A DNA stretch of 64,000 nucleotides from Pseudomonas sp. MAG733B (lineage in GTDB: Bacteria > Pseudomonadota > Gammaproteobacteria > Pseudomonadales > Pseudomonadaceae): the NCBI RefSeq assembly GCF_036884845.1, contig NZ_CP145732.1, forward strand, positions 3,100,001 through 3,164,000. The letters run 5' to 3'. The notes beneath the pieces are model-generated. The model was not told where the DNA came from. It saw only the letters and a program-made list of their open reading frames with translations, and made no database searches. This document shows positions 1-64,000 of this stretch, in pieces (position 1 is the first letter of the stretch; the number at the start of each line of letters is the position of its first letter). Position numbers and translations under genes: made by a program.

Positions 1-348
1 GTGCAAGCTGGTGCAGTGAACGATGTGGTTGTTCAGCGCAATGTGTTCACGCTCGGCGCTGTTGTTGATCAGCACATCGACGCTGCCGAAGCGCTCTTCA
101 ACCGCCGCCAGCGCCGCCTCGATACTGGGACGACGGGCGCTGTCGAGGCTGACGGTCAACACTTCGCCGCCTTCCCAGCGCAGGTCCGCCGTCAATTGTT
201 CCAGCTGCGAAGGGTGCTGTGCGCCAATGGCCACACGGGCACCGGCAAGACTGATCAACCGGGCGAAATGCGCGCCCAAACGAGTGGTGGCATCGGCCAC
301 GAGTACGGTTTTTCCGGCCATGGAAAACGGTTGCATGAGGTCGCTCAT
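1..348 (-). CDS. Short-chain dehydrogenase/reductase, N-terminal part
   Basis: The gene is cut by the window edge; 116 residues are visible. The N-terminus has a Rossmann-like segment (KTVLVADATTRLGAHFARL) and, near residues 90-98, the family landmark DVLINN. The usual TGxxxGIG glycine motif is degenerate here (VADATTRLG), so cofactor binding may be atypical. The ATG at 348 is preceded by GGAGG at a spacing of about 7. A REP pair separates it from the next upstream gene in the same direction, so it is probably the distal gene of the leftward acyl-CoA catabolic operon. Substrate unknown. Confidence 0.8.
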   Translation of the reverse strand, partial: MSDLMQPFSMAGKTVLVADATTRLGAHFARLISLAGARVAIGAQHPSQLEQLTADLRWEGGEVLTVSLDSARRPSIEAALAAVEERFGSVDVLINNSAEREHIALNNHIVHCTSLH

Positions 349-453
349 CAACGTGCCTCCATCGGTGCGGCACGGCGCAGGGTGCTTTCAGTCATGTTCA
401 TGGGGTGATCCTGCGGTCATCAAGCTCATGCAGAGTGGTGGCAAGGGAGCTGT

Positions 454-574
454 TGTGGCGAGGGAGCTTGCTCCCGCTCGGCTGCGAAGCAGTCGTCTCC
501 CTGTCAATGCGCAGCAACTGACAGATTGTCGGGGGCCGCTTCGCAGCCCAGCGGGAGCAAGCTCCCTCGCCACA
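454..574. repeat. REP inverted pair
   Basis: Two inverted arms of about 37 nt (454-490 and 538-574) contain the Pseudomonas REP core (GGGAGCTTGCTCCC variant). The pair lies between two same-strand dehydrogenase genes and could affect mRNA processing between them. Confidence 0.9.
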
Positions 575-592
575 GTGTTTGTTGCTTATGGG

Positions 593-1417
593 TTATTGCA
601 GATTGCCGGCGACGGCGATGGTCTGCGCCGTGATGTAGTTCGACTCCGGAGAGCAGAACAGGTACACGGCGTCGGCCGCTTCCTTGGTGGTGCCGGGGCG
701 ACCCAACGGGTTGCGCTGGGCGAACGACTTGGCCGCTTCCGGGCTGATGCCGACGCGGATGTCGCGGCCTTCGATGTTCACGGTCGCGCCGGCATGGGCG
801 TCGGCGCTGGTCATGCGGGTTTCGATGAAACCGAAGGCCACGGCGTTGACGTTGACCTTGAAGCGGCCCCATTCGCGTGCCAGGGCACGGGTCATGCCGA
901 GCACACCGGCCTTGGCCGAGGAATAGTTCATCTGCCCGGCGTTGCCGTTGAGCGCCGACACCGACGAGATGTTCACCACTTTGCGGAACACTTCACGTTC
1001 GGCGGCGGCGTCTGCCTGTGCTTGTGCCTTGATGATCGGGTAGGCGGCACGCAGGATGCGGAATGGCGCGGTCATGTGGCAGTCGAGAATGGCGTACCAC
1101 TGCTCGTCACTCATCTTCTGGATCACGTCGTCCCAGGTGTAGCCGGCGTTGTTGACGATGATGTCGATGCCATTGAAGTTGTCCATCGCGGTCTTGATGT
1201 AGCGCTCGGCGAAATCCGGGGCGCTGACGTTGCCGTGGCAGACAGCGGCTTCGCCACCCATTTTGCGGATCATCTCAGCGGTCTCGTGGGCCGGATCGGC
1301 GTCGAGGTCGTTGATCACGATGCGCGCGCCTTCGCTTGCCAGTTTCAGGGCGATTTGCTGGCCGATGCCACGACCGGAACCGGTGACCAGTGCGATTTTG
1401 CCGTCGAGTTTTGCCAT
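593..1417 (-). CDS. SDR oxidoreductase, FabG-like 3-hydroxyacyl dehydrogenase/3-oxoacyl reductase
   Basis: This 274-residue classical SDR has TGSGRGIG at residues 12-19 for NAD(P) binding, NNAG near 90, a catalytic Ser in NISSVSALNG and the YxxxK pair in MNYSSAKAG. The reading frame ends in the conserved SPESNYITAQTIAVAGN segment. GAGGAG lies about 10 nt upstream of the start. It follows the two MaoC-type genes in the leftward operon, which fits oxidation of the 3-hydroxyacyl-CoA made by a hydratase. Some relatives act in the opposite direction, so the direction is inferred from the catabolic neighbours. Confidence 0.9.
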   Translation of the reverse strand: MAKLDGKIALVTGSGRGIGQQIALKLASEGARIVINDLDADPAHETAEMIRKMGGEAAVCHGNVSAPDFAERYIKTAMDNFNGIDIIVNNAGYTWDDVIQKMSDEQWYAILDCHMTAPFRILRAAYPIIKAQAQADAAAEREVFRKVVNISSVSALNGNAGQMNYSSAKAGVLGMTRALAREWGRFKVNVNAVAFGFIETRMTSADAHAGATVNIEGRDIRVGISPEAAKSFAQRNPLGRPGTTKEAADAVYLFCSPESNYITAQTIAVAGNLQ

Positions 1418-1447
1418 GGGGTGTTGCTCCTCAATTCTTGGGTTTGT

Positions 1448-1864
1448 TTACAGAGCGATCACAGCGTCACCAATAATCTTGGTGGCGCCGTATTGATTGG
1501 TGGTGCGCACTTCGACCTTGATGCGTTGCTCGCCGTCTACTTCAAAACGCTCGACTACAGCACCGGTGCAGGTGATCTGGTGGCCCAGGTGGGTGATACC
1601 GAGAAAGCGCACGCCGAACTCGCGCAACTGGCGCTGATCGACCCATTGGGTCAGCAGGCGACCGAGGTAGGCCATCGACAACATGCCGTGGGCGAACACG
1701 TCGGGCATGCCGGCCTTGCGTGCGTAATCGGTGTCGATGTGGATGGCGTTGTAGTCACCCGACGCACCGGCAAACAGCGCCAGGGTGGTGCGGTTGATCG
1801 GCGGCAGGGCCAGCGGTGGCAGGGTGTCGCCGACGTTGATTGTTTCCAGGCTTATGGCGTTCAT
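1448..1864 (-). CDS. MaoC-family hotdog hydratase (single domain)
   Basis: This 138-residue hotdog-fold protein carries the hydratase-2 signature GASGDYNAIHID at residues 33-44, including the catalytic Asp and His. Such proteins hydrate trans-2-enoyl-CoA or dehydrate 3-hydroxyacyl thioesters. It lies 14 nt downstream of another single-hotdog MaoC-like gene. That arrangement is typical of enzymes made from two different hotdog subunits, such as mycobacterial HadAB or ChsH1/ChsH2. I infer it is the catalytic subunit of such a pair. GGAGAAC precedes the ATG. Confidence 0.88.
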   Translation of the reverse strand: MNAISLETINVGDTLPPLALPPINRTTLALFAGASGDYNAIHIDTDYARKAGMPDVFAHGMLSMAYLGRLLTQWVDQRQLREFGVRFLGITHLGHQITCTGAVVERFEVDGEQRIKVEVRTTNQYGATKIIGDAVIAL

Positions 1865-1878
1865 GGTTGTTCTCCGCT

Positions 1879-2319
1879 TCAGCTGTTGCGCTGCACGAGC
1901 ACGCTGCGCAGGTCCGCGACGTGCTCACCGTGCTGATTGGTGACTCGGGTTTCGCGCACCACGAATTCCAGCGCGCCACCTTTCTTGTCGTAGATGTCGG
2001 CGATGCGCACATCGAAGCGCAGGGTGTCGCCGGCATAGGCCATGCGGTGATAACGGAACGACTCTTCACCGTGCAGGATGCGCGCGGTGACGATGCCCAG
2101 TTCGTCACGCCAGGCGTTCGACGGGATCTGGAATTCCAGCGAGAACAGGAAGGTCGGCGGTAACGGCAGACCAGGATGGCCGGCATCGCGAGCAGCCTGC
2201 TCGTCGAAGTAGATCGGGTTGGTTTCCCCGGTGGCCCTGGCGAAGAAACGCAGTTGCCCGGCTTCAGCGGTGGCGAGGAACGTGGGCAGTTGTCTGCCGA
2301 TGTGTTTCTTGTCGATCAT
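1879..2319 (-). CDS. MaoC-like N-terminal (FAS1-type) dehydratase subunit
   Basis: This 146-residue protein resembles the N-terminal hotdog half of MaoC-like and FAS1-type dehydratases (ARATGETNPIYFDEQAARDAG, then LPLPPTFLFSLEF). It keeps N-P-I-Y at the position where the catalytic partner has the D-x-N-x-x-H hydratase motif, so it is probably the non-catalytic or substrate-shaping partner of the 138-residue hydratase just downstream. AGGAG precedes the start. The position between thiolase and hydratase supports a beta-oxidation role. Confidence 0.85.
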   Translation of the reverse strand: MIDKKHIGRQLPTFLATAEAGQLRFFARATGETNPIYFDEQAARDAGHPGLPLPPTFLFSLEFQIPSNAWRDELGIVTARILHGEESFRYHRMAYAGDTLRFDVRIADIYDKKGGALEFVVRETRVTNQHGEHVADLRSVLVQRNS

Positions 2320-2349
2320 CTGAGTGACTCCTCTTCAATGCCCGCGGCT

Positions 2350-3534
2350 TCAGTGCTTCTGGTACACGGTGACGACACAGGCACCGCCCAGGCCGAGGTT
2401 GTGTTGCACCGCGATGCGCGCGTCCTGCACCTGGCGTTTGTCGGCGGTGCCGCGCAACTGGTGGGTCAGCTCGTAGCACTGCGCAAGACCGGTGGCACCC
2501 AGCGGGTGGCCCTTGGAGAGCAGGCCGCCAGACGGGTTGGTCACCCACTCGCCGCCGTAGGTGTTGTCGCCATCGTTGACCAGTTGCTCGGCGCTACCTT
2601 CGGCGCACAGGCCCAGGCCTTCGTACGTCAGCAGCTCGTTCTGCGCGAAGCAGTCGTGCAACTCGATCACGTCGATGTCTTTTGGCCCGATGCCGGCCTG
2701 GTTGTAGGCGATGTCGGCGGCCATGCGCGTCATGTCGAAACCGACCACGCGGATCATGTCTTTGGCGTCGTAAGTGCTCGGCAGGTCGGTGGTCAGGGAC
2801 TGGCCGGCCATCAACACGTCGGTGCGCAGGCCGTGCTTCTTCGCGAAGGCTTCGGAAACCACGATGCTGGCGGCGGCGCCGCAGGTCGGCGGACAGGCCA
2901 TCAAGCGGGTCAGCACGCCTTCCCAGAGCATTGGCGCAGCCATGACTTCTTCGGTGCTGACCACGTTGCGGAACACCGCCAGCGGGTTGTTGGCCGCGTG
3001 ACGGCTGGCCTTGGCGCGGATCTTGGCGAAGGTGTCCAGTTGCGTGCCGTACTTCTGCATGTGGGCGAAACCGGCACCGGCGAACTGGCGGATCGCCGTC
3101 GGCAGGTCGGGCATGCCGACCAGTTCGTTGGTCAACTTGAGCGCGCGTTCGGTGGCCGGCGCGCGATCGGTCCAGGCGGACTTCAGCGCGCCCGGGTTCA
3201 TCTGTTCGAAGCCGAACGCCAGGGCGCAGTCCACCGCGCCGCTGGCCACGGCCTGACGCGCCAGGAACAACGCACTGGAACCAGTGGCGCAATTGTTGTT
3301 GACGTTGATCAGCGGGATGCCGGTCATGCCCACGCGATACAACGCTTTCTGGCCGCAGGTGGAGTCGCCGTAGACATATCCGGCGTAGGCCTGCTGGATG
3401 TCACGAAAGTCGAGGCCGCAATCGGCCAGGGCCAGGCGAATCGCTTGTTCACCCATGATGTCGTAGGGCTCGTTGGTCCCCGGTTTTTTGAACTGGATCA
3501 TGCCGACGCCAGCCACGAACACTTTTTGGCTCAT
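2350..3534 (-). CDS. Lipid-transfer protein / SCPx-type thiolase
   Basis: This 394-residue thiolase-fold protein has the nucleophile Cys82 in NNNCATGSSALF, the HDCFAQNE segment and GHPLGATG near the C-terminus, as in SCPx-type thiolases and Ltp proteins. These cleave 3-oxoacyl-CoA thiolytically, or act as aldolases in steroid side-chain breakdown. No DUF35 partner, needed by Ltp2-type aldolases, is visible nearby, so thiolysis is the simpler reading. It is a clear paralogue of the gene at 13373-14581. AAGGAAA precedes the ATG. Confidence 0.9.
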   Translation of the reverse strand: MSQKVFVAGVGMIQFKKPGTNEPYDIMGEQAIRLALADCGLDFRDIQQAYAGYVYGDSTCGQKALYRVGMTGIPLINVNNNCATGSSALFLARQAVASGAVDCALAFGFEQMNPGALKSAWTDRAPATERALKLTNELVGMPDLPTAIRQFAGAGFAHMQKYGTQLDTFAKIRAKASRHAANNPLAVFRNVVSTEEVMAAPMLWEGVLTRLMACPPTCGAAASIVVSEAFAKKHGLRTDVLMAGQSLTTDLPSTYDAKDMIRVVGFDMTRMAADIAYNQAGIGPKDIDVIELHDCFAQNELLTYEGLGLCAEGSAEQLVNDGDNTYGGEWVTNPSGGLLSKGHPLGATGLAQCYELTHQLRGTADKRQVQDARIAVQHNLGLGGACVVTVYQKH

Positions 3535-3561
3535 CGTTGTTTTCCTTGTTGTTAGAGAGAT

Positions 3562-4701
3562 TCAGAGCTTGCGCGCGATCATTTCGCGCATGACTTCACT
3601 GGTGCCGCCGTAGATGCGGTTGACGCGCATGTCGACAAACGCGCGGGCGATCGGGTACTCCATCATGTAGCCGTAGCCACCGTGGAGCTGAACCATGTCG
3701 TCGATGCATTTCCACAGGGTTTCGGTGGTGTAGAGCTTGGCGATCGCGGCTTCTTCGAGGGTCAGGCGCCGACGCATGTGTTCGCCCAGGTAGTAATCGA
3801 CCATGACGCGCATGGCGGTGGCCTGGGCCTTGATGTCGGCGAGCTTGAACTTGGTGTTCTGGAAGTCCCACACGGTCTGATTGAACGCCTTGCGGTCTTT
3901 CACGTACTCGATGGTCTGCTTGAGCAGGCTTTCCAGTTTGGCGGCGGCGGACACGGCGATGGAGAAGCGTTCTTGCGGCAGTTCGCCCATCAGGTAGGTG
4001 AAGCCCAGGCCTTCTTCACCGAGGCGATTGCCTACCGGCACGCGAACGTTGTCGAAGAACAATTCGGCGGTGTCCTGGGCGTGCTGGCCGACCTTTTCGA
4101 GTTTGCGCCCGCGCTTGAAGCCGGCGCGGTTGGTTTCCACGGCGATCAGGCTGATGCCCTTGGCGCCGGCGGTTGGGTCGGTCTTGCACACGACGATCAC
4201 CAGGTCGGCGGTCAGGCCGTTGCTGATGAAGGTCTTGCTGCCATTGATGACGTATTCGTCGCCCTCGCGTACGGCGGTGGTGCGCACGGCTTTCAGGTCG
4301 CTGCCGGTGCCGGGTTCGGTCATGGCGATGGCGAGGATGATTTCGCCTGAGCAGATGCCCGGCAGCCATTTCTGTTTCTGTTCGTCGTTGCCGCAGCGGT
4401 TGATATACGGGGCGATAACGTCGGAATGCATGCCGAAATAGGCACCGCTCACACCGGCCCGGGCGAACTCTTCGTTGAACACCGCGCAGTGGCCGAAATC
4501 ACCGCCGCCGCCACCGTATTCGGTGGGCAGGCTGATGCCGAGCAAACCTTCGCGACCGGCCTTGAGCCAGGTTTTCCGGTCGACCTGACCGGCCTTGTCC
4601 CACTCGGCCTGACGAGGCAGGCACTCACGCTCGAAGAAACGCCGCACGGTGGTACGGAACATTTCATGGTCGTCGCGGAAAACGGTTCGGGCGATGTGCA
4701 C
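3562..4701 (-). CDS. Acyl-CoA dehydrogenase (first paralogue)
   Basis: This FAD-dependent acyl-CoA dehydrogenase introduces the 2,3-double bond in acyl-CoA. It has AMTEPGTGSDLKA (substrate/FAD loop), KTFISNG, and a C-terminal LHGGYGYM...RIYGGTSEV. The YGGT motif replaces the YEGT carrying the catalytic Glu of medium-chain enzymes, a pattern also seen in long-chain dehydrogenases whose base lies in another helix. I chose the GTG at 4701: it has GGAG upstream and gives 379 residues, matching the paralogue at 12202. A longer frame to 4791 would run through the operator palindrome. It is probably first in the leftward operon. Confidence 0.93.
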   Translation of the reverse strand: MHIARTVFRDDHEMFRTTVRRFFERECLPRQAEWDKAGQVDRKTWLKAGREGLLGISLPTEYGGGGGDFGHCAVFNEEFARAGVSGAYFGMHSDVIAPYINRCGNDEQKQKWLPGICSGEIILAIAMTEPGTGSDLKAVRTTAVREGDEYVINGSKTFISNGLTADLVIVVCKTDPTAGAKGISLIAVETNRAGFKRGRKLEKVGQHAQDTAELFFDNVRVPVGNRLGEEGLGFTYLMGELPQERFSIAVSAAAKLESLLKQTIEYVKDRKAFNQTVWDFQNTKFKLADIKAQATAMRVMVDYYLGEHMRRRLTLEEAAIAKLYTTETLWKCIDDMVQLHGGYGYMMEYPIARAFVDMRVNRIYGGTSEVMREMIARKL

Positions 4702-4785
4702 GCAAGACTCCTCATCGATGGCAGGCCGGCAGTGGGCCGAGCGCCTGTGAATGAGGCTTACGATAGGTGGGGGGCATCGGACGAA

Positions 4786-4806
4786 CGCCACCCGAGGTGG
4801 GTGGCG
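4786..4806. promoter_or_regulatory. Palindromic operator, site A
   Basis: Perfect 8-nt arms CGCCACCC and GGGTGGCG flank a 5-nt spacer (GAGGT). The centre is about 95 nt upstream of the acyl-CoA dehydrogenase start at 4701. The same core recurs at sites B, C, E and F in this cluster. Confidence 0.7.
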
Positions 4807-4850
4807 GGTTGGAAATTCAGGACAACTGTTTTTTTTGAATCAAACACAAT

Positions 4851-4946
4851 CCCTGTGGGAGCTAGCCTGCTAGCGATGGCGGACTGTCAATCAATTCAAA
4901 TGTCGACTGTCACTCCGTCATCGCTAGCAGGCTAGCTCCCACAGGG
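4851..4946. repeat. REP inverted pair
   Basis: Perfect 28-nt inverted arms (4851-4878 and 4919-4946) contain GTGGGAGCTAGCCTGCTAGCG. The pair lies just past the 3' end of the MalT-like regulator and could separate its transcript from the operon that follows. Confidence 0.92.
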
Positions 4947-4960
4947 TTCTCTATTGGCAG

Positions 4961-7828
4961 TTAGTGGGTGGCAGTGCCTGGATCGTCCCGCGACTCCAGA
5001 TCCCGAACCCGCGCCACCGCTTCATCGCGGCTGCTGACGCCGAGCTTGCTGTAGATGTGGCTCAGGTGCCATTTCACGGTTTCCGGGGACAGCCCCAGGG
5101 CGCGGGCAATTTTCTTGTTGGGCAAGGCTTGGGCCAGCAGGCGCACGACTTCGATTTCCCGCTCGCTCAAGGGCTCGATGCCGGCCGCCAGCGGTTTGCT
5201 GGTTGTCGGTGTGGCCGGTTTATCCTTCGAGACGGCAGGCGCTGTCACGTTGGCCGCTTGCAGCCGCTCGACATAGAACGCCAGCACCGGGTCGAGGGTT
5301 TCCCGGCTGGCGATCTCGGAGATCAGCTTCAGCCCATCCTGATGGGCATCGAGCAGACTGCGCACCAGACCGAAGCGCTGCCCCCGGCGCAAGGCTTCCA
5401 TGATCTTGTCCCGCGCCAGTTCATGATTGCCGCGCTCGGACTCGATCACCGCACCCAGGACCAGCAGGCGCACCGTGCCGAGTTGGCGGCGATGGCGTTC
5501 GCAGGTCTCGATCAATCGTTCGATGCGCGTCGCCGCACCGTTCAGGTCGCCTTGAGCCAGTTGCCAGCGCACACGGGCGTTTTCGGTGAGGATGTGGATT
5601 TCCTTGAGCGCCGTGTGCCCGGCATCCGGGTGACGGGCATCGATGGCCTCCAGGCGCGTCAGTTTGGCGTGGGCCGCCGCCGATTCGCCGAGGATCAACA
5701 ACCAGCGCACCTGCCAGGTCAGGCAATACGCTTGCAGCCGTTCCAGGCCGAGCTTGATCGCGTACTCGTCCAGCCGTTCGACGAACGCCAGCGCTTCCTG
5801 CTGGTTGCCCGCCAGCCATTGCACGTTCCAAAGTACTTGCAGCACGCGCAGGACCGAGTCGGGGATCGAAATCCGCTCCAGGATATCGATCCAGCCCGAC
5901 AGCAGTTTGAACGCTGCGTCGACGTCGTTGGTTTCGTACAGCACTTCGCCCAGCAGCGCAGCGGAGAGGTAAGTCGCGTCGGCGCCGGCCTTGCCGCACT
6001 GGCCGGCCTCATGCAGCACATCGCGATAAACCCTTTCCGCCTGGGTCATCTGGCCTTCCAGCGCCAGGCTCAGGCCAATCATGCAACGCCCCTGAAGGCT
6101 GCCCGCCGTGGTGCCCAGCAACGGCTCGCCATTGATCAGCAAGGCAGGGCGGTCGAGTTGCACCTGGCGGGCCTTTTCATATTCGCCGCGATGCATGTAC
6201 AGCCACGACAGGATGTTCGCGCAAGAACCGATGGCCACGCTGTTGCTGCCCGGTGGCGGGTTGAGCAATTGCGGCAGCACCGACATGGCCGCGTCGGTGT
6301 CATCCCGCTGCAATGCCAGGGAAGCGCGCAGCAGCGAGATCATGAAACGGTCATGCACCTCGCTCTCGGGAACGTCGCGGAACAGTTGCTCCAGGCTGTT
6401 GGTGCAGGCATCGAAATCCCGGGCATAGAGTTGCATCCGGGCCTTGAGGATCCGCAGCTTGACCCGCGCCTGTACTTGCTCGACCGGCAGCAGCCGAACC
6501 AGCTCGATCAACATGCGCAGGTCGCCATGGGCATACAGCGCCTCGGCGTTCTGCTCCACCAGATCGGCAGCGGCCGAGGGATCGCCGCCCATCACCGCAT
6601 GGTGCACTGCTTCGTCCAGGTAACGATGGTCACGGAACCAGTTCCAGGCACGGACATGCACGGCGTGTTGTTCGGCCTGGCTGCGTGAATCGAAATACTT
6701 GAGCAGGGTTTCGCGCAGCAACGGGTGCAGGCGGTACCAGGTTTCGCGTTCGGCGCTGTCCACCGGGATCAGGAACAAATTGTCCCGCTCCAGGCGCGCC
6801 AGCAGCGCATTGGCTTCGGAAACCGCCTCGGGATGACCACTGAGGGCGGCGCACAGCGAAGCACAAAAGCGGTTGCAGACGGCCATGAGCAACATCAGGT
6901 CGAGATCGGTCGGAGACAGGTGGGACAGCACCTCGACTTCAAAAAACTTGGCGAAGGCCTGATTGTCCCGCACCTGAATCTGTACTGAAGGGGTGCCCGT
7001 GGTCGCCGGTGGCCGGTTCTTTTTGCGGCTGACCGCGAGCAGTTGCAGGCCCGCCGCCCAACCGTCGGTCAGCTCGTGCATCTGCTTGGCGTCGCGGGCG
7101 TCGATCTCGCCCAGTTGCGCCTTGAGGAATTGCTCGGATTCCGCCGGGGTAAAGCGCAAGTCGCGCAGGTTCAATTCCAGCACCAGCTCCTGGCTGCGCA
7201 ACCGCGCCAGGGACAACGGCACGGCGCTGCGCGAGACCAGCGCCAGATGCAGGTTGACCGGCGCGTAGTCGATCAGCCATTGCAGGGCCTGATGAATGCC
7301 CACGTCGGTCAGGTGATGAAGGTCATCGAGCACCAGCACCAGTTCGCGGCCGCGACTGGCAATGCTGCGCACCAGGGTGATGACCGTGCGTTCCACCGCT
7401 TCGCTGTCGATGCCGCGACCTTCCAGCTGGGTGGCTTCGCGCACCAGCGCGGGGTCGATCTGGCCGAGACTGGCGAGCAGATAATCGATGAAACGGGTCA
7501 ATTCGTTGTCATCAGCCGACAGCGTCAACCACGCCACATCGAACCCCAACGGCATCAGCGCCTGGCGCCAGGCAATCAGCGTCGAGGTCTTGCCGCAACC
7601 GGCCGGGCCCTTGAGCACGATGCAGCGCTGGCGGCGGGCCTTGAGCATTTGTTCTTGCAGGCGTTCGCGGGAAATCAGGCGCCCGGCGCTGCGCGGCGGA
7701 ACCAGTTTGGTGCTGACGATCGGCGACTGTGACGGATTCAAGACCTGGCTCGCGAGCGTGTCCGATGCATTGGACTTGCGGTGTTTGTCCATGGGGTTGT
7801 CCGAATCATTTTTGTTTTGAGAATGCAT
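4961..7828 (-). CDS. MalT-like LuxR-family transcriptional activator
   Basis: This 955-residue regulator has a STAND/MalT architecture. The Walker A motif GPAGCGKT is at residues 74-81, a Walker B-like [11 protein letters not shown] follows, then a long helical tetratricopeptide-type region. The C-terminal LuxR helix-turn-helix ([14 protein letters not shown] through [19 protein letters not shown]) lies near residues 885-945. Such proteins are ATP-dependent activators switched on by an inducer bound by the central region. The start is uncertain: ATG at 7828 or 7792, neither with a strong ribosome site; frames beyond 7828 would run into the divergent hydratase gene. Operator-like site B lies between the two genes. 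Confidence 0.9.
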
Positions 7829-7886
7829 TGAATCCAATCGAGTGTAACCCACAGCCCGAATGTCATGACCCTGACTTCGGCATCCG

Positions 7887-7903
7887 CCACCCGATGCGGG
7901 TGG
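7887..7903. promoter_or_regulatory. Palindromic operator, site B
   Basis: CCACCC-GATGC-GGGTGG with perfect 6-nt arms lies in the 180-nt divergent space between the MalT-like regulator and the enoyl-CoA hydratase gene. Its centre is about 67 nt from the regulator start and 114 nt from the hydratase start, so it may serve both. Confidence 0.7.
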
Positions 7904-8008
7904 TCGTCGACGATTCACGGATTGATCTACTGGACGGCATAACAACAGGAGTGCCGCCTGGCGCTCCATCAGAACAGCGCAGCAGCGGTGGAGCGCAGGA
8001 GTTAGCCC

Positions 8009-8812
8009 ATGGCCATTCAGTTCAAGATCATCGATCACGTGGCACTGATCACGCTCGATGCGCAACAGTCGAACAATGCGCTGAGCGCCAGCGACCTGAT
8101 GCACCTGCGCAAGACCCTTGGCGCCTGCCAGGATGACGAGCAGGTGCGGGTCATCGTGCTGACCGGTGCCGGAGAGCGTGCCTTTTGTTGCGGCGCGAGC
8201 CACAAGGAATCATTGCGGCCGGCGTCCGGTTTTATCGCCGGGACGTTGAAAAGCCGCGAGACCGAAGCCGAGGAGGGTGGTTACACACGCCTGTTCGACC
8301 TCAGCGACCTGGACATCTGGAAGCCGATCGTCGCCGCGATCAATGGCGCCTGCCTGGGCGGTGGTCTGGAGCTGGCGCTGCAATGTGACCTGCGGATCGC
8401 CGCCGACACGGCCACCTTCGGCTTGCCGGAAGTGCGCGACGCGACCATTCCGGCCGCGGGCGGCGTGCAATTGCTGCTGCGCGCGATTCCCGCCGCCCAC
8501 GCCATGAAAATCGCCCTGACGGGAGAGCCGGTCAGCGCCGGGGAAGCCTTGCGCATCGGGCTGATCATCGACCTGCTGCCCCAGGAGCGATTGCTCTCGA
8601 CGGCCCTGGACCTGGCCGAGCGCATTGCCGCCAACGGCCCGCTGGCGGTGCAGTCGATCAAGCGTTTGGCCCTGCAAACCAGCCACCTGACGCCACGGGA
8701 TTTCGCCATCCAGTCGCATCTTCATTGGGGTTTGTTGCGCGACAGCGAGGATCACGCCGAAGGGCGCATGGCCCTGGCCGAACAACGTAAACCGACCTAC
8801 ACCGGCACCTGA
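8009..8812 (+). CDS. Enoyl-CoA hydratase/isomerase family protein
   Basis: This 267-residue crotonase-fold protein shows the oxyanion-hole segments [12 protein letters not shown] (residues 52-63) and [22 protein letters not shown]. The glutamates expected in a standard hydratase are not obvious: the second lies in a [15 protein letters not shown] segment. Hydration, isomerisation or another crotonase reaction is therefore possible. AGGAG precedes the ATG by 7 nt. It is divergent from the MalT-like regulator and leads an operon with the two acyl-CoA ligases. Confidence 0.88.
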
Positions 8813-8866
8813 CCCGCTGCGCCCATTTCGTCCCTGCCTGACAACAATAATTTACAGGAGAGCCCC

Positions 8867-10423
8867 ATGTATCTGACCCAAGGCCTGCACCATGTGCTGC
8901 AACAACGCCCGAATGCACTGGCGACCGTTTTTCGCGACCGCCGCCGCACCTATGCCGAACTGGCCGACCGCGTCGCTCGCCTCGCCGGTGCGTTGCAGCA
9001 ACTGGGCATGCAGACTGGCGACCGGGTCGGCCTGCTGGGCCTGAACTCCGACCGCTTCCTCGAATACTTCCTCGCGACCTGGTGGGGCGGCGGCGTGGTC
9101 AACCCGGTGAATATCCGCTGGAGCGTGCCGGAAATCGTTTATTCGCTGGACGACTGCGACACCCGCATCCTGCTGATCGACGACACGTTCCTGCCCATGG
9201 CCGAAGGCATCGCCAGCACCGCCAGGGTGCGACCGTTGCTGATCCATATCGGCGACGGTCCGTTGCCTGAGGGCATGCTCTCCTACGAGCAACTGATCCG
9301 GGACGCAGCGCCGGTCGACGATGCGTTTCGCGGCGGCGACGACCTGGCCAGCATCATGTACACCGGCGGCACCACCGGGCGGCCGAAGGGTGTCATGCAA
9401 TCGCACATGAACCTGTGGTCGGCGGCCGTGGCCCGGGCTGCCGATGTGCCGGTGCCGACCGATGCCCTGACCCTGCACATCGCGCCGATGTTTCATCTGG
9501 CGGCGCTGTCGCGGGTGATCCTGATTTCGCTGCTCGGGCTGCCGAGCATCTTCGTCCCGGCCTTCGATGCGCTGGACGTGATGCGCACTATCGAGCGTGA
9601 ACGCATCACCGACATCCTGATTGTGCCGACCATGTTGCAAGTGCTGATCATGCACCCGGAATTCGCAAAACATGATTTGAGTTGCCTGCGCTGCCTGACC
9701 TATGGCGCCTCGCCGATTGCCGTGCCTTTGCTGGAAATGGCCCTGAAAGCCTTGCCGAATGTCGAGTTCACCCAAGGCTACGGCATGACCGAAGCCGCGC
9801 CACCGATCACCGCCAATGGCCCGGAAAACCATAACGCCGCAGGCATCGCCAGTGGCCGGTTGCGTTCGGCCGGACGGCCGGGGCTGGGGGTGACCGTGCG
9901 CATCGTCGACGAACACGACAACCCGGTCCCGCGCGGCACCGTAGGCGAAGTGGTGGTGCGCGGCCCGAACATCATGCTCGGCTACTGGAACAACCCCGAG
10001 GAAACCGCCAAGGCCCTGCGCGGTGGCTGGATGCACACCGGTGACGGCGCCTACATGGACGACGAGGGTTACATCTACATCGTCGACCGCTTCAAGGACA
10101 TGATCGTCAGCGGTGGCGAGAACGTGTATTCCGGCGAAGTGGAAAGCGCCATCGCCAGCCACCCGGCCGTCGCGGCCTGTGCGGTGATCGGCATTCCCTG
10201 TGCGCAATGGGGCGAAGCGGTGCACGCAGTGGTGGTGCTCAAGCCGGACAATCAAGTGGTAGACGCGCAGATCATCGAACACTGCCGCCGCCAGATTGCC
10301 GGCTACAAGACCCCGAAATCGGTGGAGTTCCGCATGAGCCTGCCATTGTCGGGCGCCGGCAAAGTGCTCAAGCGCGACCTGCGTGAACCGTTCTGGGCCG
10401 GCACGGATCGGGGTGTGAGCTGA
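8867..10423 (+). CDS. Acyl-CoA synthetase, AMP-binding (tandem copy 1)
   Basis: This 518-residue adenylate-forming ligase activates a carboxylic acid to its CoA thioester with ATP. The P-loop YTGGTTGRPKG is at residues 165-175, QGYGMTEAAP is the A5 motif, and HTGDGAYMDDEGYIYIVDR, the hinge, and the catalytic Lys in SGAGKVLKRDL follow. AGGAGA precedes the ATG. It is followed after 4 nt by a close paralogue, showing a tandem duplication within the operon. Probably makes the CoA ester entering beta-oxidation. Confidence 0.93.
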   Translation: MYLTQGLHHVLQQRPNALATVFRDRRRTYAELADRVARLAGALQQLGMQTGDRVGLLGLNSDRFLEYFLATWWGGGVVNPVNIRWSVPEIVYSLDDCDTRILLIDDTFLPMAEGIASTARVRPLLIHIGDGPLPEGMLSYEQLIRDAAPVDDAFRGGDDLASIMYTGGTTGRPKGVMQSHMNLWSAAVARAADVPVPTDALTLHIAPMFHLAALSRVILISLLGLPSIFVPAFDALDVMRTIERERITDILIVPTMLQVLIMHPEFAKHDLSCLRCLTYGASPIAVPLLEMALKALPNVEFTQGYGMTEAAPPITANGPENHNAAGIASGRLRSAGRPGLGVTVRIVDEHDNPVPRGTVGEVVVRGPNIMLGYWNNPEETAKALRGGWMHTGDGAYMDDEGYIYIVDRFKDMIVSGGENVYSGEVESAIASHPAVAACAVIGIPCAQWGEAVHAVVVLKPDNQVVDAQIIEHCRRQIAGYKTPKSVEFRMSLPLSGAGKVLKRDLREPFWAGTDRGVS

Positions 10424-10427
10424 CAGC

Positions 10428-11951
10428 ATGTACATGACTCAATGCCTGCAACGCACGCTGCAACAGAACCCCGACCATGTCGCGACGATCTTCGGTGAGC
10501 GCCGCCACAGCTACCGTGAATTTGGCGAGCGGGTCGCTTGCCTGGCGGGCGCCTTGCAGAACCTTGGAATGGCGGCGGGGGATCGGGTAGGCATGCTCGC
10601 GCTCAACTCCGACCGCTACCTGGAATACATCATGGGCGTGTGGTGGGGCGGTGGCGTGCTCAACCCGGTGAATGTGCGCTGGAGCGTGGCGGAGATTGTC
10701 TACTCGCTGGACGATTGCAGCACCGGCATCCTGATCGTTGACGAGCACTTTGCTGCGCTGGCTGACGACATCCGCAAGGCCGCTCGCCATGCGCCGCTCT
10801 TCATCTATGCCGGCGAGGGCGAAGTGCCGGTGGGCATGCTCGGTTTCGAGCAACTGATTGCCCAGACTGCACCAGTCGAGGACGCCGGGCGCGGTGGCGA
10901 AGACCTCGCCTGCATCATGTACACCGGCGGCACGACCGGTTTTCCCAAGGGCGTAATGCAGTCGCATTTGAACCTGTGGTCGGCGTGCATGCCGCGCATG
11001 ATGGACATGCCGCCGATCCGTGGTGGCTTGCTGCTGCACGTCGCGCCACTGTTTCACGTGGCCGGCATGGCCCGTGCGCTGATTCAATTTTTAGCCGGTG
11101 AAAGTCATGTGCTGGTGTCGGGTTTCGATGCGTTGCAAACACTGCAAATCATCGAGCAGGAACGGGTCACCGAAACGCTGCTGGTGCCGACGATGATCCT
11201 GGCATTGCTGGCTCATCCGGATTTTGAACGCTACGACCTCGGCAGCCTGAAACGCCTGACTTACGGCGCGTCACCCAGTGCCGGCGACATGGTCGAACAA
11301 GTGCTCGCACGGTTTCCGGACATCGAGTTGTCGCATTCCTATGGATTGACCGAAGCGTGCCCGGTGGTGTCGAGCAATCTGCCGTGCAACCACACACCGG
11401 AGGCGCGCATCAGCGGACTGTCGCGCTCGGTGGGGCGCGGCGGCCTGGGTGTCAACGTGAAGATTGTCGACCCGCAAGGCTATGAAGTTCCGCGCGGCAC
11501 GGTCGGAGAGATCATCGTGCGTGGGCCGAACATCATGCAGGGCTACTGGAACAAACCCGAGGAAACCGCCAAGACGCTGCGCAACGGCTGGTTGTACACC
11601 GGTGATGGCGCGTGGATGGATGAGCAGGGTTACTTGTACATCGTCGACCGGCTCAAGGACATGATCGTCAGCGGTGGTGAAAATGTTTACTCCGCCGAGG
11701 TCGAAAACGTTCTCGCCCGACACCCGGCCGTGGCCCAGTGCGCGGTGATCGGCATCCCCCATGAGCAGTGGGGCGAGGCGGTGCATGCAGTGGTGGTGTG
11801 CAAGCCCGGTTCGCACGTCGATGCCGAGCAGTTGCGTCTGTACTGCCGCGAATTCATCGCCGCCTACAAGTGCCCGAAAACTGTGGAGTTCCGCGACGAG
11901 CTGCCGCTGTCGGCAGCGGGCAAAGTCCTCAAGCGCGAACTGCGCAAGTAG
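10428..11951 (+). CDS. Acyl-CoA synthetase, AMP-binding (tandem copy 2)
   Basis: This 507-residue paralogue of the preceding ligase has YTGGTTGFPKG, SYGLTEACP, YTGDGAWMDEQGYLYIVDR and a catalytic Lys in SAAGKVLKREL. It starts 4 nt after the upstream stop codon and has no clear ribosome site of its own, so translation is probably coupled. The acyl-binding regions differ between copies (for example HVAPLFHVAGMAR against HIAPMFHLAALSR), suggesting different acyl preferences. Confidence 0.92.
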   Translation: MYMTQCLQRTLQQNPDHVATIFGERRHSYREFGERVACLAGALQNLGMAAGDRVGMLALNSDRYLEYIMGVWWGGGVLNPVNVRWSVAEIVYSLDDCSTGILIVDEHFAALADDIRKAARHAPLFIYAGEGEVPVGMLGFEQLIAQTAPVEDAGRGGEDLACIMYTGGTTGFPKGVMQSHLNLWSACMPRMMDMPPIRGGLLLHVAPLFHVAGMARALIQFLAGESHVLVSGFDALQTLQIIEQERVTETLLVPTMILALLAHPDFERYDLGSLKRLTYGASPSAGDMVEQVLARFPDIELSHSYGLTEACPVVSSNLPCNHTPEARISGLSRSVGRGGLGVNVKIVDPQGYEVPRGTVGEIIVRGPNIMQGYWNKPEETAKTLRNGWLYTGDGAWMDEQGYLYIVDRLKDMIVSGGENVYSAEVENVLARHPAVAQCAVIGIPHEQWGEAVHAVVVCKPGSHVDAEQLRLYCREFIAAYKCPKTVEFRDELPLSAAGKVLKRELRK

Positions 11952-11966
11952 CCACACCACATCCCC

Positions 11967-12060
11967 CCTGTGGGAGCGGGCTTGCTCGCGAAGGCGTCGG
12001 CACAATCAACATTGATGTTGACTGGCCAACCGCCTTCGCGAGCAAGCCCGCTCCCACAGG
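11967..12060. repeat. REP inverted pair
   Basis: Perfect 30-nt inverted arms (11967-11996 and 12031-12060) lie between the ligase pair and the next acyl-CoA dehydrogenase. Operator site C follows 46 nt downstream, so the pair probably sits near an operon boundary. Confidence 0.93.
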
Positions 12061-12105
12061 GTCGGTGTTCTATCCCTGAAATATGCTTTCAAACACCCCT
12101 AATCC

Positions 12106-12124
12106 GCTACCCGATCCGGGTGGC
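12106..12124. promoter_or_regulatory. Palindromic operator, site C
   Basis: GCTACCC-GATCC-GGGTGGC has one mismatch between 7-nt arms. Its centre is about 87 nt upstream of the acyl-CoA dehydrogenase ATG at 12202. Confidence 0.65.
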
Positions 12125-12201
12125 TGCATCACCACCCCCCGCCCATACAGTGGACTCACGAACCAGGCGCTCGTCTGCCTGGCAATCCACTGGAGATTCC
12201 G

Positions 12202-13341
12202 ATGCACATCAACCGTACCGTCTACCGTGAAGACCACGAAATGCTGCGTGAAACCGCGCGCCGTTTCTTCGAGCGTGAATGCCTGCCCAAGCAAGCGCAG
12301 TGGGACGAGGCCGGGCAGGTTGACCGGGAAACCTGGCTCAAGGCCGGTCGCCACAACCTCCTGTGTCTCACCGTGCCGACCGAGTACGGCGGTGGTGGCG
12401 GTGACTTCGGTCACTCGGCGGTGTTGATCGAAGAGCTGTACCGCTCCGGTGTTTCGGGTTGGAGCCTGGGCGTGCATTCGGACATCGTTGCGCCGTACAT
12501 CGTGCGTCTGGGCACCGAAGAGCAGAAGCAACAGTGGCTGCCGAAAATCTGCTCCGGCGAAACCGTCCTCGCCGTTGCGATGACCGAGCCGGGCACCGGT
12601 TCCGACCTCAAGGCGATCCGCACCACTGCCGTGCGCGACGGTGACGAGTGGGTGATCAACGGCAGCAAGACCTTCATCAGCAACGGCCTGACCTGCGACA
12701 TGGTCGTGGTCGTGTGCAAGACGGATCCGAGCGCTGGCGCCAAGGGCTGCAGCCTGATCATGGTCGAGTGCGACCGCGAGGGTTTCCGTCGTGGCCGCAA
12801 GCTGGAAAAAGTCGGCCAGCACGCTGCCGACACCGCCGAGCTGTTCTTCGACAACGTGCGCGTGCCGGTGGGCAACCTGCTGGGCGAAGAGAACAAAGGC
12901 TTCATGCACCTGATGGAAGAACTGCCGCAAGAGCGCCTGGTGATCGCTCTGTACAGCGCCGCCAAACTTGAGCGTCTGCTGGAGCAAACCGTCGAGTACG
13001 TGAAGGACCGCAAGGCTTTCAACCAGACCGTGTGGGACTTCCAGAACACCAAATTCAAACTCGCCGACATCAAGGCCCAGGCCACCGCCGTGCGCCTGAC
13101 CATCGACCACTACATCGGCGAACACATGCGCCGCCGCCTGACTGTGCAGGAGTCGGCCATCGCCAAGCTGTACGCCACCGAAACCCTGTGGAAATGCATC
13201 GACGACATGGTCCAGCTGCATGGCGGCTACGGCTACATGCTCGAGTACCCGATTGCCCGTGCCTTCGTCGACATGCGCGTGACGCGGATTTTCGGTGGCA
13301 CCAGTGAAGTGCTGCGTGAACTGATCGCGCGCCAGTTGTGA
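12202..13341 (+). CDS. Acyl-CoA dehydrogenase (second paralogue)
   Basis: This 379-residue FAD-dependent acyl-CoA dehydrogenase is strongly similar over its full length to the gene at 3562-4701 (both share FFERECLP, AMTEPGTGSDLKAIRTTAV-like and LHGGYGYM segments). RIFGGTSEV again lacks the YEG glutamate of the medium-chain type. GGAG lies at good spacing from the ATG. It is followed by the thiolase paralogue, so the dehydrogenase-thiolase unit is present twice in opposite orientations. Confidence 0.94.
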   Translation: MHINRTVYREDHEMLRETARRFFERECLPKQAQWDEAGQVDRETWLKAGRHNLLCLTVPTEYGGGGGDFGHSAVLIEELYRSGVSGWSLGVHSDIVAPYIVRLGTEEQKQQWLPKICSGETVLAVAMTEPGTGSDLKAIRTTAVRDGDEWVINGSKTFISNGLTCDMVVVVCKTDPSAGAKGCSLIMVECDREGFRRGRKLEKVGQHAADTAELFFDNVRVPVGNLLGEENKGFMHLMEELPQERLVIALYSAAKLERLLEQTVEYVKDRKAFNQTVWDFQNTKFKLADIKAQATAVRLTIDHYIGEHMRRRLTVQESAIAKLYATETLWKCIDDMVQLHGGYGYMLEYPIARAFVDMRVTRIFGGTSEVLRELIARQL

Positions 13342-13372
13342 GCCTTTCCTCCTTATTTTTTCAGGTGATTCC

Positions 13373-14581
13373 ATGAGCGAAAAAGTACTGGTTGCCGGTG
13401 TCGGCATGATCCCGTTCAACAAGCCCAGCGCCAGCCCGAGTTACGTGCAAATGGGCGCCGAAGCGGTGCGTCGCGCCCTGGCCGATGCGGGTATCGATTA
13501 CCACCTGGTGCAAGAGGCGTACGCCGGTTATGTGTACGGCGATTCAACCTGTGGCCAGACCGTGCTCTACGAAGTGGGCATGACCGGGATTCCGGTGGTC
13601 AACGTCAACAACAACTGCGCCACCGGTTCCACCGCGCTGTTCCTGGCGCGCAAGGCCATCGAATCCGGTTCCGCCGATTGCGTGCTGGCGGTCGGTTTCG
13701 AGCAGATGCAAGCCGGGGCGTTGAAGTCTCACTGGGATGACCGCCCGCCAACCCGCGAACGTTTCCTGCCGATACTTCGCGGCTTGACCGCCGACATGGA
13801 TGGCATGCCCCAGGCCATCCGCACCTTCGGCGGCGCCGGGCGCGAGTACATGCACAAATACGGCACCAAAATGGAAACCTTCGCCGCCGTGCGCGCCAAG
13901 GCCAGCCGTCATGCAGCCAACAACCCGCTCGCATTGTTTCGCAAGGTGCTCAGCGTCGAAGACGTGATGAACGACCCGGTGATTCTGCCAGGTGTGATGA
14001 CCCGACTGATGGCGTGCCCGCCGACCTGCGGTGGTGCTGCGGCAATCCTCGTTTCCGAGCGTTTTGCGAAAAAGCACGGCCTGCGCAGCGACGTGGAAAT
14101 CGTTGCCCAGGCGATGACCACCGACACCCCCGAATCCTTCAATTTCGAAAAGCCGTCGATGCTCGATTGGGTCGGCACTCACATGACCCACGCTGCCGTC
14201 GGACAGGTCTACGAGAAGGCCGGCGTCGGCCCGCAAGACATCGATGTCTGCGAACTGCACGACTGCTTCGCCCAGAACGAGGTGATTTGCTACGAGTCGC
14301 TGGGTTTCTGCCCCGAGGGCGGCGCCGAAAAGTTCGTGATGGATGGCGACAACACCTACGGCGGACAGATCGTCATCAACCCGTCCGGCGGCTTGCTTTC
14401 CAAGGGCCATCCGCTGGGTGCCACGGGGCTGGCGCAGTGCTACGAGCTGACCCAGCAACTGCGCGGCAACGCCGAACAACGTCAGGTTGAAGGTGCACGT
14501 CTGGCCATGGCCCACAACCTTGGTCTGGGCGGCGCCTGCGTGGTGACGCTCTACGGAAAAGTCAGCGGCGCGGCGCAGTGA
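13373..14581 (+). CDS. Lipid-transfer protein / SCPx-type thiolase (second copy)
   Basis: This 402-residue paralogue of the gene at 2350-3534 has Cys82 in NNNCATGSTALF, CELHDCFAQNE, and GHPLGATG near residue 345. It lies 31 nt downstream of its dehydrogenase partner, with AGGTGA before the ATG. The predicted role is thiolytic cleavage of a 3-oxoacyl-CoA in the cytoplasm. Keeping two copies suggests different acyl substrates or successive rounds on one substrate. Confidence 0.92.
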   Translation: MSEKVLVAGVGMIPFNKPSASPSYVQMGAEAVRRALADAGIDYHLVQEAYAGYVYGDSTCGQTVLYEVGMTGIPVVNVNNNCATGSTALFLARKAIESGSADCVLAVGFEQMQAGALKSHWDDRPPTRERFLPILRGLTADMDGMPQAIRTFGGAGREYMHKYGTKMETFAAVRAKASRHAANNPLALFRKVLSVEDVMNDPVILPGVMTRLMACPPTCGGAAAILVSERFAKKHGLRSDVEIVAQAMTTDTPESFNFEKPSMLDWVGTHMTHAAVGQVYEKAGVGPQDIDVCELHDCFAQNEVICYESLGFCPEGGAEKFVMDGDNTYGGQIVINPSGGLLSKGHPLGATGLAQCYELTQQLRGNAEQRQVEGARLAMAHNLGLGGACVVTLYGKVSGAAQ

Positions 14582-14686
14582 TCAGCACGTTTTTCCAGTG
14601 AATGTCACTGAGCGTAACGCCCGGCGAGCACTGCTCAAACCGGGTTGTTACGCAGCGGATTTACCCATGAAAAACCCTGGTTCAAA

Positions 14687-14702
14687 TCACCCGTTCGGGT
14701 GT
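14687..14702. promoter_or_regulatory. Palindromic operator, weaker site D
   Basis: TCACCC-GTTC-GGGTGT is related to the other operators but has a 4-nt spacer and only the CACCC/GGGTG arms pair. It lies about 73 nt upstream of the DUF1302 start, the position where the other sites occur. Confidence 0.45.
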
Positions 14703-14767
14703 GAGGACCTCACCGGAGCCCCGCTAGCATGGGCTCTCCAACACTTATCCTTAACCGGAGAAACCGC

Positions 14768-16600
14768 ATGACAAAAACAACAATGCGCGGAGTCTTCCAG
14801 CCAAGTTTGCTGGCCGTAGCTGTGATGGTTGCAACCTGCGCGGGCAATCAGGCTCACGCTGTTGATTTCAACATCGGGGAGATTCAGGGCACGTTCGATT
14901 CGTCGCTGTCGATTGGCGCCAGTTGGTCGACGACCGACCCGGACAAGCAGTTCATATCGAATTTCAACTCACAGGGTGTGACCGGTGGCGAGTCCGCCTC
15001 GCGGACCACCGACGACAATCGCCTGAACTTCAAGAAGGGTGAAACCTTCTCGAAGATCTTCAAGGGTGTGCATGACCTGGAACTGAAATACGGCGACAGC
15101 GGCGCCTTCGTGCGCGGCAAGTATTGGTACGACTTCGAACTGATGGACGAGAGCCGGCCGTTCTACGATATCAATGACGCCGGACGTGATCGCGCGGCGA
15201 AGTCGTCCGGGGCGATGTTCCTCGACAGCTTCGTCTACCACAACTACACGATCGGCGATCAGGTCGGCAACGTGCGGCTTGGCAAGCAAGTGGTGAGCTG
15301 GGGCGAGAGTACGTTCATCGGCAATTCGATCAACAGCATCAACCCGGTCGACGTCGCAGCCTTGCGCCGTCCGGGCGCGGAAGTGAAGGAAGGCCTGATC
15401 CCGGTCAACCTGCTCTACGTGTCCCAGGGCCTGGCCGACAACATCACCGCCGAAGCGTTTTATCAGCTGGAGTGGGAAAAATCGGTGGTCGACAACTGCG
15501 GCACGTTCTTCGGCAACGACGGCGTACCGCAAGGTTGCAACGACCGGTTGGTGATCGCAGGCCTCGACCTGCCACCGGGTGCAGCGCGCAATACCGGTGG
15601 TCTGGCGGCCATCGCCGCCGGAACGGACGACGCCTTTATTCCGCGCGTGAAAGACAAGGATGCGCGCGACAGCGGCCAGTATGGCCTGGCGTTGCGCTGG
15701 TACGTCCCCGAGGCGAACGACACCGAGTTCGGTGCCTACGCGATGAACTACCACAGTCGTAGCCCGTACCTGAGCATCAACCAGATGAGCAACCCGGCAG
15801 GTGGCGTGGCATCGGCGCGCAGTGCCCGCTACTTCATCGATTACCCCGAAGATATTCGTCTCTATGGCTTGAGTTTCCAGACCAACGTCTCGGGCGTTTC
15901 ACTGGGTGGTGAGGTCAGCTACCGGCCGAACATGCCGCTGCAACTGAACACCGCCGACCTGTTGTCGTCCGCGACCTTCGGCGCCACCTCGCCGTTGATC
16001 AGCACCGGTTTCGCCGGTCGCACCCTCGGCGGTGAGGTCAACGGCTACAAGCGCATGCCGGTGACCCAGGCCCAAGTGACCGCGACGCAGTTTTTCGATC
16101 AGGTGTTGGGCGCCAGTCGTCTGACCGTGGTGGGTGAGGTGGGTTACAACCACATCAATGGCTTGGGCAAGGCCGATGGTACTGACCTGCGCTTCGGTCG
16201 CAGCCCGGCCTTCGGTTCCGGTGAATTGCCGGGCGCTGCCGGGGCGGCCACCTGCCGAGGCACCGCCGCAGGTACGCCGACCGCCAGCAACCCGGCGCAG
16301 GAATGCAACGACGATGGCTTCTACACCAGCAACAGCTGGGGCTATCGCCTGCGCGGCAAGCTCGATTACCAGAACGTGATCGCCGGTATCAACCTGTCGC
16401 CGAACATCGCCTGGTCCCATGACGTCGAGGGTTACGGCCCGAACTTCGATGAAGGCTCCAAAGCGGTCAGCGTCGGTGTCGATGCGGACTACCTGAACAC
16501 CTACAACGCCAGCCTGAGTTACACCAATTACTTCGGTGGCGATTTCAACACCAACGTCGACCGCGACTACGTTGCGCTCAGCTTCGGCGTGAATTTCTGA
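14768..16600 (+). CDS. DUF1302 outer-membrane beta-barrel protein
   Basis: This 610-residue protein begins with a signal peptide (hydrophobic stretch to NQAHA, cleavage before VDF) and continues in beta-rich, alternating sequence ending in VALSFGVNF, as expected of a porin-like outer-membrane barrel. It matches the DUF1302 family, which is usually encoded next to DUF1329, as here. The ATG at 14768 has CCGGAG upstream; an earlier in-frame ATG at 14729 would disrupt the signal peptide. Within this cluster it may move a hydrophobic substrate across the envelope, but its biochemical role is not established. Confidence 0.9.
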   Translation: MTKTTMRGVFQPSLLAVAVMVATCAGNQAHAVDFNIGEIQGTFDSSLSIGASWSTTDPDKQFISNFNSQGVTGGESASRTTDDNRLNFKKGETFSKIFKGVHDLELKYGDSGAFVRGKYWYDFELMDESRPFYDINDAGRDRAAKSSGAMFLDSFVYHNYTIGDQVGNVRLGKQVVSWGESTFIGNSINSINPVDVAALRRPGAEVKEGLIPVNLLYVSQGLADNITAEAFYQLEWEKSVVDNCGTFFGNDGVPQGCNDRLVIAGLDLPPGAARNTGGLAAIAAGTDDAFIPRVKDKDARDSGQYGLALRWYVPEANDTEFGAYAMNYHSRSPYLSINQMSNPAGGVASARSARYFIDYPEDIRLYGLSFQTNVSGVSLGGEVSYRPNMPLQLNTADLLSSATFGATSPLISTGFAGRTLGGEVNGYKRMPVTQAQVTATQFFDQVLGASRLTVVGEVGYNHINGLGKADGTDLRFGRSPAFGSGELPGAAGAATCRGTAAGTPTASNPAQECNDDGFYTSNSWGYRLRGKLDYQNVIAGINLSPNIAWSHDVEGYGPNFDEGSKAVSVGVDADYLNTYNASLSYTNYFGGDFNTNVDRDYVALSFGVNF

Positions 16601-16626
16601 TGCAACCCTGCCAGAGGAAACTGAAC

Positions 16627-17994
16627 ATGAACGCACGTATTATTCTGCGCGCTGGCGCACTGAGTCTGTCGTTGCTGGCCAGTGGTGTAATGGCCGCTGT
16701 GTCCCCACAGGAAGCCGCTCAGCTGGGCACCACGTTGACCCCATTGGGCGCTCAGAAAGAGGGCAATGCCAACGGCAGCATTCCGGCCTGGACCGGTGGC
16801 TTGAAACCCGGTGCCGCCGCGCTCGACAACGGTTTTCTCGGTGACCCGTTCGCCAGTGAAAAACCGCAATTCGTAATAACTGCGGCCAACGTCGACCAAT
16901 ACAAGGACAAGCTGACCCCCGGGCAGGTGGCGATGTTCAAGCGCTACCCGGACAGCTACAAGATCCCGGTGTACAAGACCCAGCGCACCGCGTCGTCGCC
17001 ACAGAACATCTACGACATTGCCAAGAAAAGTGCGGTGACCACCGAGCTGACCCCGGACGGCAACGGTCTGGTCAATTTCACCCAGACCCGTTACTACCCG
17101 TTCCCGATTCCGAAGAACGGTGTCGAGGTTTACTGGAACCACACCAACCGTTATCGCGGCGGCAACATGGAGCGCCAGGCTGCTCAAGCCGCGCCGCAAA
17201 CCAACGGTTCGTATTCCATCGTCGAGTACGACGACAAGCTCGCTTTCCCGCAGTTGATGGAAGGCGTATCGGGTGGCGAGGGCGATAACGTCCTGTATTA
17301 CTACAAGCAGGAAATCACCGCGCCGTCACGCATGGCCGGCAGTGTGATCCTGATCCACGAGACCATCGATCAGGTCAAGGAACCGCGTCTGGCGTGGGTC
17401 TACAACGCCGGTCAGCGCCGCGTGCGTCGTGCACCGCAGGTGGCCTATGACGGCCCGGGCAACGGTTCCGACGGTATGCGCACCGCCGACAACACCGACA
17501 TGATGAACGGCGCACCGGATCGCTATGACTGGAAACTGGTCGGCAAAAAGGAACTGTACATCCCGTACAACAACTACAAATTGCAGTCGCCGAAAGTGAA
17601 GTACGACGACATCATCAAGCCAGGGCACATCAACCAGGACCTGACACGCTACGAGCTGCACCGCGTGTGGCACGTCGAGGCCACGCTCAAGCCCGGCCAA
17701 CGCCATGTCTACGCCAAACGCGACATGTACTTCGATGAAGACACCTGGCAACTGGCCGAAGTCGATCACTACGACGGTCGGGGTCAGCTGTGGCGGGTAG
17801 CGGAAGGTTATGCGATCAACGATTACGAGCGCGGTTCGCCCAACTTCGCCATGCTCGGCATCTATGACCTGATCGCCGGTCGCTACAACGTGCTGGCGAT
17901 GACCAACCAGTCCAAGCACGCAACGACCTACGGCATGACGGCGAAGATGACCGATTTCACCCCATCGGCGCTGCGTAACGCCGGCATCCGCTGA
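16627..17994 (+). CDS. DUF1329 periplasmic protein
   Basis: This 455-residue protein has a signal peptide (MNARIILRAGALSLSLLASG, cleaved after VMA) and the DUF1329 pattern, with GSIPAWTGG near residues 45-53 and YVLHR-like YELHRVWHVEATL further on. Structures in this family resemble LolA/LolB lipid-binding folds, which suggests binding of a hydrophobic molecule in the periplasm. It lies 26 nt after the DUF1302 gene with AGAGGAAA upstream, so the two are co-transcribed. The terminator at 18011 closes the unit. Confidence 0.9.
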   Translation: MNARIILRAGALSLSLLASGVMAAVSPQEAAQLGTTLTPLGAQKEGNANGSIPAWTGGLKPGAAALDNGFLGDPFASEKPQFVITAANVDQYKDKLTPGQVAMFKRYPDSYKIPVYKTQRTASSPQNIYDIAKKSAVTTELTPDGNGLVNFTQTRYYPFPIPKNGVEVYWNHTNRYRGGNMERQAAQAAPQTNGSYSIVEYDDKLAFPQLMEGVSGGEGDNVLYYYKQEITAPSRMAGSVILIHETIDQVKEPRLAWVYNAGQRRVRRAPQVAYDGPGNGSDGMRTADNTDMMNGAPDRYDWKLVGKKELYIPYNNYKLQSPKVKYDDIIKPGHINQDLTRYELHRVWHVEATLKPGQRHVYAKRDMYFDEDTWQLAEVDHYDGRGQLWRVAEGYAINDYERGSPNFAMLGIYDLIAGRYNVLAMTNQSKHATTYGMTAKMTDFTPSALRNAGIR

Positions 17995-18010
17995 CGCATC
18001 CCCGCTTGAA

Positions 18011-18036
18011 ACAACGCCCTGCTCGCAGGGCGTTGT
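18011..18036 (+). terminator. Terminator-like hairpin after DUF1329
   Basis: Perfect 10-bp stem ACAACGCCCT/AGGGCGTTGT with a 6-nt loop, 16 nt after the stop codon. There is no strong T-run, so termination is probable but not certain. Confidence 0.6.
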
Positions 18037-18045
18037 GCGTTGTGC

Positions 18046-18062
18046 CCACCTGATGCGGGTGG
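18046..18062. promoter_or_regulatory. Palindromic operator, site E
   Basis: CCACCT-GATGC-GGGTGG has one mismatch in the arms. Its centre is 67 nt upstream of the second MalT-like regulator, consistent with autoregulation. Confidence 0.65.
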
Positions 18063-18120
18063 CGCCTGTTCAGTCGCCTGGCTCAATGATGGAATCCTCT
18101 CTTCACCCGCGAGGTCCGTC

Positions 18121-20313
18121 ATGTTTGTGCCACGGCCGCATCTGAGCGATCTACTCAAGCGCGAGCAGCGCCGCTTGCAACTGCTTTGTGCACCGGCCGG
18201 TTACGGGAAAACCGCGTTGGTGGATGAATATCTGCAAGGGTTGGAGCAATCCGGGCAGGTGGTGTGGCTGAGGTTGGGTGGGCGGGGGCAGACGCTGGAA
18301 AGTCTGAATGCCGCGTTGGCAAATGCGCTTGGGGTGGCGGCGGATGCCGTGCTGGCGTTTCTCGATTCAGGAAATGTGGTGACTGAAGCACCGCCATCGC
18401 GAGCAGGCTCGCTCCTACAGGGGAACGCGGTCAACTGTAGGAATGAGCCTGCTCGCGATGAGGCCCTTGCAAGCGCTGAAACCCTAAAGGTTCGCCTTGT
18501 TTTCGACGACCTGCCAGCCGAGTTGCCCACTGATCTGAACCACTGGTTCGACCAACTCCTGTCCCTGCAAAACCCCCATCTGCACATACTGGTCACCTGC
18601 CGCCAACGCCCCGACTGGAACCTGCCGCGCCTGATGCTCAACGGTCAGTTGCTGGAACTGGACGCCCGGCAACTGGCCCTGCGGCCTGATGAGTTCGAAG
18701 CGCTGATCAATGGGCTGGCAGCGCAAACCGACACGGCTTTGCGCGTACGACTGTGGCACGAAACCGGTGGCTGGTGCGCTGGTGTTCGCCTGCTATTGCC
18801 GTCGGCATTGGGCAATGCGCGGCCGTCATTGCTCGGCCAATACCTCGACCGGGAACTGTTGTCGCGCTTGAGCGAAGCACAGCTGGAGGTCCTGTTCGGC
18901 CTCGCGCATTTGTCCAAGGCCAGCGCTGAGCTTTGCGAGCAACTCTGGGAGGGGCAGCGGGCCGGTCGGGTGTTCAACAGTCTGCTGGAGTGCCAGGCCT
19001 TTCTGGTCCCGGTCGATCATCAACCCGGCTGGTTCCGCCTGTTGCCTGCGGTGGCGCAAACACTGCAAGGGCAATTGAGCGGTACATCACTGAACCGCTT
19101 GCGCCTGCGCGCCTGTCAGTTGCTCAGTGTGCTGGGGCATGTCGATGATGCCGTCGAGCAAGCCCTGTGCGCCGATCAGCCGGAAGTCGCCGCCAACTAC
19201 ATGGAGCGTTTGTGGCTCAGCTGGATTCTCGGCGAACGGCACCTGAACAAGCTCATGGACTGGCGTGAACGCATCGAACCGCAATTGCTGCAAAGCAGTC
19301 CGCGTTTGATTTACCTGTGCGCCAAGGCCTTGTTGTTCAGTGGTCGACTGGATGAAGCCGAAGCGTGCCTGCAACGTCTCGGGCACTTTTTGCCGCTCCC
19401 CGATCCGCAGCGAAACCGGCGCCTGCTGGCCAACTGGCAGGGTCTCTTCGGTACCTTGCACGCCTTGCGCGGCAATACTGAAACGGCGCGCCTGCACTGT
19501 CGCGCCGCCCTTGAAGACCTGACCACGCAGGACTGGCTGTCGGTGTTGTTGTGCCAGTGCATCCTGGCGCGCATCGCCATGCAGACTGCGGATCTGTCCG
19601 AGGCGCAGACGCTGCTGCAGTCTTCGCTGGAGCTCGCCCGGCGTCAGGGCAGTCATGAATCGGAAGTGCTGGTCAACACGGACCGGGCGCGGTTGATGAT
19701 GCTTCAGGGCGATTTTAACCAGGCGCAAGCGCTGTTGCGCACCGAGCTCAAACGCTTGAACGGCAACCGGGCTCAGCCGTATCCATTGCTCGGTCGGTTA
19801 CTGTTCCAGCACGGCGAATTGCTGTTGCAACAGGGCCATATCGGCGAAGCCGAGCAGGTCGCGCAGGCCGGGTTGATACAGGTGCGCGATTGCTGCGCGC
19901 CGTTTGTACTCAATGGTTACCTGTTGTTGTCCGAGATTGCCTCGCGCAATCAGCAACCGGAGAAGGCGCACCTGATGCTGTACGAAGCCGAGCGGCGCAT
20001 GCATTGGGGCAAGATCGACAGCGCTTGTTACGAGGCGCCGATCGCTGCGCAAAAAGCCCGGATTGCGCAACGCGAACAACCGGCGCCGACCCGCTTGAGC
20101 GTCGTGCCGGATTATCAGGATGACCTGACGCCCCGCGAGGTGTCGGTGCTCAAGTTGCTGGCCGAAGGCATGTCGGTGCGGGAGGTCGGCAGCCGGCTGT
20201 TCATCTCGGAAAACACCGTCAAGACCCACGCCAAGAACATCAACGTCAAGCTCGGCGCCTGCCGCCGTACCCAGGCCATCAACAGCGCTAAGGCGATGGG
20301 CATCCTCGCTTGA
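18121..20313 (+). CDS. MalT-like LuxR-family regulator carrying a REP pair in frame
   Basis: This 730-residue regulator has Walker A APAGYGKT at residues 24-31, Walker B-like RLVFDDLP near 123-130, a helical repeat region and a C-terminal LuxR helix-turn-helix (LTPREVSVLKLLAEGMSVREV, then FISENTVKTHAKNINVKL). The ATG at 18121 has GAGG at good spacing. Residues about 92-114 are encoded by an inverted REP pair (18395-18460) that keeps the frame open, just before Walker B. The protein is shorter than the first regulator of this cluster. Site E upstream and site F downstream suggest it controls itself and the aldehyde/alcohol dehydrogenase genes. Confidence 0.9.
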   Translation: MFVPRPHLSDLLKREQRRLQLLCAPAGYGKTALVDEYLQGLEQSGQVVWLRLGGRGQTLESLNAALANALGVAADAVLAFLDSGNVVTEAPPSRAGSLLQGNAVNCRNEPARDEALASAETLKVRLVFDDLPAELPTDLNHWFDQLLSLQNPHLHILVTCRQRPDWNLPRLMLNGQLLELDARQLALRPDEFEALINGLAAQTDTALRVRLWHETGGWCAGVRLLLPSALGNARPSLLGQYLDRELLSRLSEAQLEVLFGLAHLSKASAELCEQLWEGQRAGRVFNSLLECQAFLVPVDHQPGWFRLLPAVAQTLQGQLSGTSLNRLRLRACQLLSVLGHVDDAVEQALCADQPEVAANYMERLWLSWILGERHLNKLMDWRERIEPQLLQSSPRLIYLCAKALLFSGRLDEAEACLQRLGHFLPLPDPQRNRRLLANWQGLFGTLHALRGNTETARLHCRAALEDLTTQDWLSVLLCQCILARIAMQTADLSEAQTLLQSSLELARRQGSHESEVLVNTDRARLMMLQGDFNQAQALLRTELKRLNGNRAQPYPLLGRLLFQHGELLLQQGHIGEAEQVAQAGLIQVRDCCAPFVLNGYLLLSEIASRNQQPEKAHLMLYEAERRMHWGKIDSACYEAPIAAQKARIAQREQPAPTRLSVVPDYQDDLTPREVSVLKLLAEGMSVREVGSRLFISENTVKTHAKNINVKLGACRRTQAINSAKAMGILA
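18395..18460. repeat. REP inverted pair inside a coding sequence
   Basis: Two 26-nt inverted arms (18395-18420 and 18435-18460; 24 of 26 positions complementary) with a 14-nt loop lie within the MalT-like regulator gene. The frame is maintained, adding about 23 residues (SRAGSLLQ ... NEPARDEA). Confidence 0.9.
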
Positions 20314-20326
20314 ATGTCCGCTGTCT

Positions 20327-20355
20327 GCCGCCACCCACCTGATCCGGGTGGCGGC
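20327..20355. promoter_or_regulatory. Palindromic operator, site F
   Basis: CCACCT-GATCC-GGGTGG (20335-20351) matches site E apart from one spacer base. It is nested in a larger palindrome with perfect 10-nt arms GCCGCCACCC and GGGTGGCGGC (20327-20336, 20346-20355). Its centre is about 103 nt upstream of the aldehyde dehydrogenase start. It lies 14 nt after the regulator stop codon, so it could also act as a terminator hairpin. Confidence 0.65.
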
Positions 20356-20445
20356 GCCGCGCCAGTGATGATCAACCATGCAGCCAGACCCCACGCATGG
20401 CTGCCTGAGTGCGGCCGCGTCCTGACAAAAACAAGAGAGGTAGTG

Positions 20446-21798
20446 ATGAGCGCCATCGAGAGTTCGCCGGGTACCGACATCCGCACGATCCTGGAAAAAC
20501 AGCGGGCGGCCTTCCTGGCTCGCGAACCCTACAGCCTCGAAGAACGTTGCGAGTTGCTCGATCGGGCGATCGGCTTGTTGGTCAAGCATGAGCAGGAAAT
20601 CATCGATGCCCTGACCGCCGATTTTGGCCATCGCAGCCCCGGTTTCTCCAAGGGCAGCGAGGTGCTGTCGCCGTTGGCGACACTCAAGCAGACCAAGGCC
20701 GAGCTGGCCGAATGGATGCGCCCGGAAAAACGCCAGGCTCGCACCGGTGACGCCTGGGTGCAATATCAGCCGTTGGGCGTGGTGGGCATCGTCACTGCCT
20801 GGAACGTGCCGGGCTACATGGTGTTCAGCGGTTTGGCCGGTGCTTTGGCGGCCGGCAACCGGGTGATGATCAAGCCGTCGGAATTCACCCCGCAGACCTC
20901 GGCACTGATCGCGCGGCTGATCCGCTCGGTCTACGCCGAAGAGCAAGTGGCGGTGGTGCTTGGCGGGGCAGAGGTCGGCCAGACCTTCTGCGGCCTGCCG
21001 TTCGATCATCTGCTGTTCACCGGCGCCACCAGCATCGGCAAACACGTGCTGCGCGCGGCGGCGGAAAACCTGGTGCCGGTGACCCTGGAACTGGGCGGCA
21101 AGTCGCCGACGATTATTTCCCGCACCGCTGATTTCAAGGACGCGGTGGCCAAGGTGGTCATCGGCAAACTGCTCAACGCCGGCCAGTTGTGCGTGGCCCC
21201 CGACTATGTGTTCGTTCCGCGAGAGTCGGTGGATGCGTTCATCGGCGTGGCCAAAGCGGTGGTCGCAAAGTTCTTCCCGACGCTCAAGGACAACCCCGAA
21301 TACACCTCGATCATCAATGCTCGCCACCACGAACGTTTGCAGGGTTACCTGAACGAGGCGCGCGAGGCCGGTGTGGAACTGATCGAGCTGAACGCCGCCG
21401 CTGAAGATTTCAGCGAGGGCGCGCGCAACAAAATCGTGCCGACCCTGCTGCGCAATCCCGGTGATGACTTGCAGGTGATGCAGGACGAGATCTTCGGCCC
21501 GCTGCTGCCGATCATTCCTTACGACGACATCAGCGAAGTGATCGCCCGGATCAACGCCCGGCCACGGCCGCTGGCGCTGTATTACTTCGGCAACGACGCC
21601 GCAGAAGAGGCACTGGTCCTCACGCGTACCTGCTCGGGCGGCGTGACCCTCAATGGCGTGTTGAGCCATGCCAGCACCGAAGGCCTGCCGTTCGGCGGCG
21701 TCGGCCAGAGCGGCATGGGCGCCTACCACGGCATCGACGGTTTCCGCACGTTCAGCCACGCCAAAGCGGTGTTGCGCACAGCGGCCAACCCGGCCTGA
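20446..21798 (+). CDS. Aldehyde dehydrogenase, coniferyl-aldehyde-type
   Basis: This 450-residue NAD(P)-dependent aldehyde dehydrogenase oxidises an aldehyde to a carboxylic acid. Visible catalytic elements are Asn120 in TAWN, Glu215 in LELGGKSP and the nucleophile Cys249 in NAGQLCVAPDY. The length and the VLSHASTEGLPFGGVGQSGMG end resemble the coniferyl-aldehyde or fatty-aldehyde subgroup. The ATG at 20446 has AGAGAGG upstream; an earlier in-frame ATG would read through operator F. It is followed by the alcohol dehydrogenase, so the pair converts an alcohol to an acid for the CoA ligases. True substrate unknown. Confidence 0.9.
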   Translation: MSAIESSPGTDIRTILEKQRAAFLAREPYSLEERCELLDRAIGLLVKHEQEIIDALTADFGHRSPGFSKGSEVLSPLATLKQTKAELAEWMRPEKRQARTGDAWVQYQPLGVVGIVTAWNVPGYMVFSGLAGALAAGNRVMIKPSEFTPQTSALIARLIRSVYAEEQVAVVLGGAEVGQTFCGLPFDHLLFTGATSIGKHVLRAAAENLVPVTLELGGKSPTIISRTADFKDAVAKVVIGKLLNAGQLCVAPDYVFVPRESVDAFIGVAKAVVAKFFPTLKDNPEYTSIINARHHERLQGYLNEAREAGVELIELNAAAEDFSEGARNKIVPTLLRNPGDDLQVMQDEIFGPLLPIIPYDDISEVIARINARPRPLALYYFGNDAAEEALVLTRTCSGGVTLNGVLSHASTEGLPFGGVGQSGMGAYHGIDGFRTFSHAKAVLRTAANPA

Positions 21799-21826
21799 AC
21801 CCCACACTATTCTTGAGAGAACTGCC

Positions 21827-22909
21827 ATGAAAGCTGCCGTATTCCATCAGGTTGGAGCCCCACTGGTCATTGAAGAAGTGGGCATCAGCAAACCGGGCCC
21901 GCGTGAAGTGTTGATCCGTACCAAAGCGGTGGGTGTCTGCCATTCCGATCTGCACGTGATCGATGGTTCGTTTCCGTATCCGGGGCCGCTGGTGCTGGGC
22001 CACGAGGCGGCCGGTGTGGTCGAACAGGTCGGTTCCGAAGTGCGCTCGGTCAAGCCCGGCGATCATGTAGTCACGTGCCTGACCGTGTTCTGTGGCCATT
22101 GCGACCACTGCGTGACCGGTCATCTGGCGCGCTGCGTGTCGCCGGAAACCAAGCGCGGCAAGGATGAAGAGTCGCGCCTGACTTACGTGCAAAAGCCGAT
22201 CCCGCAATTCGTCAACCTGTCCGGGTTTGCCGAGCAGATGTTGGTGCATGAAAACGCCTGCGTGGCGATCCGCCGTGACATGCCGCTGGACCGCGCCGCT
22301 TTGCTCGGTTGCGCCGTCACCACTGGCACTGGCGCGGTGTTCAATACCGCCAAGGTACGTCCGGGCGAGACCGTGGCCGTGATCGGCTGCGGCGGTATCG
22401 GCCTGGCCGCGATCAACGGCGCGGCGCTGGCCGGGGCAGGGCGGATCATCGCCATCGACATGCTCGACTCTAAATTGGAACTGGCCAAACAGTTCGGTGC
22501 CACCGATGTGATCAACGGCCGCGATGGCGATGCGGCCAAACAGGTTTTGGAGTTGACGCGCGGCGGCGTGCATCACTCCTTCGAGTGCATCGGCCTCAAG
22601 CAGACCGCCGAGCAGGCGTTCGCCATGCTGGCTCGCGGCGGCACCGCCACGGTGATCGGCATGCTCAAGCCGGGCCTGAAAATCGAACTGGACCCGCTGC
22701 AATTGCTGCACGAACGACGCATCCAGGGTTCGCTGATGGGCTCCAACCGCTTCCCGGTCGACATGCCGCGCCTGGTGGATTTCTACATGGCCGGCAAGCT
22801 CAAGCTCGACGAGATGATTTCCCAACGCATCCGCCTCGACCAGATCAACGAAGCGTTCGATGAATTGCGTCGCGGTGAGCTGGCGCGTTCGGTGATCGTT
22901 TTCGAATAA
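21827..22909 (+). CDS. Zinc-dependent alcohol dehydrogenase
   Basis: This 360-residue medium-chain dehydrogenase has catalytic zinc ligands Cys38 (GVCHSDLH), His59 and Glu60 (LGHEAAG), the structural zinc cysteines 89, 92, 95 and 103, and the NAD-binding VIGCGGIGLAAING. It oxidises a primary or secondary alcohol to an aldehyde or ketone with NAD. It starts 28 nt after the aldehyde dehydrogenase stop codon, so the two form one unit. The segment KRGKDEESRLTY after the structural zinc lobe is charged. Confidence 0.93.
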   Translation: MKAAVFHQVGAPLVIEEVGISKPGPREVLIRTKAVGVCHSDLHVIDGSFPYPGPLVLGHEAAGVVEQVGSEVRSVKPGDHVVTCLTVFCGHCDHCVTGHLARCVSPETKRGKDEESRLTYVQKPIPQFVNLSGFAEQMLVHENACVAIRRDMPLDRAALLGCAVTTGTGAVFNTAKVRPGETVAVIGCGGIGLAAINGAALAGAGRIIAIDMLDSKLELAKQFGATDVINGRDGDAAKQVLELTRGGVHHSFECIGLKQTAEQAFAMLARGGTATVIGMLKPGLKIELDPLQLLHERRIQGSLMGSNRFPVDMPRLVDFYMAGKLKLDEMISQRIRLDQINEAFDELRRGELARSVIVFE

Positions 22910-22921
22910 ACACCGCAATTA

Positions 22922-23017
22922 CCCTGTGGGAGCGGGCTTGCTCGCGAAGGCGTCATGTCGGGCAACATCTATGGTGACTGACCCACCGTCTTCGCGAGCA
23001 AGCCCGCTCCCACAGGG
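22922..23017. repeat. REP inverted pair
   Basis: Inverted arms of 31 nt (22922-22952 and 22987-23017, one mismatch) lie between the alcohol dehydrogenase and the following acyl-CoA dehydrogenase. Confidence 0.92.
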
Positions 23018-23053
23018 GGTTGTGGTTTGTTCCAATGCTTTTGGAGTGATTGG

Positions 23054-24247
23054 ATGGACATTGAATTCTCAGTGCACGAACAAGCCTTTCGCGAGGATGT
23101 CCGGGCCTTTCTGCGTGACAATCTGCCAAGCGAATTGTCCGAGCGCATCTCGCTGGGCAAACGCCTGAGCAAAGAGCATCAGGTGCAATGGATGCAGATC
23201 CTCGACCGCCAAGGCTGGCTGGCGCCGGGCTGGCCGCAGGAGTTCGGCGGCACTGGCTGGAGTGCCGTGCAGAAACATATTTTCGATGAAGAATGCTTTG
23301 CGGCGGGTGCGCCGAAAGTGGTGTCGTTCGGTTTGAAAATGGTCGCACCGGTGATCATCAAGTTCGGCACAGCAGAGCAGAAAGCGCACTTTCTGCCGCG
23401 AATTCTTTCGTGCGAAGACTGGTGGTGCCAGGGTTACTCCGAACCCGGTGCGGGCTCCGATTTGTCGTCGTTGAAAACCCGCGCGGTGCGTGAGGGCGAT
23501 CACTACGTGGTCAACGGCCAGAAAACCTGGACCACCCTGGCGCACTTTGCCGACTGGATGTTCTGCCTGGTGCGCACCGACCCCGAGGCCCGTCAGCAGC
23601 GCGGCATTTCCTTTTTGCTGATCGACATGAAAACCCCGGGCATCACCGTGCGCCCAATCATCACCCTCGACGGCGAACACGAAGTCAACGAAGTGTTCTT
23701 CGACAACGTGAGGGTGCCGGTGGCCAATCTGGTCGGGCAGGAAAACGAAGGCTGGACCTGCGCCAAATACCTGCTGACCCACGAACGCACCAGCATCGGC
23801 GGCATTGCCCAGAACAAGGCGTTGCTCAGCCGTCTCAAGCGCATTGCCAGTCAGGAAGTGCGTGACGGCAAACCCTTGATCGAAGACCCGCTGTTTCGCA
23901 CGCAGATCGCTGAAGTCGAGATGCAGTTGATGGCCGCCGAGATGAGCAACCTGCGCACCCTGGCCGCCACTCAAAACGGTGACGTACCCGGTGCCGAAAG
24001 TTCGTTCCTGAAGATCAAGGGCACCGAGATCCGGCAGGCCATCACCTACCTGATCAGCAAAGCGGTGGGGCCGTATGCCTTGCCGTTCCTTGAGGATGAA
24101 CTCGGTTATGGCGGCGAGCCGTTGCTCTATACCGACTACAGCAGCGCGGCCACCTACCAGTATCTGGATGCGCGCAAAGCCTCGATTTACGGCGGGGCCA
24201 ACGAAATCCAGAAGAACATCATCGCGAAAATGATCCTCGAACTGTAA
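23054..24247 (+). CDS. Acyl-CoA dehydrogenase (third; probable large partner)
   Basis: This 397-residue flavoprotein has the QGYSEPGAGSDLSS loop, KTWTTLAHFADWMF and the C-terminal ASIYGGANEIQKNIIAKMIL. The YGG motif lacks the usual YEG glutamate. WWCQGYSEPGAGSDL is typical of the FadE group acting on bulky substrates such as steroid side chains. It is followed after 12 nt by a second, shorter dehydrogenase, the arrangement seen for alpha2beta2 heteromeric enzymes. The ATG at 23054 has GGAG about 7 nt upstream. Confidence 0.92.
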   Translation: MDIEFSVHEQAFREDVRAFLRDNLPSELSERISLGKRLSKEHQVQWMQILDRQGWLAPGWPQEFGGTGWSAVQKHIFDEECFAAGAPKVVSFGLKMVAPVIIKFGTAEQKAHFLPRILSCEDWWCQGYSEPGAGSDLSSLKTRAVREGDHYVVNGQKTWTTLAHFADWMFCLVRTDPEARQQRGISFLLIDMKTPGITVRPIITLDGEHEVNEVFFDNVRVPVANLVGQENEGWTCAKYLLTHERTSIGGIAQNKALLSRLKRIASQEVRDGKPLIEDPLFRTQIAEVEMQLMAAEMSNLRTLAATQNGDVPGAESSFLKIKGTEIRQAITYLISKAVGPYALPFLEDELGYGGEPLLYTDYSSAATYQYLDARKASIYGGANEIQKNIIAKMILEL

Positions 24248-24259
24248 GGCGCCACGATC

Positions 24260-25402
24260 ATGGATTTCAAACTGACAGAAGAGCAATTGATGCTGCAGGA
24301 CACCGCCGCGCGCCTGGTGCGTGACGTCTACGGTTTCGAGCATCGCGAGCAATACCGCCAGAGCCCACACGGTTTCAGCACCCCGTTCATGCAGCAACTG
24401 GGTGAGCTAGGCCTGTGCGCCGTGCCCTTTGCCGAAGTCTATGGCGGATACGGCGGCAGCGGCGTGGAGAACATGCTGATCATGACCGAACTGGGCCGGG
24501 GCCTGTGCCTTGAACCTTATCTGCACTCGGTGATTTTCGCCGGTGGCCTGATCGCCCAATTGGGCAGCAGCGCCCAGAAAGACCGGTTGTTGCCGCAAGT
24601 CGGCAGCGCAAGCCTGCAACTGGCCGTCGCCCTTGATGAGCCGCAGAGTCACTACCAGTTGCACGACGTTCAGACCGTCGCCGAGCCGGTCGCTGGCGGC
24701 TGGAAACTCAATGGTCGCAAGTCGGTGATCATCGGCGGGCAAAGCGCCGGGCTGGTCCTGGTGTCGGCGCGCACCAGCCACGGGGTTCGGGACGAGAAGG
24801 GCATCAGTCTGTTCCTGGTCGATCCGCAGACCAGCGGTGTACGTCGGCACATTTTCGAGACCATGGACGGGCGCAAGGCCTGCGAGCTTTACCTTGAAGA
24901 CGTGTTCGTCAAAAGCGATGCGGTGCTCGGGGAACTGGGCAATGCCTTGCCGGCGCTGCGTTATCAGCAGGGCCGCTGTATCGCCGCACAATGCGCCGAA
25001 GCCGTTGGCAGCATGGAAGCGGCGTGCGCGTTGACCCTCGATTACCTGAAGACGCGCCAACAGTTCGGCCAGCCGATCGGCAAGTTCCAGGTGTTGCAGC
25101 ACCGCATGGTCGATATGCGCATCGAGCTGGATCAGGCGACCTCCATGACCCTGCTCGCCGCGTGTGTCGCCGATCAGGCCGACAGTGAAGAACGCAGCCG
25201 TATTCTGGCAGCGGCCAAGTTCATCGTCAGTCGCGCCAGTCGTTTTGTCGCAGACCAGGGCATCCAGTTGCACGGCGGCATCGGCCTGACCTGGGAGTAC
25301 ATGCTGTCGCACCATGCCAAGCATTTGCTGATGGTCGCGCGTCAGTTTGGCGACGACGATCATCATTTGCAGGCCTATGCGAAGTTGATGCAGGTGGCGT
25401 GA
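24260..25402 (+). CDS. Acyl-CoA dehydrogenase (fourth; probable small partner)
   Basis: This 380-residue protein has the dehydrogenase N-terminal helical domain (DFKLTEEQLMLQDTAARLV) and a C-terminal QLHGGIGLTWEYMLSHHAKHLLM in place of the usual Y-E-G-T end. The FAD loop region (ALDEPQSHYQLHDV) is divergent and lacks the T-E-P-x-A-G-S-D motif of its neighbour. That fits a subunit that has lost part of a flavin site and works with the upstream gene product. TAAGG precedes the start. It is the last gene of the catabolic cluster. Confidence 0.88.
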   Translation: MDFKLTEEQLMLQDTAARLVRDVYGFEHREQYRQSPHGFSTPFMQQLGELGLCAVPFAEVYGGYGGSGVENMLIMTELGRGLCLEPYLHSVIFAGGLIAQLGSSAQKDRLLPQVGSASLQLAVALDEPQSHYQLHDVQTVAEPVAGGWKLNGRKSVIIGGQSAGLVLVSARTSHGVRDEKGISLFLVDPQTSGVRRHIFETMDGRKACELYLEDVFVKSDAVLGELGNALPALRYQQGRCIAAQCAEAVGSMEAACALTLDYLKTRQQFGQPIGKFQVLQHRMVDMRIELDQATSMTLLAACVADQADSEERSRILAAAKFIVSRASRFVADQGIQLHGGIGLTWEYMLSHHAKHLLMVARQFGDDDHHLQAYAKLMQVA

Positions 25403-25499
25403 GGCAAAGCTTTTTTATCGAGGACCAATGGTCGGGTCGGTCCTGATTGAGCTGCTACTTTTACAAGCACCCACCGCTTGCTTGTAGAGGAGACGCAGC

Positions 25500-25892
25500 A
25501 TGGACCGATTTACCGGCGGTTGCCTGTGCGGCAACGTTCGCATCGTGGCCTCGGGACTTCCCTATCGAGTCGGGCTCTGCCACTGCCTCGACTGCCGCAA
25601 ACATCACGGCGCGCTTTTTTACGCCTCGGCGATATTCCCTCAGGACGCCGTGATGATCGAGGGTGAAACCCGCGACTACGGCGGGCGCTTTTTCTGCCCC
25701 CGCTGCGGCTCGTCGGTGTTTGCCCGCAGTGACGACGAAATCGAAGTGAACCTGGGCTCGCTGGATGCCCCGGATCAACTCAAACCCACCTACGAAAGCT
25801 GGACCGTACGTCGCGAATCGTGGCTACCGGCGTTTCCGCTCGCCAGACACTACGAGCATGATCGTGAGGGAACCGGGCGCGTTGAGGAGTAG
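25500..25892 (+). CDS. GFA/CENP-V domain zinc protein
   Basis: This 130-residue protein has the GFA family cysteines: GGCLCGNVR (Cys8, Cys10), LCHCLDCRK (27, 29, 32) and FFCPRCGSSVF. These bind zinc, and in the founding family member bind glutathione and promote formaldehyde adducts. The function of most members is unknown, so only the fold is assigned. GAGGAGA precedes the ATG. The gene converges with the serine hydrolase to its right, leaving a 13-nt gap. Confidence 0.9.
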   Translation: MDRFTGGCLCGNVRIVASGLPYRVGLCHCLDCRKHHGALFYASAIFPQDAVMIEGETRDYGGRFFCPRCGSSVFARSDDEIEVNLGSLDAPDQLKPTYESWTVRRESWLPAFPLARHYEHDREGTGRVEE

Positions 25893-25905
25893 GGCGCGCA
25901 GCCGC

Positions 25906-26781
25906 TCAAACAGCTTGTCGTAGCGCTTGCATCAACTGCCGCACGCACTGCGCTTCGACAACGCCTTGCTCTACGCCTTGCTCAAACACCGCGCAACACG
26001 CCGAGGTTTCGCCATCGCAGCAACGATAAACCGCGATAACGCTACCGGGCCCGCCGCCGGTGTGCCCGCAAGTAGTCAAACCGCCCTCGATTTCGCCCTG
26101 CATCACACCCAGTCCATAACCCGGGACAACCCAAGGGCGACCGGCAATCGGACCGCCCAAGATCCGCACCGTCTGCATTTGCTCAAGCAATGGCAGGGGC
26201 AGAAGATGCCCGGCGAGCAATCGATCGAGGAACAGCGCCGCCTGCGAAACGGGGCCGATCAGCAAACCGTGATAGACCCACGCGGGGTCATAGTTCGGGC
26301 AAGTGTCGGCCAAGTCCACATGGCTAGCGGCGAAGCGAACATTCGACAGGCCCAAGGGTGTCAACGCACGTTGACTGACGGCCTCTTCAATCGTTAGCTC
26401 CGTGACCTGTTCAATCAACCGGGCGATGAGCATGTAGCCAACGTTCGAGTAGCCCCAAGCCGTTCCGGGACTGTATCGAAGCCGGGTGCCTTCCAGACGT
26501 TGCATCATTTCCTCCGCCGACCAGGCGGATTCATGGTTGGCGACGGCGGCGTGATAGGGCGCCAGTTCGCCATAATCGGCGAGCCCCGCCTCATGCCGCA
26601 GCAGTTGGCGCAAGGTAAAAGGTTGATCGGGGAGCGGGTCGTCCAGCCCGACCCGACCATCGCGCACCAGCGTCAGGGCGGTCGCGGCCAGGACTGTTTT
26701 GGTGAAGCTCCACCAAGGGACCATGATCGGCGGTTCATCGGGCGTCAGCGACTGGCCGTTCGAGATGAGTGAAATCAGCAT
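25906..26781 (-). CDS. Serine hydrolase, beta-lactamase class C fold
   Basis: This 291-residue protein has the SxxK motif SFTK near residues 25-28, the YxN motif in WGYSNVGYM, and HTGGGPGS in place of KTG. These are the active-site elements of class C-type esterases, peptidases and beta-lactamases. There is no signal peptide and the SxxK motif lies very close to the N-terminus, so it is probably a cytoplasmic esterase or peptidase rather than a secreted lactamase. Confidence 0.85.
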   Translation of the reverse strand: MLISLISNGQSLTPDEPPIMVPWWSFTKTVLAATALTLVRDGRVGLDDPLPDQPFTLRQLLRHEAGLADYGELAPYHAAVANHESAWSAEEMMQRLEGTRLRYSPGTAWGYSNVGYMLIARLIEQVTELTIEEAVSQRALTPLGLSNVRFAASHVDLADTCPNYDPAWVYHGLLIGPVSQAALFLDRLLAGHLLPLPLLEQMQTVRILGGPIAGRPWVVPGYGLGVMQGEIEGGLTTCGHTGGGPGSVIAVYRCCDGETSACCAVFEQGVEQGVVEAQCVRQLMQALRQAV

Positions 26782-27023
26782 GGATGGCCCTTGGAATGGA
26801 AAGCGAGTCGGCAGGATAGCCCATCCGTCAGTTAGCTCCAGAAGCTGTCAGCTACATCACTGAACCTGCTCAGGTCGACGTATCATTAAATTCAGAATGT
26901 TTCCGGTTTAATCATTTAAGTCCCATCGAATAACTCGATCTGATTAACCAACAATTCGCTGTTTTTTTGATGACGCAACGCCACGATAATTTCGCCACTA
27001 TCAATGCTCAGAGGCAATTCGCG

Positions 27024-27572
27024 ATGGCGAAGGAAGGAAACTACACCGGCACCGCAAAGTGGCTGCATTGGGGCATGGCGCTGATCTGGGTAGCCGCCTG
27101 GGTCATTGGTATCGTGGCGACGCATTGGCGCGATGAATTCAACGCTCACCATGAACTGACCTTCCTGCACAAGGCGATGGCCAGCACGTTGCTGTTTCTC
27201 ATCGTCGCGCGTATCGCCTGGCGGTTGAGTCATCCGGCGCCGGCGCTACCGGATTCGATGAGCCCCATGATGAAGCGCGGCGCGTATGTCGGGCACCTGC
27301 TGCTTTACGCCGTGGCGTTGATCGGATTGCCGCTGTCGGGCTGGTATTGGAGTTCGGTCGCGGATAAACCGATCATGGTGGCGGCGTTGTTCGCACTGCC
27401 ACCGCTGGTCGATCCTGATCAGAGCCTGTACGACCTGGCCAAGGCGATTCACACCTATACAGCCTGGGTTTGTGGCGCCTTGATCGGCGGTCATGTGCTG
27501 GTTGCGCTCAAGCATCACTTCGTTGAAAAGGACGACGTACTCAAGGGCATGCTGCCGGAGCGCGGCAACTGA
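27024..27572 (+). CDS. Cytochrome b561 family membrane protein
   Basis: This 182-residue protein has four membrane helices with conserved histidines: KWLHWGMALIWVAAWVIGI, the helix starting HKAMASTLL, GHLLLYAVALIGLPLSG, and IHTYTAWVCGALIGGHVLVALKHH split over the last helix. It matches the YodB/CybB group of diheme quinol oxidoreductases in the inner membrane. I chose the ATG at 27024 because AGAGG lies 9 nt upstream and helix 1 follows directly; an in-frame ATG at 26967 has weaker support. Confidence 0.9.
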   Translation: MAKEGNYTGTAKWLHWGMALIWVAAWVIGIVATHWRDEFNAHHELTFLHKAMASTLLFLIVARIAWRLSHPAPALPDSMSPMMKRGAYVGHLLLYAVALIGLPLSGWYWSSVADKPIMVAALFALPPLVDPDQSLYDLAKAIHTYTAWVCGALIGGHVLVALKHHFVEKDDVLKGMLPERGN

Positions 27573-27575
27573 TAC

Positions 27576-28247
27576 TTAGCTGCGTCGCTCGGCCACCAGC
27601 AGCAACGACTGCGGCAGCGGACTTTGCGGGTGCTGCGGCTCGCGCAGGCCGGTCAGCTGAAAACCGGCCATGTCCAGCGCAGTGAACCAACTGGACAAGG
27701 TGCGCAAATACCACGGCATCGGTTGCCACCGGCCCTTGAACCCGGCGAAGGTCTCTTCCCGCCAGCCATCCTGATAATCGCCGGCTGCTGCGGCCCACGG
27801 ATGCAGCGTCTGGATCACCAGCGCGCCGCCGGGGACGAGCAGGGCGTGCATGGCGGCGAGCAGGGGGATGATGTCCTGGTGCAACAGGGCGAAGTTGGCG
27901 CAGATCACGTCGTAATCGCGGCCGATGTCCACTTTCGCCTCCACCAATTCTTCATAACTCGCCAGATGCACCGGCGAAGTGCCTGTCGTCTCCGCCGCCT
28001 CGACCAGCGTCGCATCGCCATCCACACCCACCGCATGAATGCCCCGGTCGGCCAGAGCACGCAATAGCCAGCCCTCACCACAACCCAGGTCGAGCACGCG
28101 CTCGGGCTGACGACTCAGCACCGCCAGCAGGACAGCCTGGTCGGTGACCTGGCGGCGGCTTTCGATGCTGCCGCTGCGCACGGCTTCGATCCAGTTGTGG
28201 GCGTTGTCATGCCAGCTTTGCAAGAGGGTGGATTCGAGGGTCGGCAT
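27576..28247 (-). CDS. Class I SAM-dependent methyltransferase
   Basis: This 223-residue protein has SAM motif I VLDLGCGEGWLLRALA, the acidic GVDGDATLV and the PGGALVIQTLHPW region of motif III. The substrate cannot be told from sequence. The start is uncertain; ATG at 28247 gives MPTLESTLLQSWHDNAHNW, a common N-terminus for this group, while in-frame starts at 28301 and 28316 exist. It converges with cytochrome b561, leaving 3 nt. Confidence 0.85.
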   Translation of the reverse strand: MPTLESTLLQSWHDNAHNWIEAVRSGSIESRRQVTDQAVLLAVLSRQPERVLDLGCGEGWLLRALADRGIHAVGVDGDATLVEAAETTGTSPVHLASYEELVEAKVDIGRDYDVICANFALLHQDIIPLLAAMHALLVPGGALVIQTLHPWAAAAGDYQDGWREETFAGFKGRWQPMPWYLRTLSSWFTALDMAGFQLTGLREPQHPQSPLPQSLLLVAERRS

Positions 28248-28381
28248 GTCGATGTCCAGCGCTGATGTTTGAAGGAAAGCATAGGACCGGTCGGAGGTCA
28301 TTGCCGAAAAGCACAAGACTTGCGGCTGAAAAGCCGGATAATGGCCGCCATTCGTTTAGCTCGTTATTCTGGTAATCCCGC

Positions 28382-30586
28382 ATGGAAATCAAGGTCAATT
28401 TTCTCGACAACCTTCGACTTGAAGCCAAGTTCGACGACTTCACGGTGGTGGCCGACCAACCGATTCGCTACAAGGGCGATGGTTCGGCACCGGGTCCGTT
28501 CGATTACTTCCTGGCTTCGTCGGCGTTGTGCGCGGCTTACTTTGTGAAGTTGTACTGCCAGACGCGCAATATTCCCACCGAGAATATCCGCCTGTCGCAG
28601 AACAACATTGTTGACCCGGAAAACCGCTACAACCAGATTTTCAAGATTCAGGTCGAGTTGCCAGCGGATATTTCCGACAAGGATCGCCAGGGCATCTTGC
28701 GTTCCATCGACCGCTGCACCGTGAAAAAAGTGGTGCAGGCCGGGCCTGAGTTCGTGATCGAAGAGGTGGAAAACCTCGACGCCGATGCCCAGGCGTTGCT
28801 GATGCCTGCTTCCATGTCAGAGGCCGGCACCTATATCGCCGGCAAGGACCTGCCGCTGGAGCAAACCATCGCCAATATGTCGGGCATTCTGGCCGGCCTG
28901 GGCATGAAGATTGAAATCGCTTCGTGGCGCAATATCGTGCCTAACGTGTGGTCGCTGCATATCCGCGATGCGCACTCGCCGATGTGTTTTACCAACGGCA
29001 AGGGTGCAACCAAGGAAGGCGCGCTGGCGTCGGCGCTGGGCGAATTCATCGAGCGACTGAATTGCAACTTCTTCTACAACGATCAGTTCTGGGGTGAAGA
29101 ACTCGCCAATGCACCGTTCGTGCATTACCCGAACGAGCGCTGGTTCCAGCCGGGCCCTAAAGATGCGCTGCCTGCCGAGATTCTCGATGAGTACTGCCTG
29201 AAAATTTACAACCGCGACGGCGAGTTGCGCGGCTCGCATCTGTACGACACCAACTCCGGCAATGAAGATCGCGGCATTGTTTCGCTGCCGTTTGTGCGCC
29301 AGTCGGATGGTGAGGTGGTGTACTTCCCGTCCAACCTGATCGAAAACCTGTACCTCAGCAACGGCATGAGTGCCGGTAATACGCTGGCCGAAGCTCAGGT
29401 GCAGTGCCTGTCGGAAATCTTCGAACGCGCGGTCAAGCGCGAAATCATCGAAGGCGAATTTGCCCTGCCGGATGTACCGGCCGAGGTGCTGGCGAAGTAC
29501 CCGGGGATTCTGGCCGGCATTCAGGCGCTGGAAGAGCAGGGCTTTCCGGTGCTGGTGAAGGATGCGTCGCTTGGCGGCGAATTCCCGGTGATGTGCGTCA
29601 CGTTGATGAACCCGCGTACCGGCGGTGTGTTCGCCTCGTTCGGCGCGCACCCAAGTCTTGAAGTGGCACTGGAACGCAGCCTCACGGAGTTGCTGCAAGG
29701 CCGCAGCTTCGAAGGCTTGAACGATCTGCCGCAGCCTACTTTTGAAGGCCATGCGGTGACCGAGCCGAACAACTTCGTCGAGCACTTCATCGACTCCAGC
29801 GGCGTGGTGTCGTGGCGCTTCTTCAGTGCCAAATCGGATTACGAATTCGTCGAGTGGGACTTCTCCGGCCAGGGTGAAATCTCCAATACCGAAGAAGCCG
29901 CGACGCTGTTCGGCATTCTCGAAGGCATGGGCAAAGAAGCCTACATGGCGGTGTATGAACACATCGGCGCAACGGCCTGCCGCATCCTGGTGCCGGATTA
30001 TTCGGAGATCTATCCGGTCGACGATCTGATCTGGGATAACACCAACAAGGCGTTGTTCTTCCGCGCCGACATCCTGAATCTGCATAGCCTGGACGAAGCC
30101 GAACTGAAGAGCCTGGTAGAGCGTCTGGTCGAAAGTGAGCTGGACGACTACACCGACATCACCACGTTGATCGGCATCGAATTTGACGACAACACCGCTT
30201 GGGGTCAGTTGACGATCCTGGAATTGAAACTGCTGATCTATCTCGCCTTGCAGCAATTCGAAGAGGCGAAAGAAGCGGTGGAAATGTTCCTGCAGTACAA
30301 CGACAACACGGTCGAGCGCGGCTTGTTCTACCAGGCTGTGAATGCGGTGCTGGAGATGGAACTGGACGAAGACCTGGAGCTGGAAGACTACGAGGCCAAT
30401 TTCCGCCGGATGTTCGGCAGCGAGCGGATCGACGCAGCGATCGGCTCGGTGAACGGCAGCGTGCGCTTCCATGGCCTGACGCCGACGAGCATGAAGCTGG
30501 AAGGGCTCGATCGTCATCTGCGTTTGATCGACAGCTACAAAAAGCTGCACGCGGCGCGGGCCAAAGTGGCTGCCTTGTCCAGTTGA
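28382..30586 (+). CDS. OsmC-YcaO fusion protein
   Basis: This 734-residue protein has an OsmC-like domain in residues 1-140 (GDGSAPGPFDYFLASSALCAAYF, with the redox-type Cys) fused to a YcaO domain. The latter shows the ATP-binding acidic segments GALASALGEFIERLNC and AQVQCLSEIFERAVKREI. An acidic C-terminal helical region (residues 590-680) follows. E. coli YcaO, linked to RimO-dependent modification of ribosomal protein S12, is shorter. YcaO domains activate amide backbones with ATP; OsmC domains reduce peroxides. No peptide-modification partner genes are adjacent. A strong terminator follows. Confidence 0.92.
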   Translation: MEIKVNFLDNLRLEAKFDDFTVVADQPIRYKGDGSAPGPFDYFLASSALCAAYFVKLYCQTRNIPTENIRLSQNNIVDPENRYNQIFKIQVELPADISDKDRQGILRSIDRCTVKKVVQAGPEFVIEEVENLDADAQALLMPASMSEAGTYIAGKDLPLEQTIANMSGILAGLGMKIEIASWRNIVPNVWSLHIRDAHSPMCFTNGKGATKEGALASALGEFIERLNCNFFYNDQFWGEELANAPFVHYPNERWFQPGPKDALPAEILDEYCLKIYNRDGELRGSHLYDTNSGNEDRGIVSLPFVRQSDGEVVYFPSNLIENLYLSNGMSAGNTLAEAQVQCLSEIFERAVKREIIEGEFALPDVPAEVLAKYPGILAGIQALEEQGFPVLVKDASLGGEFPVMCVTLMNPRTGGVFASFGAHPSLEVALERSLTELLQGRSFEGLNDLPQPTFEGHAVTEPNNFVEHFIDSSGVVSWRFFSAKSDYEFVEWDFSGQGEISNTEEAATLFGILEGMGKEAYMAVYEHIGATACRILVPDYSEIYPVDDLIWDNTNKALFFRADILNLHSLDEAELKSLVERLVESELDDYTDITTLIGIEFDDNTAWGQLTILELKLLIYLALQQFEEAKEAVEMFLQYNDNTVERGLFYQAVNAVLEMELDEDLELEDYEANFRRMFGSERIDAAIGSVNGSVRFHGLTPTSMKLEGLDRHLRLIDSYKKLHAARAKVAALSS

Positions 30587-30628
30587 TAGCTGTCGGGTCC
30601 TGAACCCGTTTACGTTCGTTTCACCCTG

Positions 30629-30661
30629 ACGCCCGATGCATTGCATCGGGCGTTTTGTTTT
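30629..30661 (+). terminator. Rho-independent terminator after OsmC-YcaO
   Basis: A stem made from ACGCCCGATGC and GCATCGGGCGT with a very short loop is followed by TTTTGTTTTTT. It lies 43 nt after the stop codon. Confidence 0.92.
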
Positions 30662-30800
30662 TTAGGGCGGCTGAAGTTTCTATGCGCTCCTCACATAGGA
30701 TTAATGCAGATACATCACTGTTCTTTCAAATGTCCGGGGCACATTCTTAGGCGAAACAGCAACGCCAACTCACCTCGTTCTTACAAAAGAGAGCCATTAA

Positions 30801-31184
30801 ATGAGTGTGTTTACCCACGTTACCGTCGGCACCAATGACTTGAGCAAAGCCCGCAACTTCTACGACAACGTACTGGGCGAAATTGGCCATAAACGTCTAG
30901 CGGATCTCGGTGAAAACGGTTCTATCTGGGGCGAGGATGCACCGGCCTTCTTCGTTCTGAAACCGGCTGACGGGGCACCCGCCAGCGTCGGCAATGGTGT
31001 GACCGTCAGCTTCGAGGCGCCGACGCGTGCCGCCATCGACGCTTTCCACGCCGCAGCGTTGGCCGCTGGCGGTACCTGTGAAGGTCTGCCTGGGCCGCGT
31101 GGCTGGGCACCGAACGCCTATGCCGCATATGCCCGCGATCTGGACGGCAACAAATTGGCCGCCTATTGCTTCAAAGCGGATTAA
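30801..31184 (+). CDS. VOC-family (glyoxalase/bleomycin-resistance fold) protein
   Basis: This 127-residue protein has the paired beta-alpha-beta-beta-beta pattern of the vicinal-oxygen-chelate fold (FTHVTVGTNDLSKARNFYDNVLG at the start, YARDLDGNKLAAYCF at the end). Members are metal-dependent lyases, dioxygenases or drug-binding proteins, and the substrate is not predictable. Candidate metal ligands are His5 and the late Glu/Asp residues. It is monocistronic, with the OsmC-YcaO terminator upstream. Confidence 0.88.
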   Translation: MSVFTHVTVGTNDLSKARNFYDNVLGEIGHKRLADLGENGSIWGEDAPAFFVLKPADGAPASVGNGVTVSFEAPTRAAIDAFHAAALAAGGTCEGLPGPRGWAPNAYAAYARDLDGNKLAAYCFKAD

Positions 31185-31193
31185 GGCTGTCAG

Positions 31194-31220
31194 GAGGCCA
31201 GCCTTGAACGGGCCGGCCTC
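31194..31220 (+). terminator. Possible terminator hairpin after VOC gene
   Basis: GAGGCCAGCC and GGCCGGCCTC form a stem with one mismatch 10 nt after the stop codon. No clear T-run follows, so the call is weak. Confidence 0.4.
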
Positions 31221-31342
31221 ATCAACTGTTTGCTCTAAAAATTCCCAAGTAACGCCAATACATTTTCAGTCTTCGGGACCTGAAAAATACGTCGTACCCG
31301 CGTTTTCATAAAATAATAACAATCAAAGCCTTGAGGCCTTTA

Positions 31343-32623
31343 ATGAAGAAGCGCTCACTGTTTGGCCTGTTCGTTTTTTCAATGTCCGCAAGTTCACTGC
31401 AAGCGCAGGCTGACGAAACCCAGGAAGGTTTTGTCGAGGGTGGGGCCGCGACGATCCTTGCACGCAATATGTATTTCAACCGCAACTCACTGTCCGACTA
31501 TCCGGATTCAATCGGATGGGGGCAGGGTTTCCTGATGGACTACAAGTCCGGGTTCACCCAAGGCGAAATCGGCTTCGGCATCGATGCAAGTGCCTATACC
31601 GCTTACAAACTGGATGGTGGGCGCGGTACGGTGGGCACGGGCATGTTTCCCGCCGATGGCGATGGGGAAAGAACAGAGTCGTCTACCGCCAATGCGGCGG
31701 TGAAGATGAAATGGTCGAATACGGTGCTCAAGTATGGCGACCTGCGTCCTTACAATCCGGTCTTCGCAACGCCAGACTTGCGTTTGATGCCGATGACCAC
31801 AAGAGGCATCCAGTTGTTAAGTGATGACATTGACAAGGTCAGCATTGATGTCGGGCACTTCTATTCATCCAGGGGTTATACAAGCACCGGCCACGATGGT
31901 GGTTTCATGGCCGGATACGCCGGAGTAGACGCCGGCAACGTGGACTACGCCGGTTTGACGTATCAGCCAGTCGATGAGGGTAGCGTCGCGTTTTATGCCT
32001 CCCGTGCAGAGGATTTATGGCGCCAGTACTACGTGAATGCGAACTACAGCTTCGCGCTCACGGAAGAGCAATCGCTGAGTTTCGACTTCAATCTGTATCG
32101 CTCACTTGATGAAGGGAATGCCAATGCTGGTGCGATAAACGTCACGGCCTGGTCGTTGGCGCCCTCATACGGAATCGGTCCACACACCTTCACGCTGTCT
32201 TATCAAAAAATCCATGGCAGCCAGCCGTTCGATTATCTGATGGCGTCAGATGGCACTTACATGGACTCCATCTACCTGGCCAACTCTTCGCAATATGGCG
32301 ACTTCAACGGGCCGGGTGAGCAGTCGGTAGGCCTCGGTTATGCGTATGACTTTGGCAGTACAGGCTACTTACATACAACGCTCAGCTTTCGATATGTCTA
32401 CGGGTTCGATATCGATAATGAAAAAGTCGATCCGGAAGGCCTGTACGCCTACTTCGCCCATTCGGACAAACAGATCGAACGAGACATCGACCTGAAGACC
32501 GTCGTGGAAAGCGGTGCCCTGAAAAACCTGTCGGTACGCGTGCGCTATGCCGACCAATCATTTACCGGGGACAGCGTTAAGCAACTTCGAATAATTACCG
32601 AATACCCGTTCGATCTTTTTTGA
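31343..32623 (+). CDS. OprD-family outer-membrane porin
   Basis: This 426-residue protein has a signal peptide (KKRSLFGLFVFSMSASSLQAQA) and the OprD-type start of the mature barrel (FVEGGAATILARNMYFNRN, then GFLMDYKSGFTQGEIGFGID). It ends in a barrel strand with a terminal Phe. OprD porins admit basic amino acids, peptides or carboxylates. The ATG at 31343 has TGAGG upstream. It is followed after 38 nt by a secreted amidohydrolase, so the pair probably takes up and hydrolyses one substrate class. Confidence 0.9.
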   Translation: MKKRSLFGLFVFSMSASSLQAQADETQEGFVEGGAATILARNMYFNRNSLSDYPDSIGWGQGFLMDYKSGFTQGEIGFGIDASAYTAYKLDGGRGTVGTGMFPADGDGERTESSTANAAVKMKWSNTVLKYGDLRPYNPVFATPDLRLMPMTTRGIQLLSDDIDKVSIDVGHFYSSRGYTSTGHDGGFMAGYAGVDAGNVDYAGLTYQPVDEGSVAFYASRAEDLWRQYYVNANYSFALTEEQSLSFDFNLYRSLDEGNANAGAINVTAWSLAPSYGIGPHTFTLSYQKIHGSQPFDYLMASDGTYMDSIYLANSSQYGDFNGPGEQSVGLGYAYDFGSTGYLHTTLSFRYVYGFDIDNEKVDPEGLYAYFAHSDKQIERDIDLKTVVESGALKNLSVRVRYADQSFTGDSVKQLRIITEYPFDLF

Positions 32624-32661
32624 TGTGCACATCCCAATCCAATAAAAACAAGAGGTTTCAC

Positions 32662-33969
32662 ATGAAGAACTTTCCGGTCAAGTGCATCGCCTTGGCGGTC
32701 ACACTTTCTTGCATGGCGTTGTCCGCGCACGCCGATACCGTGTATGTCCATGCGGGCCGTCTGGTGGATGTCGAGAAAGGCAAGGTGCTGAACGATCAAC
32801 GCATCAAGATCGAGGGTGAACGCATCGTTGCCGTGGAACCGTGGAGTGCGCCGCCGGCCGACAGCAAAGTGATTGATTGGTCATCCAGGACCGTGTTGCC
32901 GGGGCTGATCGACATGCACACGCATATCTCCGATTGGGACATGACCAACAACGTGGCTGAGCCGCTCCTGCATTCGCCGCAAGACGTCGCGCTGATGGGG
33001 GCCAAACATGCCTATCAAACCTTGCGCGCAGGTTTTACCACGGTGCACGACCTGGGCACCTATCGCGCGTTCACCGACGTCGCGCTGCGTGATGCGATCA
33101 ACGAAAACCGCGTGCTGGGGCCTCGAATGAATGTCGTGGGTGCGTACATCACCGTTGCCGGTGGTGGCGGCGAGGTGACGGGATTTGCGCCGGGTGTGGA
33201 GATCCCGGCCGATATGCGCGTGGGTGTTTACCGCGATGCCAATGACGCCAAACTCAAGACCCGCTACCTGTTCCAGCATGGCGTAGACACCATCAAGATG
33301 ATGGGCACCGGATCGGTTTTGGCCGAAGGCACCGAACCCGGCCAAATGGAAATGACCGAAGAAGAAATGCGCGCCGTCGTCCAGGAAGCCAAGGTTCATA
33401 AAAGCTATGCCACGGTCCACGCACATGGTGCAGAAGGGATCAAAGCCGCCATTCGCGCAGGCGTCAGGTCCGTTGAACATGCGTCGCTACTGGACGATGA
33501 AGGCATCAAAATGGCGAAGGACAACGGCACCTATTTGGTGATGGATATCTACAACGGCGACTACATCGATAAAGTCGGCCGCAAGGAAAACTGGCCCGAA
33601 AGTTACTTGCGCAAAAACACCGAAACCACCGACGTACAGCGTCAGGCATTTCGCAAAGCGGTCAAGGCCGGGGTGAAAATTGCCTATGGCACGGACGCCG
33701 GGGTTTATCCGATTGGCACCAACGCAAAACAGTTCGCGTACATGGTGAAGTACGGCATGACGCCCATGCAGGCGATTCAGTCCGCGACCGTCGTGGCGGC
33801 TGACCTGCTCAATTGGCAGGCGGATGTAGGCGCCGTGAGTGCGGGTCGCTTCGCCGATTTGATCGCCGTCGACGGTGATCCGATTGCTGACATTTCAGTG
33901 CTTGAAACCCTTCCCGTGGTGATGAAGGGCGGGGCAATCGTGCCGGCGGATGTGTTGCCCGGTCTGTAA
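32662..33969 (+). CDS. Secreted metal-dependent amidohydrolase (dipeptidase-like)
   Basis: This 435-residue protein has a signal peptide ending ALSAHA and the amidohydrolase-superfamily metal ligands: DMHTHI, a candidate bridging Lys in DTIKMMGTG, VHAHG, SVEHAS and YGTDAGV. This set resembles the imidazolonepropionase/Xaa-Pro or Xaa-Arg dipeptidase branch. It probably acts in the periplasm on a peptide or acylamide taken up by the adjacent porin. AGAGG precedes the ATG at 32662; an earlier in-frame start at 32620 would spoil the signal peptide. Confidence 0.9.
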   Translation: MKNFPVKCIALAVTLSCMALSAHADTVYVHAGRLVDVEKGKVLNDQRIKIEGERIVAVEPWSAPPADSKVIDWSSRTVLPGLIDMHTHISDWDMTNNVAEPLLHSPQDVALMGAKHAYQTLRAGFTTVHDLGTYRAFTDVALRDAINENRVLGPRMNVVGAYITVAGGGGEVTGFAPGVEIPADMRVGVYRDANDAKLKTRYLFQHGVDTIKMMGTGSVLAEGTEPGQMEMTEEEMRAVVQEAKVHKSYATVHAHGAEGIKAAIRAGVRSVEHASLLDDEGIKMAKDNGTYLVMDIYNGDYIDKVGRKENWPESYLRKNTETTDVQRQAFRKAVKAGVKIAYGTDAGVYPIGTNAKQFAYMVKYGMTPMQAIQSATVVAADLLNWQADVGAVSAGRFADLIAVDGDPIADISVLETLPVVMKGGAIVPADVLPGL

Positions 33970-33986
33970 AGCAGCAAGACGATAGA

Positions 33987-34020
33987 GCTGGAAGTCCGGG
34001 GTCAAATCCGGACTTCCAGC
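33987..34020. terminator. Bidirectional terminator hairpin
   Basis: Perfect 13-nt arms GCTGGAAGTCCGG and CCGGACTTCCAGC enclose an 8-nt loop between two convergent genes. A T-rich stretch (ATTTTATTT) follows on the + strand. Confidence 0.85.
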
Positions 34021-34027
34021 CAAGATT

Positions 34028-34405
34028 TTATTTGAAGGTAATCGCCCACGTGATAAAGGCTGCGATCCCGGTCGTACAAGTCAGCGCGGTAAGAAAAAGA
34101 ATGTCGATCAACTTTTCCAGAAAATGATTGCGGGCCACTTTTCTGGTACGCAACGACCAGTACGAAAGTATGGTCGTGATCAAATACAGGATGGCGTTCA
34201 CCGCAAGAAAGTCATCGCCCATCGAGTCTGCACTTCTCAGTGTTGAAACGACCTGGAAGATCCCGATCACCGTAATGCACACGCCCACCATCGCGGCTGA
34301 CGCGGTAAACACATGAACGCAGATGTCTTCATCGAGGCTGATGAGGTCTTTTTTATCGTTCATGTCAGATGACTGCGTGTGCTGACGTTCGGCCGGCGCA
34401 TCCAT
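34028..34405 (-). CDS. Small hypothetical inner-membrane protein
   Basis: This 125-residue protein has three predicted membrane helices: HVFTASAAMVGVCITVIGIF, NAILYLITTILSYW and ILFLTALTCTTGIAAFITWA. The hydrophilic N-terminus contains DKKDLISLDEDICVH. I do not recognise the family. The start is uncertain (ATG at 34405 or 34363, neither with a clear ribosome site). It is divergent from the next hypothetical gene and ends at the bidirectional terminator. Confidence 0.7.
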   Translation of the reverse strand: MDAPAERQHTQSSDMNDKKDLISLDEDICVHVFTASAAMVGVCITVIGIFQVVSTLRSADSMGDDFLAVNAILYLITTILSYWSLRTRKVARNHFLEKLIDILFLTALTCTTGIAAFITWAITFK

Positions 34406-34596
34406 ATTGCTTTGCAGGCTCGCATAGCGTGACTCCCGTTTTCATCATCGCTTTTGATTAATTGCGAAGTAAAAAAATAGTCGCATAGGCCATCTATTTC
34501 AAACTTGATGGTAGCTTGTCTGATCGACTGGGTTGTCGAGACTGATAACCGTAGGACAGCAACTCAAATCATGAACATGGAAAGGGAGATACGGAG

Positions 34597-35025
34597 ATGG
34601 CCGAAGAAGTTTTGAAGTGGAAACTGGTGAATTTTCTGGTGGCCGATGCCGAGGTGGACTACCACACCGTGAGTGATGTCTACGACGTCGTCGGGAGTGG
34701 CGATGTGGACGTGTTGGGCGACGTGCTGGAGACCTTCAAGGAAATACATGGCGGGTTGTGGGTTGGCGGAGGGCTGGTGATTACCCCGCGTGTGGTGCGC
34801 TTGAGCGCCAATGCGCTGAATCGTGCCGTCCAGGAGGGAACCCTCGATATCGAACTCCCGCACTCAATGATCCGCAAGGTCAGCGTCGAAGGTGGGTTCA
34901 TCACCAAAATCGTCCGTTTGGACACCCGTGCCGGCAGCGTTAAATTCCGCTGCTATGGGGCGAAGGCAGTCGCCGCGCTGATAGAAACGCTGATCCCCTC
35001 ACGGGCGTCGATGTCCGCCGTATAA
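34597..35025 (+). CDS. Hypothetical protein, possible GRAM/PH-like fold
   Basis: This 142-residue protein has GGGLVITPRVVRLSANALNR and IELPHSMIRKVSVEGGFITKIVRLDTRAGSV-like alternating beta sequence. That is reminiscent of bacterial PH or GRAM domains, but it is only a pattern impression. No signal peptide or membrane segment is seen. GGGAGATACGGAG precedes the ATG. It converges with the DUF1704 gene, with 5 nt between the stop codons. Confidence 0.7.
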   Translation: MAEEVLKWKLVNFLVADAEVDYHTVSDVYDVVGSGDVDVLGDVLETFKEIHGGLWVGGGLVITPRVVRLSANALNRAVQEGTLDIELPHSMIRKVSVEGGFITKIVRLDTRAGSVKFRCYGAKAVAALIETLIPSRASMSAV

Positions 35026-35030
35026 GCGTT

Positions 35031-36305
35031 TCACTGGGCGCTGGCATCGCTTTCATGCTCGTCTGCAAAGTCCATGAACACCTGCAGGTCAAGCGCATCC
35101 AGATTGATCCGGGCGATGAAGGCAGAGAAGGCCAGGTTGGCGGCGAGCAGGCGCAGATCAGAGGCCCAGGCGGGAAGGTAGGTCGGGCCCTTGAGCCAGC
35201 CGGATTCGAACAGTGGCGCCAGGCGTACCGTGTCGCCCAGGCTCAGGCGCCCGGCAAACAAATGGCCGACCAGGTCCGGCCGGTTATCGCGGATCGCAAT
35301 GCGCAACAAGGTATGCACACCGAGCAATCCGGTCAGGTAAGCGGCATCTTTGGTAAACGCCGATCCGCCTCGCAGGTCGGTACCCCGGAACACCCGTTGG
35401 GTTGAGCGGAAGGACTCTTCTTGCGACTGTCCACCCGCCAGAAAACCTTCGAACACCTGGATGAAGTCGGCGCCATCCAGCGCTTGCTGGACCGCCAGCA
35501 CACGCAAGGCGAGGCGCCGCAGGCGGTTGATGTCCATGCTGCCGGTGAACAACTCGGCCAGCGTGGCAATGCCTTCCTGAGTCTGGGTTGTGCGTGGCGC
35601 TCCCAAACCGAGGCTTTTGAGGTTGGGTTGCAGCGCACCGTTTTGTGCGGTGGCGACATGCACGAAGGCCTCATGCTGCAACAACTGATTCTTGTCCAGC
35701 TCCGAGAACAACGCACTGGCCCGCAGGCGGATACGACTCGCCCCGGCGATGGCTTTGGCGGCAAGGGTCGAATCGAGTATCACCGTGATCCGCCCCGCGC
35801 CGAAAAACCGGTCCAGTTCCGGTCGTATCCAGTCGGCAAAAGCCTCGGCCGGAATATCGGCCTGGGTCGGAGGAATCCGCGCACCACCCAGCAGGGCGTC
35901 GGTGGTCTTGAGGAAGAAATGCGCGGCGTCCAGCATGCTCAGTTTCTGGTTGGTGTAATAGAAATCCGGGCGCCGGTACAGCGCGGATGAATATTGAGTA
36001 AACGCGGGCGTGCCAATGGACCCGAGCATGCGTCCGGCGGTGGCATAGCTGCGGGCAGTCATGGCCAGATAGTTACTGGCCGGATGGCCCGGATCGCAGC
36101 GCTCGACAAAGTCCTCCAGGGCGGCGATATCGGCACTGTGGTCGCGGGAGTGAAGCTCGACTTTTGGCAACTGCGCACGCCCACCGCGCCATTTCGCCAG
36201 GAAATCTTCCTCGATGCCATCCGGCCAGGCCAAGGCATCCAGCACGCGGATCTTGCGGGTCAAACCGGGCAGGGCGGCATCGAGCTTGGACAGCGAGGCG
36301 CTCAT
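35031..36305 (-). CDS. DUF1704 / QEGLA-motif protein, putative metallopeptidase
   Basis: This 424-residue protein matches the flavohemoglobin-expression-modulating QEGLA family: QTQEGIATLAELF carries the motif as QEGIA. The segment LLQHEAFVHVATAQNG contains HExxxH, the zinc motif of the DUF1704 family that includes the animal tubulin carboxypeptidase MATCAP. A peptidase role is therefore plausible, but the bacterial substrate is unknown. The ATG at 36305 has AAGGAG 7 nt upstream, better than the in-frame ATG at 36326. Confidence 0.88.
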   Translation of the reverse strand: MSASLSKLDAALPGLTRKIRVLDALAWPDGIEEDFLAKWRGGRAQLPKVELHSRDHSADIAALEDFVERCDPGHPASNYLAMTARSYATAGRMLGSIGTPAFTQYSSALYRRPDFYYTNQKLSMLDAAHFFLKTTDALLGGARIPPTQADIPAEAFADWIRPELDRFFGAGRITVILDSTLAAKAIAGASRIRLRASALFSELDKNQLLQHEAFVHVATAQNGALQPNLKSLGLGAPRTTQTQEGIATLAELFTGSMDINRLRRLALRVLAVQQALDGADFIQVFEGFLAGGQSQEESFRSTQRVFRGTDLRGGSAFTKDAAYLTGLLGVHTLLRIAIRDNRPDLVGHLFAGRLSLGDTVRLAPLFESGWLKGPTYLPAWASDLRLLAANLAFSAFIARINLDALDLQVFMDFADEHESDASAQ

Positions 36306-36392
36306 GGAAAGCTCCTTGGCGGACAAGGTTCAATCGCAACAGCTTAGACGTCGCCAAGCGGACCTGCTTCAGGTCACTCGAGCTGATCCGCT

Positions 36393-36824
36393 TTAGCCAT
36401 TCAGCAAAACAGCGATTTTTTTACGCAGATCCCCGTGGGTTTCTTCTGAGTAAGCGATTGCAGTTTTCCAGTCGTAAAACCATACGGGCATCTTGCGATT
36501 TTGCTCAGGCTCGGAGGCATAGCGGGGAAAGATGTGGCAGTGCAGTTCCGGCTCAGTATTGCCCAGAATTTCATAGTTCATGCGCAGGGCGCCGGTCGCC
36601 TGTAGAACGGCGTCGCCGATCCGGGCCATGTCGAGCAGATAAGTGGATCGGGCCTCGGCATCCAGATCGTTCAGGCTGGCAACGACCGGGTCGGGCAGCA
36701 GCAGGCAGTAACCCGGCAGGAATTGCACATCGCCCATTACTGCCCAACCGGAGGCCATTCGGCAGATGACTTTGTCGTTGGCGCCGTTACGGGCCAGTTC
36801 TACGCGTTGTGAGATGAGGGGCAT
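36393..36824 (-). CDS. HIT-family protein with partial histidine triad
   Basis: This 143-residue protein has the HIT fold pattern: PGYCLLLPDPVVASLNDL, then the triad region as ELHCHIFPRY. Only two of the three triad histidines are present, with Phe-Pro where the third would lie. The middle His, normally the nucleophile, is kept, so nucleotide hydrolase or transferase activity remains possible. AAGGAAA precedes the ATG. It is the last ordinary-composition gene before the AT-rich defence island. Confidence 0.85.
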   Translation of the reverse strand: MPLISQRVELARNGANDKVICRMASGWAVMGDVQFLPGYCLLLPDPVVASLNDLDAEARSTYLLDMARIGDAVLQATGALRMNYEILGNTEPELHCHIFPRYASEPEQNRKMPVWFYDWKTAIAYSEETHGDLRKKIAVLLNG

Positions 36825-36896
36825 TCATTTTCCTTAATGATGGTGTGGGGGGCTTTTTGTGGTCATGACTGGAGAGAACGACCAAGAGCTGATGGT

Positions 36897-36934
36897 GGCG
36901 ACAGGCAGAAATTGGCCAAAAGCGGATGGTCAGC
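36897..36934 (-). repeat. Left copy of island-flanking intergenic repeat
   Basis: The reverse complement of these 38 nt matches 40103-40140 at about 30 of 38 positions by eye (shared core GCTTTTGGCC and GCCTGT). The two copies are inverted and bracket the AT-rich ATPase/HNH genes. Confidence 0.6.
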
Positions 36935-37076
36935 CGAAAGGCGACTACCTGCCCAAAGCGCACGTTCGACAGCGAATACCTGAAACCAAATGCAGATCAT
37001 CACCTCGACTAAATCTAGAGTCAGTTTTACACATGACAAATCAACGCTATTTTAGCGTTGCAAAGTTGCATGTTAA

Positions 37077-37955
37077 TTATAAAGCTTCTTCGTTCGCCAG
37101 CGCTCTAGCCCATGATTCAAGCGCAGGTAGGTCGGAATTTTCCAAGTGAGAAATTAATTCTTCATTTGCCAAGACGCTCTCGTAAAAAATGTATCCCCAA
37201 GAGTTCACTGACTTTCGACGCGCACTATTTCGAAATAATGTCAGTTGTTGGCGCATGTCAAGCTCCGCCTCTCGAATATCGGCGGCAGATCCAAGAAGAT
37301 GTGTATATTTTTCGCGGAAAAAATGGTAATACCGCTTATTTATTTCAAGGCTTTCTATATGCCGCTCAACTAATGACTGAAATTGCGGAGTCAAGTTTTC
37401 GCTGGCACTAACTTCCATGGATTTCGGAGCCGAGTACGGTTGCCCAATACTAAGCTGCAACACTTGCTGATCAAGAAAGTCATCGAAGTAAGGGTGGAGA
37501 AATATGCGTTCTCCTTCTTCATTTAGTACCTGCTCGAGCTTTTTTCCTTGGCATGTATCGCACATCGGAAATAAATTGAGCGCTGTTACAGAAAAATCTG
37601 GGAATTCGTTTTTAGGCAAATAGTGATCTAAAGTGTTTGGTGTGCCATCCTCACCGCACGCAGGGCACATTTGTAATGTACGCTCCCTCAGTCTTTCCAA
37701 TATCGGCTTTTGCACTGAATTATTTTGAGGGCTATTGTAAAGCGTCAAGAATCGAGTCTTAAATCTCACAGCCTGTGCCCACGGAGTTACAGTTTCTGGA
37801 TTGCCACAAGCTTGAATATAGTCTCGTATTCGCTGCTTCCAAGGGGTCCTGATTCGTTCAAAAAAACCGCCGTTACGACCGCGTTGCCGCTGATCTACGA
37901 CTTGGTGCACAAGTTCAACATCATCAACAACTGGGCGCGGAAGGCGAGTTACCAT
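37077..37955 (-). CDS. HNH nuclease, PtuB-like (Septu-type defence)
   Basis: This 292-residue protein has an HNH-type zinc/nuclease core: CPAC at 97-100, LDHYLPKNEFP with the catalytic His111, Asn127 in ALNLFPMC and a second CxxC at 132-135. The rest is helical and unlike common homing nucleases. The ATG at 37955 overlaps the end of the upstream ATPase gene by 7 nt, with GGGAG before it, so the two are translationally coupled. ATPase plus HNH nuclease is the composition of Septu (PtuA/PtuB) anti-phage systems. The gene is much more AT-rich than its surroundings. Confidence 0.82.
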   Translation of the reverse strand: MVTRLPRPVVDDVELVHQVVDQRQRGRNGGFFERIRTPWKQRIRDYIQACGNPETVTPWAQAVRFKTRFLTLYNSPQNNSVQKPILERLRERTLQMCPACGEDGTPNTLDHYLPKNEFPDFSVTALNLFPMCDTCQGKKLEQVLNEEGERIFLHPYFDDFLDQQVLQLSIGQPYSAPKSMEVSASENLTPQFQSLVERHIESLEINKRYYHFFREKYTHLLGSAADIREAELDMRQQLTLFRNSARRKSVNSWGYIFYESVLANEELISHLENSDLPALESWARALANEEAL

Positions 37956-39727
37956 TTTCCCGCTCCCATAGCGCTGATCTGAATTATCATTTCTTCGTTG
38001 ATATCATCACCTAATGCTTCGATGAGACTCTCGGCCGTACCAAATTCTTGAATTTGTTGGCGTATCCATGCTTCGAACGGCTTCGATACCGACTTGTCGC
38101 CAAAAACGTATGAAGAAATTCGTTGTATATCCCCCCCAAAAGTTTCGAAAGGTGGATGGTTGACGAACAATTCCCCCTCTTCTTTTTCAAATACATGCAC
38201 GCAGCTTCGAGGCAGTTCCCTAACGGTCACTAGGGAGTGAGTAGCAAGCAAAGCTTTTGAACGATAGCTTTTGAGTACATCTTTAAGCATTGAAATGAAA
38301 GCGATTTCTAGAGTTGGATGCAAGAATAACTCAGGCTCATCAATGAGGATCAAACTATTTCGGCGAATCGCGCCTAAAATATTTATGACCACATAGGAGA
38401 ATAGCCTCTGTCCCGAGCTTAACTCCACGACTTTCCCATTTTTTATAAAGTAAATGCCTTTGCTGGCTAACATGGATGTGGCGAGCACTTCTGAATTTAG
38501 TTCATCAATACGATCGGCTGCAATTGGTACAAGAGTTAAACTGCTGCCGTTTTCTTTGCTCTCCTTTTCCGGGAGCTTGATAACAAAATCGTTATTTTTA
38601 TTGCTTTCATCATCAAATAACAACTGACCATATTGGAATAGGGTTGCCAAGTTAACATCAGAATCTACAGCAACTGCTGCATAGTCGAAATCAATGGCGG
38701 TATTGAGTACTCTTTCCATTGTTTTAACCTTGGCCGACCAATCTTTTATCACACCAAAGGTTTTGTCATCCACTAGGCAAGCCAGTAATGAGCGAGAAGC
38801 GTTAATCTTTGGTCGGCTTTGCGAGAGACGTATTTTTTTTTGGCCCGCTCCTGCTTCATCGAAGACAGATTGCCACCCGCGTAGCCCAAAGTAGCGGTAG
38901 ATGTCATGATCTTGTCGTTTTCCAGACTGTTTTACGCTATTTTCGCTATCAATTGGAAAGCGTTCAAACGGGCTGTATGAAACAACAACCACTTGATTGA
39001 TATTAGGTGAATCGCTGAATCCAACATCCTCATCACTTTCAATGCTCAAGTCCAACCAGTGCTCGACAATCTGCATTAGCGTTTGAGATTTTCCAACGCC
39101 ATTAGGTCCAATTAATACATGAATATCATGTGGTAGTAGTCTGCCTTCAGAGTCAAAATCCAAGTTCAATTTCTGTTTCCCTCCCAGAGGGTCGAGAAAT
39201 CGAAATTGCAAATCTCCCACATTTATGCTGGCTGCACTGAGAAGCTTCCAGACACTGTGATAAGCCGTTTGTGCTCCGCGTTCACGTAGCAGCGAATACC
39301 GGAAGCCATCGGATTCGATCAATACAAGGCTATCTGGGTCTTCGTCAATCCACCGCTTCAAGCTTGCATCATTTAGAAGACGAGCAACTTCAAAAGTGGA
39401 GGCACTATCAAGGCATCCATCAATTTTTTCGTAGAAGGTCGTGTTAGCGGGTACTGAGATGTAGATTATGCCCGGAACTGGGAACTCGCCGTCCCATCCC
39501 TCAGCCACCAATTTGTCTAGAAATTGATAGGAGACTTTCTCTTCGCTGAACAGGATCTTGATGGCGCCTAAGTGAACATCTTCGCCTTCAATACGGCACT
39601 GCACGGGAAAAGAGGTTTTGTAGTCGTAATCATCCCACCTATCAAAGCCGAGGAGTATTAGATCTCCTTTTCGTTTTAGGAGTGCTTGGCGCTTTTCAGC
39701 GTCTTGGCCAACATAAAATATACGCAC
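37949..39727 (-). CDS. ABC/SMC-type ATPase, PtuA-like with N-terminal extension
   Basis: This 592-residue ATPase has Walker A GPNGVGKS at residues 207-214, signature ELSSGQ at 435-440, Walker B LILIDEPE at 459-466 and the H-loop in LLATHS (His497). This is an OLD/PtuA-type head. Unlike usual PtuA proteins, about 200 residues precede the Walker A. I chose the GTG at 39727 because AAAGAGG lies 5 nt upstream and no ATG occurs early; a TTG at 39796 would add 23 residues. It probably senses phage and licenses the HNH partner. The AT-rich composition suggests transfer. Confidence 0.82.
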   Translation of the reverse strand: MRIFYVGQDAEKRQALLKRKGDLILLGFDRWDDYDYKTSFPVQCRIEGEDVHLGAIKILFSEEKVSYQFLDKLVAEGWDGEFPVPGIIYISVPANTTFYEKIDGCLDSASTFEVARLLNDASLKRWIDEDPDSLVLIESDGFRYSLLRERGAQTAYHSVWKLLSAASINVGDLQFRFLDPLGGKQKLNLDFDSEGRLLPHDIHVLIGPNGVGKSQTLMQIVEHWLDLSIESDEDVGFSDSPNINQVVVVSYSPFERFPIDSENSVKQSGKRQDHDIYRYFGLRGWQSVFDEAGAGQKKIRLSQSRPKINASRSLLACLVDDKTFGVIKDWSAKVKTMERVLNTAIDFDYAAVAVDSDVNLATLFQYGQLLFDDESNKNNDFVIKLPEKESKENGSSLTLVPIAADRIDELNSEVLATSMLASKGIYFIKNGKVVELSSGQRLFSYVVINILGAIRRNSLILIDEPELFLHPTLEIAFISMLKDVLKSYRSKALLATHSLVTVRELPRSCVHVFEKEEGELFVNHPPFETFGGDIQRISSYVFGDKSVSKPFEAWIRQQIQEFGTAESLIEALGDDINEEMIIQISAMGAGKW

Positions 39728-40205
39728 GAAAACCTCTTTCCCTAGTCCCAAACACACCAGCAAGGCTGGGTCGTTTATGAAACGTATCTTAAGCAAAACG
39801 CAACGGATACGGAAACCAATATGATGTCCAAACGCCTACGCAAGCGCTAAAAGCCCCGGAAGTCGGGGGAGTGTCAAAACACGTTTATCCCATCCAAACG
39901 AGCAGTTCGGAATCTGCTTTCGGCCCAGAGTATGTAAAAACGCTCCGCCAAAATTGAAGTATGCGCGTCTACGTTAAATCTGAAATTTATCGACACGTCA
40001 TCAGATGTGGGTTTTGGGTAGAAGAACGATTTCCAGTCCGATTTTGAGTATCTGTCGCGCTCAAAAACGTTTTTACAAAGCCTCGGTCAGTAGTGGCCTT
40101 GCGCTGACCGTCTGCTTTTGGCCGTATTCCGCCTGTTTCCAAAGCTTGGCGTGCTCATTAAACATCGCCGAAGAGCCCTTGTTTAAAAGCACTGAAGGAA
40201 ACTTC
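39728..40205. other. Intergenic region at right edge of the defence island
   Basis: No gene with support is seen here. The stretch contains the upstream region of the leftward ATPase gene, an AT-rich segment, and sequence such as TTCGGAATCTGCTTTCGGCC that resembles intergenic repeats common in Pseudomonas. The right copy of the inverted flanking repeat is at 40103-40140. Confidence 0.5.
40103..40140 (+). repeat. Right copy of island-flanking intergenic repeat
   Basis: Inverted partner of 36897-36934 (about 30 of 38 positions). Both contain GCTGACC, GCTTTTGGCC and GCCTGT at the same spacing. Confidence 0.6.
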
Positions 40206-40286
40206 ATGCAAGCTACAAGACCTTGCGCCATTGCCTACGCGTACGCCAGAATCCGCCGGCTTGTGTGCCTTGAGGGCCATCGGTAA
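40206..40286 (+). CDS. Candidate 26-residue leader peptide
   Basis: An ATG with GAAGGAA about 6 nt upstream opens a 26-codon frame (MQATRPCAIAYAYARIRR, then LVCLEGHR) that stops 13 nt before the structured leader of the DUF6124 gene. The good ribosome site and position suggest a translated upstream peptide. The long in-frame extension to 40005 has no support. It could also be chance. Confidence 0.4.
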   Translation: MQATRPCAIAYAYARIRRLVCLEGHR

Positions 40287-40298
40287 CTTGGTTCGCGT

Positions 40299-40513
40299 CA
40301 CTGCCCATCAGTGATCGGGTTTAGTAGCCCGGCCAAGGTATAGCGGTCGCATGAGCATCATCAATCAGGTATCTGTCTGCGCTTGATGGTAGCTGTGCGC
40401 ATGGCGTCCTCGGACGCGCCGGTTTTTGCTTTCCCTTGCCGGTCTACTAACTTGCGCACAGCTGCCACCCTATCGTTTAGTAGCGAGATGGTTGCGGCCC
40501 TTCTTAACAAGGG
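40299..40513 (+). promoter_or_regulatory. Structured 5' leader of the DUF6124 gene
   Basis: Five hairpins follow each other: CACTG/CAGTG (40299-40313); CGGG-TTTAGTAG-CCCG (40316-40331); a long stem GGTAGCTGTGCGCA with TGCGCACAGCTGCC (40388-40401 with 40453-40466, one G-U pair) enclosing GCGTCC-TC-GGACGC; a second hairpin with a TTTAGTAG loop (40466-40493); and CCCTT-CTTAAC-AAGGG (40498-40513), which covers the Shine-Dalgarno sequence of the gene. The order suggests RNA-level control of translation. Confidence 0.6.
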
Positions 40514-40520
40514 AGCATCT

Positions 40521-40880
40521 ATGTTCAAGGTAACGCCAAACCCGCCGGAAACCGATCCGGCATCCCCGTACGAACCCGATTCAAAAAAGCTCAACGAAGC
40601 CGCCGAACGCGCCCTCGACTTTCACTTCCCCTCAACCGCCGATATCAAAGCCACACCGCGCACCGTCAGCACCCTCTTCACCGTCGACCCTGAGGTGACG
40701 CTCGAAACCCTGGCCGTTTATTTAGTCGAGACCCTGGCCTCAGTCGATGTGATGGTCCATCAATTGGTCGATCATCTCGACGGTGAATCGCGCAATGCGC
40801 TGCTGGGCATTTCCAATAGTGTGATGCTGGCGGAGATCACGGCGAATCGGGTGCTGGATCAGATTGATCCGCCCGAGTAG
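40521..40880 (+). CDS. DUF6124 family protein
   Basis: This 119-residue protein matches a small family that I know mainly from Pseudomonas, beginning MFKVTPNPPETDPASPYEPDSKKLNEAAERALD and continuing as helices. There is no signal peptide, membrane segment or catalytic motif, and no function is known. AAGGGAG lies 7 nt before the ATG but within the hairpin described for its leader. An upstream in-frame ATG at 40383 would run through the structured leader and is rejected. Members usually occur in several copies per genome. Confidence 0.85.
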   Translation: MFKVTPNPPETDPASPYEPDSKKLNEAAERALDFHFPSTADIKATPRTVSTLFTVDPEVTLETLAVYLVETLASVDVMVHQLVDHLDGESRNALLGISNSVMLAEITANRVLDQIDPPE

Positions 40881-41031
40881 CCGAGCAGTGAATTGCACAG
40901 CGGCCCGACAATGAGGCCGCTGCGCATCGTCATCCACTTCAAATCAGAGCTGCTACGCTTGTAACGACTTCGGTAACCCGTTTGTTTCCGCGTGCCCAGG
41001 CGAGTCGGTTTCATTGGGCGAGGGAGTGGAC

Positions 41032-42447
41032 ATGACCCCGCGTAAAAGCAAGCCTGCCAAGGCTAAGACCCGCAAATCCGCCGTCGCCATCGAGGAAGCG
41101 GTCTTTCGTTCGCGCAAGGAGCGCATGAGTGCGGGTGAGCGATTACGCGAGAGCGTGCCGCACTCGCTGCACGCCACCTGGAAACCGCCACGAAAACACC
41201 GCGATCCGATTGATCTGCTGGAAGAGTCCAACCGTTATCGGCTGCCCAATCTGGTTCCCGTGCGTTACGGGCGCATGTTGCGCAGCCCATTCACTTTTTT
41301 GCGCGGCTCGGCGGGGTTGATGGCCCACGACCTGGCCAAGACGCCAACCACAGGGATCGAGGTGCAGGCCTGCGGCGACTGTCACCTGTTGAATTTCGGG
41401 TTGTTCGCCACGCCCGAGCGCAATCTGATTTTTGACATCAATGACTTCGACGAAACCCTGCCCGCGCCTTGGGAATGGGATGTAAAACGCCTGGCGATCA
41501 GTTTTGTGGTGGCGGCGCGGGACAACCGGATCAGCGACAAAGCGGCAGCGGCCACCGCCATGGAATGCGTGCGTGCTTACCGCGAACGCCTGCGCAAGTT
41601 GTCCAAGTTGAGCCCGCTGGAGGTCTGGTATGAACGCCTGGATGCCCAGACAATCATCGACATGGCGCCCAACGCCGAAGTCAAAAAATTTCGCGAGCAA
41701 GTGATGGCCAAGGCCCGGCTGCGAGTCGGCGATTACCTCTATCCCAAGATCAGCAGCGAAGTGGCGGGGCGTCGCCGATTGATCGACCAGCCACCGATTC
41801 TTTATCACGTGGATGAACAGAACTTTGTGCAGCGCGCCCGTGAGGCGCTGCAGGATTATCGACTGTCGTTACCCCATGAACGGCGTGTGCTGTTCGATCG
41901 TTATCGTCTTGAGGACATTGCGGTCAAAGCGGTCGGGATCGGCAGTGTCGGGACCTATTGTTTTGTCGGTCTGTTCTTCTCTGCGGAAAACCATCCGTTG
42001 CTTCTGCAATTCAAAGAGGCTTGTCCTTCGGTGCTGGCGCCTTACGCGGGCAAGAGCGAATTCGATAATCAGGGACAGCGCGTGGTCACCGGGCAACGGT
42101 TGATGCAGTCCTCAAGCGACATTTTTCTGGGCTGGACACGCGGCCAGAATGGCCGGCACTTTTTTGTTCGCCAGTTGCGCGACATGAAAATGTCGGCACC
42201 CATCGAAGGCATTACGGCGGCGCGCTTGAAGCGCTACGCCGAATGGTGCGGCCAGACGTTGGCCCGTGCCCATGCCAAGTCCGGGGATGCGGCGCTCATC
42301 AGCGGTTATCTGGGGAAAACGGATTCGTTCGACCAGGCCATCGGCAAGTTTGCCGTGGCCTATGCCGATCAGAATGCCAAGGACTATGCAGCGCTGTTGG
42401 CCGCGGAACGATCCGGGCGGATCACAGCGCTGATGGAAGAGGAATGA
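41032..42447 (+). CDS. DUF2252 protein
   Basis: This 471-residue protein matches DUF2252. The segment ACGDCHLLNFGLFATPE followed by IFDINDFDE resembles the catalytic loop (GDxHxxN) and metal-binding Asp of aminoglycoside phosphotransferase-like kinases, so a kinase-like fold is likely. Its substrate is unknown. The N-terminus is basic (TPRKSKPAKAKTRKS). The ATG at 41032 has AGGGAG about 6 nt upstream. It converges with the thioesterase gene, leaving 7 nt. Confidence 0.88.
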   Translation: MTPRKSKPAKAKTRKSAVAIEEAVFRSRKERMSAGERLRESVPHSLHATWKPPRKHRDPIDLLEESNRYRLPNLVPVRYGRMLRSPFTFLRGSAGLMAHDLAKTPTTGIEVQACGDCHLLNFGLFATPERNLIFDINDFDETLPAPWEWDVKRLAISFVVAARDNRISDKAAAATAMECVRAYRERLRKLSKLSPLEVWYERLDAQTIIDMAPNAEVKKFREQVMAKARLRVGDYLYPKISSEVAGRRRLIDQPPILYHVDEQNFVQRAREALQDYRLSLPHERRVLFDRYRLEDIAVKAVGIGSVGTYCFVGLFFSAENHPLLLQFKEACPSVLAPYAGKSEFDNQGQRVVTGQRLMQSSSDIFLGWTRGQNGRHFFVRQLRDMKMSAPIEGITAARLKRYAEWCGQTLARAHAKSGDAALISGYLGKTDSFDQAIGKFAVAYADQNAKDYAALLAAERSGRITALMEEE

Positions 42448-42454
42448 GGAACGC

Positions 42455-42949
42455 TTAGCGGCCGTGAGCCGCGTCTGCCAGTTGACTGGTATCGACCCGG
42501 ACAAACACCGAGTCGCCGACCGCCGTCAGCACGTCCCCGGCGAACACCTCGCAGATGACGCGGGTCTTGCGCCCGACTTCGCCTTCGACTTTCGCCCGCA
42601 GGACCAACGGAATACCCATGGGCGTCGGTTTGATGAACTTGATGCCAAGGTTGCCGGTGACGCAGTTGATGCGCGGCAGGCTGGCGACTTCGCGATTTTC
42701 CGCCCGGTAGTGATAGGCCATCGCCGCCCAGTTGGAATGGCAGTCGACCAGCATCGCGATCAAGCCGCCATAGACCAGATCCGGCCAGCCGCAGTACATG
42801 GGATCGGGCACGTGCTCGGCGACGACGTGCACGCCGTCCTCATGCCAATGGCTCTTGATGTGCAGCCCGTGGGGATTGCTGCTGCCGCAGCCGTAGCAAA
42901 CGCCATCGGGGGCGGCGGTGTCTTGCAGGGAGGTTTGGAGATTGGACAT
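42455..42949 (-). CDS. PaaI-like hotdog thioesterase
   Basis: This 164-residue protein has a CYGCGSSNPHGLHI start and the PaaI/YbgC-type LVYGGLIAMLVDCHSNWAAMAYHY segment, where the Asp is the usual catalytic acid. It probably hydrolyses an acyl-CoA. The ATG at 42949 is the natural start; a frame extended to 43078 would translate the REP pair. The ribosome site is weak. Confidence 0.85.
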   Translation of the reverse strand: MSNLQTSLQDTAAPDGVCYGCGSSNPHGLHIKSHWHEDGVHVVAEHVPDPMYCGWPDLVYGGLIAMLVDCHSNWAAMAYHYRAENREVASLPRINCVTGNLGIKFIKPTPMGIPLVLRAKVEGEVGRKTRVICEVFAGDVLTAVGDSVFVRVDTSQLADAAHGR

Positions 42950-42987
42950 GTCTTGATGATCCGGAAAAATGTAAGTCTGGTGTAATA

Positions 42988-43079
42988 CCTGTAGGAGCGA
43001 GCCTGCTCGCGATGTCGGAGTGTCAGTCGCCATCGATGCTGGATGTGCTGGCCTCATCGCTAGCAGGCTAGCTCCCACA
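42988..43079. repeat. REP inverted pair
   Basis: Inverted arms with REP cores (GTAGGAGCGAGCCTGCTCGCG, and its partner with CTAGCAGGCTAG) separate the thioesterase and cystathionine gamma-lyase genes. The arms are not identical. Confidence 0.88.
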
Positions 43080-43096
43080 AGGGTTTTGTGGTGAGC

Positions 43097-44275
43097 CTAA
43101 ATCCGTGCCAATGCCTGCGCCAGATCTGCGCGCAGGTCTTCGACATCCTCCACTCCGACAGACAACCGCACCAACGCATCGCCGATGCCCAGTTCTGCGC
43201 GGGTGTCGGCGGGGATGGTGGCGTGGGTCATGATGGCCGGGTGTTCGATCAGGCTTTCCACGCCGCCGAGGCTTTCGGCCAGGGCGAAGATCTGCACGTT
43301 TTCAAGGAAGCGTCTGGAGCCGGCCAGGTCGGTGTTGAGGTCGACCGAGATCATCCCGCCGAAGCCGCGCATTTGCTTGCGCGCCAATTCGTGCTGCGGG
43401 TGCGAGGGCAGGCCCGGGTAGTAGACGCGCGCCACTTGCGGCTGACGTTCCAGCCATTGCGCGAGGTCCAGCGCGTTGCTGCAATGGCGCTCCATGCGCA
43501 GTGCGAGGGTCTTCACGCCGCGCAGGGTGAGGAAGGCGTCGAACGGCCCGGCAATGGCGCCCACCGCGTTTTGAAGGAAGCCCAGGCGCTCGGCCAGTTC
43601 CGCGTTCTGGCCGACCACGGCGATGCCGCCGATCACGTCGGAGTGGCCGTTCAGGTACTTGGTGGTCGAGTGCAGCACGATATCGAAACCCAGCTCCAGT
43701 GGACGCTGAATCCATGGGCTGGCAAAGGTATTGTCAGCCACACAGATGATGCCGCGGTCGCGGCAAGTGCGGGCGATGGCGGCGAGGTCGGTGAGGCGCA
43801 GCAAGGGATTGCTCGGCGTTTCGACCATGACCATGCGGGTGTCGTCCTGCAACGCCGTTTCGAAGGCGGCCGGGTCGGTCAGGTCGACGAAACTGAAACG
43901 GTGTCCGGCGCTGCGCTGACGCACCTTGTCGAACAGGCGGAAGGTGCCGCCATATAGATCATTGCCCGAAACGATGTGCGAGCCGGCGTCGAGCAGTTCG
44001 AGCACGGTGGAGATCGTCGCCAGTCCCGAGGCGAAGGCAAAGGCCTGGGTGCCGCCTTCGAGATCCGCCACGCAGCGCTCCAGCGCCCAGCGTGTCGGGT
44101 TGTGCGAGCGCCCGTAGTCGAGGCCTTTGTGCACGCCGGGGCTCTGTTGCAAATAGGTCGAGTTGGCATAGATCGGCGGCATCAGCGCGCCGGTGGAAGG
44201 GTCTGGCGTTTGTCCCGCGTGGATCACCCGGGTTGCGAAGCCGTGTGGCGCGGCATTTTTATCGTGCTGGCTCAT
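43097..44275 (-). CDS. Cystathionine gamma-lyase-type PLP enzyme
   Basis: This 392-residue Cys/Met-metabolism PLP enzyme carries the Schiff-base Lys in LHSTTKYLNGHSDVIGG. It also has YSR-type YGRSHNPTRWALE, the FASGLATISTVLELL cofactor-binding segment and VADNTFASPWIQRP. With the cystathionine beta-synthase gene, which it overlaps by 4 nt (ATGA), it forms the reverse transsulfuration pair that makes cysteine from homocysteine. GGAG lies 9 nt before the ATG. A longer frame to 44788 is only an out-of-phase run through the upstream gene. Confidence 0.92.
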   Translation of the reverse strand: MSQHDKNAAPHGFATRVIHAGQTPDPSTGALMPPIYANSTYLQQSPGVHKGLDYGRSHNPTRWALERCVADLEGGTQAFAFASGLATISTVLELLDAGSHIVSGNDLYGGTFRLFDKVRQRSAGHRFSFVDLTDPAAFETALQDDTRMVMVETPSNPLLRLTDLAAIARTCRDRGIICVADNTFASPWIQRPLELGFDIVLHSTTKYLNGHSDVIGGIAVVGQNAELAERLGFLQNAVGAIAGPFDAFLTLRGVKTLALRMERHCSNALDLAQWLERQPQVARVYYPGLPSHPQHELARKQMRGFGGMISVDLNTDLAGSRRFLENVQIFALAESLGGVESLIEHPAIMTHATIPADTRAELGIGDALVRLSVGVEDVEDLRADLAQALARI

Positions 44276-45648
44276 GCAAGAGATCTCCGTAAATGGTTGA
44301 GCATGTCGACCCGGGTAATCAGGCCGTGGAAGCCGGAGGCGTCTTTGATGATCGCCACCAGCCCGAGGTCGAGCACCGCTTCCAGTTGCGCCAGGCTGGC
44401 GTCGGGCGGCAGGGTTTGCAGTTTGTCGGTCATCGCGCTGGTGACCGTCATGCGGAAGTGCGAAGCGCCTTTCTGCACGCCCAGCAGGATGTCGGATTCG
44501 TCGATCACACCCACCAGTTGCTGCCCGTTCACCAGTACCGGCAGTTGCGACACGTCCGCCAGGCGCATGCGCTGGAACGCGGTGAGCAGGGTGTCGTCGG
44601 GGCCGACGCTGATCACCCGGCCATCCTCGAAACGTCGTGCGATCAGGTCGCGCAAATCGCCATAACGCTTGCTTTGCAGCAGGCCCTGATCGCTCATCCA
44701 CTGATCGTTGTAGACCTTCGACAGGTAACGGGTGCCGGTGTCGCAGACGAAGCTGACCACCCGTTTCGGCTCGGTTTGTTCGCGGCAATAACGCAGCGCG
44801 GCGGCGAGCAGGGTGCCGGTCGACGAGCCGCCGAGAATGCCTTCGGCGCGTAATAACTGGCGGGCGTGATCGAAGCTTTCTTCGTCGCTGATGGAGTAGG
44901 CGTGGCGCACGCTCGACAGGTCGGCGATCGACGGAATGAAGTCTTCGCCGATGCCTTCAACCGCCCAGGAACCGGGCGTACCAAGGGCGCCGCTGCGGCT
45001 GTATTCAGCCATCATCGAGCCGACCGGGTCGGCCAGCACCATTTCCAGGTTTGGTTGCACGCGTTTGAAGAAACGGGTCAACCCGGTCAGCGTGCCGGCC
45101 GAGCCGACGCCGACGACAATAGCGTCCACATCGTGTTGGGTCTGCGCCCAGATCTCCGGCGCGGTGCTGCATTCGTGGGCCAGCGGGTTGGCCGGATTGT
45201 TGAACTGGTCGGCGAAGAAGGCGTCGGGAATTTCAGCGGCCAGACGCGCTGCGACGTCCTGGTAATAATCCGGATGGCCCTTGCCGACATCGGAGCGGGT
45301 GATGTGCACTTCGGCGCCCATGGCCTTGAGGTGCAGGACTTTTTCCGTGGACATTTTGTCCGGCACCACCAGCACCACACGGTAGCCCTTGGCACGGCCG
45401 ACCAGCGCCAGGCCCAGGCCGGTGTTGCCGGCAGTGGCTTCGACGATGGTGCCGCCGGGCTTGAGGCGACCATCGCGCTCGGCCTCGTCGATCATCGCCA
45501 GGCCGATGCGGTCCTTGATCGAACCGCCGGGGTTCTGTGATTCGAGCTTGAGAAACAGGGTACAGGGGCCGGTATCGAAACGGCTGACACGCACCAGTGG
45601 CGTATTGCCGATCAGTTCGAGCACGGCAGGGCGGGAGTCGTTCGGCAT
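44272..45648 (-). CDS. Cystathionine beta-synthase with CBS domain pair
   Basis: This 458-residue protein has a PLP fold-type II domain (Lys in NPGGSIKDRIGL, phosphate loop GSSTGTLLAA) and a C-terminal pair of CBS regulatory domains (about residues 335-458: VISVGPDDTLLTAFQRM and TSAMTDKLQTLPPDASL). It condenses serine with homocysteine. There is no N-terminal heme-binding extension. GAGG lies before the ATG at 45648. The upstream 200 nt hold no convincing gene. Confidence 0.93.
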   Translation of the reverse strand: MPNDSRPAVLELIGNTPLVRVSRFDTGPCTLFLKLESQNPGGSIKDRIGLAMIDEAERDGRLKPGGTIVEATAGNTGLGLALVGRAKGYRVVLVVPDKMSTEKVLHLKAMGAEVHITRSDVGKGHPDYYQDVAARLAAEIPDAFFADQFNNPANPLAHECSTAPEIWAQTQHDVDAIVVGVGSAGTLTGLTRFFKRVQPNLEMVLADPVGSMMAEYSRSGALGTPGSWAVEGIGEDFIPSIADLSSVRHAYSISDEESFDHARQLLRAEGILGGSSTGTLLAAALRYCREQTEPKRVVSFVCDTGTRYLSKVYNDQWMSDQGLLQSKRYGDLRDLIARRFEDGRVISVGPDDTLLTAFQRMRLADVSQLPVLVNGQQLVGVIDESDILLGVQKGASHFRMTVTSAMTDKLQTLPPDASLAQLEAVLDLGLVAIIKDASGFHGLITRVDMLNHLRRSLA

Positions 45649-45849
45649 GTCGTCACCTCGCTGCGTGGATCCTCGGTGGGTGGCCAGTAACCGGCGATGA
45701 GTTGTTGTGCCGGTCGCGGCAATGCATCGTCTGGACCATAGGCCTTGATCGCCGCACTCGCAACCATCCGCGCGAAAGTACCCCCGACATTGGGGAAATT
45801 CCCTGTGAATGGTTGGCTTTATGGGGAGTGTTGCGGGTGAAAGATGTGC

Positions 45850-46134
45850 CTAGAGAGTGGCCATGATCATGGCCAGATTGACCTGTTGCATAAGCTCGGT
45901 GATGGTCGACAGGCTCCCGGCTTGCAGGGTGGCCATGAGCATGGCCTGGGGCGGCGTGAGGGCCAGGGCCGCAAGGGGTTGGATATCCGGCATGACCCGT
46001 TCTGCAATGCCGATGGCGGTGAGCGTGGCTGCGGTCACCATCGCCGCCGCTACCGCCGCCGATACCGCCACCATGACGATCACGATGGCTGCCAGCGCAG
46101 CCATCAAAACTGTCAGCGTTGTTTCCCCCGCCAT
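45850..46134 (-). CDS. Small Met/Ala-rich membrane protein, unknown
   Basis: The 94-residue frame begins MAGETTLTVLMAALAAIVIV and has one or two membrane segments in residues 7-45. An amphipathic tail rich in Met, Leu and Gln follows. GGAGGTGGTC immediately precedes the ATG, a strong ribosome site, which is the main reason to believe it. I do not recognise a family. An upstream in-frame start at 46161 lacks such a site. Confidence 0.5.
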   Translation of the reverse strand: MAGETTLTVLMAALAAIVIVMVAVSAAVAAAMVTAATLTAIGIAERVMPDIQPLAALALTPPQAMLMATLQAGSLSTITELMQQVNLAMIMATL

Positions 46135-46240
46135 GACCACCTCCGTCGCCGATTGCGCCACTGGGGATGCGTGTGAACATCCCCGGCGAGTTCAGCCAAA
46201 GCAAGGCGCGGGCCAACAGTCGGCAGCGTCGATAACGCGG

Positions 46241-46903
46241 CTAGCGAAACCGCTCCGGGATGGCCTCGGCATACGGATAGAAAGAAAACCACGGTTTGGC
46301 TTCGTCGATGACGCGTTGCACCGACGGACGTTGGGTCAAACGTTCGAAGTACGCGCTCAAGTGCCGGCAATCGTCGGGGAACGGCACGAGGGTACTGGCA
46401 TAAAACAGCGCCGGAGTGGCGGCACAATCGGCCAGGCTGAAGTCCGGGCTGGCTACCCAGGTTCGCGAGGCTAGCTGGCGGTCGAGCATGCCGTAGGCGG
46501 TCAACAGGCTGGCGCGTTGTTTGCTCAGGTCGCCGTTGGTGGCGAATAAGCGATCAGCGACGATCTGTTGCATCGGCGTCTGGACGTGCAGGTCGAAAAA
46601 CCGGTCCCACAGACGAACCTGCAACGCCGTGTCCCAATCACTGGGCAGCAGGCAATGTTGTCCGGCGTAAAAGCGGTCCAGGTATTCGATGATGATGCTC
46701 GACTCTGCCAGGCCCTGCGGGTTTCGCTGGTCACGGATGACCGGGAACTTGCAGAGCGGCCACAGCGCTTGCAGTTCTGCGCGGTCAGCTTCATTGGAGA
46801 GATCGATGATCCTGGGTTCGAATTCGATGGCGTATTCGTAAAGCGCGACCAGCACTTTGTGGCAGTACGACGACAGCGGATGGTAGTACAGAGTCAGAGG
46901 CAT
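46241..46903 (-). CDS. Glutathione S-transferase family protein
   Basis: This 220-residue protein has a thioredoxin-like N-terminal domain (TLYYHPLSSYCHKVLVALYE, with Ser or Cys in the active-site position, and cis-Pro in CKFPVIRD). ESSIIIEYLD binds glutathione, and a helical C-terminal domain contains FSLADCAATPALFYA. The substrate is unknown. GAGGAG precedes the ATG. Monocistronic as far as seen. Confidence 0.9.
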   Translation of the reverse strand: MPLTLYYHPLSSYCHKVLVALYEYAIEFEPRIIDLSNEADRAELQALWPLCKFPVIRDQRNPQGLAESSIIIEYLDRFYAGQHCLLPSDWDTALQVRLWDRFFDLHVQTPMQQIVADRLFATNGDLSKQRASLLTAYGMLDRQLASRTWVASPDFSLADCAATPALFYASTLVPFPDDCRHLSAYFERLTQRPSVQRVIDEAKPWFSFYPYAEAIPERFR

Positions 46904-47281
46904 TTTTATCTCCTCGGTACAGGGGGTGGAATGCAGTATCGACCATCATTCGGCCCCCCGCGATGTTCGAGACGAGAGGCAAAATCGATGAAAACCCGCA
47001 GGGTGGATTTTCAAATACCGCGCTTGGCCGTACCTCTGTGCGACAACCCTTATCCCTGCACGAAAACTACTTTCACCTCGTTTGATAATCGCGCCTCGAA
47101 ATGTTTTAAGAGTTTCACGATTCATTCGACGTGACCCTTTCGAGTGGCGCTGGCCGCTCTGATTTTCCACCCGCCGCTTCGACGTTCTGATGCTGATGGT
47201 CATCCATCGGGCGGGTGATTTTGCGCGCCTGTGAATGGGCGGCAGTACCTAAAAAAACAAGAATTCACCCAGGAGCACCGT
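46904..47281. other. Intergenic region, no gene seen
   Basis: This 378-nt divergent gap separates the GST gene and the OprD-type porin. It contains no supported coding frame or REP. It should hold promoters for both genes, but no element stands out beyond CAGGAGCACC just before the porin ATG. Confidence 0.5.
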
Positions 47282-48601
47282 ATGTTCAACCGAGCAATCC
47301 CCACCGCAATCCTCATGGCCACCAGTTCCTTATGTGCGCAGGCCGCCGACAGCCACGGTTTTCTCGAGGACGGTAAAGCCACACTGTCGATGCGCACCTT
47401 GTACTTCAACAGCGACAACCGCGACGGAGCAGCAGACCCTTCGAAAACCGAAGAGACCGCACAGGGTTTCGTGCTGCGCTACGAGTCCGGCTTTACCCAA
47501 GGCACGGTCGGTTTCGGGCTCGATGCCCAGGCATTGCTCGGGGTGACGCTGGACAGCGGACGCGGGCGCCACGTCGGCAGCGGCATGATCCCGAGTGACG
47601 GCGACGATGCGGCTGATTCCTGGAGCAGTTTCGGCCCGACCGCGAAAATGCGCCTGGGTAAAACCGAGTTGCGCTACGGCACATTGCTGCCAAAACTGCC
47701 AATCCTGATCTCCAACGATGCCCGTGTGTTGCCGCAATCTTTTACCGGCACCCAGATCACTTCGAAAGACATCGATGGCCTGACCCTGACCAGCGGTTTG
47801 CTCGAGCAGGCCGTGGGGCGCGCCTCGACGGATCGCACCGGATTGTCGGTCGCAGGTGCCACTCGTGACAGCAACAAATTCTATTTCGCCGGGGGCGACT
47901 ACGAGGTCACTAAAACCCTCAAGGCCCAGTATTACTTCGCGCAGCTGGAGGATTTCTATAACCAGAACTTCTTCGGCCTGACTCACTTGCTGCCGATCGA
48001 CAGCGCCAGTTCGATCACCACCGACCTGCGTTATTTCCGCACCACATCGACCGGCGCCAACAGCTCCGCCGCTGGCCGTGCGCAGGGCTATCGAGCGTCG
48101 GGTTACACCGAAGACAACAACGGTGAAATCGACAACAACACCTGGGCCGCGATGATCACTTATGCCAATGGCGGCCACGCGGTAGCGCTTGGGTATCAAC
48201 AGGTCGGCGATGGCAGCAACTTCGTCCAACCCAACCAGGGCAGCCTGCCGGATAAAGGCGCCGGTGGCGGCAGCGTCTACCTGCCCACCGACCGCATGAT
48301 CCAGAGCTTCACCCGCGCCGGAGAGCAGACACGTTTCGGTCAGTACACCTACGACTTCGCCGCACTGGGCGTACCGGGGCTGAAAGCGTCGATCGTGTAC
48401 CTGAAGGGCACCGACATCAAAGTGCAGAACGCCGGGGATCAGTCCGAATGGGAACGCGACATGACCCTGGACTACGTGATTCAGTCGGGCACGTTCAAGA
48501 ACGTCGGTTTCTCGCTGCGTAACGGCCAGTCGAACACCGACGCGGGGCGTGATGTGGATCAGAGCCGCTTCATCATCAACTATGCGATTCCGTTGTTGTA
48601 A
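47282..48601 (+). CDS. OprD-family outer-membrane porin
   Basis: This 439-residue protein has a signal peptide (FNRAIPTAILMATSSLCAQA, cleaved before ADS or DSH). The OprD pattern follows (FLEDGKATLSMRTLYFNSDNRDG; GFVLRYESGFTQGTVGFGLD; PILISNDARVLPQSFTG) with a final strand RFIINYAIPLL. It should admit a small nutrient. GGAG lies before the ATG at 47282. It lies next to the phenol hydroxylase locus but is separated by a REP array, so a link to phenol uptake is not shown. Confidence 0.92.
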   Translation: MFNRAIPTAILMATSSLCAQAADSHGFLEDGKATLSMRTLYFNSDNRDGAADPSKTEETAQGFVLRYESGFTQGTVGFGLDAQALLGVTLDSGRGRHVGSGMIPSDGDDAADSWSSFGPTAKMRLGKTELRYGTLLPKLPILISNDARVLPQSFTGTQITSKDIDGLTLTSGLLEQAVGRASTDRTGLSVAGATRDSNKFYFAGGDYEVTKTLKAQYYFAQLEDFYNQNFFGLTHLLPIDSASSITTDLRYFRTTSTGANSSAAGRAQGYRASGYTEDNNGEIDNNTWAAMITYANGGHAVALGYQQVGDGSNFVQPNQGSLPDKGAGGGSVYLPTDRMIQSFTRAGEQTRFGQYTYDFAALGVPGLKASIVYLKGTDIKVQNAGDQSEWERDMTLDYVIQSGTFKNVGFSLRNGQSNTDAGRDVDQSRFIINYAIPLL

Positions 48602-48661
48602 TAAACACTGGCGCCCCCACACTGGATTTGTGCCGACCACAAATGCCGTGACCACCGCAAA

Positions 48662-49141
48662 CCCTGTAGGAGCCGAGCTTGCTCGCGATGAGGCCAGCAC
48701 ATCAAGCATCGATGGTGACTGACACACTGCCATCGCTAGCAGGCTAGCTCCCACATTGGATTTGTGCTGACCACAAACACCGCAATCACCACAAACCCCT
48801 GTAGGAGCCGAGCTTGCTCGCGATGAGGCCATCACATCCAACATCGATGCATGCTGACACACCGCCATCGCTAGCAGGCTAGCTCCCACACTGGATTTGT
48901 GCCAACGACAAAGCTTGCTCGCGATGAGGCCATCACATCCAACATCAATGTCGGCTGACACACCGCCATCGCGAGCAAGCTCGGCTCCTACAGTGGATTT
49001 GTGCGGACCACAAATGCCGTGACCACCACAAAACCTGTGGGAGCTAGCCTGCTGGCGATGAGGCCATCACATCCAACATCGCTGGCAATTGATGCACCGC
49101 GATCGTCGGAACGCCGCCCGGAGCAGGCTCGCTCCCACAGG
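48662..49141. repeat. Array of four REP pairs
   Basis: Four REP pairs lie in tandem (about 48662-48756, 48798-48891, 48913-48992 and 49033-49141), separated by related spacers containing GGATTTGTGC and CCACAAA. The repeat period is about 115-135 nt. The left arm of the third unit is truncated: it starts at AGCTTGCTCGCG and lacks GTAGGAGCCG. The array fills the space between the convergent porin and dmpR-like genes. Confidence 0.92.
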
Positions 49142-49150
49142 TTTACGCTA

Positions 49151-50854
49151 TCAATCCTTGTAAGAAGGCGTATCCGCAGGTGACTTTTTCAGGCGATACG
49201 CCAGCGCCGGGCGGGTCATGCCCAGCAGGCGGGCCGCTTCCGAGACGTTCTGTTGGCTGCGCTCCATGGCTGCGTGAATCAGCGCGTCTTCCACCGAATC
49301 CAGCGCGATACCGCTGTCGATGATCGTGTCGATCCAGTTCTGGCCGGGCGTGGGCGTCGATTTCACCAACCGTCCGTCACTGGCCAAACCAATGCTTTCG
49401 GCCATCTGCGGCGAATGCGGGAAGAGGGCGTCGACGGTGATGCTCTGGTTCTCGTCGGTGATGATCACGCCGCGTTCCATCAGGTTTTCCAGCTCGCGGA
49501 TGTTGCCGGGCCAGTCATAGTTCAGGCAGATCTGCAAGGCTCGATCAGACAGGCCGAGGGTCTTTTTCCGGTAGCTGGCGTGCAGTTTTTCCAGGAAGTG
49601 TTCGATCAGCAACGGGATGTCTTCACGACGCTCACGCAATGCCGGAATACGTACCGGAAACACGTTCAGGCGATAGAACAGGTCGGCGCGAAAACGTCCT
49701 TGCTTGACGGCATTTTCCAGGTCTTCATGGGTCGCCGTAATGACCCGCACATCGACTTTGCGGGTCTGCGAATCACCGACGCGTTCCAACTCCTGCTCCT
49801 GCAAAACCCGCAGCAGCGAGGCTTGCGCGCGCGGGGTCAATTCGACGATTTCATCGAGAAACAACGAGCCGCCGTTGGCCCGCTCAAAGCGGCCCATGCG
49901 CGACTGCTGGGCGCCGGTGTAGGCGCCTTTTTCCACGCCGAACAACTCGGCTTCGATCAGGTCCGGCGGGATGGCGGCGCAGTTCAGCGCGATGAAAGGT
50001 CCACCGGCCCGCTCACTGCGCAAATGCAGGCTGCGGGCGATGACTTCCTTGCCCACGCCGGTTTCGCCCAGCAGCAGCACCGAAGCCTTGCCCAGGGCCA
50101 CTTTGTCGATCAGCGAGCAGGTTCGGCGGTAGATCGCCGACTGGCCGATGCCGTAGAACTTGCCGGCCTCGATCTGCAGGCGCTGGCGCATGTTGGCCAC
50201 TTGCACTTGTAGCGCTTGCAGTTCATCGATGATCGGGTCGCTCTGGAAGTAACGCATGATCTCTTCGGCATCGTCCCATTGCTCGGCGGGCTTGCCGATG
50301 ATCCGGCACTGGGCATCGCCGCAACCGCGGCAGCTAACCTCCTTGTAGATGATCTGCCGACCGAGGAAAAACGAGCTGTAGCTGATGGCATAGCCGAGCA
50401 GCATCCAGCACACCGGTTGCTCGGAATGCAGGTTTTCGGTCTGGCAGTTTTCCACCTCGAAAGAGTCCTGCCACTCGATGTCCGCGTAGAACTGCCCGTT
50501 CGCCAGATCGATGTCGATCGCCTGCGGTCGCACGTTGACCATGCCCTTGAGCGAATGCAGTTGCGGCCCTGTGAAAAACATCTCCAGGTCGCTGCCCTGG
50601 GGCCGCAGTTTGCGCGCCAGTTCGGCGTCCTTGAGCCCGGACTGATAACCCAGGCGCATGAAAAACCCTTTGGCGCGTTCGACGCCAAGCATTTCGATCA
50701 GCTCGTGTCTGCACGACGCCATCATCGACACCTGGATCAACAACATGCGTTGTTCGTCCAGCCAGATTTTGCCCTCGGTCCCGTGAAAGCGAACCTGGTC
50801 GCTCAGGTCCTTGAGCGAGGGCGGGTGCTGGGAAGCCTTGTACGTGGTGATCAT
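49151..50854 (-). CDS. dmpR: DmpR/XylR-type sigma-54 activator of phenol degradation
   Basis: This 567-residue activator has an N-terminal XylR_N/V4R sensor (1-210), a linker, an AAA+ domain (GETGVGKE at 263-270, the sigma-54 contact loop GAYTGA at 310-315, Walker B LFLDEI at 331-336) and a C-terminal Fis-type helix-turn-helix (SEAARLLGMTRPALAYRLKK). Sensor residues His100 and Trp128, and Cys149, Glu172, Cys175 and Cys183, fall at a constant offset of 6 from the phenol contacts and zinc ligands I recall for MopR. It is divergent from the phenol hydroxylase operon and should activate it when phenol binds. Confidence 0.95.
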   Translation of the reverse strand: MITTYKASQHPPSLKDLSDQVRFHGTEGKIWLDEQRMLLIQVSMMASCRHELIEMLGVERAKGFFMRLGYQSGLKDAELARKLRPQGSDLEMFFTGPQLHSLKGMVNVRPQAIDIDLANGQFYADIEWQDSFEVENCQTENLHSEQPVCWMLLGYAISYSSFFLGRQIIYKEVSCRGCGDAQCRIIGKPAEQWDDAEEIMRYFQSDPIIDELQALQVQVANMRQRLQIEAGKFYGIGQSAIYRRTCSLIDKVALGKASVLLLGETGVGKEVIARSLHLRSERAGGPFIALNCAAIPPDLIEAELFGVEKGAYTGAQQSRMGRFERANGGSLFLDEIVELTPRAQASLLRVLQEQELERVGDSQTRKVDVRVITATHEDLENAVKQGRFRADLFYRLNVFPVRIPALRERREDIPLLIEHFLEKLHASYRKKTLGLSDRALQICLNYDWPGNIRELENLMERGVIITDENQSITVDALFPHSPQMAESIGLASDGRLVKSTPTPGQNWIDTIIDSGIALDSVEDALIHAAMERSQQNVSEAARLLGMTRPALAYRLKKSPADTPSYKD

Positions 50855-51019
50855 TCAGTGCGCCCCGATTGTAGTTATGTTGGGGATGGAGATGCGTTCC
50901 GCTCAGGCTATGGCGGTTTGTTTACGCATCCTGGTGACCGGTGTTTTTCAGGCAAGGCAAGGTCGGTTTTCCTTTTTCTAAGCGGCCTGAAACCGAGCGA
51001 AATGTCAATCGCCGAATGA

Positions 51020-51035
51020 TTGGTCATTTGCTCAA
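51020..51035. promoter_or_regulatory. DmpR upstream activating site 1
   Basis: TTGGTCATTTGCTCAA resembles the XylR/DmpR site pattern TTGANCAATTGNTCAA. It is nearly the inverse of the second site 31 bp away. Confidence 0.75.
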
Positions 51036-51050
51036 AGGGCTTGAAGACGA

Positions 51051-51066
51051 TTGAGCAAATGATCAA
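51051..51066. promoter_or_regulatory. DmpR upstream activating site 2
   Basis: TTGAGCAAATGATCAA is complementary to site 1 at 15 of 16 positions. The centre-to-centre spacing of 31 bp is three helical turns, as expected for two dimers on one DNA face. It ends about 120 bp upstream of the sigma-54 promoter. Confidence 0.78.
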
Positions 51067-51187
51067 TTGGCCGGTCCCCTGGACGGTCTGCCAACGCTGT
51101 CCTGGTCGCTCGGCTGCAACGAATAAAATCAGTTAACTATCTGTTTTTATACGAATAAAAAAATCATTCCGAGCGTTTTTGCAGCGC

Positions 51188-51203
51188 TGGCACCCTTGTT
51201 GCT
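51188..51203 (+). promoter_or_regulatory. Sigma-54 promoter of the phenol hydroxylase operon
   Basis: TGGCAC-CCTTG-TTGCT matches the -24/-12 consensus (TGGCAC-N5-TTGCW). Transcription should start about 12 nt downstream, before the dmpK ATG at 51238. The AT-rich stretch 51123-51170 between activator sites and promoter could bind IHF. Confidence 0.9.
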
Positions 51204-51237
51204 CCGTACCCCGAACATAACAAGGGAGTACCCGAGC

Positions 51238-51519
51238 ATGAGCCAGCCCGCCAACCCATTCGATCAGATGCCGCGCTACATCCGCGTCCGCAGCGGACCT
51301 GACGACACCTTCGTCGAATTCGATTTCGCCATCGGCTTTCCCGACCTGTTTGTCGAGCTGGTTTTGCCGCGTCAGGCATTCAGCCAGTTCTGCGAAAACA
51401 ACCGGGTGCAGCACATGGACGCGCAGATGTGCGCGGCCCTCGACGCCGATGCGCGCAAGTGGCGCTACGGCGAAACCCGCGACGCCGACCAGGCCGATCA
51501 ACAGCCGACAGAACAATAA
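51238..51519 (+). CDS. dmpK: Phenol hydroxylase assembly protein DmpK (P0)
   Basis: This 93-residue protein beginning MSQPANPFDQMPRYIRVRSG matches the DmpK/P0 family. It is not part of the active hydroxylase but is needed for assembly or iron loading of the oxygenase. It is the first gene of the operon. The ATG at 51238 is used because an in-frame ATG at 51196 lies inside the sigma-54 promoter. AAGGGAG lies about 12 nt upstream. Confidence 0.93.
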   Translation: MSQPANPFDQMPRYIRVRSGPDDTFVEFDFAIGFPDLFVELVLPRQAFSQFCENNRVQHMDAQMCAALDADARKWRYGETRDADQADQQPTEQ

Positions 51520-51536
51520 CCACAGGAGTCCACTCC

Positions 51537-52532
51537 ATGAGTGTCGAGATCAAGACGACCACCGTCGAGACGATCCGCAATACCTTCAGCCACACCCGTC
51601 GCCGGTTTGGCGACAAGGTGGCCAGCCGTTATCAGGAAGCCAGTTTCGACCTGGAGTCGGCGACCAATTTTCATTACCGGCCGCTGTGGCAGCCGGACAA
51701 ACTGCTCAACGATGCCACCCGCACCGCGGTGGTCATGGCCGACTGGTACGCGGTCAGCGACCCGCGCCAGTACTACTACGGCGCCTACGTCCAGGCCCGG
51801 GCCAAGATGCAGGAAAACGCCGAGCATGATTACGCCTTCTGCGAGAAGCGCGACATGCTTGCCGGCCTGTCTGCGGCGAATGTCCAACTGATCAGCAAGT
51901 TGTTGTTGCCCCTGCGCCACGCCGAAATGGGCGCCAACATGAACAACAGCAACATCGCCGCCGACGGCTTCGGCACCAGCGTCACGCAGATGCACATGTT
52001 CCAGGCCATGGACCGCCTCGGCATCGCCCAGTACCTGTCGCGGATCGGCCTGATGCTCGATGACGGCGACGTGTTGCTGCTGGCCCAGGCCAAACAGCAG
52101 TGGCTCAACGATGCGGCGTGGCAAGGCATGCGTCGCTATGTCGAGGACACGCTGGTGGTGCGTGACTGGTTCGAATTGACCGTGGCGCAGAACCTGGTCA
52201 GCGATGGCCTGGTGTACCCGTTGCTGTTCCACAAACTCGACGAACAACTGTCGGCCAACGGCGCCGGCCAGGTCGGCATGCTGACCGAATTCATGCGCCT
52301 GTGGTTTGCCGAAAGCCAGCGCTGGGTCGATGCGCTGCTCAAAACAGTGGTCAACGAAAGCCCGGCCAACAAGGCACGGGTGCAAGGCTGGGTCGATCAC
52401 TGGAGTGTCCGTTCCATCGAGGCGCTGCGGCCCTTGGCGGCGATGGGCCTCGAAGCGTCCGCACTGGATGGCGTCTGCACCGAGTTCAGCGCACGCCTGA
52501 AGAAACTTGGCTTGGCAGGAGAACGCGCATGA
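51537..52532 (+). CDS. dmpL: Phenol hydroxylase oxygenase beta subunit DmpL (P1)
   Basis: This 331-residue protein matches the beta subunit of soluble diiron phenol monooxygenases (NFHYRPLWQPDKLLNDATRT, then LLLPLRHAEMGANMNN). It pairs with DmpN in the dimeric hydroxylase and lacks a complete diiron site of its own. CAGGAG precedes the ATG at 51537, and the stop codon overlaps the dmpM start (ATGA). Confidence 0.94.
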   Translation: MSVEIKTTTVETIRNTFSHTRRRFGDKVASRYQEASFDLESATNFHYRPLWQPDKLLNDATRTAVVMADWYAVSDPRQYYYGAYVQARAKMQENAEHDYAFCEKRDMLAGLSAANVQLISKLLLPLRHAEMGANMNNSNIAADGFGTSVTQMHMFQAMDRLGIAQYLSRIGLMLDDGDVLLLAQAKQQWLNDAAWQGMRRYVEDTLVVRDWFELTVAQNLVSDGLVYPLLFHKLDEQLSANGAGQVGMLTEFMRLWFAESQRWVDALLKTVVNESPANKARVQGWVDHWSVRSIEALRPLAAMGLEASALDGVCTEFSARLKKLGLAGERA

Positions 52533-52801
52533 CTTCTCTCGTTTACATGAACCTGCAGGACACCGACTACGCGCGTTCGATCGTCGACGCGATTGTCCAG
52601 GACAACCCCCACGCCGAGATCCAGCACCAGCCATCGATGATCCGCATCGAGGCCGAGGGCCGTCTCGACATCCGCCGCGAAACGGTCGAGCAACTCACCG
52701 GCAGCGTCTGGGACATCCAGGAAATGCTGATGTACGTGATCACCCTGGGCGGCAACGTCGTGGAAGAGGACGACAGCTTTTCCCTGTACTGGAACAGCTG
52801 A
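52529..52801 (+). CDS. dmpM: Phenol hydroxylase coupling protein DmpM (P2)
   Basis: This 90-residue cofactor-free effector protein (MTSLVYMNLQDTDYARSIVD, ending DSFSLYWNS) matches the MmoB/DmpM family. It binds the hydroxylase and couples NADH use to oxygen activation. It overlaps dmpL by 4 nt, with GGCAGGAG upstream, so the two are translationally coupled. Confidence 0.95.
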   Translation: MTSLVYMNLQDTDYARSIVDAIVQDNPHAEIQHQPSMIRIEAEGRLDIRRETVEQLTGSVWDIQEMLMYVITLGGNVVEEDDSFSLYWNS

Positions 52802-52850
52802 TCGGAACCGACCGCCGTTCGATCCATAACAAGAATTCGGGAGCGCCATC

Positions 52851-54407
52851 ATGGCCGTGAAAAAACGCCTCAATGCCAAAGACAAATACCGCTGCATGAC
52901 TCGTGACCTCGACTGGGAACCCAGCTACCAGACCCACGAGGACATCTATCCGCACGAGCGCTTCGAAGGGATCAAGATCACCGACTGGGACAAGTGGGAA
53001 GACCCGTTCCGCCTGACCATGGACACCTACTGGAAGTACCAGGCCGAGAAAGAGAAAAAACTCTACGCGATCTTCGATGCGTTCTCGCAAAACAACGGCC
53101 ATACCACGCTGTCGGACGCCCGCTATGTCAACGCGCTGAAGCTGTTCCTGTCCGGTGTCACGCCGCTGGAGTATCAGGCCTACCAAGGTTTCGCCCGGGT
53201 TGGCCGGCAGTTCAGCGGCGCCGGTGCGCGCATTGCCTGCCAGATGCAGGCCATCGACGAACTGCGTCACGTGCAGACCCAGATTCACGCGATGAGTCAC
53301 TACAACAAGCACTTCAACGGCCTGCATGATTTCGCGCATATGCACGACCGCGTGTGGTTCCTCTCGGTGCCCAAGTCGTTCTTCGAGGATGCACGCACGG
53401 CGGGACCGTTCGAGTTCCTCACGGCAATCTCGTTCTCGTTCGAGTACGTGCTGACCAACCTGTTGTTCGTGCCGTTCATGTCCGGAGCGGCGTTCAACGG
53501 CGACATGGCCACGGTCACCTTTGGCTTCTCGGCACAATCCGACGAAGCGCGACACATGACCCTGGGCCTGGAAGTGATCAAGTTTCTGCTGGAGCAGCAC
53601 GAAGACAACGTGCCGATCATCCAGCGCTGGATCGACAAGTGGTTCTGGCGCGGCTACCGCCTGCTGACGCTGGTGGGAATGATGATGGACTACATGTTGC
53701 CGAACAAAGTCATGTCCTGGTCCGAAGCCTGGGGCGTGTATTTCGAAGAGGCGGGCGGGGCGCTGTTCAAGGATCTGGAGCGCTACGGCATCCGTCCGCC
53801 CAAGCACGTCGAAGAGGCGAACATCGCCAAGGATCACGTCAGCCACCAGGCCTGGTCGATCTTCTACCAATACAGCCAGGCGACTAACTTCCATACCTGG
53901 ATGCCCACCGACGAGGAGCTGGACTGGCTGTCGTCCAAATATCCCGACACCTTCGACAAGATCTACCGCCCGCGCTTCGAGCACTGGCGTGCGCTGCAAG
54001 AGAAGGGCGAGCGTTTCTACAACCCGACCCTGCCGATGCTCTGCCAGATCTGCCAGATCCCGCTGTCGTTCGGCGAACCGGACGACCAGACCACCCTCAG
54101 CCATCGCAGCGCCGAGCACGAAGGCGAGCGCTATCACTTCTGCTCCCAGGGCTGCTGCGACATTTTCGAGTACGAGCCAACCAAGTACATCCAGGCCTGG
54201 CTGCCGGTGCACCAGATCCTGCAGGGCAACTGCGGTGGCGGCGATGTCGAGTCGGTGGTGCGCGACTACTACAACATCAACCCCGGCCAGGACAACTTCG
54301 AATACCTCGGCTCCACCGAGCACCGCCGCTGGCAGGACTGGCACCCGAACGATCGCAACAGCGCGCCGGTGGCACCCGTTGATCCTGACCTGCTCAAGGC
54401 CGGTTGA
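52851..54407 (+). CDS. dmpN: Phenol hydroxylase oxygenase alpha subunit DmpN (P3)
   Basis: This 518-residue catalytic subunit hydroxylates phenol to catechol at a diiron centre. The visible ligands are Glu107 (PLEYQ), Glu137 and His140 in DELRH, Glu198 (SFEYV) and Glu232 and His235 in DEARH. The C-terminal part has the cysteine-rich LPMLCQICQIPL and HFCSQGCCDIFEYEP segment typical of this family. GGGAG precedes the ATG. A REP pair follows before dmpO. Confidence 0.96.
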   Translation: MAVKKRLNAKDKYRCMTRDLDWEPSYQTHEDIYPHERFEGIKITDWDKWEDPFRLTMDTYWKYQAEKEKKLYAIFDAFSQNNGHTTLSDARYVNALKLFLSGVTPLEYQAYQGFARVGRQFSGAGARIACQMQAIDELRHVQTQIHAMSHYNKHFNGLHDFAHMHDRVWFLSVPKSFFEDARTAGPFEFLTAISFSFEYVLTNLLFVPFMSGAAFNGDMATVTFGFSAQSDEARHMTLGLEVIKFLLEQHEDNVPIIQRWIDKWFWRGYRLLTLVGMMMDYMLPNKVMSWSEAWGVYFEEAGGALFKDLERYGIRPPKHVEEANIAKDHVSHQAWSIFYQYSQATNFHTWMPTDEELDWLSSKYPDTFDKIYRPRFEHWRALQEKGERFYNPTLPMLCQICQIPLSFGEPDDQTTLSHRSAEHEGERYHFCSQGCCDIFEYEPTKYIQAWLPVHQILQGNCGGGDVESVVRDYYNINPGQDNFEYLGSTEHRRWQDWHPNDRNSAPVAPVDPDLLKAG

Positions 54408-54421
54408 GCACTGCTGCCAAT

Positions 54422-54507
54422 GTGGGAGCGGGCTTGCTCGCGAATGCAATGTCACATCCGACATGTGCGGGTCTGACACACCGCTTCGCGAGCAAGCCCG
54501 CTCCCAC
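54422..54507. repeat. REP inverted pair inside the dmp operon
   Basis: Perfect 23-nt inverted arms (54422-54444 and 54485-54507) lie between dmpN and dmpO, which are otherwise close. On mRNA it would form a strong hairpin downstream of the dmpN coding region. Confidence 0.93.
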
Positions 54508-54538
54508 CTCCCAACTGACAATAAGAAGGAAAACCATC

Positions 54539-54898
54539 ATGCCCGTGACCGCCATCGGCGCCTACGACGCCCAACCCCTGGACCGCCAGGAGAATTTCCA
54601 TGGCCTGCAACTGGTGTACCTGTGCTGGGAAAAACACCTGATGTTCTGCGCGCCGTTCACCTTTCCACTGCCACCGGCCATGCCGTTCGGCGACTTCATC
54701 GAACAAGTGGTCAAGCCTTCGATTGCCCGGCACCCGGATGCGCCGCGAGTCGATTTCAGCCAGGCACTGTGGCGCCTTAACGGTCAGCCCTTCACCCCGG
54801 ACAACACAGCGAGCCTGATCGCCAACGGCATCGATCACAAGAGCATGCTGCACCTCAACACCCCTGGCTTGAACGGCATTGCCGGCAGCTTCAACTGA
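54539..54898 (+). CDS. dmpO: Phenol hydroxylase subunit DmpO (P4)
   Basis: This 119-residue protein matches the gamma subunit of the oxygenase (QPLDRQENFHGLQLVYLCWE; HLMFCAPFTFPLPPAMPFGDF). It completes the (alpha-beta-gamma)2 hydroxylase. AGAAGGAAAACC precedes the ATG. dmpP follows after 10 nt. Confidence 0.95.
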   Translation: MPVTAIGAYDAQPLDRQENFHGLQLVYLCWEKHLMFCAPFTFPLPPAMPFGDFIEQVVKPSIARHPDAPRVDFSQALWRLNGQPFTPDNTASLIANGIDHKSMLHLNTPGLNGIAGSFN

Positions 54899-54908
54899 GG
54901 ACACGGCG

Positions 54909-55970
54909 ATGAGCTACCAAGTCACCATTGAACCCACTGGCGAGCAGATCGAAGTGGAAGAAGGGCAGACCATTCTTCAGGCCGCATTGCGCCAGGGCGT
55001 CTGGTTGCCGTTTGCCTGCGGCCACGGCACTTGCGCCACCTGCAAGGTCCAGGTTTTGGAGGGTGAAGCCGACCTGGGCGCCGCCTCATCCTTCGCGCTG
55101 ATGGACATGGAGCGCGATGAAGGCAAGGTGTTGGCCTGCTGTGCGATCCCGCAAAGCGACATGGTGATCGAGGCCGATATCGATGCCGACCCGGACTTCC
55201 TCGGCCATCCGGTGGAGGACTACCGGGCGGTGGTCAGCGCGTTGGTCGACCTGTCGCCGTCCATCAAGGGCGTGCACCTCAAGCTCGACCGGACGATGGC
55301 GTTTCAGGCAGGGCAGTACATCAATCTGCAATTGCCCGGAATTGAAGGCACGCGGGCGTTCTCGCTGGCGAATCCACCGAGCCGTGCCGATGAAGTCGAA
55401 CTGCACGTGCGGCGGGTCGACGGCGGGCTGGCCACCGGCAAGATTCATGATGATTTGAAGGTCGGCGATACGGTGGAATTGTCTGGGCCGTACGGGCAGT
55501 TTTTTGTTCGCGGTTCGCAGAGCGGCGACTTGATTTTTATCGCTGGCGGCTCCGGGTTGTCGAGCCCGCAGTCGATGATTCTCGACTTGCTGGAGGCCGG
55601 CGATAACCGGCAGATCGTGCTGTTCCAGGGCGCGCGTAACCGTGGCGAACTGTACAACCGCGAACTGTTCGAAGCGCTGGCCCGGGACCACGCCAACTTC
55701 ACCTACGTGCCGGCCCTCAGTCAGGCGGTCGAGGACCCTGAATGGACCGGGTTCAAGGGCTATGTGCATGACGCCGCGAAACAGCATTTCGACGGCCGCT
55801 TCAGCAACCGCAAGGCCTATTTGTGCGGGCCGCCGGTGATGATCGATTCGGCCATCACCTGCCTGATGCAAGGGCGGTTGTTTGAGCGCGACATCTTCAT
55901 GGAGCGCTTCTACAGCGCCGCCGACGGTGGTGAAAGCACCCAGCGTTCCGCGTTGTTCAAACGCATCTGA
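54909..55970 (+). CDS. dmpP: Phenol hydroxylase reductase DmpP (P5)
   Basis: This 353-residue NADH reductase has an N-terminal plant-type [2Fe-2S] ferredoxin domain (CGHGTCATC with the fourth Cys in VLACC). An FAD domain (RAFSLANPP) and an NAD domain (FIAGGSGLSSPQSMILDLL) follow. It passes electrons from NADH to the DmpLNO oxygenase. The ATG at 54909 follows GAGGACACGGCG. Confidence 0.95.
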   Translation: MSYQVTIEPTGEQIEVEEGQTILQAALRQGVWLPFACGHGTCATCKVQVLEGEADLGAASSFALMDMERDEGKVLACCAIPQSDMVIEADIDADPDFLGHPVEDYRAVVSALVDLSPSIKGVHLKLDRTMAFQAGQYINLQLPGIEGTRAFSLANPPSRADEVELHVRRVDGGLATGKIHDDLKVGDTVELSGPYGQFFVRGSQSGDLIFIAGGSGLSSPQSMILDLLEAGDNRQIVLFQGARNRGELYNRELFEALARDHANFTYVPALSQAVEDPEWTGFKGYVHDAAKQHFDGRFSNRKAYLCGPPVMIDSAITCLMQGRLFERDIFMERFYSAADGGESTQRSALFKRI

Positions 55971-55984
55971 TTGACCTGTAAACC

Positions 55985-56010
55985 CGCCTTCTCGATCTGC
56001 CGAGAGGGCG
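55985..56010 (+). terminator. Hairpin after dmpP
   Basis: CGCCTTCTCG and CGAGAGGGCG form a 10-bp stem with one G-U pair and a 6-nt loop. No T-run follows, so read-through into the channel gene is possible. Confidence 0.5.
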
Positions 56011-56050
56011 AGGTGTGCCCGACCAATAACAACAATAAAGGTTGAACTGA

Positions 56051-56941
56051 ATGATTCGTCGACTGCAAAACCTGCTCGTGATCGCTACTGCTGTTACCAC
56101 GTCGTTGTCCGTGCATGCCACCGAAGGCGGCGGCACGTCCTATCCGCTGGGCGCGGAAAACTACATGTCCGGGGCGATGCCGCCGCCGGGGTTTTACGGT
56201 CAACTGTTCGTCACCCATTACGAAGCCGACAACCTGCGCGGCAACGACGGCAAGAAACTCCCGGTGGATTTTCGCGTGCGCGCCAACGCCATCACTCCGC
56301 GACTGATCTGGGTCAGCGATTACACCTTGTTCGGTGCCAGCGTGGCACTTCACGCGATCGTGCCATTGGTGGACCTCAAGGTTGAACTCAACGGCCAGTC
56401 GCAAAACAAACAAGGCCTGGGTGACGTGATCTTCGGCTCGGCGCTGGGCTTCCACCACAGCGAAAAATTCCACAGCATCCTCTCCCTCGACATGATCGCC
56501 CCGACCGGTCGTTACGACCGTGGCGACCTGGCCAACACCGGGCGCAATTACTGGGTGATCGAACCGGTCTACGCCATCACCTACGTCGACCCGAACGGGC
56601 TCAACGTCGATGCGAAGATCATGTACGACTTCAACCGCGAAAACCCGGCGACCGACTACCGTTCGGGCCAGGAATTTCATGTCGACTATGCCGTCGGCTG
56701 GGGGTTGGGAAATGGTTGGGTGTTGGGTGTCGGCGGTTACTACTACCGACAAACCACCGACGACCGCCAGAACGGCGAGACCATCGAAGACAACAAGGGA
56801 CGGGCGCTGGCCATCGGGCCGTCGATCAAATACACCAGCAAGAACGGCTGGTTCGTCACCGGCAAATGGGAGCAGGAAACCGAAGTGCGCAACCGGGCGC
56901 AGGGGAATGCGTACTGGATGAAACTGACCGTGCCGTTCTGA
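56051..56941 (+). CDS. SphA / phenol_MetA_deg outer-membrane channel
   Basis: This 296-residue protein has a signal peptide (LLVIATAVTTSLSVHA, cleaved before TEGGG) and the family start GGGTSYPLGAENYMSGAMPPPGFY. It has alternating beta strands to a terminal Phe. Members are predicted outer-membrane channels often found with aromatic degradation genes, so import of phenol or a related compound is likely. It lies 80 nt after dmpP in the same direction, with AAAGG upstream. Confidence 0.9.
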   Translation: MIRRLQNLLVIATAVTTSLSVHATEGGGTSYPLGAENYMSGAMPPPGFYGQLFVTHYEADNLRGNDGKKLPVDFRVRANAITPRLIWVSDYTLFGASVALHAIVPLVDLKVELNGQSQNKQGLGDVIFGSALGFHHSEKFHSILSLDMIAPTGRYDRGDLANTGRNYWVIEPVYAITYVDPNGLNVDAKIMYDFNRENPATDYRSGQEFHVDYAVGWGLGNGWVLGVGGYYYRQTTDDRQNGETIEDNKGRALAIGPSIKYTSKNGWFVTGKWEQETEVRNRAQGNAYWMKLTVPF

Positions 56942-56952
56942 CACCCAAAACC

Positions 56953-57117
56953 GTGTAGGAGCCGAGCTTGCTCGCGATGAGGCCGGCACATCCAGCATCG
57001 ATGCAGGCTGATACACCGCCTTCGCGAGCAAGCCCGCTCCCACATTGGATTTTTGTCACCCACAAACTCTGTGGGAACTGCAAAAAAACTGTGGGAGCGG
57101 GCTTGCTCGCGAAGGGG
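56953..57117. repeat. REP pair plus single REP
   Basis: A pair (56953-57045) with a GAGCCGAGCTTGCTCGCG left arm and a CGCGAGCAAGCCCGCTCCC right arm is followed by a lone REP copy (57090-57117). This lies between the convergent channel and amidase genes. Confidence 0.9.
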
Positions 57118-57158
57118 TCATCATATCCAGCATCAATGTCGGCTGACAGTCACCGCTA

Positions 57159-58868
57159 TTACTTGCCAGCCAACGGCGGAGTACGCAGCGGAATCAATCG
57201 CTTGCTCCCCGTCGCCTCGAACGCCGCGGCAAAACGCAGCAGCGCCGAGTCGTCATAGGCGCGGCCGGCGAAGGTCAGGCCGACCGGCATGCCGATGTCC
57301 GCCATGATGCCCATGGGTACCGTGACTGTCGGCACGCCCAGGTGGCGGATGGCGAGGTTGCCGTTGGCCACCCAGACCCCATTGCTCCAGGCGATGTCCG
57401 CAGACGCCGGATTGACATCGGCATCCGCCGGGCCAACGTCGGCGACGGTCGGGAACAGCACCGCGTTCAGGCCGAGCCGATCCATCCAGTCTTCCAGATC
57501 GAGCTTGCGTGTTTGCTCAAGCCCACGCAGACCATCGGGCACCGTGCTGATCTGGTCCCACGGCGTGATGCCGCGTTCGGCCATCTTCACGTACTCGTCC
57601 ATGCCGGCAGCCAGATCGCCTTCGCGGTTGGGCAGCGTGCCCGGGTCGTGAGGGAAAATCAGCGGGCCGTCGACGTCGACCAGACGGTTCAGTTTCGGAT
57701 CGCCGTTGGCCTGCAGGAAATCATCGAACGCCCACGCGGTCAGGTCCCACAACTCGTGATGGAGGAATTCCTTGGAGACGATCCCGCGATTGAACACGGT
57801 CGGCGCACCGGGACGATCGCCTTCGCAATTGGACACCAGCGGGAAATCCACTTCGATCACTTCGGCGCCGGCAGCTTCGAGAGCCTTGCGCGCTTGTTTC
57901 CAAAGGTCGATCACCGAGGGACGCGTGTTGATGCGTTGCCCCGTCGGGCCACCGATACCTGGTGCATCCGACGTGCCCGCCTCGGCGTCGGCGTTGATGT
58001 ACATGCGAGGCACGCCGAGGCGTTTACCGGCCAGGGCATCGGGTTTTGCCGCCAGCTCTAAATAGGAAGCGGGGCGCACCGAGGCGACGCTCGGAATCGG
58101 CACCCAGGGTTGCAGGCGCCACAGATCGCCTCGCGTATCGGAATCTTCAGCGACCACCACATCCAGCACTTCGAGCAGGTCGGCCATGGTCCGGGCAAAC
58201 GGCACCACCACGTCCATGGTCGGCGTCAGCGGCCAGTTGCCGCGCACCGAGATCACCCCGCGCGAAGGCGTGTAGGCGCACAAACCATTGTTCGACGCCG
58301 GGCCGCGACCGCTCGACCAGGTTTCCTCGGCCAGACCGAACGCTGCGAAACTGGCCGCGGTGGCCGTTCCTGCACCGTTGGATGAACCCGAGGCGAACGG
58401 CGCGGTGAGGTAACTGGCGTTGTACGGGCTCTCGGCGCGGCCGTAGACCCCGCGCTGCATGCCGCCGTTGGCCATGGGCGGCATGTTGGTCTTGCCCAGG
58501 CAAATGGCGCCGGCACCACGCAGCCGTTCGATGGTGAATGCATCGCGGTAGGCAATCAGGTCTTTGAAAGCGGGACTGCCCGAAGCGGCGGTCAGGCCCT
58601 TGACCAGGTAACTGTCCTTGGCCGTGTAAGGGATGCCATCGAGCGGCCCCAGCGTCTCGCCCTTGGCCCGACGGGCATCGCAGGCCTGCGCTTCCTTGAG
58701 CGCATCCGGGTTGCGCACCACCACTGCATTCAAGGCGGTCGGGGTGTCGGCGCCGTCGTAGGCGTCGATCCGCGCGAGGTAGGCCTGGACCAGCTCTACC
58801 GATGTGGTCTGGCCGGATTCGAGCGCGGCGCGCAGTTGGGCAATGGAAACTTCGGTGACTTCAATCAT
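57159..58868 (-). CDS. Amidase (amidase-signature family)
   Basis: This 569-residue protein belongs to the amidase-signature superfamily: catalytic Lys in PYTAKDSYLVKGL, the Ser-rich loop FASGSSNGAGTATAAS and the nucleophile region WSSGRGPASNN. It hydrolyses an amide of unknown nature. The glycine-serine loop is less canonical than GGSSGG. The start at 58868 gives MIEVTEVSIAQLRAALESG, the usual N-terminus; an in-frame ATG at 58904 would add 12 residues. No signal peptide. Confidence 0.9.
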   Translation of the reverse strand: MIEVTEVSIAQLRAALESGQTTSVELVQAYLARIDAYDGADTPTALNAVVVRNPDALKEAQACDARRAKGETLGPLDGIPYTAKDSYLVKGLTAASGSPAFKDLIAYRDAFTIERLRGAGAICLGKTNMPPMANGGMQRGVYGRAESPYNASYLTAPFASGSSNGAGTATAASFAAFGLAEETWSSGRGPASNNGLCAYTPSRGVISVRGNWPLTPTMDVVVPFARTMADLLEVLDVVVAEDSDTRGDLWRLQPWVPIPSVASVRPASYLELAAKPDALAGKRLGVPRMYINADAEAGTSDAPGIGGPTGQRINTRPSVIDLWKQARKALEAAGAEVIEVDFPLVSNCEGDRPGAPTVFNRGIVSKEFLHHELWDLTAWAFDDFLQANGDPKLNRLVDVDGPLIFPHDPGTLPNREGDLAAGMDEYVKMAERGITPWDQISTVPDGLRGLEQTRKLDLEDWMDRLGLNAVLFPTVADVGPADADVNPASADIAWSNGVWVANGNLAIRHLGVPTVTVPMGIMADIGMPVGLTFAGRAYDDSALLRFAAAFEATGSKRLIPLRTPPLAGK

Positions 58869-59222
58869 GCGGTTACCACCGGCTCTCTCAAAAATGGATT
58901 TCATAACGGTACTCGTTGCACAGCCTTGCGCGACGGAATTCGGATTTCAACCTTGGCTGCGTATTTTGCACTAAGGCGGAGCAGGGCGCCGCCCTTGCCG
59001 ATACATCCGGACACGGATAATGGCCATATCGATCCCCTTTTGGCCGATCACACGCTGGGAACCGTCTAGCCTGTCAGCAAGAATCGAAACTGGATTGCTG
59101 ATTTGTCAGCACCGACCGAATCCAAAACCAGATCTTTGCTTCCTTGCCCTGGCCGTTTCCAGGGCCACTGCCGTGTACAGACACTAAAAAAAACCAAAGA
59201 GCTGACATTGGGGAACTGATCC
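58869..59222. other. Divergent intergenic region, no gene seen
   Basis: This gap between the amidase and the binding-protein gene has no supported coding frame, REP or clear hairpin. It should hold both promoters. GGGGAA lies just before the ATG at 59223. Confidence 0.45.
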
Positions 59223-60323
59223 ATGGACACTATGAAACGCATTCTGGGCGCCACGGTTTGTGGGCTGACGCTGCTGGCCAGCGCGGTGCACGCCGAACAG
59301 CGCGAACTGAGGGTCTACAACTGGGCGGACTACATCCTGCCGTCCGTGCCCAAGGACTTCGCCACGCAAACCGGCATCAAAGTGACCTGGGATACCTTCG
59401 ACACCAATGAATCGCTGGAAGCCAAGCTGCTGACCGGCAACTCGGGTTACGACCTGGTGGTGCCATCGAATCAGTTCATCGAAACCCAGATCAAGGCCGG
59501 TGTATTCCAGAAACTCGACAAGTCCAAGCTGCCTAACTGGAAGCATCAGGACCCGGCGCTGCTCAAGTTGCTCGACGCCAACGACCCCGGTAACCAGTAC
59601 GGCGTGCCTTACATGTACGGCACCGTGCTGATCGGTTTCAACCCGGCGAAGGTCAAGGCAGCGTTAGGCGAGAATGCACCGGTGGACAGTTGGGACCTGG
59701 TGTTCAAGCCCGAGAACATGGAAAAGCTCAAATCCTGCGGCGTGGCGATGCTCGACTCGCCTTCGGAAATCCTGCCGCTGGCCCTGCATTACCTGGGGCT
59801 GGACCCGAACAGCCAGAACCCGGATGACTACGAAAAAGCCAAGGCATTGATGCTGAAGATTCGGCCTTATGTCACCTACTTCAACTCCGCCAAGTACATG
59901 ACCGACATCGCCAACGGCGATATCTGCGTGGCCATCGGTTACTCCGGCAGCTTCTACCAGTTCGGCAACCGCGCCAAAGAAGCCGGCAACGGCGTGGTCG
60001 TCGACTGGCGTTTGCCAAAGGAGGGTGCGCCGATCTGGTTCGACACGTTCGCCATTCCGAAAAGCGCGAAGAACGTCGAAGAGGCCAACGAGTTCCTCAA
60101 CAACTTGATGGACCCGAAAGTGATCGCGCCGATCAGCGACTTCCTCGGCTATCCGAATGCCAACAAGGACTCGCTGTCGTTGATCAACAAGGACATCACC
60201 GGCAACCCCAACCTGACGCCGACCAGTGAGGCACTGGCCACCCTTTATGTGGTGCAGCCGTTGCCACAGAAGCTTGAACGGGTGCGGACGCGGGTGTGGA
60301 CGGCGATCAAATCGGATAAATAA
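59223..60323 (+). CDS. Polyamine-type ABC periplasmic binding protein
   Basis: This 366-residue protein has a signal peptide (TMKRILGATVCGLTLLASAVHA) and the PotD/PotF pattern ELRVYNWADYILPSVPKDF, then TFDTNESLEAKLLTGNSGYDLVVPSN and a C-terminal ELVNFLLDP-like EANEFLNNLMDPKV. It should bind putrescine, spermidine or a similar amine. No permease or ATPase genes adjoin it, so it either serves a transporter encoded elsewhere or is an orphan. GGGGAA precedes the ATG. Confidence 0.92.
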   Translation: MDTMKRILGATVCGLTLLASAVHAEQRELRVYNWADYILPSVPKDFATQTGIKVTWDTFDTNESLEAKLLTGNSGYDLVVPSNQFIETQIKAGVFQKLDKSKLPNWKHQDPALLKLLDANDPGNQYGVPYMYGTVLIGFNPAKVKAALGENAPVDSWDLVFKPENMEKLKSCGVAMLDSPSEILPLALHYLGLDPNSQNPDDYEKAKALMLKIRPYVTYFNSAKYMTDIANGDICVAIGYSGSFYQFGNRAKEAGNGVVVDWRLPKEGAPIWFDTFAIPKSAKNVEEANEFLNNLMDPKVIAPISDFLGYPNANKDSLSLINKDITGNPNLTPTSEALATLYVVQPLPQKLERVRTRVWTAIKSDK

Positions 60324-60346
60324 ATCTCCAACTCCACAAAACCCTT

Positions 60347-60433
60347 GTGGGAGCGGGCTTGCTCGCGAAGGCGGAGTGTCAGTCACGGTGAAGTCGACTG
60401 ATACTCCGCCTTCGCGAGCAAGCCCGCTCCCAC
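60347..60433. repeat. REP inverted pair
   Basis: Perfect 31-nt inverted arms (60347-60377 and 60403-60433) with a 25-nt loop lie between the convergent binding-protein and TonB-receptor genes. Confidence 0.93.
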
Positions 60434-60466
60434 ATTGGATCTGCGTTTAACCTGTCGAGCCCAGTA

Positions 60467-62908
60467 TCAAAACTCCGGCGTGTACTTCACGCTGAACATC
60501 AAATTGCGCGGGTCGCCGAAGTTGTTGTTGCCGTCGAGCTGGTTGTATCCCGCCGTGTAGTAATGCTTGTCGAACAGGTTGTTGGCGTTCAGTGCCAGGC
60601 CGATTTCCGGCGTGAGCTGGTAGCCGACCCGCGCATTCCACACGGTGTAACCCGGTACCTCGAAGGTGTGCTCGTAACCCAGCGTATGGCTTTGAGTGGT
60701 GAAGCCCAAGCCGGTGCTGACGCGACTCCAGTCGCCGCTGAACTGGTAATCGCTCCAGACCCGCAGCATGTGCTTGGGCGTCCAGGTGCTGAAGACTTTG
60801 CCTTCGTTGACCGGGTCATCCAGGTACTTGGTGGTGTTGTAGGTGTAGCCGGCGAACAGTTGCAGACCGGTGAGCACTTCGCCGCTGATTTCAGCATCGA
60901 TCCCCTGGCTGCGAACCTTGCCCGAGGCCGTCGAGCAGTACGAACCGTCGCAGGCAAAACCCGAAGCCAGGTCGTTGACCGCGCGGTTCTCCTGGTCGTA
61001 ACGGAACACCGCCAGGGACGTGTTGACCCGGCCATCCATCAGCTCACCCTTGAGGCCGATTTCGTAGTTGCTGCCGATCACCGGTTTGAGCACCGAGCCG
61101 CTCGAGTCGCGCACTGTTTGTGGTTCGAACACGTCGGTGTAGCTGGCATACACCGCCCACTCACGGTTCAGGTCGTAGACGATCCCGGCGTAGGGCGTGA
61201 CTTCTCCGGTTTCGTTGGCGGTGCTTTTCGGATTGGCGGTGGCAATGTCGCTGAACGCGGCCTGGGTCCATGACTTGTAACTGTAGTCGTACCAGCTTAC
61301 CCGCGAGCCGAGCACCAGAGTCAACGGCTCGATCGGCTTGACTCGCCAACTGCCGTACAGGCCTTTTTGGCGGATATCGTATTTACTCGGCGTACCACGA
61401 CCACCGGCGGTATTGATCAAACTGTCGTAGCTGATTTCCGGGCGGTTGTGGTTGATGCCGAAGATCGTGTCATTGCTGTTGTTGAAGGTCCGGGCGAAGC
61501 GGTCGTCCGAGGTGTATTTGGAATAGTTACCGCCCAGCATCACTTCATGCTGCATGGATAAGGCGTCGAAGTGGCCGACGAGGTTCATGTCCAGGCCAAG
61601 CTTGGTCGAATCGAAGTCAGTCACGAAGTCGGCGTATTGCACGCCGCTGCCATCGGCTTCCAGGCCATCGCCGGCACTTTGCACGCGCTGGTTTTTTGCC
61701 TTGTTGTCTTCGGTCATGCGCACGGCGCCGACCTTGAAAGCCCAGTCGTCGTTGAAGCGGTGTTCGAGATCGGCATAGACCGTGTTGACATCGATGTCCG
61801 AATGGTTCCAGCGTGCGCCGGTGTAAGTTGAACGCGACACATCCACTGGCGAACCGTCGGCATAGCGAGGCAGACCGCGGATCATCGGGCGCGATTCGCC
61901 GTTGGATTGACTGACCGCCAGGCCCAGGGTGGTGTCTTCACGAAGATCGATGTCCAGTGCTCCGTACAACGAGTGTGTCTTGCTCCATTCGTAGTCGATG
62001 AAGGATTGGCTCTGGTCCTCGTCGGCAACGAAGCGGCCACGCACGGTTCCGGTCTGGTTCAGCGGGCCACCGGCATCCACTTGCAGGCCGTAGTGATCCC
62101 AGGAACCGGCCTTGCCGGTGACGGTCACGGTCGGGGCGTTCTGGCCGCGCTTGCGTACCAGGTTGATCGCGCCGCCGGGGCTGCCGGTGCCTTGAAGCAG
62201 GCCGGACGCACCGCGCAGCACTTCCATGCGATCGAAGAAAATCAGGTCCTGTGTGGCCCAGTTACCCAACGCATAGGTGTTGCGCGGGATCGGCACGCCG
62301 TCGTACTGCCAGTCATCGATCTGGAAACCGCGCGAGGTCACGATCAGGCCTTTGCCGACGCCCTGAACGCCGACCAGGCCGGTGGTCTGGTTGACCGCAT
62401 CTTTGAGATCGACCAGGTTCTGGTCGTCCATCTGTTTGCGCGTCATCACCGTGACCGACTGCGGAATTTCCTTGAGGGTATGGGTGCCCTTGCCGATCGT
62501 CACCGCTTTGGCCGCGTAAGAACCCGAGCCTTCGGTGGTGGCGTCGGCGCTGTTTTCGATGATGTTGGTCGCGCCCAGTTGCAGCGCAGCGGTGTTGGTC
62601 GTGGCCGGCTCGACGCTGAAGTTGCCCTGTTCGGTCACTCGCAGTTGCAGGCCGCTGCCGCTCAGCGCTTTTTGCATGGCTTCTTCAGGGGACAACTGGC
62701 CGATGACCGCCGGTGCCTGTTTGCCCTGTACCAGCGAAGGCTCCAGCGAGACGATGTGCCCGCTCTGGCTGGCGATGGCATTCAGCGTGCTGGCGAGCGG
62801 GCCGGCGGGCAGGTTGAAGGGCAGGGTTTGCGCCTGCGCCAGGGTAGGGCCGGCCAGGGCTGCCAGGGCAACGGCGACGGAAAGCGAGTGGGACCACGGG
62901 TTGAACAC
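60467..62908 (-). CDS. TonB-dependent siderophore receptor with signalling domain
   Basis: This 813-residue outer-membrane receptor has a signal peptide (SLSVAVALAALAGPTLAQAQ) and an STN signalling domain (about 28-98: LPFNLPAGPLASTLNAIASQ). A plug (KEIPQSVTVMTRKQMDDQNL and RVEVLRG-like RMEVLRGASGLLQGTGSPGG) and a 22-strand barrel ending in Phe follow. The STN domain means it can signal to the neighbouring FecR and ECF sigma factor when a ferri-siderophore binds. It resembles FpvA/FoxA-type receptors; the siderophore is not predictable. Confidence 0.94.
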   Translation of the reverse strand: MFNPWSHSLSVAVALAALAGPTLAQAQTLPFNLPAGPLASTLNAIASQSGHIVSLEPSLVQGKQAPAVIGQLSPEEAMQKALSGSGLQLRVTEQGNFSVEPATTNTAALQLGATNIIENSADATTEGSGSYAAKAVTIGKGTHTLKEIPQSVTVMTRKQMDDQNLVDLKDAVNQTTGLVGVQGVGKGLIVTSRGFQIDDWQYDGVPIPRNTYALGNWATQDLIFFDRMEVLRGASGLLQGTGSPGGAINLVRKRGQNAPTVTVTGKAGSWDHYGLQVDAGGPLNQTGTVRGRFVADEDQSQSFIDYEWSKTHSLYGALDIDLREDTTLGLAVSQSNGESRPMIRGLPRYADGSPVDVSRSTYTGARWNHSDIDVNTVYADLEHRFNDDWAFKVGAVRMTEDNKAKNQRVQSAGDGLEADGSGVQYADFVTDFDSTKLGLDMNLVGHFDALSMQHEVMLGGNYSKYTSDDRFARTFNNSNDTIFGINHNRPEISYDSLINTAGGRGTPSKYDIRQKGLYGSWRVKPIEPLTLVLGSRVSWYDYSYKSWTQAAFSDIATANPKSTANETGEVTPYAGIVYDLNREWAVYASYTDVFEPQTVRDSSGSVLKPVIGSNYEIGLKGELMDGRVNTSLAVFRYDQENRAVNDLASGFACDGSYCSTASGKVRSQGIDAEISGEVLTGLQLFAGYTYNTTKYLDDPVNEGKVFSTWTPKHMLRVWSDYQFSGDWSRVSTGLGFTTQSHTLGYEHTFEVPGYTVWNARVGYQLTPEIGLALNANNLFDKHYYTAGYNQLDGNNNFGDPRNLMFSVKYTPEF

Positions 62909-62995
62909 AGCATTCTCCTGAAGGTGTAAGTGTCAGGAGATAGGTGGGATGAGAAATGAAAACCGGACACAAATAAGAGTCATTTTCAAAAAAAA

Positions 62996-63976
62996 TTATT
63001 GTTTGGGTGTTTTTGCCCGGATCAACGTCAGCCACGGACTGTAGTGATCGACCCGGATCGGCAGGGTTTCCGCCAGCGCCGCGAAAGTCCGGGCGGGGTC
63101 ATTGAGGGGAAATACGCCCTGGACCCGCAAGTCGCGGACTTCAGGGGATACGCGCACAAATCCACGGCTGTAGGGACGCAAGGCTTGCACGACATTTTCC
63201 AGCGGTTCGTCCAACACGTTGAGACGGCCGCTGAGCCAGTCGGCGCGATGTTGCTGATCGCCGCTGACAGGTTCGATGCGCCGCGCGTAGAGCAGGGCCG
63301 ATTGGCCTTCCTGCAAGACACGTTGAGTGCCATCAAAGAGCCTGGCCTCGACGGAATGTTCCAGCACCACCACGCGACTGGCGTCTTGCTCCTGGGACAC
63401 CAGAAAACGCGTACCCAATGCGCGCACTTCGCCCTGGGCGGTGCGCACGCGCAGGGGGCGTCGGGGATCGGGCGCCACCTGAATGACCAACTCGCCCCGA
63501 CGCAGGATGACCAGCCTTTGCTGGTCGTCGAAATGCAGATCCACCGCGCTGTCGGCATTCAGGCTCAGGCGGCTGCCGTCGGCCAGATTGAAACTTTCGC
63601 GTTGCCCGCGCCCGGTGTGCAGATCAGCAAGCAACGAGTCGCCCAGCGGGCTGCGCGCACCAATCCACATACCGCCTCCAAGCAGACCAAGACCGGCGAT
63701 CACCCGCAGCGCATCACGCCGCGAAGCGTGAGGCTGCAAGAGAATCTGCCGTGCGTGCTCGCTCTGGCCCGGCAAGCGTCGATCGAGGGCACGAACCGTA
63801 TTGAACGAACCACCGAGGCGTTCCTGCAAACGTGCCCAAGCCTGGACGTGCGCAGGGTCCATGGCCAGCCAGGCATTAAAACGTTCCTGCATCGCGGCGG
63901 TGGGCGTACCGGCGCGCAGACGCACCATCCAGTCGATGGCCTGCTCGCTGACAGGGTCCAGGCGCGGCGTGCTCAT
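62996..63976 (-). CDS. FecR-family anti-sigma/sensor protein
   Basis: This 326-residue protein has an N-terminal cytoplasmic domain (SEQAIDWMVRLRAGTPTAAMQ and FNAWLAMDPAHVQAWARL), a membrane segment (VIAGLGLLGGGMWIGA) and a periplasmic FecR domain (GRGQRESFNLADGSRLSLNADSAVDL-like sequence). It controls an ECF sigma factor in response to the TonB receptor encoded next to it. The ATG at 63976 overlaps the upstream partial frame as ATGA; the longer GTG start at the window edge is rejected. Confidence 0.93.
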   Translation of the reverse strand: MSTPRLDPVSEQAIDWMVRLRAGTPTAAMQERFNAWLAMDPAHVQAWARLQERLGGSFNTVRALDRRLPGQSEHARQILLQPHASRRDALRVIAGLGLLGGGMWIGARSPLGDSLLADLHTGRGQRESFNLADGSRLSLNADSAVDLHFDDQQRLVILRRGELVIQVAPDPRRPLRVRTAQGEVRALGTRFLVSQEQDASRVVVLEHSVEARLFDGTQRVLQEGQSALLYARRIEPVSGDQQHRADWLSGRLNVLDEPLENVVQALRPYSRGFVRVSPEVRDLRVQGVFPLNDPARTFAALAETLPIRVDHYSPWLTLIRAKTPKQ

Positions 63977-64000
63977 GGCGCCATCTCGCTCAGATAGCAC
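63973..64000 (-). CDS. C-terminal end of probable FecI-type ECF sigma factor
   Basis: Only eight codons are visible (CYLSEMAP) before a TGA that overlaps the fecR start as ATGA. This is the normal layout of sigma factor and FecR genes. Too short for identification on its own. Confidence 0.45.

Follow-up and report, generated by a model that had tools for sequence, protein, structure and literature searches.

AlkS of Pseudomonas putida GPo1 is a LuxR/MalT family activator of alkane degradation (PalkB), and a 20-bp inverted-repeat operator is described upstream of the target promoter and of an alkS promoter (PMC8784404). MalT of E. coli is reported to use two decanucleotides in direct repeat, and TpdR of Rhodococcus jostii TMP1 is a LAL activator of a catabolic operon whose proposed site at P-TTMP is a 15-nt direct repeat overlapping the -35 region (PMC6099782). 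The locus analyzed here lies in a 64,000-nucleotide stretch of Pseudomonas sp. MAG733B (contig NZ_CP145732.1, positions 3,100,001 to 3,164,000; the window). It resembles the AlkS system in combining a MalT-like candidate activator, a predicted catabolic cluster and a putative inverted-repeat operator, whereas repeat length, pathway and genes differ, a comparison made by description and not by sequence. Its regulator 1 shares with E. coli MalT an ATPase, a TPR_MalT region and a C-terminal LuxR HTH, although the repeat here is inverted, and it shares with TpdR the LAL class, the catabolic setting and a repeat predicted to overlap the -35 region, while the TpdR repeat is direct and of another sequence. 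No description of the palindromic operator was found in the openly licensed papers searched.

The predicted catabolic island and its two LAL regulators

The island is predicted to degrade sulfated, side-chain-bearing compounds. On the minus strand, the acyl-CoA dehydrogenase gene ACAD1 (3562–4701, likely GTG start at 4701) is followed by THIO1 (2350–3534), two genes for MaoC-type hydratases (1879–2319 and 1448–1864) and SDR2 (593–1417), which probably form one operon with it. The gene for regulator 1 (4961–7792, minus strand, start at 7792 or 7828) is divergent from a plus-strand series comprising ECH (8009–8812), two AMP-dependent acyl-CoA ligases (8867–10423 and 10428–11951), ACAD2 (12202–13341), the SCP-x-type thiolase THIO2 (13373–14581), a DUF1302 and a DUF1329 gene (14768–17994; the DUF1302 frame runs from 14729, with a likely start at 14768), regulator 2 (18121–20313), an ALDH and a Zn-ADH gene (20446, the likely ALDH start, to 22909), the pimC-like ACAD3 (23027–24247) and the pimD-like ACAD4 (24260–25402). 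Assignments come from Pfam and NCBIfam matches, those of regulator 1 and the DUF pair from Pfam. Traits of steroid side-chain clusters are present, namely a MaoC hydratase, an SCP-x-type aldolase/thiolase and paired acyl-CoA dehydrogenases, but the two ligases score only 307 and 325 bits against steroid-24-oyl-CoA synthetase, well under its cut-off of 750. By analogy, the DUF1302/DUF1329 proteins are a predicted outer-membrane/periplasmic uptake pair; PP_0765/PP_0766 of P. putida, which belong to the same families, are described as needed for growth on Tween 20, with a proposed role in substrate transport (PMC10866462).

Judged by their predicted domains, both regulators are LAL (MalT-like) proteins with an ATPase, a TPR region and a C-terminal LuxR HTH, regulator 2 belonging to a second clade. 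Regulator 1 matches AAA_16 at 37.7 bits (cut-off 32.6), TPR_MalT at 59.7 (45) and GerE at 63.1 (23.5), and its translation holds GPAGCGKT and LVLVLDD, which we take to be Walker-like. Regulator 2 matches TPR_MalT at 55.4 and GerE at 61.8, its ATPase match, AAA_22, falling under the cut-off (25.1 versus 27). MalT itself was rejected as the identity of either protein: the NCBIfam equivalog (cut-off 537 bits) gives 302.5 for regulator 1 and 154.2 for regulator 2, and the proposed operator is an inverted, not a direct, repeat.

Distribution and predicted promoter position of the palindrome

CYACCY-N5-GGGTGG, a 17-bp inverted repeat with 6-bp arms and a 5-nt spacer, had been proposed in a sequence-only reading as an operator shared by the transcription units of the island, and the letters and positions it gave for sites A to F, including the 5-nt spacer of the strong ones, proved exact. 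Operator A (4788–4804, minus strand, arms extending to 4786–4806) reads CCACCC-ACCTC-GGGTGG towards ACAD1, B (7887–7903, plus) lies between the divergent regulator 1 and ECH genes, and C (12107–12123, plus) precedes ACAD2; these have C at position 6 (C6). Operators E (18046–18062, plus), before regulator 2, and F (20335–20351, plus), before ALDH, have T there (T6), as does G (G000:C1:3099707-3099723), whose near end is 278 bp left of the first base of the window and which precedes a sulfatase gene outside it. Site centres lie 67–114 bp before the likely starts, themselves inferred from the reading frames, much as the earlier distances had it. The genome scan suggested with that reading restricts the exact pattern to the island: CYACCYNNNNNGGGTGG occurs at these six places (8 strand matches in 6.65 Mb, against 3 for the pattern read backwards), all in one 20.6-kb stretch. 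Within the window, CCACCCGANNCGGGTGG with up to three mismatches gives 13 strand matches (each of the five strong sites twice, once per strand, plus 44757 on both strands and 63049), while shuffled windows gave 3.94 on average and 9 at most, none of 100 reaching 13. Further genomic CCACCYGANSCGGGTGG sites were rejected, with 22 strand matches at two mismatches and 2 at one mismatch outside the cluster versus 21 in the backwards control; an open-frame check is uninformative for them because true sites also sit in stop-free frames. Inverted REP-like repeats were observed close to island sites.

Ten other Pseudomonas clusters retain the sites. At up to two mismatches, A, B, C and F are each present in all 11 clusters (the window's included), E in 10, which are all those with regulator 2, and G in 6, all those with a sulfatase gene there. 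Among 298 genus genomes, CYACCYGANNCGGGTGG has 43 matches in the 11 with a regulator-1 orthologue (61–100% identity), 42 of them inside the cluster, and 20 in the 287 without one, a number close to that of the pattern read backwards (23 across all 298). Outside the genus the 5-nt spacer recurs: in 22 non-Pseudomonas loci with a regulator-1 homologue (423,493 bases), a search allowing one mismatch in the arms matched 38 times at spacer 5, against 0–5 times at each of spacers 0–4 and 6–10 and once with reversed arms at spacer 5. Usable sequence ahead of regulator 1 exists in 20 of the 22 loci; a site (up to two mismatches) stands within 400 bp before that gene in 12 of these 20, against none of 20 for reversed arms, and the other 8 have no such site in those 400 bp. 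The motif accompanies regulator 1 in Pseudomonas, Cupriavidus, Variovorax, Paraburkholderia and Bradyrhizobium. None of the nine non-Pseudomonas genomes searched contains a regulator-2 match at E<=1e-40. Exclusivity in the genome and recurrence beside regulator-1 relatives thus make the word a likely docking site of the regulator. That an unlinked regulator encoded elsewhere binds the palindromes is highly improbable, given this tracking over five genera and the background level in genus genomes without the orthologue.

Hexamers resembling a -10 element begin 22 nt downstream of each site: TATCGT (4760–4765, minus) for A, TCTACT (7926–7931, plus) on the ECH side of B, and, all on the plus strand, TACAGT (12146–12151) for C, TAGCAT (14725–14730) for site D, AATGAT (18085–18090) for E and AACCAT (20374–20379) for F. 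These predicted elements fit about three to four of the six letters of the -10 consensus, TATAAT. In nine Pseudomonas clusters, the fit peaks at offset 22 (3.41 of 6; mean 1.16, sd 0.44, next best 2.00); this offset was initially noticed on visual inspection of the window's genome, which was also part of the test set. The independent test is the non-Pseudomonas set, where offset 22 again peaks (3.21; mean 1.52, sd 0.30, next best 2.00), with each site scored in whichever of the two directions fitted better. Several relatives have a distance of 23, operator C of G266 and G027 has no clear hexamer after it, and columns are most conserved near the hexamer at B, E and F but not at A and C. With the hexamer 22 nt downstream in both sets, the motif would lie at about -51 to -35, which suggests a class II activator position. 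LuxR-box class II promoters carry a 20-bp lux box palindrome centred near -42 and overlapping -35; the placement predicted here is alike, although length and sequence differ. The predicted -10 of regulator 1, TACACT (7841–7846, minus), lies 40 nt from operator B, so B would be near -61 on that side.

A G+C-rich genome with inverted REP-like repeats nearby could in principle yield hairpins, repeats or chance palindromes of no regulatory role. We give this explanation practically no weight, as it is contradicted by genome-wide exclusivity, by the spacing to a -10-like hexamer and by site conservation of 0.96–0.99 versus 0.50–0.71 in the 60 bp upstream (up to nine clusters). The motif extends only weakly to eight paralogue clusters, among them one at ~3.80–3.84 Mb of the window's genome. 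Regulator 1 is matched at 42–48% in seven of them and at 61% in the eighth; the count of relaxed N5 palindromes there (26) exceeds those with 6-nt (20) or 7-nt (15) spacers just modestly, and the best hexamer offset is 23 (2.23 versus a mean of 1.75). The second cluster of G027 holds two exact motif copies. L031, L037 and L038 were omitted from one locus analysis.

Site classes and the elements before DUF1302 genes

In the sequence-only reading, the sixth base was offered as something that could separate two regulators. As a division of sites it stands: 48 of the 50 E/F/G sites have T, and all 85 A/B/C sites have C. This count omits L131, L133, L138, L142, L146 and L147 as repeats of genus genomes, admits A, B, C and G sites of named loci only at up to one mismatch to CCACCC-N5-GGGTGG, a threshold that a T6 site with one further change would escape, takes two A sites from L148 and leaves near-identical loci such as L136/L137 and L139/L178 unmerged. 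E and F were counted in the 11 genus clusters and in another five loci, the remaining named loci stopping short of these sites. T6 copies precede the sulfatase, regulator 2 and ALDH-ADH genes, and C6 copies the CoA-ligase and beta-oxidation operons. As a divide between regulators the split is not established, because G271 and two betaproteobacteria without regulator 2 carry T6 sites.

Regulator 1 reading A, B and C while regulator 2 reads E, F and G is accordingly an account we consider unlikely. The class counts favor it, as do three clusters (L189–L191) that keep CCACCTGA at E and F with a regulator 2 just 38–53% identical, and the change of the near arm from GGGTGG to GGGGGG in all six C6 sites of G266 and G027 and in none of their four T6 sites. 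However, GGGGGG arms are found in T6 sites too; G271, whose best regulator-2 match is 43%, still holds F as CCACCTGATCCGGGTGG, and CCACCTGATCCGGGTGG stands before regulator 1 in the non-Pseudomonas loci L149 and L151, from genomes without a regulator-2 match. Moreover, F is C6 in G275 and G243, which both have regulator 2, and none of the eight regulator-2 paralogue loci (L181–L188) has an N5 word (up to one mismatch) before its regulator-2 or DUF1302 gene, the sole such word lying 2.4 kb off in L181. Of the two MalT-like proteins named as likely binders, regulator 1 is retained as the candidate through its co-occurrence with the motif, and regulator 2 is the less likely binder of the T6 sites. 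A one-to-one match of recognition helix and arms was rejected, as L148 and L156 have different arms despite an identical helix; the GGGGGG arms of T6 sites also count against it. G266 and G027, which combine a WYLRHIF helix with GGGGGG arms, fit the idea.

Site D (TCACCC-GTTC-GGGTGT, 14687–14702, plus) had been listed as a weaker copy of the palindrome. The site is real and its letters are as given, but its status as a weak copy was rejected, since it resembles elements before DUF1302 genes in regulator-2 paralogue loci; it belongs to a separate class conserved before such genes. Eight of 11 clusters carry it unchanged; inspection by eye showed a degenerate form in G266 and G027 and none in G271. 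A matrix of 10 of the 11 DUF1302-promoter elements (L187 omitted) ranks site D as the top word of the window, counting both strands (16.17; next 14.43 at 34907), and DUF1302/1329 genes are present in 11 of 11 regulator-2 family loci outside this cluster type. These two results, and the points against a split between regulators, speak for regulator 1 reading both palindrome classes, with T/C tuning affinity or directionality, and regulator 2 reading the D-type element of DUF1302 promoters, a scheme that we hold quite possible, if short of an even chance. Such tuning would set upper-pathway and beta-oxidation genes apart in strength or timing. Against the scheme, several regulator-2 family loci match regulator 1 at 23–26% and therefore hold another LuxR-type gene or region, leaving no direct link between D and regulator 2. 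The 4-nt spacer of D is also absent from the paralogue elements, where the best palindrome spacer is 7, with 4 or 6 further upstream, and no D-like word precedes regulator-2 genes among the matches listed.

Proposed regulation and its meaning

The proposal that a local catabolic regulon shares one operator is supported by genome-wide exclusivity, conservation, recurrence beside regulator-1 homologues and promoter geometry. Regulator 1 probably binds the six-copy palindrome and thereby activates a regulon confined to this island. Its C-terminal LuxR-type domain would dimerize on the site, placed at about -51 to -35 and abutting RNA polymerase, and would activate in class II fashion the promoters whose -10-like hexamer begins 22 nt downstream. 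From operator B, at about -61 on the other side, regulator 1 may also control its own gene (autoregulation). Induction would come from a metabolite of the predicted pathway, which would run from desulfation through alcohol-to-acid oxidation and CoA ligation to beta-oxidation and thiolysis of the side chain. T6 copies stand before the genes of the predicted upper steps (sulfatase, ALDH-ADH) and before regulator 2, C6 copies before those for CoA ligation and beta-oxidation. Two roles are conceivable for regulator 2: modulating the T6 copies, or reading element D in their place.

More tentatively, and with considerable doubt, regulators of this one LAL family may form, together with the 17-bp N5 operator at its 22-nt distance from the -10, a travelling control module maintained in Pseudomonas, Burkholderiales and Bradyrhizobium. 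In such a module the base at position 6, T or C, would assign each promoter to an upper tier (desulfation, alcohol oxidation) or to a beta-oxidation tier, and the uptake genes would be under another LAL regulator acting via a different element. Few LAL regulators had a known operator in the openly licensed literature searched, and the present work offers a regulator–operator pair with predicted consensus, spacing and position that recurs across orders. The T/C split is a one-base hypothesis for the division of one regulon. The motif allows the regulon of each regulator-1 homologue to be proposed from sequence, and it offers a reporter for finding the inducer and hence the substrate of the island.

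Distribution and conservation of the palindrome

The five strong palindromes described in the sequence-only reading (operators A, B, C, E and F, with 6-bp arms and a 5-nt spacer) and the weaker site D are present in the sequence as stated. The window corresponds to G000:C1:3100001-3164000. Exact matches to CYACCYNNNNNGGGTGG occurred at six places and nowhere else in the 6.65-Mb single-contig genome, all within 3,099,707-3,120,351. The sixth copy, operator G (G000:C1:3099707-3099723; L029:14707-14723), sits outside the window near its left edge, 84 bp ahead of a reading frame predicted to encode a secreted sulfatase, carries T at position 6 on the gene strand, and overlaps a short-chain dehydrogenase frame at the 3' end of the latter. 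A second sulfatase gene (L029:6916-8583, minus strand) is 33% identical to the first, and the whole-genome exact scan found no such site upstream of it.

A search of 298 genus genomes with regulator 1, one of the two MalT-like LAL regulators of the island, gave matches in 35 (E<=1e-60), mostly distant paralogues. Judged by regulator 1, the closest named relatives of the window's genome were Pseudomonas. The neighbourhoods of relatives were then inspected, and 11 clusters were compared, the window's own and ten others with regulator 1 at 61-92%. Sites A, B, C and F were found in all 11, site E in the 10 having regulator 2, and site G in the 6 with the sulfatase at that place. Mean column conservation was 0.96-0.99 for the sites versus 0.50-0.71 for the 60 bp upstream (up to nine clusters). 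Of the 43 CYACCYGANNCGGGTGG matches in the 11 genomes with a regulator-1 orthologue, 42 lay inside the cluster. The remaining 287 genomes had 20 matches, and the same pattern read backwards gave 23 over all 298. Paralogue clusters gave weak results for the motif. A paralogous cluster in the source genome (G000:C1, ~3.80-3.85 Mb; L082, L083, L188) holds regulator-1-like (48%) and regulator-2-like (43%) genes, and its palindromes are weaker than and different from those of the island.

A named-genome scan yielded 52 loci, including Cupriavidus, Variovorax, Paraburkholderia, Caballeronia and Bradyrhizobium. With at most one mismatch, the arms matched 131 times there with a 5-nt spacer and 2-29 times with each other spacer length between 0 and 12; reversed arms 5 nt apart matched twice. 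For the 22 non-Pseudomonas loci the corresponding counts were 38, 0-5 and 1. Eight of 20 non-Pseudomonas loci had no site ahead of regulator 1 (<=2 mismatches, within 400 bp). Since regulator 2 had no match at E<=1e-40 in any of the nine non-Pseudomonas genomes searched, the operator and regulator 1 travel as a pair without it. The proposal of a shared operator is upheld: the palindrome is real, goes with a regulator gene and is predicted to serve as the operator of a local regulon of catabolic genes, with regulator 1 the likely activator.

Promoter geometry

In this genome a hexamer follows each site 22 nt downstream (A TATCGT, B TCTACT, C TACAGT, E AATGAT, F AACCAT, G GAACAT; D, likewise, TAGCAT), at 22, or in several cases 23, in relatives. 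When 60 offsets were scored across nine clusters, similarity to TATAAT was on average highest at 22 (3.41; next 2.00; mean 1.16, sd 0.44). This offset was first spotted by eye in the window's genome, and the non-Pseudomonas set, which served as the independent test, again peaked at 22 (3.21, second best 2.00; mean 1.52, sd 0.30), each of its 38 sites being scored in the better of its two directions. If the -10 element occupies -12 to -7, the operator would fall at roughly -51 to -35, where class II activators bind. A TACACT 40 nt from B on the regulator-1 side, retained in several relatives, would place B near -61 relative to regulator 1.

Site D and the T6 and C6 classes

Site D (window 14687-14702) had been taken for a weaker copy of the palindrome; it is reassigned here to a separate element class. 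It is 16 bp long with a 4-nt spacer, and eight of the 11 clusters have it unchanged. Regulator-2 family genes occupy 21 loci in 15 of the 298 genomes (E<=1e-95), and at all 11 loci outside this cluster type DUF1302/1329 accompanies them. By eye, the DUF1302 promoters there carry an AAATcaCCc-type word, spaced to within ~2 nt as D is from a hexamer of the form TAG[CG]AT or TATCGT. When all words of the 64-kb window, both strands included, were scored with a matrix built on ten of these elements, D came first, although the palindrome geometry at those promoters is not that of D. The second-best word lies at 34907-34925 (+; score 14.43). The proximal element is common to DUF1302 promoters beside regulator-2 paralogues (L181-L188, L215-L217), some of which also carry a distal TCACCC-N4-GGGTGA-like palindrome. 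D-type elements are perhaps read by the regulator-2 family.

Position 6 on the gene strand was C in 85/85 A/B/C sites (C6) and T in 48/50 E/F/G sites (T6). T6 sites lie ahead of the sulfatase, of regulator 2 and of the ALDH-ADH-ACAD3-ACAD4 row, and C6 sites ahead of the genes for the ligases and for beta-oxidation. The assignment of T6 sites to regulator 2 is unsupported as stated: G271, a genome without regulator 2, retains F, and a T6 word precedes regulator 1 in two genomes lacking a regulator-2 match. Still, the T6 class is an old one that stays stable in clusters with regulator 2, so regulator 2 may co-read these sites.

Gene setting and predicted pathway

Leftward genes comprise the sulfatase, an SDR, an ACAD1-THIO1-MaoC-MaoC-SDR row and regulator 1; rightward are ECH with two CoA ligases, ACAD2-THIO2, DUF1302-DUF1329, regulator 2 and ALDH-ADH-ACAD3-ACAD4. 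Four other clusters (G243, G172, G107, G131) have additional ACAD- and ECH-like genes between THIO2 and DUF1302 that are absent from the window. Three island gaps (window 4851-4945, 11966-12060, 22922-23016) hold inverted pairs of a repeat starting CCCTGTGGGAGC, which resemble Pseudomonas REP elements. The gene content looks like a pathway of uptake, desulfation, alcohol oxidation, CoA activation and beta-oxidation, the apparent target of the last being a branched or ring-borne side chain. The predicted regulator-operator pair is of the MalT/AlkS-like kind, of which it is a new member.
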